A DNA stretch of 30,354 nucleotides from a virus. Positions 1 to 30,354 of this stretch are shown here, piece after piece. Position 1 is the first letter of the stretch; every line of letters begins with the position of its first letter. The DNA lies in the IMG/VR virus record IMGVR_UViG_3300042521_004180, positions 1 to 30,354 of that record. One strand, given 5' to 3'. Below the pieces are notes generated by a model. The model had not been told where the DNA came from. It made no database searches and saw only the letters and a list, made by a program, of their open reading frames with translations. Position numbers and translations under genes: made by a program.

Positions 1-1273
1 CCTCGTACAGACCGCCAGCCAAACGGATTCTTTCCATGATGGCTGTCAGTGTTGCGCGAACTCGTGAGAATGTCGACTGTCTTCCGTCGATTGGCAAGAA
101 GAGGAGAGCCTCAAGTGCGCTCTCTGCTTCATAGACAATCTGATTCAGAACCTCGCGAGAGATGATGAATCTAAAGTTTGCTGTGTCGTCAGAGGCGGAA
201 CGAGCTCCGTAGATTCTCGCACTGCCATTGATGATTTTAATCGCGTTGATAAAGTTCTCATCAAGGTTGTCTGAATCTGTCTTTGAGAGCGATGTCTCAA
301 GGCCAGTCACAAATGTAGCTTCTGTTCTTTCACCTGCATAAGGGTTCCACGGACCGTAAAGATTATGTACGCGTGCTCTCTTGGCAGCAACATAACCTTC
401 TGGTGGAACCATCATTGTGAGTGTTCCGTTTGGAATCTTTACCCATGGGTAGAAAAACGCACCATATGGCGCATTATCGTCGCCAGTGTGATTTGCAGCC
501 TCGGAGATTGCTGTAGCAACAGACGTGCCCTCATCGAATGATGTCAAAGCGATTCTGTTATTGGAAGCTGCGTGAGCAAATACCAAATCTCTCATTGCCT
601 CTGCGTAGAAGCCCGGAGCAGCAACTGCACCTGGTCCAAGATTGTTGGTGAATGTGTCCAACGCATCTTCTAGGTCTGCTGCAACTAACGAGCTTCCATT
701 TGTGCCACCAGTAAAGTTTGTTGCGGCAACAACAGCAGGAATATTCGTTGATGCACCAGTCGTGGCCGTTAAGTACAGGGCAGCTGTTGCGCTGTTATTG
801 ATTTCATTAACAGCATTTGCTGGGCTTGTGTGATTTTCTGTCGTGTAAACCAGGGTTCCGTTAACGCGAACTTTAATTCTGAAATTCACGCTCGCAGTTG
901 GTTGCTCAACTTGAGCAGTCAATCCACCGCTGTTAGCCCAAGTGCCAGTTCCGGAGGCAAGCAGGTTTATGCATGTTGCAGCAGAGGAATCGGCAAGAGC
1001 AAGGCTTGCCTCAGCGGCCGATTCGTCGACGACGCGTGAAACATAAGCACGTGCGCCGCCCTCTTCAAAGAATGTTTCAATCGTCTGGTGCGTGTAACCC
1101 GATGATGTGTACCCGCCAAAAATATCTTCGAAGTCCGAAAGGCTGGTAACGAGGTGTGAAGTGCCGTCTGGGCCCCTCTCCGTTACTCCAGCAACAAACA
1201 ACGTCGCTGTTGGCGCGGTTTGCGTATTGGTTGGACCAGTGCGGACCGCCGTTGTAACAACTATACCTGGCAT
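1..1273 (-). CDS. Tail sheath protein (partial, C-terminus beyond left edge)
   Basis: This is the contractile tail sheath subunit, which polymerises around the tail tube and shortens during DNA injection. The reading frame is open for 424 codons from ATG at 1273 and leaves the window without a stop. A strong ribosome site (GGAGGAAAAATG) fixes the start. The N-terminus is typical of sheath proteins: a GIVVTT opening, then a VAGVTERGPDG strand-turn, a DFEDIFGGY segment and FFEEGGARAYVSRVV. Further on are the hallmark stretch FFYPWVKIP followed by VPPEGYVAAKRAR and GPWNPYAGE, and a region with ALLFLPIDGR. These match the sheath family (Phage_tail_sheath) domain order. It is the last gene of the leftward arm in view, and a tube gene would be expected next. 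It shows that the virion has a contractile tail. Confidence 0.93.
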   Translation of the reverse strand, partial: MPGIVVTTAVRTGPTNTQTAPTATLFVAGVTERGPDGTSHLVTSLSDFEDIFGGYTSSGYTHQTIETFFEEGGARAYVSRVVDESAAEASLALADSSAATCINLLASGTGTWANSGGLTAQVEQPTASVNFRIKVRVNGTLVYTTENHTSPANAVNEINNSATAALYLTATTGASTNIPAVVAATNFTGGTNGSSLVAADLEDALDTFTNNLGPGAVAAPGFYAEAMRDLVFAHAASNNRIALTSFDEGTSVATAISEAANHTGDDNAPYGAFFYPWVKIPNGTLTMMVPPEGYVAAKRARVHNLYGPWNPYAGERTEATFVTGLETSLSKTDSDNLDENFINAIKIINGSARIYGARSASDDTANFRFIISREVLNQIVYEAESALEALLFLPIDGRQSTFSRVRATLTAIMERIRLAGGLYE

Positions 1274-1339
1274 TTTTCCTCCGTCCCATTTCTTTCAGGA
1301 ACTATTTCGTATGAGACTACTGAAATTATAGGTGGTTAC

Positions 1340-1702
1340 TCAAGGTGTTTGGCGTACGTTTTTGTCTGAACCCTCAAAAAGATGACTTAAGTTTTCAAGT
1401 ACGTGGTCTTGGTGCGCTTCTATTTCTTTTTTGACTTTTTTGCGAGATTTTGGTTTCTCGACATGTTTTGCTTCTTTTGCAGCTGGGGTTTCAACCAGGA
1501 GAACCAAACCTTTGTCAATTAAAATTAATACTTTTTCGTTGTCGGCTTTCACCAAAGCAGACGCCCGGCTTAGCAAATAGGCGTCGTTGGTTACTTTGAG
1601 CATTTTTGGGGAAAGGTTTTGAATTTGCATAAATCCTGCATATTCAACAGGTATTTCGTTTATTTTTTCCCCAAGACCAACAAAGTCGATTTCACCACTC
1701 AC
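1340..1702 (-). CDS. Hypothetical protein upstream of tail sheath (120 aa)
   Basis: I do not recognise a family. The frame starts at GTG 1702, five bases after the stop of the preceding gene, and ends 66 bases before the sheath gene. The N-terminal 75 residues look like a compact beta-rich fold (an IPVEYAGFMQIQ stretch, then a KVLILIDKGLVLLVE strand pair). The last 45 residues are highly charged (KPKSRKKVKKEIEAHQ), probably a flexible or helical tail. Its position between a tail-terminator-like gene and the tail sheath suggests a minor neck or tail protein, but only context supports this. Coding evidence is the tight packing and the absence of any better frame. Confidence 0.7.
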   Translation of the reverse strand: MSGEIDFVGLGEKINEIPVEYAGFMQIQNLSPKMLKVTNDAYLLSRASALVKADNEKVLILIDKGLVLLVETPAAKEAKHVEKPKSRKKVKKEIEAHQDHVLENLSHLFEGSDKNVRQTP

Positions 1703-1706
1703 GATT

Positions 1707-2342
1707 TTACTCGCCTATTGAAATGCTTGCCGCGTTTGTAAAATTAGAAATAAGTGCAGTTAGTGGGTTTTGACCAACAGTTAAGCCGAATTCAATAACC
1801 TCATCAGCAATATTGTCGCGAGCTATAACTTCGTCAATAGATAAGTCATACCCTATGTAGGCTCCAGCAAGAACTCGGTCGCCCTTTAACATCGTAAGGT
1901 CGGAGAACTCTTCAACCACGGTGGTTTCCTCTATGCGAGCCTCCCTCTCTGCGCCCTCCCGCTGCAGACATGGGTAATCCAAAAGAGCAGAGCGGACAAC
2001 GGTGGTGAGTCTGTCTCGCATCTCGGTGGTTTCTTTTGAGCCATCGGTTCTTACCCAAATATATGTTCTCATTGAGTAATTCACTTTATATACCGGGTCA
2101 GCCCCTATACCATACCCGACACGATTGAACGAACGCGTAGATATGGCAACAGTAATTATCGTTGGCCAAGAGTCGAGAGCAACCGGTTCATATGTTAGGT
2201 ACTCTGCTGGGCTTGGAAGTTCATCCTCGGATAAATTCCAACCATTTCTATACCTAATCAATCTGCGCGGAATGTCGTCGGTTAAATAGTCGTTTACGAA
2301 TGACTTTGCAAATTGAGCTCCGTACATTAATTCTGCTGGCAT
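1707..2342 (-). CDS. Putative tail terminator / neck protein (211 aa)
   Basis: The ATG at 2342 overlaps the upstream stop (TGATG), so translation is probably coupled. The protein has an N-terminal segment with two Arg-rich strands, then alternating strand-helix organisation (DSWPTIITVAIST, YKVNYSMRTYIWV, a helix TTEMRDRLTTVVRSALL). This resembles tail-terminator or neck proteins that cap the tail tube, which typically measure a local coordinate plus a helix with many Arg/Leu. Gene order agrees: connector, gp10/Mu-G-like tail completion protein, this gene, then the sheath. I see no catalytic motif. The assignment rests on order and fold impression, not on a motif match. It could instead be another neck component. 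Confidence 0.6.
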   Translation of the reverse strand: MPAELMYGAQFAKSFVNDYLTDDIPRRLIRYRNGWNLSEDELPSPAEYLTYEPVALDSWPTIITVAISTRSFNRVGYGIGADPVYKVNYSMRTYIWVRTDGSKETTEMRDRLTTVVRSALLDYPCLQREGAEREARIEETTVVEEFSDLTMLKGDRVLAGAYIGYDLSIDEVIARDNIADEVIEFGLTVGQNPLTALISNFTNAASISIGE

Positions 2343-2803
2343 CAGAACACCTCGCCGTTTGCAATGTATGAAACAGTATCGCCGCCGAGCTTTTTGGCAA
2401 ACAGCGGTGGCTCAAATACAATTTTTCTTTTTGGCATTTTTGTAGTTCCATACTGATGAAACTTTGCATATTCCACAGACGTTCCAGTAGAAAAAGATGT
2501 ATTCGTCATTGTGTCAATCGAGCCGTTGGCACCAGAAAGAGATGCGAATAATTTTCCAGTCCTTATCATCGGTGGCATACCGGGGAATCGAGTCATCTTC
2601 CACGATGCATATTGAGCATCAAGCGGTCTCCACCCGCCAACCAGGAGACCATTACTTGTAAAGTTTGCAGCATTTGCCATACGCACTTCTTGTTTTGCTT
2701 TTATCAACACCGGAGTGAGCACTTGGGCGCGAGAATACATGGCCCCAAGCCTGGCAATGGCGGACCCCATTCCCCTGGTACTTACGCCTATTTCAATGTC
2801 CAT
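2342..2803 (-). CDS. Tail completion / virion morphogenesis protein (Mu gpG / HK97 gp10-like)
   Basis: This small head-tail joining protein is 153 residues from ATG 2803. A GTG seven codons upstream (2824) is possible, but the ATG overlaps the connector stop as TAATG and has GGAGAAGG about ten bases upstream, so I prefer it. The C-terminal half has the family signature: a short helix after PPMIRTGKLFASLS, then EYAKFHQYGTTKMPKR followed by a Phe-Glu-Pro-Pro turn. The HQYGT...MPKR element is the recognisable core of the Mu gpG / gpS-type virion morphogenesis proteins. Such proteins sit at the neck and complete tail attachment. It lies between connector and terminator genes as in many myoviruses. 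Confidence 0.8.
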   Translation of the reverse strand: MDIEIGVSTRGMGSAIARLGAMYSRAQVLTPVLIKAKQEVRMANAANFTSNGLLVGGWRPLDAQYASWKMTRFPGMPPMIRTGKLFASLSGANGSIDTMTNTSFSTGTSVEYAKFHQYGTTKMPKRKIVFEPPLFAKKLGGDTVSYIANGEVF

Positions 2804-3657
2804 TAAATGCGTCGCCTTCTCCACCTACGTAGAGCAAGAAGTTCTCTCTCTGAAAAACCAGTTTCAAGAGGGGCAACATTTCTTGTCGTTAAGTCTTTAA
2901 CTCCAACAACGTCATCGTGCATATTTTGCATTTCTCTTGTGGCAGCACGAAGAATAAATAGTTTAAACATCTGAATCGCTTCACCATCAAGGCCGCCGGT
3001 GTAGACAATTTCAACAACGTCGTTAGGAAAACCTCTGTACAACTCAATTCCGTATCTATGAACTGTGTAGTCGTTTCCGGTTGCAGTTACGGTTCCGCCA
3101 GATACATAAGCGGACAACCCGCTCTGATAACCGCCAACAGAAAAAGTTGTACTTGTTACTGCGGTAATTTCAAATGAAGATTTATTGTATGAGTTTGGAG
3201 TTACTCCTGTAACAACAACTCTCTGACCCTTCGTGAAAGTATTTGCAGCGCTAAATGTGACCACCGTTCCAGACTGTGATGCACCGGTTATTGTCGCTGT
3301 ACGCATCTTTGCTTCGGCCATGAATATTGGCACTTGTGAAAGATTTCCAATCGAAACACTTTTTATGGTTACGACAGGTGTGTTTCTTAAGCTAAGAACA
3401 ATCGAAGGCTGAATATAGTTCAATCCACTGTCCGTAGTGTCCAGCGATTGGTCGTAGAAAAAAGAAGTGGCTGGAACTCCTTGAAAATAACTTGGTATTA
3501 CATGTTGCTCCGTATGCTCGGCAACTTCTACCGGCCTACGCAAAAAAGCCTCAAGCTCACTCTGGAGACCATTCAGCACAAATTCAGCAGCATCAAGTTG
3601 CCGCAAACTGAACTTGACGTCCATGTAAATTGCTAAATCAGAAGCAGTAACAAGCAT
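2803..3657 (-). CDS. Head-tail connector protein (gp6-like) with inserted beta domain
   Basis: This adaptor docks under the portal and links head to tail. ATG 3657 has a good ribosome site (GAGGT), which overlaps the stop of the 71-aa gene. Residues 1-45 form the gp6-like opening (DLAIYMDVKF, then a helix through LQSELEAFLRRPVE). The C-terminus (about 210-284) is the helical rest of the family, ending in a very basic RRWRRRRI. Residues about 120-193 are an insertion: strand-rich, Thr/Val/Gly-rich, with GQRVVVTGVTP and TSTTFSVGGYQ. It resembles the repeated beta modules seen in many phage structural proteins. Usual family members are about 100-200 residues, so at 284 this one is enlarged by that insert. 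Confidence 0.82.
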   Translation of the reverse strand: MLVTASDLAIYMDVKFSLRQLDAAEFVLNGLQSELEAFLRRPVEVAEHTEQHVIPSYFQGVPATSFFYDQSLDTTDSGLNYIQPSIVLSLRNTPVVTIKSVSIGNLSQVPIFMAEAKMRTATITGASQSGTVVTFSAANTFTKGQRVVVTGVTPNSYNKSSFEITAVTSTTFSVGGYQSGLSAYVSGGTVTATGNDYTVHRYGIELYRGFPNDVVEIVYTGGLDGEAIQMFKLFILRAATREMQNMHDDVVGVKDLTTRNVAPLETGFSERELLALRRWRRRRI

Positions 3658-3664
3658 TAAGACC

Positions 3665-3880
3665 TCACGTGGCTCTTGCCAGATTCAGCCTTCGTCTTTC
3701 CCTCAAAAGCGCTCGACCGGTGCCGGACTGCGTTGTTCTTTGACCAGACACGGCGTCAGCAAGACGATTCAAGCCGTAGGCTGTGGCCCGACGCCACCAT
3801 GCAGGACGATTACCTCCGGTTATCGGATTTCTTCTTGTCAATGCACCGATTTCTCTATCTCTGACGGTGTTCTGTTCCAT
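3665..3880 (-). CDS. Small Arg-rich protein (71 aa)
   Basis: Function unknown. ATG 3880 is preceded by AGAGGTAGCC, a good ribosome site, and the stop lies seven bases before the connector start, so it fits the operon. The protein is unusually basic (about 16 Arg, almost no Lys) and has a repeated-looking ALTRRNPITGG / RALLRERRRLN composition. It also has a WWRRAT patch. It could bind nucleic acid or be a small head-tail component, and context favours a structural or packaging role. The plus strand has a comparable open frame here, but the minus frame has the ribosome site and operon spacing. Confidence 0.6.
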   Translation of the reverse strand: MEQNTVRDREIGALTRRNPITGGNRPAWWRRATAYGLNRLADAVSGQRTTQSGTGRALLRERRRLNLARAT

Positions 3881-3932
3881 GGCTACCTCTTCAGCGTTTG
3901 ACTAAAGTTTACACCATTGGATTCTAGGTGTG

Positions 3933-4487
3933 TCAACGGTCCTGGTTTGGTGGCTTCTCTAACACGATTTTGTCAGATGATTTTGCAGGTGCTTCGATTG
4001 GAACCCACGCACTCGAGTAGGCGTGTTCTTTAACCTTGCGCATTTTAACCAGTGAACCGTCGAGCATCATGTCGGATTCCTGAACGGTCATATTAAAAAT
4101 CTCGTCTAGTTCATCCATCGAATAAACTCTACTTTGATGTATCTTCTTGACAATGTCGGACATCCGTTTAGCAACAACCGAACCTCGACCGCGATTTATT
4201 TGGACGTGGAGAATCATTGCGTCCAAATCTGATATGTCCAATTCGATGCAGGTGATTGATTTTGAGTACTGCTTAGTCAGCGCCTTGGATTGAGATATTG
4301 CAATCACTCTTTGATGGCCATCAATTATCACGTTTGATTTTTTCTGCACAATGATTGGGCTTAAAAGTCCGTATTTTTCGATTGAAGAAATAAGCACTTT
4401 AAGGTCAGGCTTGAGAATATAATTTGCCCTCCATGTAGCCGGCTTCAGCAAAGAAGGATTAATTAAAGATGTTTCTGTGTTATTCAC
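3933..4487 (-). CDS. ParB-like nuclease / sulfiredoxin-fold domain protein
   Basis: This 184-residue protein carries a ParB N-terminal-type domain. It starts at GTG 4487 with AGG seven bases upstream, two bases after the stop of the preceding gene. Residues 10-70 show the family pattern: a helix with KPDLKVLISSIEKYGLLSPI, then a strand and the phosphate-binding turn DGHQR at 56-60. A second helical part contains HVQINRGRG. The C-terminal third may be an HTH-like adaptor (SMDELDEIFNMTVQE). In phages such proteins are stand-alone ParB/ParB-like DNA-binding or nuclease proteins, or modification-related. No ParA partner is present, so plasmid-type partition is unlikely. Its exact role is not determinable. 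Confidence 0.78.
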   Translation of the reverse strand: MNNTETSLINPSLLKPATWRANYILKPDLKVLISSIEKYGLLSPIIVQKKSNVIIDGHQRVIAISQSKALTKQYSKSITCIELDISDLDAMILHVQINRGRGSVVAKRMSDIVKKIHQSRVYSMDELDEIFNMTVQESDMMLDGSLVKMRKVKEHAYSSAWVPIEAPAKSSDKIVLEKPPNQDR

Positions 4488-4489
4488 TT

Positions 4490-4840
4490 CTAAACCTGGG
4501 CGCGGACATTGGCGTTGAGGGTTCGCAAGGCATCAATACTCGTCCTGAGTGAAAGAAGTTTTTCTCGCTTTGCCCTAACTAGTGCTTCCGCGATTTCGTA
4601 ATCCTCTTTCATTTGTTCCATCTTGTAATGAGACCATTGCTCTCTGTCGGTGATTGTTCTGTGCCCCTTACCAGCAGCTCCTAGATATTCTTTTGCCCAT
4701 TCCGCCTTGTACCTGGCGTCCTTTTTTGCCGCGTCCACGGCGAGTATTTCAAAGTTTTCAGTTTCTTTTTCGAGCAGGTCGAGCAATCTCATCATTTCTC
4801 GCTCAATGTCCACCTGGCTGATTGGTTGACTTCTATTCAT
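4490..4840 (-). CDS. Hypothetical coiled-coil protein (116 aa)
   Basis: Unrecognised as a named family. ATG 4840 lies inside the end of the RuvC-like gene (8-base overlap) with AGGG about nine bases upstream, so it is coupled. Almost the whole protein is predicted helical and charged: EREMMRLLDLLEKE, then a middle ADARYKAEWAK-type helix, then EALVRAKREKLLSLRTS. Similar small helical proteins often lie between a RuvC/RecB-type gene and a ParB-like gene in actinophages, but I know no function. Possibly a DNA-replication accessory or a scaffolding-like helper. Confidence 0.72.
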   Translation of the reverse strand: MNRSQPISQVDIEREMMRLLDLLEKETENFEILAVDAAKKDARYKAEWAKEYLGAAGKGHRTITDREQWSHYKMEQMKEDYEIAEALVRAKREKLLSLRTSIDALRTLNANVRAQV

Positions 4841-5363
4841 TTTCTATCCCTTCGAGTGGGGACCAGTCTATCTTCTCTAGCGCCGAGAGAGAAATGTTTG
4901 ACCACTTATATTTTGCATTTCCAATTTTTGCCAAAACCATTTCTTCAAGAACCCACGCATCGCACATATCATCAGCATGCCCCCCTTTCCAAACTATTCC
5001 CGTAATAGCTGATATTGCAGATATGACTTCTGACTTGCCAGCGTTCCCTTTGCCTGTGGCAAATTTTGCTCGACAGGTAGGAGGCACGATTATGTATGGA
5101 ATATCAAGATTTAGCAAGGCAACCCTGACGACACCGCCAAGCTCCCCGATTGAGTGAGCCTGAGAATTTCTTGATGCAAAAGAATAACCCTCTATGGCTA
5201 CCAATTGTATTTTGTTGGAAACCGCAATATTGCCAATTTCGCTGGCTATTTTCCTCAATCTTTCAGCTCCAGATAAATCAAAAGAAAGATAACCAGCTTC
5301 TCCAGCATGGCAATACCCAGTGGATGTAAGTGATAGGTCGAGACCTAGGATGTTCATGGGCAC
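4833..5363 (-). CDS. RuvC-like Holliday junction resolvase
   Basis: This RNase H-fold endonuclease resolves Holliday junctions and branched DNA before packaging. Residues 4-16 carry the first acidic strand (ILGLDLSLTSTG, Asp9), E58 lies in LVAIEGYSF, and the C-terminal acidic cluster is HADDMCDAW (Asp131, Asp132, Asp135). This is the D-E-D(D) catalytic order of the RuvC family. Length (176 aa) is normal. Two starts compete: GTG 5363 (AGAG six bases upstream) and ATG 5357 (poorly spaced). I use the GTG, and the difference is two residues. It begins after the structured intergenic gap and a possible terminator or attenuator hairpin, so it may have its own promoter or regulation. The downstream gene overlaps its end. 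Confidence 0.88.
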   Translation of the reverse strand: MPMNILGLDLSLTSTGYCHAGEAGYLSFDLSGAERLRKIASEIGNIAVSNKIQLVAIEGYSFASRNSQAHSIGELGGVVRVALLNLDIPYIIVPPTCRAKFATGKGNAGKSEVISAISAITGIVWKGGHADDMCDAWVLEEMVLAKIGNAKYKWSNISLSALEKIDWSPLEGIENE

Positions 5364-5389
5364 GCAAAACTCTACCCCACAAACAAAGA

Positions 5390-5413
5390 CCCGCCGGGTG
5401 TAATCCCGACGGG
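5390..5413 (-). terminator. Hairpin with U-rich tail upstream of RuvC-like gene
   Basis: On the minus strand the arms CCCGTCGGG and CCCGGCGGG pair over nine positions (one G-U) around a six-base loop, followed by TCTTTGTTT. This has the shape of an intrinsic terminator or attenuator for leftward transcription. It is 27 bases before the RuvC-like start, so it could also act in the leader of that transcript. Confidence 0.5.
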
Positions 5414-5566
5414 AATTAACACAGACAGACGTCCATGTCTACTTTGCGTAGTTATTCACCACTAGACCTTGGACCACCTGCCTTTCTTTTCTCAGAAACG
5501 GCTGTAAGACCTTAGAGTACCATTACAAAATTATTAGCTCAGGTAAAGAGATGTTGGCGCGCACAT

Positions 5567-5624
5567 AAAAAAAGAGACGCAAGAACCGGGGGCTGCACGT
5601 TGCCCTGTGCCCCCGGCCCTCGCG
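5567..5624 (-). terminator. GC-rich hairpin plus T7, likely terminator of upstream leftward genes
   Basis: The core stem pairs CCGGGGGC (5586-5593) with GCCCCCGG (5609-5616), eight perfect pairs. A further CGC/GCG pairing (5578-5580 with 5622-5624) extends it across an internal loop. On the minus strand it is followed closely by TCTCTTTTTTT (T7 at 5573-5567). That would end transcription coming from the HNH side. The T run is close only to the extended stem, so the strength is uncertain. Confidence 0.5.
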
Positions 5625-5625
5625 C

Positions 5626-5642
5626 CTATAACGGTCCTAAGG
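5626..5642. other. 17-base exact match to conserved 23S rRNA (I-CeuI core)
   Basis: The plus strand reads CTATAACGGTCCTAAGG, which equals the central part of the universally conserved 23S rRNA segment used by the homing endonuclease I-CeuI. The flanks differ from rRNA (GCGC before, ATATT after), so it is not a larger rRNA fragment. The match comes from memory of the I-CeuI site. It lies in non-coding DNA 53 bases beyond the stop of the HNH gene. Confidence 0.75.
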
Positions 5643-5694
5643 ATATTAATTCTACAACTGAAATGTCTTTCGTGTTGTAAACGCAAGTAATGTT

Positions 5695-5997
5695 TTAACG
5701 TTCCCAGCCGTGCTTGGCTAAACCTAAATCAAAAGCAAGCTGCGGATAGTTTCCAATTCGATTGTGACATGGCCTGCATACCGCAAGAAGATTTTCCTCA
5801 TCGAGTATCGACCCACCCTGAGAGCGTCTAATTATTTCGTGAATGTCGCAACTTCTGTTACGAACATATGTCAACTTCTCATCATGTTCAGCAAACACAG
5901 GACATGCTTCACAAAATGGTTTTTCTGACAGAAGTTTTTCTACGAGTGGACGCCTAAGCAAATACTCTTTTTGTTTCTTTTTTGAACGATATCTCAC
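5695..5997 (-). CDS. HNH endonuclease
   Basis: This 100-residue HNH nuclease starts at GTG 5997, overlapping the upstream stop as GTGA. A zinc knuckle is formed by C29-x2-C32 and C74-x2-C77 (CRPC). The catalytic motif reads DIHEIIRRSQGG (His53), then N69 in EENLL, then H78 after CRPC. All expected residues are present, so it is likely active. Small HNH proteins in phages either help the terminase during packaging or act as homing endonucleases. It sits in the recombination cluster, not directly beside the terminase, and it is next to a non-coding segment that matches 23S rRNA (the core of a homing site), so a homing origin deserves attention. Confidence 0.9.
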   Translation of the reverse strand: MRYRSKKKQKEYLLRRPLVEKLLSEKPFCEACPVFAEHDEKLTYVRNRSCDIHEIIRRSQGGSILDEENLLAVCRPCHNRIGNYPQLAFDLGLAKHGWER

Positions 5998-6479
5998 TCA
6001 GGAGATATTACATCGTCGAACTGCCATTTATTTTCTAACGATGCCCACAAGGCGACATCGATGTCGGTTGGCTCCATGTCGAACTCATCCATAAGTGACT
6101 TGTGTTTTAGGATTGCGGACTCAAGGAAATTCGCACGAGAGATTGCACCCTCATCTTCACCCAGGGAAACAACGTAATCAAGACGCTTATTGACAAAGAA
6201 TCTGAAGCGTTCAATTTTCGTCAGCCTGCCATCGTAGGACTGCATTGCTTCGGCTAGGAGTACCGTGCCGTCAGAACCCAAATCTGCGTATCTCTGGGAA
6301 TCAAGTTCTTTATCGTCTTTGATGTCGGCAATTTGCTCATCAAGATTTCGCACCAATGCGAGAAGGGCTCTCTTCCATCGCTCACGATTTTGAGGCAAAT
6401 GAATGTATTCGCTCTGTGTGTCCGACACTCGATTTTTGACATCCTCTGCAACAAGGCGAGCAAACATATCATCATTCAT
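5994..6479 (-). CDS. Conserved phage hypothetical protein (161 aa)
   Basis: I do not know a function. The frame is open upstream to 6569, but ATG 6479 overlaps the stop of the nuclease gene by eight bases (ATGAATGA), the coupling style of this operon, so I place the start there (alternatives: 6569 or 6467). The sequence is mostly helical: an N-terminal acidic helix, a central coiled-coil-like stretch (RNLDEQIADIKDDKE), then a region with YADLGSDGTVLLAEAM and an Arg/Phe-rich helix. It lies between a recombination nuclease and an HNH nuclease, suggesting a DNA-metabolism accessory. Confidence 0.75.
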   Translation of the reverse strand: MNDDMFARLVAEDVKNRVSDTQSEYIHLPQNRERWKRALLALVRNLDEQIADIKDDKELDSQRYADLGSDGTVLLAEAMQSYDGRLTKIERFRFFVNKRLDYVVSLGEDEGAISRANFLESAILKHKSLMDEFDMEPTDIDVALWASLENKWQFDDVISPE

Positions 6480-7257
6480 CTTTTGGGTTCCAATATGTAC
6501 AGAGATTTGACTTGAAGTGACACCAATTGCAGAGGTTTGATGGAATCGCTGTCCATGTTGAATTGTCATAAGAATTTACTATCTCCTTCTTTGTTGTTGT
6601 TATTGTATTTCTCGTGCTTGAAAAATCATCTGCAGTTGGCAAATGTTTTTTCGCAACACCGTCTTTTAGGTATAAGAGCTCCAGGTTGAATGATTGCTTA
6701 TTCTCTAATTCGGCAAGAAGAATCGCGTAAAGGCTGAGCTGAAACCATTTATCCGCCATGTACTTAGGCGCTGGAGTTTTTCCGGTTTTGTAGTCCGTGA
6801 TTGTCACAACCCCATCGATTTCCGTCCACCTGTCGATGAATCCCTTAATAAGAACGCCATCTATCTCGCCAAGGACTTCGTATTCGATTCCAGATGGCTG
6901 AACCAGAGACGGGTTTTCAAGAAGGAAAATGTTCTCCACGCACCACCATGCGCTCCATCGAAAATCGTTGATTGGCGTTCTCTTCAGATAAGGGGCAACC
7001 CTGTCTGCCCAACCGCCACTGGACCATACGTGAGTACATGCGTGTCGAGCAGACACAACAGTCCTCTCTTCCGGCTGATAGGCGACGTAGAAATGCTCCA
7101 GCACATCGTGTACGAAATTTCCCAACAATGTCTGCATCGTTGGCGGCTCTTGAATTTTGTCGACACGAGACAGCTTAAACTTCAGCGGACACTGAATGTA
7201 CGTTTGAATTGACGAAGCTGAAAGGTGTGCTGGAAGCTCTGGTTTTACATCGCTCAC
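6472..7257 (-). CDS. PD-(D/E)XK nuclease, Cas4/RecB-like with four-cysteine cluster
   Basis: This exonuclease-type protein is 261 residues from GTG 7257, which overlaps the Rad52-like stop as GTGA. The frame continues upstream within the Rad52-like gene, but that part looks non-coding. It opens with the RecB/Cas4 pattern LSASSIQTYIQCPLKF (Cys23), has a helix with H50 (GNFVHDVLEHFY), the metal-binding strand KGFIDRW (Asp142), then ITDYKTGK (Asp155, Lys157) and Q173-x3-Y177. The C-terminus has C243-x2-C246-x6-C253, which with Cys23 makes the four ligands of the iron-sulfur cluster known from Cas4 and AddB. Paired with the annealing protein just upstream, it likely resects DNA ends to give single strands for annealing. 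Confidence 0.9.
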   Translation of the reverse strand: MSDVKPELPAHLSASSIQTYIQCPLKFKLSRVDKIQEPPTMQTLLGNFVHDVLEHFYVAYQPEERTVVSARHACTHVWSSGGWADRVAPYLKRTPINDFRWSAWWCVENIFLLENPSLVQPSGIEYEVLGEIDGVLIKGFIDRWTEIDGVVTITDYKTGKTPAPKYMADKWFQLSLYAILLAELENKQSFNLELLYLKDGVAKKHLPTADDFSSTRNTITTTKKEIVNSYDNSTWTAIPSNLCNWCHFKSNLCTYWNPKDE

Positions 7258-7910
7258 TTGGCAGGCGTTTCTATGATTGTCCCACCAAATGTTAAACGAG
7301 TTGCTTCTGTAAGGAGAAAATTTGCCTGTTCTTCGGTAACGGTGTCTTTTGTGGGTGTTGGCTTGCCGTCGCTCCACTGTGTCCACGCAGAACGCAACTG
7401 TTCCTTTTGGTCTTTGCTCAAACCCTTACTTACAGACATGAAGCTTTCCCAGGTCATCTTTGATGGCGAAGGTGGCTCCGAGGCAGTAACTATCTCGGCC
7501 TCCATTACCTGTTCAATTTCGATGGCGTCTTGACTGCGAGCAAGGTAAAGACCCACACCCATTGTCTGCACGGCTTTTTTAAGGGCATCAGAAACAGCGC
7601 CCTTGACCTCGTCGCCAATATCCACTGGTTCGCCCTGCTTGGTCATCTTGATTTTTTGTCCCCCAACACCATCACGCGTTACGGTGTTGCCAGAAATAGT
7701 TGTCACGACAGAAACATGAGCGACAATCGAATTACCAAGTTGTTGCCAGTTCTTTACAGTGAACGACCAGTTTTCAACTCCTAAGATTTTGTTCATGCGA
7801 TTAATAACTTCGCTCACCGGAATGTATGCGAGATTGGCACCACCCTTATTGAGGGAGCGCTCCATTTCTTGTGGAAATGGCTCGGTTAGTTGGGAGTAGA
7901 TGTTTGTCAT
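7254..7910 (-). CDS. Rad52-like single-strand annealing protein
   Basis: This 218-residue recombinase anneals complementary single-stranded DNA. ATG 7910 has AAAGG upstream, and the stop of the preceding gene is two bases away. Residues 20-45 match the Rad52/Rad22 opening (LAYIPVSEVINRMNKILG, then NWSF). The centre has RDGVGGQKIKM and the family core GDEVKGAVSDALKKAVQTMG followed by VGLYLAR. The C-terminal 90 residues are variable and acidic, possibly a linker to single-strand-binding or nuclease partners. The coupled Cas4/RecB-like nuclease supplies the ends, giving a two-protein recombination system like lambda Exo/Bet or RecE/RecT. Confidence 0.9.
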   Translation of the reverse strand: MTNIYSQLTEPFPQEMERSLNKGGANLAYIPVSEVINRMNKILGVENWSFTVKNWQQLGNSIVAHVSVVTTISGNTVTRDGVGGQKIKMTKQGEPVDIGDEVKGAVSDALKKAVQTMGVGLYLARSQDAIEIEQVMEAEIVTASEPPSPSKMTWESFMSVSKGLSKDQKEQLRSAWTQWSDGKPTPTKDTVTEEQANFLLTEATRLTFGGTIIETPAK

Positions 7911-7912
7911 TG

Positions 7913-8431
7913 TTATTTTGCCTTTCGTACGATAATGCTTGTTTTGGATTCGCTCACTTCACAAAAGCTATCTGCAGATACTCCAATTTTGGCAAGTTCT
8001 TTTATTCGCCAGTATGAAACTGCTGCAAAGTCGAGCATCTTTACCATCATGTCCTGTGGGGTCATGATTACCTCTCCAGTATCAAGGTCAACCGCCATGT
8101 CATTGATTCGACTAGCAACATTCTTTGCAAGGCCTTCGTGGTCCCACTTCTTCCTGTCAGAACCACCCTTTTTCTCGATTAAACTTCCGTCGCTAGATGA
8201 CACTTCTGGGACGTTGGCCATTTTGCCAATCATGGAATGACAAACCGAGTCGTACATAACTGACATTTCTGCCTTAAGAGCATGAACGCTTACCATTGCA
8301 TCCGCGACTTCGGAAAGCGGTTCATCGCTCAAACACATTTCCTTGAACAATTTATCCAAAGTCATGAAGTCCTCTGTCATTTTTGCGACAAGTTCTTTAA
8401 ACTCGGACGTAGTGATGTTTTCGTTACTCAT
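7913..8431 (-). CDS. Hypothetical protein (172 aa) ahead of Rad52-like gene
   Basis: No family recognised with certainty. ATG 8431 follows AAGGGG at good spacing. The N-terminal 80 residues form an acidic helical region (FKELVAKMTEDFMTLDKLF). A Ser/Gly/Lys linker follows, and then a second helical part (HEGLAKNVASRINDMAVDL). It ends with basic IIVRKAK. This order resembles small phage proteins carried just upstream of recombination genes, but I cannot assign a reaction. It lies between terminase and the recombination pair and is separated from the terminase by 29 bases. Confidence 0.78.
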   Translation of the reverse strand: MSNENITTSEFKELVAKMTEDFMTLDKLFKEMCLSDEPLSEVADAMVSVHALKAEMSVMYDSVCHSMIGKMANVPEVSSSDGSLIEKKGGSDRKKWDHEGLAKNVASRINDMAVDLDTGEVIMTPQDMMVKMLDFAAVSYWRIKELAKIGVSADSFCEVSESKTSIIVRKAK

Positions 8432-8460
8432 ATATACCCCTTGCTCTAGTTGATACTTTG

Positions 8461-9765
8461 TCAGATGATTATAGACACCGGACGCCGCTGCGGCAACCCC
8501 AAACCAGCTAAAAATGAAAAAGCTCCAACCGCCGAGTCCACCTGGTCGTCGTGGTCACAGGCCTCAGGGAAGGATGAAAATTCGTCGAACCAGTCGGTTA
8601 GCCATGAGCCTCGCACGACACGGACATTGCCATTTGCAACCGCTGCGGAAAAGGGTCGGGAACGGGTTAGCTTGTCTCCAGTGGAGCGTATTCCTTGAAA
8701 ATCATACCCAGGAACGACATATCGGGCATATTGGTCAACTAGGGCCTTTCCAGACGAACCCGGTTCTTGCTCCATCCTGATTGCAACAGAGTGACCATCT
8801 TCATAAGCTGTTTGTGCAATTAGCTGTTCTACTTTTTCGTTTTTAACTCTCTGTCTGCGCACATCCAGAACATAGGCAATGCCCTGGTCGAAAAGCATCA
8901 GTGTTCCAACGGTGTAGTCGGGGTTTGGATTGCTAGACGATGGTTCGGTGGCCGCCAAGTCCCAGAATCTTACGGCACGCGCAGATGACAACACCTGTGG
9001 AACTTCAGAGGAATCAATAACAACAAAATTAGTTCTATCAAAAAGAGTTCCTAAAGTAGTAGCCCACCAGTCGCCCATCTCGAGCCTTCTGCGCTCAATC
9101 GGGTCCAGGGCGGACAGGGCCTGACGATATGAGTCAGCATCGATTCCGGGGTTGTCAGTAAGCATCGACGGAACGAAAATCCTCCCAGAATCCGCTCCCT
9201 CCACGATGAATCTTTGTCTGACCCAGTTGGGTGCTGGGTTTGAAGCCGCCCTCATCCTCAGCGGAACCTTGGAAAGCTCGCCTGTTGCTGGTCGGCGCAA
9301 GCGAGAGAACAGGTATCGATAATCAGATTCCCTGATTTCGGTCACCTCATCCATTCCAATAAATTGAAATTCCGAACCTTTATATCGAAGGTAGTCATTG
9401 GTGTTGTTCAGATACCCGAATGATATTCGAGCCCCAGACGGAAAGGTGGCCACATAGGTGCTGCCATTCCAATGGACTTCGTCATAATTTGAAATCCATG
9501 AGCGGAATCGGTCCATTAGGGCGCCGGGGAGCGCGAGGTCTGCGTAAGTCTTTCTGAAGAGAATCGCTGAATACCCAGGGATGTCAACGTATTGCAGGGC
9601 CGACATGAGTAGGGCTGAACTCTTGCCTCCGCCAGCAGCCCCACCGAATAATGCCTCTATAGAGTAAGAACGCAAAAATACTTTCTGAGTTATGGATGGC
9701 GCCTCAGGACAATAAAGCGGTTCCTTCGGTTTTAGATATTCGAGAACTTTGTCCCAATTCGTCAT
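8461..9765 (-). CDS. terL: Terminase large subunit
   Basis: This is the ATPase-nuclease motor that packages DNA through the portal. ATG 9765 is used, with an AGG about nine bases upstream. The ATPase has Walker A GGAAGGGKSS (41-50), an Arg-rich strand after it (ILFRKTYADL), Walker B FQFIGMDE (D139, E140) and a coupling motif RAASNPAP (173-179). The C-terminal RNase H-like nuclease shows RFWDLAAT (D269), EQEPGSSGK (E332/E334) and DHDDQVD (404-410). Length (434 aa) is normal to slightly short. No small subunit is recognised. The gene is divergent from the portal arm, unlike the common terS-terL-portal order. Confidence 0.95.
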   Translation of the reverse strand: MTNWDKVLEYLKPKEPLYCPEAPSITQKVFLRSYSIEALFGGAAGGGKSSALLMSALQYVDIPGYSAILFRKTYADLALPGALMDRFRSWISNYDEVHWNGSTYVATFPSGARISFGYLNNTNDYLRYKGSEFQFIGMDEVTEIRESDYRYLFSRLRRPATGELSKVPLRMRAASNPAPNWVRQRFIVEGADSGRIFVPSMLTDNPGIDADSYRQALSALDPIERRRLEMGDWWATTLGTLFDRTNFVVIDSSEVPQVLSSARAVRFWDLAATEPSSSNPNPDYTVGTLMLFDQGIAYVLDVRRQRVKNEKVEQLIAQTAYEDGHSVAIRMEQEPGSSGKALVDQYARYVVPGYDFQGIRSTGDKLTRSRPFSAAVANGNVRVVRGSWLTDWFDEFSSFPEACDHDDQVDSAVGAFSFLAGLGLPQRRPVSIII

Positions 9766-9844
9766 TTATAAGCCTGCTCTCTGCCGAGAATGATAAACCA
9801 TACTAGTATTAAATTATGCAATGTTCTGTTTTTGATGAGGAGAC
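9766..9844. promoter_or_regulatory. Divergent intergenic region between terL and right arm
   Basis: This 79-base AT-rich gap separates the two arms, so promoters for both are expected here. A perfect palindrome TACTAGTA (9801-9808) lies in the middle. Rightward, TAGTAT could serve as a -10; leftward, TTGCAT with a downstream GTTTAT gives a poor -35/-10 pair at 17 bases. Neither matches consensus well, so this is mainly an inference from gene orientation. Confidence 0.35.
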
Positions 9845-10009
9845 ATGAAAATAGTACAATGGTTTACTAGGGCAAGAGCTGCCAATCTCCTTATGGGGTC
9901 ATTTATAATTATGACTACAACAGGTGCGTTTATTTTTAGCATTCCGGTCGGATTCGTAGTGGCTGGCGTGTGCTGTGGGGCTGTTGGCCTGCTGCTCGGA
10001 CTGGATTAA
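9845..10009 (+). CDS. Small two-helix membrane protein (54 aa)
   Basis: This is a short gene: ATG 9845, stop TAA 10007-10009, with GAGGAG just ahead (tight spacing) and the portal start nine bases downstream. A basic N-terminus (Arg at 9 and 11) is followed by a hydrophobic run at about 15-31 (LLMGSFIIMTTTGAFIF) and a second at about 33-52 (PVGFVVAGVCCGAVGLLLGL). This matches a two-pass inner-membrane protein. Its place as first gene of the right arm, before the portal, does not match the usual holin position. Holin, accessory lysis or superinfection-exclusion protein are all possible. Length and ribosome site support it as real. Confidence 0.65.
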   Translation: MKIVQWFTRARAANLLMGSFIIMTTTGAFIFSIPVGFVVAGVCCGAVGLLLGLD

Positions 10010-10018
10010 TCATAAAAC

Positions 10019-12307
10019 ATGGCTTGGAACTCAACCAATAACAAATCTGCTTCATCGTCAGGGCAAAAGTCCGCTATTGGACCTGGCGCCCCAGTTGCAT
10101 ACAACACCGGTCTTCAAGGCAAACCCTATAGGGACTCTTGGGATATCGAACGTGCATACAGAGAGGGAATGCAGAAGGTCACATGGGTTAATAGGTGTAT
10201 TGACGCAATAGCAGGAAACCAAGCAAGACTTCCAGCAATACTCCGCGAAGACAATTCTCCAGACGGAAAAATTGTAAAAAATAACAGAGACCATAAAATT
10301 CTCAATTTGCTAAACACTAAAGCAAATATTGGCGAAAACTCTTTTGTATTCAGATACAGGCTTTCTTCTCAGCTACTCATGTCAACCAGGGGTGCATTTA
10401 TTGAGAAGGTCAGAGGGAGAAATGGTGGAGTCATAGCGCTACACCTTCTTCCACCGCAACACACATCCCCAATTCCAGATGCAAAAAATTTCATTGCAGG
10501 TTTTGAAGTGGACATGCGGAACGGCACTAAAGCAATTCTAAAACCGCAAGATGTCATATGGATTCGCAAGCCTCACCCCCTAGACCCATATCTGTCACTG
10601 ACTCCACTTGAATCAGCTGGTGTCGCTATTGAAATAGAAAATCTTTCAAAAATTTATAACAGGAATTTCCTGCTCAACGACGGCAGGCCGGGTGGTTTGC
10701 TTGTTGTGCGAGGGGAAATAGATGACGACGACAAAGATGAATTGCGTAGTCGTTTCCGTGGAAATATAAATCGCGCCGGTGCAGTGACTGTTGTCTCATC
10801 AGACGAAGGTGTCGACTATGTGGACACTGGCTCAAATCCTCGTGACGCCAACTATATCCAGATGCGACAAATCACCAAAGAAGAAATTCTTGCTTCCTTC
10901 GGAGTTCCAGAGTCAGTCATCGGCAATGCATCAGGAAGAACTTTCAGTAATGCCGCAGAAGAGCATCGAGTGTTTTGGAATGAAACAATGCTGCCGCACA
11001 TGGAGCTGATTGGGCGCGGCCTAGATGAGCTAGATGATGAGTACTACATTGACTTTGACACTTCGGAAGTTCCAATTCTTGTTCTTTACAAGCAAGAAAG
11101 AGAACGTTATTTGCTTGATGAATTTCAGAACGGTCTCATTAGTGGAAATGAATACAGAAGAGAAACGGGTCGAAAGAAAATTGATTCCGACCTAATGCAA
11201 GCAATGCTTGCCAATCCAAACCTCACGCCGATTGGATACACCGATAAGAAGTTTGATTCAACACAACAGGCAGCACAAATGGCGGCTGCGGGTGGCGCGC
11301 AGCCGGGAATGCCCGGTGTTGCGGCGGCAGGAATGGTTCCAGATGGACAACCACCAGCACCCGGACAAGAACCCACAGGGCAACCAGAACAGCCGGCTGC
11401 GCCAGGTGAGATACCTGCTCAATTAGTTAATTTTAATGAAAAACCGAGCACCATGACTGAAGCGCTTGCCGCAGAAGGACAGGGGCAGCAGCAACCAGTG
11501 ATGGCTTCGCCGACCGCACTATCAGCGTTTGATAACGGAATGCAGTTCAAGTCTGCCAATAAAGAACTTTCTGAGTGGGAGCAAAAAGCCGTTGAAAACG
11601 CGGACCGATGGGTTGAAATTCTTGATAGAAATGTTGAAAGATTCATGGAGCGACAGCAGCGTGTCGTGATGGAAAAAGCTTCTGGAGCAAAATCAAAAAA
11701 ACTAATCACCTCTGGCACCTTGACTGTAGAAAACATCTTTGATGAGCAGGTCTGGAATAAGCAGCTTGAAGAAGATGTAAAGCCAGTTATCGCAGGTATT
11801 TCTGCTGATGCCACGCGATTGGTGAGCGAACAAGCAGGAATGCCCGCGGACGAAAACTCAGAAGAGATGCAACAAGATATCGAATCGCAGATGGAGCGAA
11901 TGAAGAAAATAAATTCAACAACCAAAGATGAAATAGCTTCAGCAATTCTTATCGCTCTTGCTCTTGCCGATGACGAGGATAGGGTTGGAATGTTGAAAGC
12001 AGCCTTGCTCGCAATATTCATGAACCTGCTTTCGAAGCGCCGCAGGATAATCGCGGAACATGAGTCCCAAACTGCCTATAACTCTGGCGTTTATCATGCT
12101 GCCAAAGGGATAGGCGCATCGACGAAGACCTGGATTGCAAATAAGGATGCTCAGGTCAGGCCGGAACATAGATTGCTCGACGGAAATACAACATCGATTG
12201 ATTCGGCGTTTAGTGTTTCAGGCAAGGACATTAGATTCCCAGGAGACCCACTGGCTCCGCCGCACCTAACAATTAACTGCAGGTGCAGACTGTCGTTCTC
12301 AATCTGA
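10019..12307 (+). CDS. Portal protein fused to MuF-like minor head domain
   Basis: The portal forms the ring at the capsid vertex through which DNA passes. ATG 10019 follows the small membrane gene by nine bases. There is no clear ribosome site, so it may be coupled. Residues about 30-400 are an HK97/SPP1-type portal core: WVNRCIDAIAG, a clip region with LHLLPPQHTSPIP, then QDVIWIRKPHPLDPYLSLTPLESA, a GSNPRDANYIQMR stretch, and FGVPESVIGNASGRTFSNAAEE. A low-complexity Gln/Pro/Gly/Ala linker (about 415-490) leads to a C-terminal Mu gpF domain: HESQTAYNSGVYHAAK, a VRPEHRLLDG turn and HLTINCRCRLSF at the end. At 762 residues it is a genuine fusion of two normally separate proteins, seen in some phages. 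Confidence 0.9.
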   Translation: MAWNSTNNKSASSSGQKSAIGPGAPVAYNTGLQGKPYRDSWDIERAYREGMQKVTWVNRCIDAIAGNQARLPAILREDNSPDGKIVKNNRDHKILNLLNTKANIGENSFVFRYRLSSQLLMSTRGAFIEKVRGRNGGVIALHLLPPQHTSPIPDAKNFIAGFEVDMRNGTKAILKPQDVIWIRKPHPLDPYLSLTPLESAGVAIEIENLSKIYNRNFLLNDGRPGGLLVVRGEIDDDDKDELRSRFRGNINRAGAVTVVSSDEGVDYVDTGSNPRDANYIQMRQITKEEILASFGVPESVIGNASGRTFSNAAEEHRVFWNETMLPHMELIGRGLDELDDEYYIDFDTSEVPILVLYKQERERYLLDEFQNGLISGNEYRRETGRKKIDSDLMQAMLANPNLTPIGYTDKKFDSTQQAAQMAAAGGAQPGMPGVAAAGMVPDGQPPAPGQEPTGQPEQPAAPGEIPAQLVNFNEKPSTMTEALAAEGQGQQQPVMASPTALSAFDNGMQFKSANKELSEWEQKAVENADRWVEILDRNVERFMERQQRVVMEKASGAKSKKLITSGTLTVENIFDEQVWNKQLEEDVKPVIAGISADATRLVSEQAGMPADENSEEMQQDIESQMERMKKINSTTKDEIASAILIALALADDEDRVGMLKAALLAIFMNLLSKRRRIIAEHESQTAYNSGVYHAAKGIGASTKTWIANKDAQVRPEHRLLDGNTTSIDSAFSVSGKDIRFPGDPLAPPHLTINCRCRLSFSI

Positions 12308-12353
12308 CTTTACTAAAACTCGAGAATAGTTTCGCCAGAACTGTCTCATAATT

Positions 12354-12371
12354 GTTTATCATTGGATAAAC
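12354..12371. promoter_or_regulatory. Perfect hairpin upstream of protease gene
   Basis: GTTTATC (12354-12360) and GATAAAC (12365-12371) form a perfect seven-base inverted repeat with a four-base loop. It lies 20 bases before the protease start, just ahead of its GGAAAG ribosome site. An operator, an mRNA leader stem or an RNase processing site are possible. CATAAT (12347-12352) beside it could be a -10, but no matching -35 is visible. Confidence 0.4.
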
Positions 12372-12391
12372 ACTATGGAAAGCGCCACAAC

Positions 12392-15247
12392 ATGAGCAAT
12401 ATTGCCAATGACTTTACTGAAACTCAATACAAAGCGATTCCTGGGCAAATCAACACGATTGAATCAAAGGGAATAGTTGAGTGTTTTGTTGCGGGCATTG
12501 GCAATAAGGACAGCGTAGGGGACATATGCCTACCTGGTTGCTTCAATGGCTCTCTTGGACGACGCAAGCCTCGCGTTGTATGGGGCCACAACTGGAACGA
12601 ACCAATTGGAAAAGTTCTTGAAATTTACGAAGTTGGACCAAACGACCCACGTCTTCCAGCGAAGATGAAAGCCAATGGTATTGGTGGTTTGTTTGCCAAA
12701 GTACAGTTCAACCTTGCTTCAGAACGTGGTCGCGAAGCATTCGCAAACGTAAAATTTTTTGGTGAAGAGCAAGAGTGGTCAATTGGGTACAAGACTTTGG
12801 ACGCAGTATTCGACACAACAAAGCAAGCCAACATGCTCAAAGAAGTTGAACTATACGAAGTCAGCCCTGTATTGCATGGAGCAAATCAGCTCACAGGAAC
12901 AATTTCAATCAAGTCAGATAAGCAAAACGAAGAAGTCAAGGGCGGACCTTGTTGGGATGGCTACAAGCAGGTTGGGATGAAGAGGGGCAAGAATGGAAAT
13001 ATGGTTCCAAACTGTGTTCCCATTGAGGAAAAAGGAGAAAAGCTCAGGGACCCAAAGGGCGGCCTTACTGCTGCTGGTCGCGCACACTTCAAGCGCACCG
13101 AAGGGGCAAATCTGAAGCCAGGAGTTAAGGGAGCAGCAAATACGCCAGAAAAAATGCGCAGAAAAGGTTCTTTCCTAACTCGCTTCTTCACTAATCCATC
13201 TGGGCCAATGAAGGATGAAAAGGGTCGCCCAACACGCCTTGCGCTTTCTGCAGCCGCATGGGGTGAGCCGGTACCACAGGATGCTTCTGATGCAGCAAAA
13301 CTCGCAGCGAAAGGACGTCGCATGCTTGAGCGTTATGAGAATTCAAAGAAGAAGTCAAGTGAGGTTGAGATGGAAGAAAAAAATATTTCAATCTATTCCA
13401 TCGCGAACCCATCCGAAAATCCAACAATGGGAAGAATGGGTTCAATCGCAAAAGCAATTTCAACTCACTTTGGTGGTGAAGTCGCCGTCCGCGAAGCAGA
13501 CAGCAACAACGTTGTGTTTGACCTCATGAAAGACGGAATGGTTGAGACAATGCGCGCTGCGTACCACACACCAAATGAGTCAGATTTCATGTTTGGCCCA
13601 GCCCAAAAGGTTAGAGTCGAAACAATTTATCTTCCAGTTGATTCAAACGGAGAAACATCTGGAGCACCAATACCAAAAAGTCCGAACATGCTCGCTGCGC
13701 CGAAGCCGGGAGGGTGCGGATGTGGTGGAGCGTGCGGTGGAAAGTCCGACCCATTTTCAAGTTGGGAAGAGTTCAAGAACAACAACCCGGGTGTCCATCT
13801 TTTCATCAAGACAGAAAACATGGAGATGTACGAAGTAGCGAATAACGTTTCTGAGTATCACGGTTTTGACGTCGAGCTACTCGCCGATGGATTTGTTGTT
13901 CCAAACATCGATTGGTACGAAAAAGACGCGCGAAATGCTGTGATAACAGCAATTGAGAACGTTGAACAAAAGGCCATTGCAAGAGCCGCGCGCAGCGCTC
14001 GTGGTATTGGCCGTTCGGCAAGGAGAATGGTTAATCCATCAGAGTTCGATGGAGATGGTGACGGATTCAGAACTGGGCGCGATGGTAGGGATAATGTTCC
14101 ATACAAGAAGCCAAAGGCACCAAAGATGATGCCACCACGAACCGTTCCTCAAGAAGTTCCAGAACGAGAAGAAAAACCACTCAGAATCCCTAAGCCAAAT
14201 GAAATCCCTCGACCAGCACCAGCACCACAGCCGGCTCCCGCACCAGCCCCCGCTCCGTCGGTCCCAACGAGGGTTCCGGAAAGACCCGGTGTTCCTGCAA
14301 CCATCACAGGTCGCATGGGTAAGGCAAACGATGTGAGAAACGGCAAATTTGACGCAGCCATATACAAAGAAAGAATGACTGGAGCATCCCTTGAGGATGT
14401 AGCAAAAAAATACGGCGTAGAAAGAATTGACATCCGTCGAGCCGAACAGCGCCATATGGCTCAAGAAAGAAAACGAACATCTGCCAAAATATCGACACTA
14501 ATGGCCACGGCTCAAGAAAGAATTTCCGCAAGAAAAGGCCCTGTGTCCAAAAAACAGACCAAGAAAGATTTGGAACTCGGCAGAGAAATGGACGCTGAGC
14601 TAACTCGACTTGCGCTCAACAACGGAGTCACCAATGAAGAAGCAGAAAAGATTGCAGCAACCATAAACAGATTAATAGAGCCCGCCATGAAAGTAGGCGG
14701 ACCGCTGTCTTCCAGGGGAACCAGAAGAAGAACGGTTTTGAGCATGTTGAGAGATATGGAAAATGACCCAAACAGCCCTTCTGGAGCCCCAGAAAGAGCC
14801 AAAGAACGGGCAATTCAAAGGGTGGCTGAAGTAAACGAAATGACAGTGGCTCAAGCCAGACGGGCAATAAGACAAGAACTAGCGGCAGAAAGAATGAGAA
14901 CCGCTGCCAATCAGCTTAGAAATAGGAGAAAGTCACTCTCTTCTGTATATGTTTCAGTTTCGGAAGGCAATGACATTTCCGTCAAAACTGCTCTGCAAAG
15001 CACGATTCATGATTCCATTCTCATCAAGGTTGAGCCTCAGCTCATATCGCAAGTAAAACAAGCGGTTGACACTGTTGCTGAATACCACGGCGTACATATT
15101 TCTCGTGCCGAAAATGGAATTAACGTATTCGGAGCGCATGAATTGAATGATGACTCGATTGAGGCTATTTCTCGCGCGATATATGCGTCGTATGTGGATA
15201 GCAATATTGAAGACATCGAAATGGACAGAATTTTCTCGAAGAGATAA
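12392..15247 (+). CDS. HK97-type prohead protease with long multidomain C-terminal extension
   Basis: The first 175 residues are an S78-type prohead maturation protease: H66 in VVWGHNWNEPIG, S130 in EWSIGYK, and an acidic partner in ELYEVSPVLHGAN. A TTG lies ten codons upstream, but ATG 12392 has GGAAAG at good spacing. The rest (to residue 951) is unusual. Residues 185-210 hold a CWDGYKQ...PNCVP Cys-pair motif. Residues 223-316 match a conserved module I recall as DUF6321 (RRKGSFLTRFF, then LALSAAAWGEPVP). There are Gly/Cys-rich turns, an EF-hand-like loop (DGDGDGFRTGRD, 553-564), a Pro/Ala linker (600-635), a TGRM motif at 642, helical regions, and two similar modules containing EYHG (about 468-520 and 865-940). 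The long tail may serve as a scaffold-like or packaged protein. Confidence 0.88.
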   Translation: MSNIANDFTETQYKAIPGQINTIESKGIVECFVAGIGNKDSVGDICLPGCFNGSLGRRKPRVVWGHNWNEPIGKVLEIYEVGPNDPRLPAKMKANGIGGLFAKVQFNLASERGREAFANVKFFGEEQEWSIGYKTLDAVFDTTKQANMLKEVELYEVSPVLHGANQLTGTISIKSDKQNEEVKGGPCWDGYKQVGMKRGKNGNMVPNCVPIEEKGEKLRDPKGGLTAAGRAHFKRTEGANLKPGVKGAANTPEKMRRKGSFLTRFFTNPSGPMKDEKGRPTRLALSAAAWGEPVPQDASDAAKLAAKGRRMLERYENSKKKSSEVEMEEKNISIYSIANPSENPTMGRMGSIAKAISTHFGGEVAVREADSNNVVFDLMKDGMVETMRAAYHTPNESDFMFGPAQKVRVETIYLPVDSNGETSGAPIPKSPNMLAAPKPGGCGCGGACGGKSDPFSSWEEFKNNNPGVHLFIKTENMEMYEVANNVSEYHGFDVELLADGFVVPNIDWYEKDARNAVITAIENVEQKAIARAARSARGIGRSARRMVNPSEFDGDGDGFRTGRDGRDNVPYKKPKAPKMMPPRTVPQEVPEREEKPLRIPKPNEIPRPAPAPQPAPAPAPAPSVPTRVPERPGVPATITGRMGKANDVRNGKFDAAIYKERMTGASLEDVAKKYGVERIDIRRAEQRHMAQERKRTSAKISTLMATAQERISARKGPVSKKQTKKDLELGREMDAELTRLALNNGVTNEEAEKIAATINRLIEPAMKVGGPLSSRGTRRRTVLSMLRDMENDPNSPSGAPERAKERAIQRVAEVNEMTVAQARRAIRQELAAERMRTAANQLRNRRKSLSSVYVSVSEGNDISVKTALQSTIHDSILIKVEPQLISQVKQAVDTVAEYHGVHISRAENGINVFGAHELNDDSIEAISRAIYASYVDSNIEDIEMDRIFSKR

Positions 15248-15250
15248 TTC

Positions 15251-15622
15251 ATGGCTTCAGATTTTTTAAGTCACCTTGCTCGATTGCGCGACAGCGCCAT
15301 AGTGAATCACGACATGAAGTCTGTCAATAAATATAATGATGCAATCGACGACTTTTTGGAACTTAGCAAAAAACAGGAAAATTCGATTGCTCCTCGAATT
15401 GCAAAAAAGAAGTCATCTCGCTTCACTGTTAGCAAGCGGAGACCAAACGTCAGCCGTGAATCCTCTTCTATGGGTTATGCTAAACCTATACATAATCAAC
15501 GGATTTTAAGTAAATACAACTGCATGGTTACCGGAGAAAAGCGCATGAATCCATGCGCTGGCTGTAGTAACGTACAAGGTTGTATTTCCAATTCAATGCA
15601 GTACAAGGAGCACCAAGCATGA
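15251..15622 (+). CDS. Hypothetical protein with C-terminal four-cysteine motif (123 aa)
   Basis: No family recognised. ATG 15251 is three bases after the protease stop, with AGAGA upstream. Its stop overlaps the next start as ATGA. The first 50 residues are helical (FLSHLARLRD, then KYNDAIDDFLEL), followed by a Lys/Ser-rich tract (KKKSSRFTVSKRR). The C-terminus has four Cys (C-x10-C-x2-C-x6-C in the NPCAGCSNVQGC region), probably a zinc site. Very basic middle and zinc-like end suggest a small nucleic-acid or protein-binding factor made together with the acidic protein that follows. Confidence 0.72.
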   Translation: MASDFLSHLARLRDSAIVNHDMKSVNKYNDAIDDFLELSKKQENSIAPRIAKKKSSRFTVSKRRPNVSRESSSMGYAKPIHNQRILSKYNCMVTGEKRMNPCAGCSNVQGCISNSMQYKEHQA

Positions 15623-17130
15623 GCGAAAAAGCAGCAGTCGTAAAATTGAATGCTGACGGCGAAGTTGTTGGCTGCGCCAAGGGCCTTGGCTCGGATGAGT
15701 GTGGATACACGCCAGGCGCAAAAGTTTGTGGAAAGTGCGGAGCAATGGCTGTCTCTGTAAAGAAGAAAGAAGATGTTGACGTTAAGGCCGTCAAGAAGAA
15801 CATGCTGAACATGGCCGCAATGGACTCTGACCTGGATGAAGAAATGTCCATGGAAGATGAAGAAAAAGATGACGACGTGGAAGACATGGAGCTCGTTGAT
15901 GACGAAGAGGACATGGACGAAGAGGACATGGACGAAGAAGACGACGAAGAAGACATGGCCGCAGATGATGACGACGAAGAAGACGAAGACATGGAAGACC
16001 TTGACGGCAAAATGTATGATGATGAATCAGTAGACGAAATGTTCGTCCGTCGTTCTGCGCCAAAGAAGAAAAAGAAAGGCGCCATGATGATGGGGCCAGA
16101 CGCTGAAGTAGAACTAGACGAAGACGAAAAAGACATGGATGGCATGTACTCAGATGAATCTTCAGTTCGCAAAAAGATGCGCAGACGCAGACTCGGAACA
16201 ATGGGGTACAAGTCAGCAGATTTTGACGACAACGCATTCGTTTGTGGATTCGACCGCAAGGTCTACCCAGGCGGCGCAAATGTCTGCGATAGCTGCCCAG
16301 GCGGTTGTGTTTCCGAAAAGGGAATGCCAGCCCTGATTGAAATTGAAGGCATGGCAGAAGACATGTTTAGAGGCAAGGTTCTCGATTCTGGATATTCAGA
16401 TGAAGCAGACCTGTTTATAGTTGATGTTGAGAGAAAAGACGGAAAGCCAGTCGAGGTGTTCTTCGATGGTTCAACCGGCGAAGTCATGGGATGGCACATG
16501 CTCACTCAGGATGTCGTGCAGGTTAAGTCTGCGCTGCAAAACAAGGTGATGATTAGCTTTGGTGAAGCAGCAGATATTGCTGTTAAATCAGTTGAAGGTG
16601 ACATCATTGCTGTTGAACCAGACGTTTTTGAGGGATTTGATGTTTACGCAGTGGAAATCGAGGGCCTCAATGGCAAGTCGTATGACGTGTTTGTTGGGCT
16701 CGATGGTGAAGTGCTTGGATACGATGAATATACGCAAGAAGAAGCTTCAGAGATTGAAGCCGAAGCGGCGGAAATTGCGCTGAAGCGTGCCTACTCGGAA
16801 GATTCGCGCACATCAATGGCTCAAGCCGGGCAGGCTCTTGCAGATGGTTCATTCCCAATCAAGGATGAAGCAGACCTGAAGAATGCAATCCAGGCTTACG
16901 GTCGCGCAAAAGACAAGACAGCAGCAAAAGCTCACATCATGAAGAGAGCTGTTGACCTTGGCATGGAGGAAATGATTCCTTTGAGCTGGGTCTCCAAGGA
17001 AGATATGGACAAAGCCAAAAAGGACTACGCCGCTGAAGAAAAGTCAGAAGTGACGGATTTCTTGTCAAACTTGATGGAATTCGAAATGCTTTCCATCGAA
17101 GAGGAAATCAACGAACCAAAACCTGAATAG
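15619..17130 (+). CDS. Acidic zinc-ribbon/PepSY-like protein with SFPI C-terminal domain (503 aa)
   Basis: ATG 15619 has AAGGAG eight bases upstream and overlaps the preceding stop by four bases. The layout is modular. Two zinc-ribbon-like elements carry Cys at 19, 28, 37, 40 and at 209, 223, 226, 230. Residues 68-178 are extremely acidic (repeated DEEDMD) with a basic KKKKK break near 150. Residues about 240-295 and 315-370 look like two PepSY-type modules (VEVFFDGSTGEVMGW; YDVFVGLDGEVLGY), a fold often found as protease inhibitors or propeptides. The C-terminus (about 390-455) has the SFPIKDEADLKNAIQAYGRA pattern followed by HIMKRA, common near capsid or protease genes of actinophages. It could be a scaffold, an inhibitor of the protease, or a head protein. 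Confidence 0.75.
   Translation: MSEKAAVVKLNADGEVVGCAKGLGSDECGYTPGAKVCGKCGAMAVSVKKKEDVDVKAVKKNMLNMAAMDSDLDEEMSMEDEEKDDDVEDMELVDDEEDMDEEDMDEEDDEEDMAADDDDEEDEDMEDLDGKMYDDESVDEMFVRRSAPKKKKKGAMMMGPDAEVELDEDEKDMDGMYSDESSVRKKMRRRRLGTMGYKSADFDDNAFVCGFDRKVYPGGANVCDSCPGGCVSEKGMPALIEIEGMAEDMFRGKVLDSGYSDEADLFIVDVERKDGKPVEVFFDGSTGEVMGWHMLTQDVVQVKSALQNKVMISFGEAADIAVKSVEGDIIAVEPDVFEGFDVYAVEIEGLNGKSYDVFVGLDGEVLGYDEYTQEEASEIEAEAAEIALKRAYSEDSRTSMAQAGQALADGSFPIKDEADLKNAIQAYGRAKDKTAAKAHIMKRAVDLGMEEMIPLSWVSKEDMDKAKKDYAAEEKSEVTDFLSNLMEFEMLSIEEEINEPKPE
15829..16010 (+). repeat. Low-complexity acidic repeat within the 503-aa gene
   Basis: The DNA contains direct copies of GACGAAGAGGACATG (15901-15915 and 15916-15930), followed by imperfect GACGAAGAAGAC copies. 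They encode runs of Asp and Glu with regularly spaced Met. The repeat makes the reverse strand look like an open Ser-rich frame, which is a shadow. Confidence 0.85.
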
Positions 17131-17200
17131 GCTAATATGGTTGTTGTTCCATAACTTCGTTAGGTGATTGCGGTATCTGTTTGCCGCCTAGGAGCAACAA
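17131..17200 (+). promoter_or_regulatory. 70-bp leader of the giant gene
   Basis: This leader holds a weak inverted repeat (TATGG...CCATA) and a GCGG...CCGC pair just ahead of the AGGAG ribosome site. No clear promoter or U-tract is visible. It may only tune translation of the very large gene. Confidence 0.25.
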
Positions 17201-20200
17201 GTGGCTAATTCATATTCCAATTTCGCAGAACGCAGGATAAACAACCTGTCCAAGAATGGCGAATTAGAAATAGGTTTCATTCCCAAAATAGAGACCAAGG
17301 CCGAAAAACCAGAAGTAAATAAGCCTCCAGTAAAATATTCCAACCCGTATGAGGAATATATAAAAACATGGGAACCAGGCGATGTAATACCGCTTGTTCC
17401 ACCAGGGAAGAGAATGCATTTTTGCACTTTCAACCCAAATATGCTGGATACAGATTCAACATTTTTTAGGTCAACACACAAACATTCCTCTCCGACGAAA
17501 TTTAAATCGGGTGAACTGGATGACATCGAGTACAAGGTCCTTGGAAGGAAACTAAAGGACAGCCTTGACTCGCTGCTGCGAAGAGCAGCCAAAACAAGAG
17601 GCTTATGGGTTGACGATAAAAACAAGCTTCGCTGCCCTCCGGGAACACCAGCTGCAAACCAATTTACAGACATAACTGGCTCTAACTGCTTCATACCGTC
17701 ACCAAGAACTGCCGCACAAAGTGGAGCTCGTGCAGTGCGTAGAGCAACAGCTGGCGCCACCCAGATGTCAACCCAGGTTGGCGGAAGAGTTGCTAGTGGA
17801 TTCGATGTAGCTAGAGCAAACGCTGAACAAATTAGAGAACTTGGTTTTGAAAGAGTTCAAGAAGCAATGGGGTACGGTGGCAGAATTGCGCCCACTCCAC
17901 AAATGGTTAGCGATACAGTCTCGGGAGCCATGAGGGCTACGAGGTTTGGTCTCATACCAAACCCTTCAGCTAGAACTGGAGGCAAGCAGCGTGGAGCACC
18001 GAAGGGCGTCGGCAATAATGTGTGGCAACTTGGATTGAAAGAACAAGTCTGGAGAGGCAGAAGAGCCACCGAACTTGCTCGCGACTTGCGGGATAGAATC
18101 AACAACCCAAACCGACCAGACGGACTAAGACTCCCACCGAGTCAGAACTTCCCGGCCGGTAGACCAATCGGCGACATAAGCCAAAAGGCTCAATTCGTTT
18201 CCGCAATGGCCGAACTATTTCCACACGTTCCACAAGCAGAAATAGAAGAAATGTTTGACCAAGCAATTCCAATGAGCTTGAGCAGGATGGAAAGGTCAAA
18301 ACTGAAGGCATCTTTGATTCAATACTGGTACTCCTGGATGGAAAATGCAATTGCAAATCCAGAGCAGGCAAAATGGGTAACCTCTTTCGCGATAGATACG
18401 GAAATGGGGTCAGCGTTCGAAGTTAGATTTGATGCATTTGCTCCCTCTCCCTCCACCGGTGGAAGAAGAATAAGCCAAGCAGCATCAAACGCGGCTCAGG
18501 GAAGAACCGCAGAACAGGGTGGACTTCAGTTCTCCCTTGTTATGAATCCATGGGAAATGTGGTCACAGGTAAATCGCTCGGGCTTTGACAGAAATGGTCG
18601 AGCAAATGGAGTCGCTGATTCTGTTGAGGGTGACATGCACTATTTGGCCAACCATGAGTGGGGTCATGTTGCGCACTTCTCTAATGTCATGGAGACACTT
18701 GGATTCCAAACGCAAAATCTTCAGAGGTACCCGCTTGCGCAAACACTTGTAAAACCACAGCAGGGTGGTCCCCAGTGGCAAAGACAGAAACAAGTCAATG
18801 CATGGATGATTGACTTTAGGCAAGCTGCGAATCCAACAGGAAACAGAAGTATTCAGCTGTTAATCGACTCAGCAAACAATCTAAGCAGAAGGCAATATCT
18901 TCGCTCTGGAAGTTGGGGAGGTTCGACCGGGTACACAAGGCAAGACCTGGAGACCGATTTAAACAATTTTCACAATGCGCTAGCTGAGGCAATTGAAAAC
19001 AACATCACCGATGATGCTGACGACCAGGAGTTGATGAGACAGTTTTCTGGTGGTGTTTATGCGGCAACATCAAACATAGAAGCCCGCGCAGAGTTCTTCG
19101 CATCCCGAAGACTGTTTGGAGACCCGGTACTAACAGGTGGGCAAACAGGAATCCCATCTACGGTTGATGAGTTCGCGCGAACAATGGCCGCAGCCCAGGG
19201 AGCCACACAGACGCAGGCACAATACCGTTCCCAGATGGACGACATTGGACAGAATGTTTTTAGTGTTCCCGGAAACGCATGGAATATTAGTGGTCGCATG
19301 GCTGGTTCTGGATTGCCACAACAAAGGCCAACACTTAAAACGCAGGCCGTCAGAAGAGCTGTGGACCAAAACTATCCACGAAGCAATAGGAATAGGAGTT
19401 CCTCGGCTGTTACTGGAGCTATGAGGTCATCCTCATTACAGCGGAGAACCACTTCTTCTCGCGACTGGAAAAATCAAGACACGATAAGTTCAATAAACAC
19501 AAACAGGCCATTCACCGAAGAGCGTCAATCGCTGCCGGGAATGCTGCAATCAGCATTGGGAACTCAGCAATCATCTACACCAATCGTTGGGAGAATGTCC
19601 CCGCTGGTGCCAACAACGGTCACGGGTGTTAGGAATCGTTTCGATGGCAGCAGGTCTGGTGATGTCAACATCAAGGTCCACGAAATAAACGGCGAAAAAA
19701 TAGTATTTGATAATCCTGACGCAATATCAATCGATGACTCATCAATAAAAATTATTCCTAAAAATCCATTTGAGATAACCGGAAAATCCAGAACCAGTAA
19801 GGAAGGTCGCGAATATTCAGAGAAGTGGCTCAATGCCCATCTAGGCAAAGGAGACATGGATTCGAATGATGTCGACGCCCTTCTGTATCGAGCATCACGC
19901 GGTGACACGGAGGCAGCAAAGGAATTCGATGGTTTAGCGGAAAAAGGAAGCAAGCGAGTCTCTGAAGCAGAAGGAAAATTGTATGAACCCATCGAACTTG
20001 ATGAATACCAGGAAAGAACAATAACCCGAGCTGGTCTTGAAGATTTGAGCCTAGATGACTTGTATGTTGTACATGAAACAAGTTACGAGCCAGAAATTGA
20101 TGAAAATGGAGACATAAGCATCTCTCCTCGTTCTAACTTTGAGGAAACAACTGAATCCGGAAAGAAGGTGAGGGTTCCTCGCCATACGATTCACTTCGCA

Positions 20201-23200
20201 TTAAATCACCTTGTTGGTGGACATATATTTAGGCAGCGCTCAGAAAAAGATACGACTATCTTAATAGCGCCACTGTCTCAGGTGCTAAGAGACAATCCAG
20301 ATTCACTCGACAATCTATATACGCTTGATACTGTTCTTACACCAAAACCTGGTGAGGGGATAAAGCTCAAATCAGGAAGCTTCCGAAGACTCACTGGTAC
20401 ACCAGACAAAGAAGCAACAGAAGAGGCTGTTCGTCAGCAGCTAAACGAAATGGGTGCAACAAAGATTTTTAAAGCAGAATCAGCAGAGTCTTCAACTGAC
20501 GCACAGGATTTAGCAGTCGGCAAAATAGCCAGGCAGCTGAGAACCCAATCGGGATTGCACGCAAACATCCCAAGCGGACAGGTCGAGCAGTATTTGATTC
20601 GCCAGGCTGGAAGTGGTGGTAGCGCTGAAGTGACGCTTCCGCCTAGTTGGGTGGCCGGAATGAGCAAAAACCATCGCCAAAGACTTGGTGATTCAAACTT
20701 CTGGAGCGATGCGAAACCAGCCCCAATCACCGGCTTTATGAGAAGCGGCTCGACCCCACAAGCAGGACAGAGCAGAATCAAGAAAAACAAAGACGGTGTG
20801 CCTCAGTACCCACGGACGCCAACCTACGGTCCGATGCTCGGTGAAACAGAAAATATTTTTGCTGGAGTTAATTCTTGGGAAGAATTTAAACAGAGATATA
20901 ATGACCAGGAAATAGTCTTTCTTGATTATGAAACAACTGGTTTAGTATTCGACAAATATGGTCGCGCTACGGAAAACGGAAATCCGGTAGAAATAGGCGC
21001 AATAAAAGTGAAAAACGGACAAGTAATAGACAGATTCAACACATTTGTCAATCCGGGAAAGCCTCTGCAGCAATGGTCTAAAGACAACTTGCGCGACGCA
21101 GACGGAAACCCCCTCACTGACCAATACCTACAGGGGGCTGAGTCTTTGGAGTCTGGGCACAAAAAACTTGTTGAATTTGCTGGACCGAATGCAATTATGG
21201 GTGTTCAAAACGCCGCATACGACAAGAACGTACTTGAAGACACTCTCCGTGAAGCGGGAATTGAATGGCAAGCAAGGGGCTGGATTGACCTCAAAGATAT
21301 GGCCGGCATGACACTCCCAAGGTACACAGATGAAAATCCGGATGGACCACATAAGACAAATAAAGATGGAACAAAATCACCATCCAATGGACTTGCGGAC
21401 ATAACAAGATACCTCGGGGTCCCTCTTGGCAAAGAGCATCATAGAGCAGACAAAGACGCTGAAGCAACAGCGGAATCAATGCGTCTTTTGATTGATGGTG
21501 CAATTGAAAAGAATTGGTCAAAAGACGCTCTGGATAGAGCCAAGCGAAGTGCGTACGTCAAAAAAACACAAGACGATTTTGACTCAGATGTAAAAGAATG
21601 GGAGTCCGAGCTTGCAAAGTACTTAGGTGATGGAGTGTCGGGAAAGATGTCGTCATCACCTGCTTTGCGCTCTGCTCCACAGTTTGGCAGAAGACAGTCT
21701 CGTGAGTTCTATAGCTCGGTACCAAACAGCAAATTATGGAGACCGGAAACTCTCGAGCAAAGCGAACCATCACGAATTGCGAAAAGACAAGAAATAATCA
21801 AAGACATCAAAGGATTCATAGAGTCTGGCGATGGCGACGCAAAATACATGTCTGCAATGAATGGACTTGACCCAGAATTTGCTAACTACATGCGCAATAC
21901 CGAAGACCGCGAGATTCTGGCAGACCTTCGTCAGGCAGCAGTTGAATTTCATGCTGGCATCGACCAGAGACCACGTATAAACGTAAACACTGCAGAACTT
22001 TCGAGCCTAATGGAAAATGGGCTACGAAGAGACGATTCAGGCAAACCGCGACGTCTGTCAGAGAGAGTAAAAGCCTACGAAGCAGACATTGGAATTTCCC
22101 CAGACCTTCCCGACGCAGAACGCCCAATAACTGGATACATGGTGCATTCCGATGGCGACTTCGCTGAACAAGAGGCTTCATTTAGGGAGTTTTCTAATAA
22201 AGTTGATGTCAATTCTCCACGTTATAAGTTTGACCTTTTTAAGTCAAGTAACGAAAATCGCAACAATGGTTTCAATTCTATTTTTGGTGATGCTGAAATA
22301 ATTCTAAAACCAGAAACCGGCCAAAGGACAGCTTACGGCAACGGTGACGCCCTTGATAATCACATATTTCCCGTCCTGGCAAACTCAACAGATTCTGACG
22401 AAATAGGTCGCGCACTCATTGACCCTAACGGAAGATTTGACGAACGTGAATCAAATTCCATCGAACTTCTCTATGGTAAGTTTAAAAATGATTTCAATGC
22501 CTACAGAAAAGATAATGGTCAAACTCGTCCCCAGATAAGCGGAGCATGGGGAAATAGGGACGCCCTGATTATGGGTGGAATAGAGCCGGGCGACATCGAA
22601 GAGGTGAGGGTTCCGTTTAATTCTCTAGATATTACAAACTCAACTACGCCGGAAGAATTTGCAAAAAAACCAAGAGAACTTAAGTACTTACCCGTTACGG
22701 AGTATGTAGACGAAGGCCCTGCGATTGCTTCCTCCGGCGCAGGAGCACCACCGCCGCCGCCGCCAGGTGACCCTGACAACAACATGACAGACGAAGAAAT
22801 TTCTAAAATTCAAGAAAAAATGAAACGGAGTTTTGCGGCCACAAAAGAAGAGCAAAAAATAATCGAAGATATTTTGTCTGGGGTGGAGCCAATTAATGCG
22901 ATACCCAAAAATTTAGCCATACGAATTGACAACGTTAACGAATACAGGAAAATATCAGACGACTTTAGAAATCTAAGAAGAATTGAAGAAGCCGAAAGAC
23001 TTCAGAGATTAGCGAAAGCAAGAGGTTTTAATCTTGCAGTAACCAATGACTACGGATTGGACGTATTTGATGGGCGCTCATTCTCAAGTAAGGCTCCCAA
23101 GTCAAAAACATCAAAAGAAGTTATTGAGGCAAAAATAGACAAGCAGATAGAAGAACTTGTTGAGTCAATGCGTCAGGCAAAGTTCAAAAACATTAAAAAT

Positions 23201-23278
23201 ATTTCTGACTCCAGAAGCAGACTGGAAAAGATACAGGAAGAGTTTGATAAACTCACAGACGGCAGGAATGAAAAGTGA
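17201..23278 (+). CDS. Giant 2025-aa virion-type protein with zincin and DEDDh exonuclease domains
   Basis: GTG 17201 follows AGGAG at six to seven bases. It is a multidomain protein of unrecognised overall function. Residues 1-165 hold a linker and a Cys module (R144-C145-P, C163). Residues about 470-640 are a zincin: HEWGH at 485-489, with a helix NIEARAEFFASR at 625-636 that can give the third ligand (E627 or E631). Linkers carry G-x-M motifs at 700, 741, 799, 1180, 1483 and 1647. Residues about 950-1060 form an unknown module (DLYVVHETSY start). Residues 1236-1430 are a DEDDh 3'-5' exonuclease: DYETTG (D1242, E1244), QNAAYD (D1341), HHRADKDAE (H1414 or nearby, D1419). A further unknown module at 1640-1815 has an ADP-ribosyltransferase-like look (low confidence), then polyproline near 1850 and a coiled C-terminus. 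It is probably a packaged or ejected protein. Confidence 0.8.
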   Translation: MANSYSNFAERRINNLSKNGELEIGFIPKIETKAEKPEVNKPPVKYSNPYEEYIKTWEPGDVIPLVPPGKRMHFCTFNPNMLDTDSTFFRSTHKHSSPTKFKSGELDDIEYKVLGRKLKDSLDSLLRRAAKTRGLWVDDKNKLRCPPGTPAANQFTDITGSNCFIPSPRTAAQSGARAVRRATAGATQMSTQVGGRVASGFDVARANAEQIRELGFERVQEAMGYGGRIAPTPQMVSDTVSGAMRATRFGLIPNPSARTGGKQRGAPKGVGNNVWQLGLKEQVWRGRRATELARDLRDRINNPNRPDGLRLPPSQNFPAGRPIGDISQKAQFVSAMAELFPHVPQAEIEEMFDQAIPMSLSRMERSKLKASLIQYWYSWMENAIANPEQAKWVTSFAIDTEMGSAFEVRFDAFAPSPSTGGRRISQAASNAAQGRTAEQGGLQFSLVMNPWEMWSQVNRSGFDRNGRANGVADSVEGDMHYLANHEWGHVAHFSNVMETLGFQTQNLQRYPLAQTLVKPQQGGPQWQRQKQVNAWMIDFRQAANPTGNRSIQLLIDSANNLSRRQYLRSGSWGGSTGYTRQDLETDLNNFHNALAEAIENNITDDADDQELMRQFSGGVYAATSNIEARAEFFASRRLFGDPVLTGGQTGIPSTVDEFARTMAAAQGATQTQAQYRSQMDDIGQNVFSVPGNAWNISGRMAGSGLPQQRPTLKTQAVRRAVDQNYPRSNRNRSSSAVTGAMRSSSLQRRTTSSRDWKNQDTISSINTNRPFTEERQSLPGMLQSALGTQQSSTPIVGRMSPLVPTTVTGVRNRFDGSRSGDVNIKVHEINGEKIVFDNPDAISIDDSSIKIIPKNPFEITGKSRTSKEGREYSEKWLNAHLGKGDMDSNDVDALLYRASRGDTEAAKEFDGLAEKGSKRVSEAEGKLYEPIELDEYQERTITRAGLEDLSLDDLYVVHETSYEPEIDENGDISISPRSNFEETTESGKKVRVPRHTIHFALNHLVGGHIFRQRSEKDTTILIAPLSQVLRDNPDSLDNLYTLDTVLTPKPGEGIKLKSGSFRRLTGTPDKEATEEAVRQQLNEMGATKIFKAESAESSTDAQDLAVGKIARQLRTQSGLHANIPSGQVEQYLIRQAGSGGSAEVTLPPSWVAGMSKNHRQRLGDSNFWSDAKPAPITGFMRSGSTPQAGQSRIKKNKDGVPQYPRTPTYGPMLGETENIFAGVNSWEEFKQRYNDQEIVFLDYETTGLVFDKYGRATENGNPVEIGAIKVKNGQVIDRFNTFVNPGKPLQQWSKDNLRDADGNPLTDQYLQGAESLESGHKKLVEFAGPNAIMGVQNAAYDKNVLEDTLREAGIEWQARGWIDLKDMAGMTLPRYTDENPDGPHKTNKDGTKSPSNGLADITRYLGVPLGKEHHRADKDAEATAESMRLLIDGAIEKNWSKDALDRAKRSAYVKKTQDDFDSDVKEWESELAKYLGDGVSGKMSSSPALRSAPQFGRRQSREFYSSVPNSKLWRPETLEQSEPSRIAKRQEIIKDIKGFIESGDGDAKYMSAMNGLDPEFANYMRNTEDREILADLRQAAVEFHAGIDQRPRINVNTAELSSLMENGLRRDDSGKPRRLSERVKAYEADIGISPDLPDAERPITGYMVHSDGDFAEQEASFREFSNKVDVNSPRYKFDLFKSSNENRNNGFNSIFGDAEIILKPETGQRTAYGNGDALDNHIFPVLANSTDSDEIGRALIDPNGRFDERESNSIELLYGKFKNDFNAYRKDNGQTRPQISGAWGNRDALIMGGIEPGDIEEVRVPFNSLDITNSTTPEEFAKKPRELKYLPVTEYVDEGPAIASSGAGAPPPPPPGDPDNNMTDEEISKIQEKMKRSFAATKEEQKIIEDILSGVEPINAIPKNLAIRIDNVNEYRKISDDFRNLRRIEEAERLQRLAKARGFNLAVTNDYGLDVFDGRSFSSKAPKSKTSKEVIEAKIDKQIEELVESMRQAKFKNIKNISDSRSRLEKIQEEFDKLTDGRNEK

Positions 23279-23619
23279 AAAAGTACCTAATCGCCAAAGT
23301 CGGAAAAACTGGGAATCTCTATTTTGTTCCAGATGGCGACAGGTATAACGGCCTGTTTGTTGACGGCAAGAGATTATCCCCAGTTCCGCTGTTTTCTTTT
23401 ATTGAACGACGTAATGACATCTTCCCAGTTATGAAGACCAACAGACAGAAACGTTTCTGGAAGCTAGACTTCAGGGATAGCGACTGGTCCACTAGGCACA
23501 ACACGGAAAACCCTGGAAAAACATCAAAGAACCCCTACAACAAAAAAGCTTTAGACTTTTACGACCAGCTAGAGGAAATTCAGCCAGTCCGCAGGCCAGA
23601 ATTTCGGAAATCTAGTTGA
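23275..23619 (+). CDS. Hypothetical protein (114 aa)
   Basis: GTG 23275 overlaps the stop of the giant gene as GTGA and has AGG eight bases upstream. The protein begins with a strand pair (KKYLIAKVGKTGNLYFVPDG) and then has basic and aromatic residues (KRFWKLDFRDSDW). It ends in a Pro/Arg-rich tail. I recognise no domain. Small proteins of this type between giant genes may be chaperones or adaptors, but this is conjecture. Its end overlaps a TTGACA element that may start a new transcript. Confidence 0.65.
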   Translation: MKKYLIAKVGKTGNLYFVPDGDRYNGLFVDGKRLSPVPLFSFIERRNDIFPVMKTNRQKRFWKLDFRDSDWSTRHNTENPGKTSKNPYNKKALDFYDQLEEIQPVRRPEFRKSS

Positions 23620-23643
23620 CATGTATTTAAATCACAGTATTTT
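23616..23643 (+). promoter_or_regulatory. Candidate promoter (TTGACA - 16 - TATTTT)
   Basis: A perfect TTGACA -35 (23616-23621) is followed after 16 bases by TATTTT (23638-23643). The nearby TACAAT (23647-23652) is an alternative -10 but is 25 bases away. It lies in one of the few real gaps of the right arm (72 bases to the next start) and would drive the last three genes in view. Perfect -35 boxes are uncommon here, so it is worth testing. Confidence 0.45.
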
Positions 23644-23691
23644 GCGTACAATTAAATTCAGGGGTTTATTCACTGGTTGCAAGGAGACCAA

Positions 23692-24336
23692 ATGAGTCTG
23701 GTCAACAAAATTATGAATGGCGATGTCCAAATTGCCGTCGACACAAAAGCAGCAGGACCTGCTGGCGCCATAATACCTCAAGAAAATATTACCGGTGATG
23801 TACTCAGAGGGTATGGACCGCGCAGGGGCAATCTTGAGCGCCTCCTTCGTTACTGGAGACCAATTATGCGCAAGCCTGGCGGGTTCAGGAGATGCCGAGT
23901 AATTCTTGCCGACCACCCAGAGCTTTACCCACTTGAAAGAATATGCGCCTGGTTGCATCACGAAACAACTGGTCTGTGGCCAAATGAAGGGTGCCACCAC
24001 CCAGGAATGAAAAACTGTCGCAAGAAGATGCGCGGGGTTGTTCGTGGCTCACTCTACTCTGACCAGGAATTCAACAATAGAATGCGCAAACTGACATCAC
24101 GCAGTGGCAGGAAGGCTGTAGAATTTACAGGTATACGCTCGGTTGATGAGCCCTTTTCCCCAGTCATCACGCAGGATGATTGGACCCATGCAGTGAAAGT
24201 CTTACAAGATTTCATAGACATGGAACCGGACTTCGTTAAGTACGTGGAAGACGAAAAAAACTGGGAACACGTCGATGGGTATGTTATCGATAAAAACGAA
24301 TTGGAGTCGCTAGATGCGAACAATATTGAGTTCTGA
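23692..24336 (+). CDS. Conserved actinophage protein of unknown function (214 aa)
   Basis: ATG 23692 has AAGGAG five to six bases upstream, an excellent start. An upstream TTG at 23677 is in frame, but ATG is preferred. The middle of the protein has a pattern I have met in phage proteins: LLRYWRPIMRKPGGFRRC, then ICAWLHHETTGLWPNEG and a short basic region. The N-terminus contains NITGD (no GxM), and the C-terminus is acidic. No enzymatic motif is obvious, though clustered Cys/His (CAWLHH; GCHHPGMKNC) could bind a metal. It overlaps the next gene by 23 bases. Confidence 0.75.
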   Translation: MSLVNKIMNGDVQIAVDTKAAGPAGAIIPQENITGDVLRGYGPRRGNLERLLRYWRPIMRKPGGFRRCRVILADHPELYPLERICAWLHHETTGLWPNEGCHHPGMKNCRKKMRGVVRGSLYSDQEFNNRMRKLTSRSGRKAVEFTGIRSVDEPFSPVITQDDWTHAVKVLQDFIDMEPDFVKYVEDEKNWEHVDGYVIDKNELESLDANNIEF

Positions 24337-26365
24337 TTGCTGCCCGTCCCAGGAGATTGTAAAAGTTAGACATATTTCTCCGTCTTTCGCACTATCTAGA
24401 ACTAACCTTTTTACAGCGCCAATTTATTCTGTCAACGAAAGAAAATCAATTATTGATTTCAAATGCGCAATGCAGCGCAGAGGAGTAAAAAGTGCTTACG
24501 AAGTAAAAGTCGGAGCTACTGGCTCGGACAGCAGAATTCTTCAAACTCTCCAGGGACTTGGTTCTGCCGTTACTCCTGGAAACTTTTCCAACGTGCGAAG
24601 TCCTGTTAGGTCACGAATTTACTCAGCTCTCACCCCGGGTGGTGGTCGAGGAGTTCCTGGTGGATTTGGCGCACTCAAGCCAGAGCGTGGATACAGATGC
24701 CCAGAAGGGTATCAATTCGGTGGAAGATTTACGGACTCGCGTTTTTCTACATGTGGAAAACAACTATTCGACCTTCCTGGAATCATAGGCGCAACAATCG
24801 CCTCTGTTTTGCGTGGCTCTCGTCGTAGCCCATCCTTCCAGGATGTCGGTGGCACACGTGTTAAGCCAGTGTCTGTGGCTGGTGACGTAATCCAGTCGCG
24901 CGCGCCACAAATTCCAAAAGTTACTGGTGCTAACAGACAGCGCAGAAATCGCTCCGTCGATGACATAGTCGGACAGATGTCGCAGGTAAATGAAGCCTAC
25001 ATGAGAATGGTGCGGCGCGACGGCTTCATCTTGGAGCCGGTAGTTTCTCCTGCAGTTCTTAGGACAATCCCCGACAACAGGGATATGGAAGGCGCAACAT
25101 TCCTGATGAATGCTTTGACGTCAGATTCAATTGGTGGAGAAGAACTTGGAATGCTTTCAAATACCGGCATTGAAAAAATATCCTATGTCCTATCTGGAGG
25201 TTCAACTGTTTCCATCGGGAAAGCTCGTCCGCTAACAGTTGGAGAACGACGCAAGCTTGGTAGAACTGTGGCCACGGCGGAGAAGCTGCGCGCCAATGAT
25301 GACCCGGTTCAAAAATTAAAATTCATCGCAGAGGAAATGGGCGATGGAATATCTTATGAAGAAGAATTTAAAGGAATGAAAAACCCGAATGAAGTCATTA
25401 AAGTCAACCTCCCAGCAGGTGCTGGCAAGCGAACAATGCGCAGGTGGCATTATGAGACTTTCTACCGAAAGAAAAAGAAGTCAAAGCAGTCCGCTCGCTC
25501 TACAGAGCTAGAAGCAATTCCCGAAGACGATAAAATTAAAGACCTTGCTTCTGCGGTCCGTCACCTTAATAATGGTGGTTCGATTGAGAATATTTCATCG
25601 AATGTTCGGTCGGAGGCTGTCAGTCGTAGCGCAATGTACAAGACTGGAAAAATACGAAATGGTGTATTGATTCACGAGCGTGCCGATGGACAAACGGTGT
25701 TTGAAATAACACCTGATGAGAACTTTGAACATCTGGGTGCCGCACTGGCATCAGAACTACAGCGCTCAATGGGTCTTATTGCGCCAAAGGTTCGTTTGGC
25801 TGGTGCTGGAAAAAAGCGCAACTATATGCTTGGAGAAGCTCAGGATGCAGAAATGTTTGGCGTTCAAGATAGGACAATGGACATTGCTGACCTCCCCTCG
25901 GAGGACGTTGTCGGAATTCTAATGTCCGACTATCTCACCGATACCAGGGATAGAAACCCTTCCACGATTGCGCCAATACGCGTCGGTGGCAGAATGCGTG
26001 CAGTTGCTTCTTTGAATGGAAGTGCTGGTCTCTCGGGTATGACCTCGACGGAAATACGCGGAAGACGACAAATGCAAGTAAACGATTTCTTCAAGAAGAA
26101 GCAGCAGAGAATATACGCTGAATATTTTGAAAAACTTCAGGCCCAGCAGCGCAAGAGGGCGTTAATGCTGTTTGATAAGCTGCTCGAACAAGCAGGAGAA
26201 TTTGATTTTAAGCGATTTAGACAAATGCTCTCAATAGATGGACAGCTTTCTGAAGCAGAATTACTACATCTTGGAATTGTCGAAAAAATATTTGAACAGC
26301 GTGTCAACATACTTAAATCATCATCTGGAAATTTCAAGAAACTGATTGGCTTATCGATTAGATGA
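24314..26365 (+). CDS. Virion-associated protein with Cys module and kinase-like region (683 aa)
   Basis: ATG 24314 has GGAG seven bases upstream. It carries the shared Cys module at R128-C129-P...C147 after a Gly/Pro-rich run. Residues 155-400 hold helical and disordered segments. Residues about 430-600 remind me of a degenerate HipA/PI-kinase-like fold: an EHLGAALASELQRSMGL helix at 472-488, then RNYMLGEAQDAE, and a loop DYLTDTRDRNPSTI (539-552) like the catalytic DRxxxN loop but lacking the terminal Asn, followed by ASLNGSAGLSGM instead of a canonical DxG strand. If real it is probably a pseudokinase. The last 100 residues are a basic coiled coil (KKKQQRIYAEYFEKLQAQQRK, shortened). The stop overlaps the next start as ATGA. 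The overall role is unknown. Confidence 0.65.
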   Translation: MRTILSSDCCPSQEIVKVRHISPSFALSRTNLFTAPIYSVNERKSIIDFKCAMQRRGVKSAYEVKVGATGSDSRILQTLQGLGSAVTPGNFSNVRSPVRSRIYSALTPGGGRGVPGGFGALKPERGYRCPEGYQFGGRFTDSRFSTCGKQLFDLPGIIGATIASVLRGSRRSPSFQDVGGTRVKPVSVAGDVIQSRAPQIPKVTGANRQRRNRSVDDIVGQMSQVNEAYMRMVRRDGFILEPVVSPAVLRTIPDNRDMEGATFLMNALTSDSIGGEELGMLSNTGIEKISYVLSGGSTVSIGKARPLTVGERRKLGRTVATAEKLRANDDPVQKLKFIAEEMGDGISYEEEFKGMKNPNEVIKVNLPAGAGKRTMRRWHYETFYRKKKKSKQSARSTELEAIPEDDKIKDLASAVRHLNNGGSIENISSNVRSEAVSRSAMYKTGKIRNGVLIHERADGQTVFEITPDENFEHLGAALASELQRSMGLIAPKVRLAGAGKKRNYMLGEAQDAEMFGVQDRTMDIADLPSEDVVGILMSDYLTDTRDRNPSTIAPIRVGGRMRAVASLNGSAGLSGMTSTEIRGRRQMQVNDFFKKKQQRIYAEYFEKLQAQQRKRALMLFDKLLEQAGEFDFKRFRQMLSIDGQLSEAELLHLGIVEKIFEQRVNILKSSSGNFKKLIGLSIR

Positions 26366-29300
26366 AAAAAGCAACGGTAATTAGAGACAAGCTCTCTGGT
26401 CAGCCTTTTGCAATACTTCTTCCATCCGATGGAAAGAAGCCAGTTGCATTCGGCTCATCAGGCCAAGGGAGACTATGGGCCGACTGGGCGATGTCGTCCA
26501 GTAGCGGAGCGCTCGACAATCTCGATGTGTCTCTTACCGTTGAAAAAGATGTTGAACTAACCGATGAATTTATAAACTCACTCGAGAGCACTTTTGAACT
26601 TGCCGACTTAAACGAACTCAAATTCACCATCTCCAAAAAGGCGTTGCTGGTCATCGAAAAAGTAAAATCCCTTGCCGGAGAGGAGCCTGCAAAATACGAG
26701 CAGATGAACGAGGATAACGAGGAGGAACTCGTAGACAGATGGCCAGTGGTGGATGCTGCGATTGCGACCATCGATGTTGCCTATAAACAAAATGCTCTTG
26801 ACTACAAAGCAAAGGCTTTCAACCTTGATTCAAAACGCAGCTCAATGCTGCTGCAAGTTAAGGGCGTAAGAGCCATGTGGGACCCAAACATGCCTGGCGG
26901 GGGTGGATGGAGATGCCCTGACGAAACGGTAAATGGTGGCCAGTTCACCAACAGACTTGGTCGTGGGTGCACATTTGGGGCAATACGCAGAATAGGCAGG
27001 GCATTGATGACTGCCTCCCTGAAGGACATTGCAAAGGGTTTTGATGATGATGAGGTGGCCTTTCCGAGCGTCTACAGGGCTGGAAAGAAACTAGACGAGG
27101 TTGGAGAAAAACTTAAAGAAAGAACAGGGAAAAAATACAGCCGCAGAGCGATGAGGAGGGCTGACCAGCTCAAAAAAGAACAAGCTCGTCGGATGCTAAA
27201 AGAATCTCGCCCAACGTTTAGACAAAGATATGAATCGCTTGGGCCAACAGTAAGTAGACGCAACAGGGTCCTAATAGCCGCCTCTCAAACCGCCAGAGAC
27301 GTTGCCGATGACCAGGCAACCAGAGGTTTTGTTTCTGAAGCCAGGAGACGCACTCGCAGACAAGGCATCCCCACAAGAAAAACACCAACAAATAATACTG
27401 AAACCTTCTCAAATGACGACACCATAACTGGCGCCATGAGCCCAGAGCGAAGGGCTCAGATTGCGGAAAAACTGAGAACAACAGCACAAGACATTTACGA
27501 AGGTCGACGTTTTGCAAGACGACAAAAAAAATCGGAACGAAAACAGACAAAAAACTCACCACAACTCAATGAAGCGGAAATAGAGCGCAGCAATAGAGTT
27601 GCCACAAAACAAATTGATTCAATCCTCGGGATACTCAAGCAAAAAGATTCAGGCAGAGAGTATCTTGCTGGTGTTGTGAATTCCGCGGTGAAACAATTGA
27701 CTAATTGGGCTGGAGAAAAAACCGACGGGTTGGGATTTCAATCCGTCAGAAACTACACAAAAGACGACTTTGACGATAACGATGTTCGGACAATTGAAAG
27801 AGCCCTGCGTCAGCTAAAAGAAAACCCAGATAGGCCATTTGCCGAACAACAGTGGGGAAGATTTTCACAATTATTCAAGCTATGGGGGACATACAACTAT
27901 CAAGTAGATAGGGGGTCCCTGTACAATTCCGATGGAAATTTGATTGCTGATTATATTCCAAGATTGAAAAAACCTTCTGGACAAGCAGATGTATTTCCGG
28001 AGCTGTGGATTGATGGGCGTTCGGTCGGTGAGTTTGAGCTTCGTACACCAGAAGAATTAACAGAGCTAAATAATGCCTACGCCACTCTTGGTTTTCTTGA
28101 CATAGACACAAAAGGTCCAGACAAAGACCAGACACTCTCTATGCTCGGCGAGTTTTATTCCGACGAACAAGGGGATGTTTTCGGTGATTACTACAGGCAG
28201 CTTCGCGCTGATGAATCGAAATTTTCCGTGGCGGCGCGAGAAGTTGTGGTCAATGGACTAAAAGGCAATCACGCAAGAGACTTGCGTAAGTTTTTGCATA
28301 ATAAATTTTATGGCTCAACCGCGTGGAACTCTCCAAAGAAAACACCCAACAGAGAAACCGAAATAACACCATCGCGTTCTATCGTGGAGCGTTTTATGCG
28401 TGGACTAAGTCCTTCGCGCGACAAAGAACAACGAACTCTTGAAAGAGAACTTAGAGGGAAGACTCCTCGCAGTACGACCGAATTGCGCGAAAGAATTGCT
28501 CGACGCCAGAGGAGACGAGCAAAAGAGCAGTCTGGGGAGTTGGTCACGTTCGAGGATTATGCAGACTACGAGCAGCTCAAAATAAACAGACCAGAACCTG
28601 TTGGCGGAAAACGAAAGCTCAATGAATTCACGGAGCCAGCGCCACCCGAGCGCACAAGAAGCCGTGCGCGCGCACGCTGGATGACCAAGCCTTCCGGAGA
28701 GGGTCGACCAAAAGTTGACATAATTCTGCGCGACATGGAGCCGCATTTTTCCGCTAGTGGAGATGTAAACGAAAACACCATTAAGGGCCTTGACGACCTA
28801 GATAGATTTTTTCAAGCAGAAGTAAATCATGCCGCAATCGCCAGACTGCGAGAGTCTGCCCTGACTCCATATGACATGGAGAATCAAGGTGAACTTAAAA
28901 AGATTTACAACGACTGGCTGCGCTCATTCAACGACCCAGACGCGGACCCACAACCGGGCTCTCCATCAAACATGGGACTCACAGAGCAGACATCAGTATC
29001 ATGGGTTGTTCCTGGTGAGCCAGGATTTCTTACCAGAGACCTGGATGTGGCATGGAAATTTGCAACTACAGAAGATGCAGATGACATCGCAGACTCCCAG
29101 CGCACGCTAGACGCGGTAGGGGACAGAATCGTTCTCCGAGCAAACCAATTCAATGGACGCCCTGTGGTTTATGTGGAAGACACGGAAGCGCAAGTCGCTC
29201 ACCTTATGACTCCAGATGGAAGGCACCTGATGTCGATTGTGACATCGCGGGATGACTCGGACGAGCCAGGAAAAGTTAGATTCATTGGCGGCTCCGCGGC

Positions 29301-30354
29301 TTTGGAACAAATCGCAAGAACAAAAATGCGTCCAACAGTTTCGGAACGAATGGCAAAACTAACCGGTAGAAATAGACGAAGAACTGCTTCACTTAGCAAA
29401 CCAGTAGAACAAGCAAAAGCAAAAAATAGACTAGATATTGGTTTCGATAATGGAAAGCCGGTTGGTTTGTTTTTTGGCAAAACATCTACTGGTCGCCGCC
29501 TAACTTCAAGAGCCCAGGAAGCAATGACGGGGTCAGAGCTGGAAGAAATAAATAAGTTGATTGACCAGAATTTGGACATTCTTGAAAACAATCTGCGCAA
29601 TAGGCTTGGCTACCCAGACTTGAATCAGCCAATTTCCACAGTTGATGCTGTTGCCAGAATCGAAGAAGTCCGCAAAACATCTCCAAGGTTTGCGGGAGTC
29701 CTAGAAACAGACTTGCATAACATGATTGCCCTTTCCCGAGCCAGGGAATCAAATGACATCATTTACATAAACGACCTAAAGCCTGCATTGCGAAACAAAA
29801 TTCTAGAGAACGTTTGGTCTTCGTATTTACAAGTGGGTGGAGATAGCCCAAAGAGATACGACGTTGTTCCACACCAGGGTAAGCCGGAAGCAGCGAAAAA
29901 AGTAACAAAATTGCCGCAGAAGGCTCCACTCATGGTTTCAGAATCATCCCTTGCTCCGGACCCATCGACCGTGGGCACTGGTCCTGACTTAACTCCAGGA
30001 GTTGGAAATGCCCAGCTAGGCATTGAATACGAGGCGAGCACTGGTCTCTACAAGGATTCCGTCAGTCTCGAATACATAGAAGACTACTCAAACCTCCCAA
30101 TTGAGCAAACGGCAATCTACGACCCGGTTCTTCCTGATGAGACAAAAACGTACCCACGAGTTTCGATTACCCCAGCTGGGGTATTCCCAACCAGATTCGC
30201 AACATTGGCTCCAGAAGTGAATCCGGACGGCGATGCGATTAAACCTGGCGACGTTGCCACAAGAACATTCAAGGACGCAATCGAAGCTTACATATCATCT
30301 CGGGTGCTCACTGGAAAAGCGAAGACGGACCCAGCCGCAGCGGCAGTCGACAGA
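26362..30354 (+). CDS. Giant protein with Cys module (partial, at least 1331 aa)
   Basis: ATG 26362 overlaps the previous stop (ATGA). The frame is open for 1331 codons to the right edge. The N-terminus (1-170) is acidic and folded-looking. The shared Cys module sits at R184-C185-P186...C203. Next is a very basic Arg-rich helical part (about 220-460), with the TITGAM motif at 355-359. Later regions include a helical segment near 440-490, an EDYADYEQL turn near 730, a strand-rich module (about 900-1000) and a Pro-rich stretch near 1210. I recognise no enzyme. Position, size and the shared module place it in the same family of proteins as the 2025- and 683-residue ones. Where it ends is unknown. 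Confidence 0.75.
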   Translation, partial: MKKATVIRDKLSGQPFAILLPSDGKKPVAFGSSGQGRLWADWAMSSSSGALDNLDVSLTVEKDVELTDEFINSLESTFELADLNELKFTISKKALLVIEKVKSLAGEEPAKYEQMNEDNEEELVDRWPVVDAAIATIDVAYKQNALDYKAKAFNLDSKRSSMLLQVKGVRAMWDPNMPGGGGWRCPDETVNGGQFTNRLGRGCTFGAIRRIGRALMTASLKDIAKGFDDDEVAFPSVYRAGKKLDEVGEKLKERTGKKYSRRAMRRADQLKKEQARRMLKESRPTFRQRYESLGPTVSRRNRVLIAASQTARDVADDQATRGFVSEARRRTRRQGIPTRKTPTNNTETFSNDDTITGAMSPERRAQIAEKLRTTAQDIYEGRRFARRQKKSERKQTKNSPQLNEAEIERSNRVATKQIDSILGILKQKDSGREYLAGVVNSAVKQLTNWAGEKTDGLGFQSVRNYTKDDFDDNDVRTIERALRQLKENPDRPFAEQQWGRFSQLFKLWGTYNYQVDRGSLYNSDGNLIADYIPRLKKPSGQADVFPELWIDGRSVGEFELRTPEELTELNNAYATLGFLDIDTKGPDKDQTLSMLGEFYSDEQGDVFGDYYRQLRADESKFSVAAREVVVNGLKGNHARDLRKFLHNKFYGSTAWNSPKKTPNRETEITPSRSIVERFMRGLSPSRDKEQRTLERELRGKTPRSTTELRERIARRQRRRAKEQSGELVTFEDYADYEQLKINRPEPVGGKRKLNEFTEPAPPERTRSRARARWMTKPSGEGRPKVDIILRDMEPHFSASGDVNENTIKGLDDLDRFFQAEVNHAAIARLRESALTPYDMENQGELKKIYNDWLRSFNDPDADPQPGSPSNMGLTEQTSVSWVVPGEPGFLTRDLDVAWKFATTEDADDIADSQRTLDAVGDRIVLRANQFNGRPVVYVEDTEAQVAHLMTPDGRHLMSIVTSRDDSDEPGKVRFIGGSAALEQIARTKMRPTVSERMAKLTGRNRRRTASLSKPVEQAKAKNRLDIGFDNGKPVGLFFGKTSTGRRLTSRAQEAMTGSELEEINKLIDQNLDILENNLRNRLGYPDLNQPISTVDAVARIEEVRKTSPRFAGVLETDLHNMIALSRARESNDIIYINDLKPALRNKILENVWSSYLQVGGDSPKRYDVVPHQGKPEAAKKVTKLPQKAPLMVSESSLAPDPSTVGTGPDLTPGVGNAQLGIEYEASTGLYKDSVSLEYIEDYSNLPIEQTAIYDPVLPDETKTYPRVSITPAGVFPTRFATLAPEVNPDGDAIKPGDVATRTFKDAIEAYISSRVLTGKAKTDPAAAAVDR

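Follow-up and report, generated by a model that had tools for sequence, protein, structure and literature searches.

A two-cysteine module common to otherwise unrelated head-locus proteins of large uncultivated phages, a possible packaging tag

Introduction

Phage T4 packages diverse internal proteins that have only a targeting sequence in common (PMC3012670). This sequence, the CTS, occupies 10-20 residues at the extreme N-terminus (PMC5694885), and is removed by the gp21 protease (PMC3012670, PMC5694885). Ejection proteins of SPN3US and other phiKZ-like phages carry longer N-terminal propeptides of 79-161 residues, some of which are thought to target the prohead (PMC5694885). Polyvalent proteins, finally, are held to be packaged and injected, and a role in processing or in encapsidation has been suggested for their zincin domains (Iyer et al. 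2017, PMC5512222). Beyond the T4 and jumbo groups, it is mostly an open question how tailed phages select large effector proteins for packaging.

Here we analyse a viral DNA stretch of 30,354 nucleotides (IMG/VR record IMGVR_UViG_3300042521_004180; hereafter the window), in which three head-locus proteins carry the same short two-cysteine module, and we consider whether this module could be a docking or packaging tag. Like the T4 signal, it is a short sequence common to head-locus proteins that are otherwise unrelated; it does not lie at the extreme N-terminus, nor is it confined to some 10-20 residues.

Results

The pattern R-C-P-x7-[QR]-F-T-[DN]-x5-C, with 17 residues between its two cysteines, is found exactly once in each of three head-locus open reading frames, as a preliminary description of this DNA had reported (Table 1; we refer to the three carriers as classes A, B and C). 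For the nine late proteins of the window, composition alone predicts 1.6e-8 chance occurrences of the pattern, and none of 2000 shuffles of these proteins contained it. Two of the three carriers are giant, as had been described, while the middle one, at 683 aa, is not; similarly, the Gly-rich stretch said to precede the module is present in the 683-aa protein and in the last protein, and absent from the 2025-aa protein. Across all relatives the module mostly starts 45-313 residues from the N-terminus of its ORF (590-650 in two cases), with up to five copies per genome. We propose that it is a portable element, about 20-35 residues long, in which the Cys pair is obligatory.

Table 1. Features of the head locus in the window.
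Feature	Position	Strand	Details
Portal-MuF fusion	10019..12307	+	PF04860 5.2e-51, PF04233 7.7e-11
S78 prohead protease fused to DUF6321	12362..15247	+	PF04586 2e-10, PF19846 2.7e-29
Different two-Cys module in the protease fusion, CWDGYKQVGMKRGKNGNMVPNC	12950-13015	+	residues 197-218, after the S78 domain
123-aa ORF with Cys cluster, NCMVTGEKRMNPCAGCSNVQGC	15251..15622	+	sequence
Acidic 516-aa protein with Cys clusters	15580..17130	+	PepSY 0.004, weak, below cut-off; gene directly ahead of class A
Class A carrier, 2025 aa	17201..23278	+	module at 144-163; HExxH zincin-like motif 485-489 with E627/E631; DnaQ/RNase_T-like exonuclease ~1230-1465
Module copy 1, RCPPGTPAANQFTDITGSNC	17630..17689	+	residues 144-163 of the 2025-aa ORF (class A)
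Class B carrier, 683 aa	24314..26365	+	tail 1-198 with module; domain ~205-385; HipA/CtkA/PI4K-like kinase domain ~405-680
Module copy 2, RCPEGYQFGGRFTDSRFSTC	24695..24754	+	residues 128-147 of the 683-aa ORF (class B)
Class C carrier, N-terminal 1331 of 2129 aa	26362..30354	+	cut by the window end; full 2129 aa in a 160-kb relative (L004)
Module copy 3, RCPDETVNGGQFTNRLGRGC	26911..26970	+	residues 184-203 of the last ORF (class C)

The gene order around the three carriers is a repeated one, running from a terminase on the opposite strand through portal-MuF, the S78 fusion, the acidic Cys-cluster protein, A, small ORFs, B, C and further ORFs to the major capsid protein; the class C gene is present in one to three copies, or absent. 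PepSY domains, to which the acidic protein has its sub-threshold match, are inhibitory parts of some zincin peptidases. A module-profile search, proposed in the preliminary description as a check, recovered the module from 17 related records of 54-160 kb. Each of them holds 2-5 copies, and the ORFs that carry these are large and lie close together in the head locus. The exception among the profile matches is one marginal Cys-less copy (RIPAGYPNAGQFTE, E 1.6e-4) in a 133-aa ORF of a module-bearing record. Two side observations concern neighbouring genes: a LLRYWRPIMRKPGGFRRCRVILA..HPELYPL..ICAWLHHETTGLWP domain that forms a separate ORF in the window (23677-24336) is part of the S78 protease protein, as a fusion, in a second phage (L175:4780-6882), and the N-arm of some capsid proteins (YSALPSGTPGSFGTIQRD; L445, L446, L174 and others) weakly echoes the class A PxGTPxxxxF, without Cys.

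Outside the module, each carrier family has domains of its own. In the class A family HExxH with its distal E is nearly invariant and has no Pfam peptidase match; we call these proteins zincin-like from this conserved motif alone. RNase_T/DnaQ domains occur in 7 of 21 class A members and an ADP-ribosyltransferase in one of the 21. The predicted class B structure, compared with the PDB by Foldseek, gave 4pu4 HipA (5.4e-5) and 3akl CtkA (8.6e-5) as best matches (probability 1.00, E 5.4e-5 to 9e-5, TM-scores modest), and its fold predicts a HipA/CtkA-like kinase. Class C shows a weak PI3/PI4-kinase match in 3 of 15 members and none in the window's own protein. The carriers had been described as virion-type proteins; given a putative zincin/exonuclease and a predicted HipA-like kinase, they are better read as effector cargo, and they look like virion-delivered effectors. 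Effector-type enzymes would also suit a role after injection, in which the module steers the enzymes to a target in the cell by binding to nucleic acid, metal or a host factor, and several basic residues do surround it in classes B and C. Against this stand the occurrence of the same module on unrelated enzymes, presumably with different targets, and the lack of any meaningful match to it in PDB sequences or Pfam, and we give such a role little credence.

That the rest of these proteins is unrelated had been claimed from the window, and comparison of complete family profiles by hhalign agrees: each pair of families gave one match, with the module at its centre (A-C, 57 columns, E 1.9e-8; B-C, 25 columns, E 2.9e-6; A-B, 53 columns, E 1.1e-6). 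Within the families, sliding windows of 20 residues rank the module first in all three, the top class C window overlapping it. Its mean pairwise identity is 0.80 in A (a value partly due to selection by the search pattern), 0.74 in B and 0.66 in C, compared with 0.32-0.37 for the class A zincin region.

A DNA-level search of IMG/VR with the Q form of the pattern returned at least 120 stretches. Among the matches listed, 119 lie in frame in ORFs that measure 136-3257 aa from stop to stop, many of them cut by the fetched stretch; the consensus among these listed matches is RCPPGTPAANQFTDxxGSNCF for class A, RGYRCPEGYQxGGRFTDxxxSTCGxxLF for class B and WRCPxxTxxGGQFTNRxGxGC for class C, with a C' form RCPxGTRYGGQITDRFGRNC. 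Since pattern matches are uninformative on the pattern positions themselves, we relied instead on two unbiased recruitments. A domain that follows the module in class B recruited 80 relatives, 79 of which have the module, the 80th being a truncated contig; the two Cys are exactly 17 apart in 79/79, while R or T is changed in six. Recruiting through the neighbouring S78 prohead protease gave the module in 34 of 38 loci, counting only those with at least 5 kb downstream, and in the remaining four one giant protease ORF occupies nearly the whole fetched stretch. The exact spacing and pattern hold for the three window copies but not for all divergent relatives, where R, P, F, T and the spacing vary and both Cys are kept: the copies RCSFGPNANQYTDEFGTNC, RCLGGPAANRFTNIFGVGC and RCPPNAGDTAGQFTNRFGRGC have altered spacing and have lost P or F, and retain both cysteines. 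Two ORFs contain two modules each (L075:2265-9566 and L129:5694-7202). The idea of a common handle on different head-locus proteins is thus strongly supported, by module-only homology, strict conservation in relatives recruited without regard to the module, clustering in the head locus and absence from the records' other ORFs.

All phages found with the module are uncultivated. Isolate phages were searched by tblastn with two kinds of query, the module regions of classes A, B and C' and the full-length class B protein; these returned nothing or chance-level matches, and a module-profile search of five isolate actinophages gave no match. Six pattern matches were obtained from 84,980 prokaryote genomes; the two in frame with a module (L167, L169) both lie in one Phycisphaerae MAG, at low coverage, and are probably binned phage contigs. 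We dropped a host inference from this MAG, as it alone holds in-frame prokaryote copies. The module is not described by any match in Pfam, NCBIfam, the PDB or text, and no paper was found in the literature for its motif strings. A profile search of the PDB gave a single short match, to complement receptor repeats, which we judged to be chance.

Cysteine is scarce elsewhere in the carriers (0.10% outside the module in class A, 0.04% in class C and 0.34% in class B, compared with 0.86% in the window's other genes), and the module Cys are the only two in the part of class C that the window contains. Carriers A and C being otherwise almost Cys-free, and the Cys being invariant while adjacent residues and spacing vary, the pair might join A, B and C to each other, through inter-protein disulfides or a common metal, or act as a redox switch that the reducing cytoplasm opens once the proteins are ejected; the clustering of the three genes in one locus is in keeping with this too. 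Conservation, however, extends over the whole 20-residue motif rather than the Cys alone, which suggests a specific binding surface, and we regard a complex or switch of this kind as rather unlikely. A single small disulfide or zinc fold, as had been anticipated, was not seen in AlphaFold models of the class A and B copies: the class B copy has pLDDT ~40-46 and lies inside a low-confidence tail that runs to about residue 198, ahead of confidently modelled domains, and the class A module region has pLDDT 65 and pTM 0.33, with short strands only at 75-79.

The major capsid protein is usually the main substrate of prohead proteases. In these loci it lacks the module and has 0-1 Cys, and the portal and tail ORFs gave no module-profile match. 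Both results weaken the protease-guided step that the preliminary description had offered. In the form considered here, the S78 prohead protease would recognise the module and remove the N-terminal region during head maturation; a Cys pair would be an odd demand for a cleavage site. Although the protease gene is nearby and conserved, and although a module 130-200 residues into the protein is at a distance similar to the 120-160-residue propeptides of SPN3US head proteins (PMC5694885), we consider a processing signal improbable.

Other short two-Cys elements are present in the same phages. CWxGYxQxGMKxGKxGxMVPNC follows the S78 domain (L312, L315, L319 and others) and is found again in small proteins encoded downstream of class B, where GCxG..WMPC accompanies it; the latter element, a weak DUF3721 match, also occurs near the start of proteins ahead of the capsid gene. 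DUF3721 (PF12518) itself has no match in the A, B and C carriers and only a weak one in the giant protein ahead of the capsid gene. In a 160-kb relative (L171:9676-20000) a giant ORF of more than 3400 aa, with Zeta-toxin, NUDIX, sigma70 region 4 and DnaJ matches, lies between class C and the capsid gene; in the part read, its only two Cys form the 17-spaced GCIG..WMPC element and the RCP-type module is absent, which implies that the tag is not required by every candidate cargo. These elements resemble the RCP module in being short, two-Cys and carried by large head-locus proteins, some very Cys-poor, but differ from it in consensus and in their placement on the protease fusion and the proteins ahead of the capsid gene rather than on A, B and C. 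Their occurrence in the same head loci means that the RCP module may belong to a small kit of such elements.

A Cys-less motif, R-x-P-x-G-x3-G-G-Q-F-T, has about 70 copies in other phage proteins, many of the form W[DN]ExxHPRxPxGxxxGGQFTSGGG and some in proteins with an ADP-ribosyltransferase or with protease-capsid fusions. A tie between this GGQF motif and head loci was rejected: with the queries at hand, relatives of a portal, MuF, protease, terminase or capsid protein could be detected at only 10 of the 76 loci. A relation to the module is possible, the residues common to the two being imposed by the search pattern. The module could accordingly be a branch of an older Cys-less linker that marks domain boundaries, with no docking role, for which the many Cys-less copies, one of them in a module-bearing record, might be cited; the shared positions, however, are those that the search imposed, 20 residues would not stay nearly fixed in a mere linker, and we find this origin very improbable.

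Some isolate phages show motifs of a different kind. Gordonia phage GMA6 (L163) and Brevibacterium phage Cantare (L164) have proteins between portal and capsid gene with a KVRxxxGxxYGxPxGTxI-like motif. The VRxxxGxPxGTxI-like motif of these two phages is absent, by regular expression, from Gray and DalanDe, and a general rule of lineage-specific tags in Gordonia and Brevibacterium phages is no more than a lead. In Streptomyces phage Gilgamesh, gp48 (L162:22709-36583), a protein of 4624 aa with zero Cys encoded after the portal, has EVKAARRKWNPALHPRDSKGRFIETGG near its start, in a context similar to that of the class C module region.

Discussion

We lean slightly towards reading the module as a portable docking or packaging tag that loads effector proteins of one large-phage lineage into the head; of the handles that had been envisaged, docking or sorting into the capsid fits best with the sequence evidence. 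Such a tag is supported by the module-only homology of A, B and C, its top conservation and its unbiased recovery (79/79 and 34/38); by its 2-5 copies clustered in the head locus and the repeated gene order; by the effector-type domains of its carriers (exonuclease, ADP-ribosyltransferase, HipA/CtkA-like kinase); and by the few Cys outside it in A and C, the low-confidence tail around the class B copy and the precedent of T4 (PMC3012670). We count against it the internal position, unlike the terminal 10-20-residue T4 signal, and complex formation or an in-host function would account just as well for a conserved linear element.

If the module is a docking tag, a single factor in the assembling head would recognise it after translation in the N-terminal regions of all carriers. 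This factor might be the acidic Cys-cluster protein, whose gene directly precedes class A, or another scaffold or protease component. The Cys pair might fix the shape of the tag loop, via a disulfide or a common metal. Recognition of this kind would place the putative zincin/exonuclease, the predicted kinase and the class C protein inside the procapsid before DNA entry. As their domain content and gene position suggest, they could then exit together with the DNA and be active in the cell at an early stage, a route already proposed for polyvalent proteins. A broader and more speculative possibility, which we hold to be doubtful, is that large phages of the HK97-protease type use interchangeable two-Cys mini-modules (RCPxG..FTD..C, GCxG..WMPC, CWxGY..VPNC) as a head-assembly address code, with one or more of them on every giant effector or head protein, read by a common head component and able to load arbitrary enzymes into the virion.

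A strictly conserved, portable and easily mutated element in hundreds of environmental phages would make the packaging question testable. The module would flag candidate cargo proteins of uncultivated phages from their genes and, like the T4 signal, might serve as a means of bringing foreign proteins into phage heads.

Comparison with known systems

Polyvalent proteins of phages and conjugative elements (PMC5512222) resemble the carriers in being multi-domain and encoded beside virion genes of portal-terminase phages, with exonuclease and ADP-ribosyltransferase domains; the zincin-like domain of the carriers is a putative further parallel. Class A indeed combines several enzymatic domains near virion genes, while a Pfam search at E 0.01 matched no named large-polyvalent-protein domain family in it; class B differs, being kinase-type and of modest size. 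A text search of Iyer et al. 2017 (PMC5512222) found no description of cysteines or of a short motif. The propeptides of SPN3US and other phiKZ-like phages are, like the module-bearing regions, long N-terminal stretches, but a T4-type protease cuts them at a motif of the A-x-E type and no common Cys module has been described for them (PMC5694885).

The closest parallel is the T4 CTS of internal proteins and Alt, one short sequence on diverse packaged effectors of a myophage with a prohead protease, as the module is one short sequence on diverse candidate cargo proteins. The module differs in being internal and longer and in its obligatory Cys pair; we know of no Cys pair in the T4 CTS. We therefore suggest, as our best reading, that the module is comparable in role to the T4 CTS without being a member of that class. 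Targeting sequences of the T4 type are known; what appears to be new is a candidate two-Cys tag, probably comparable to them in role, common to unrelated head-locus proteins.
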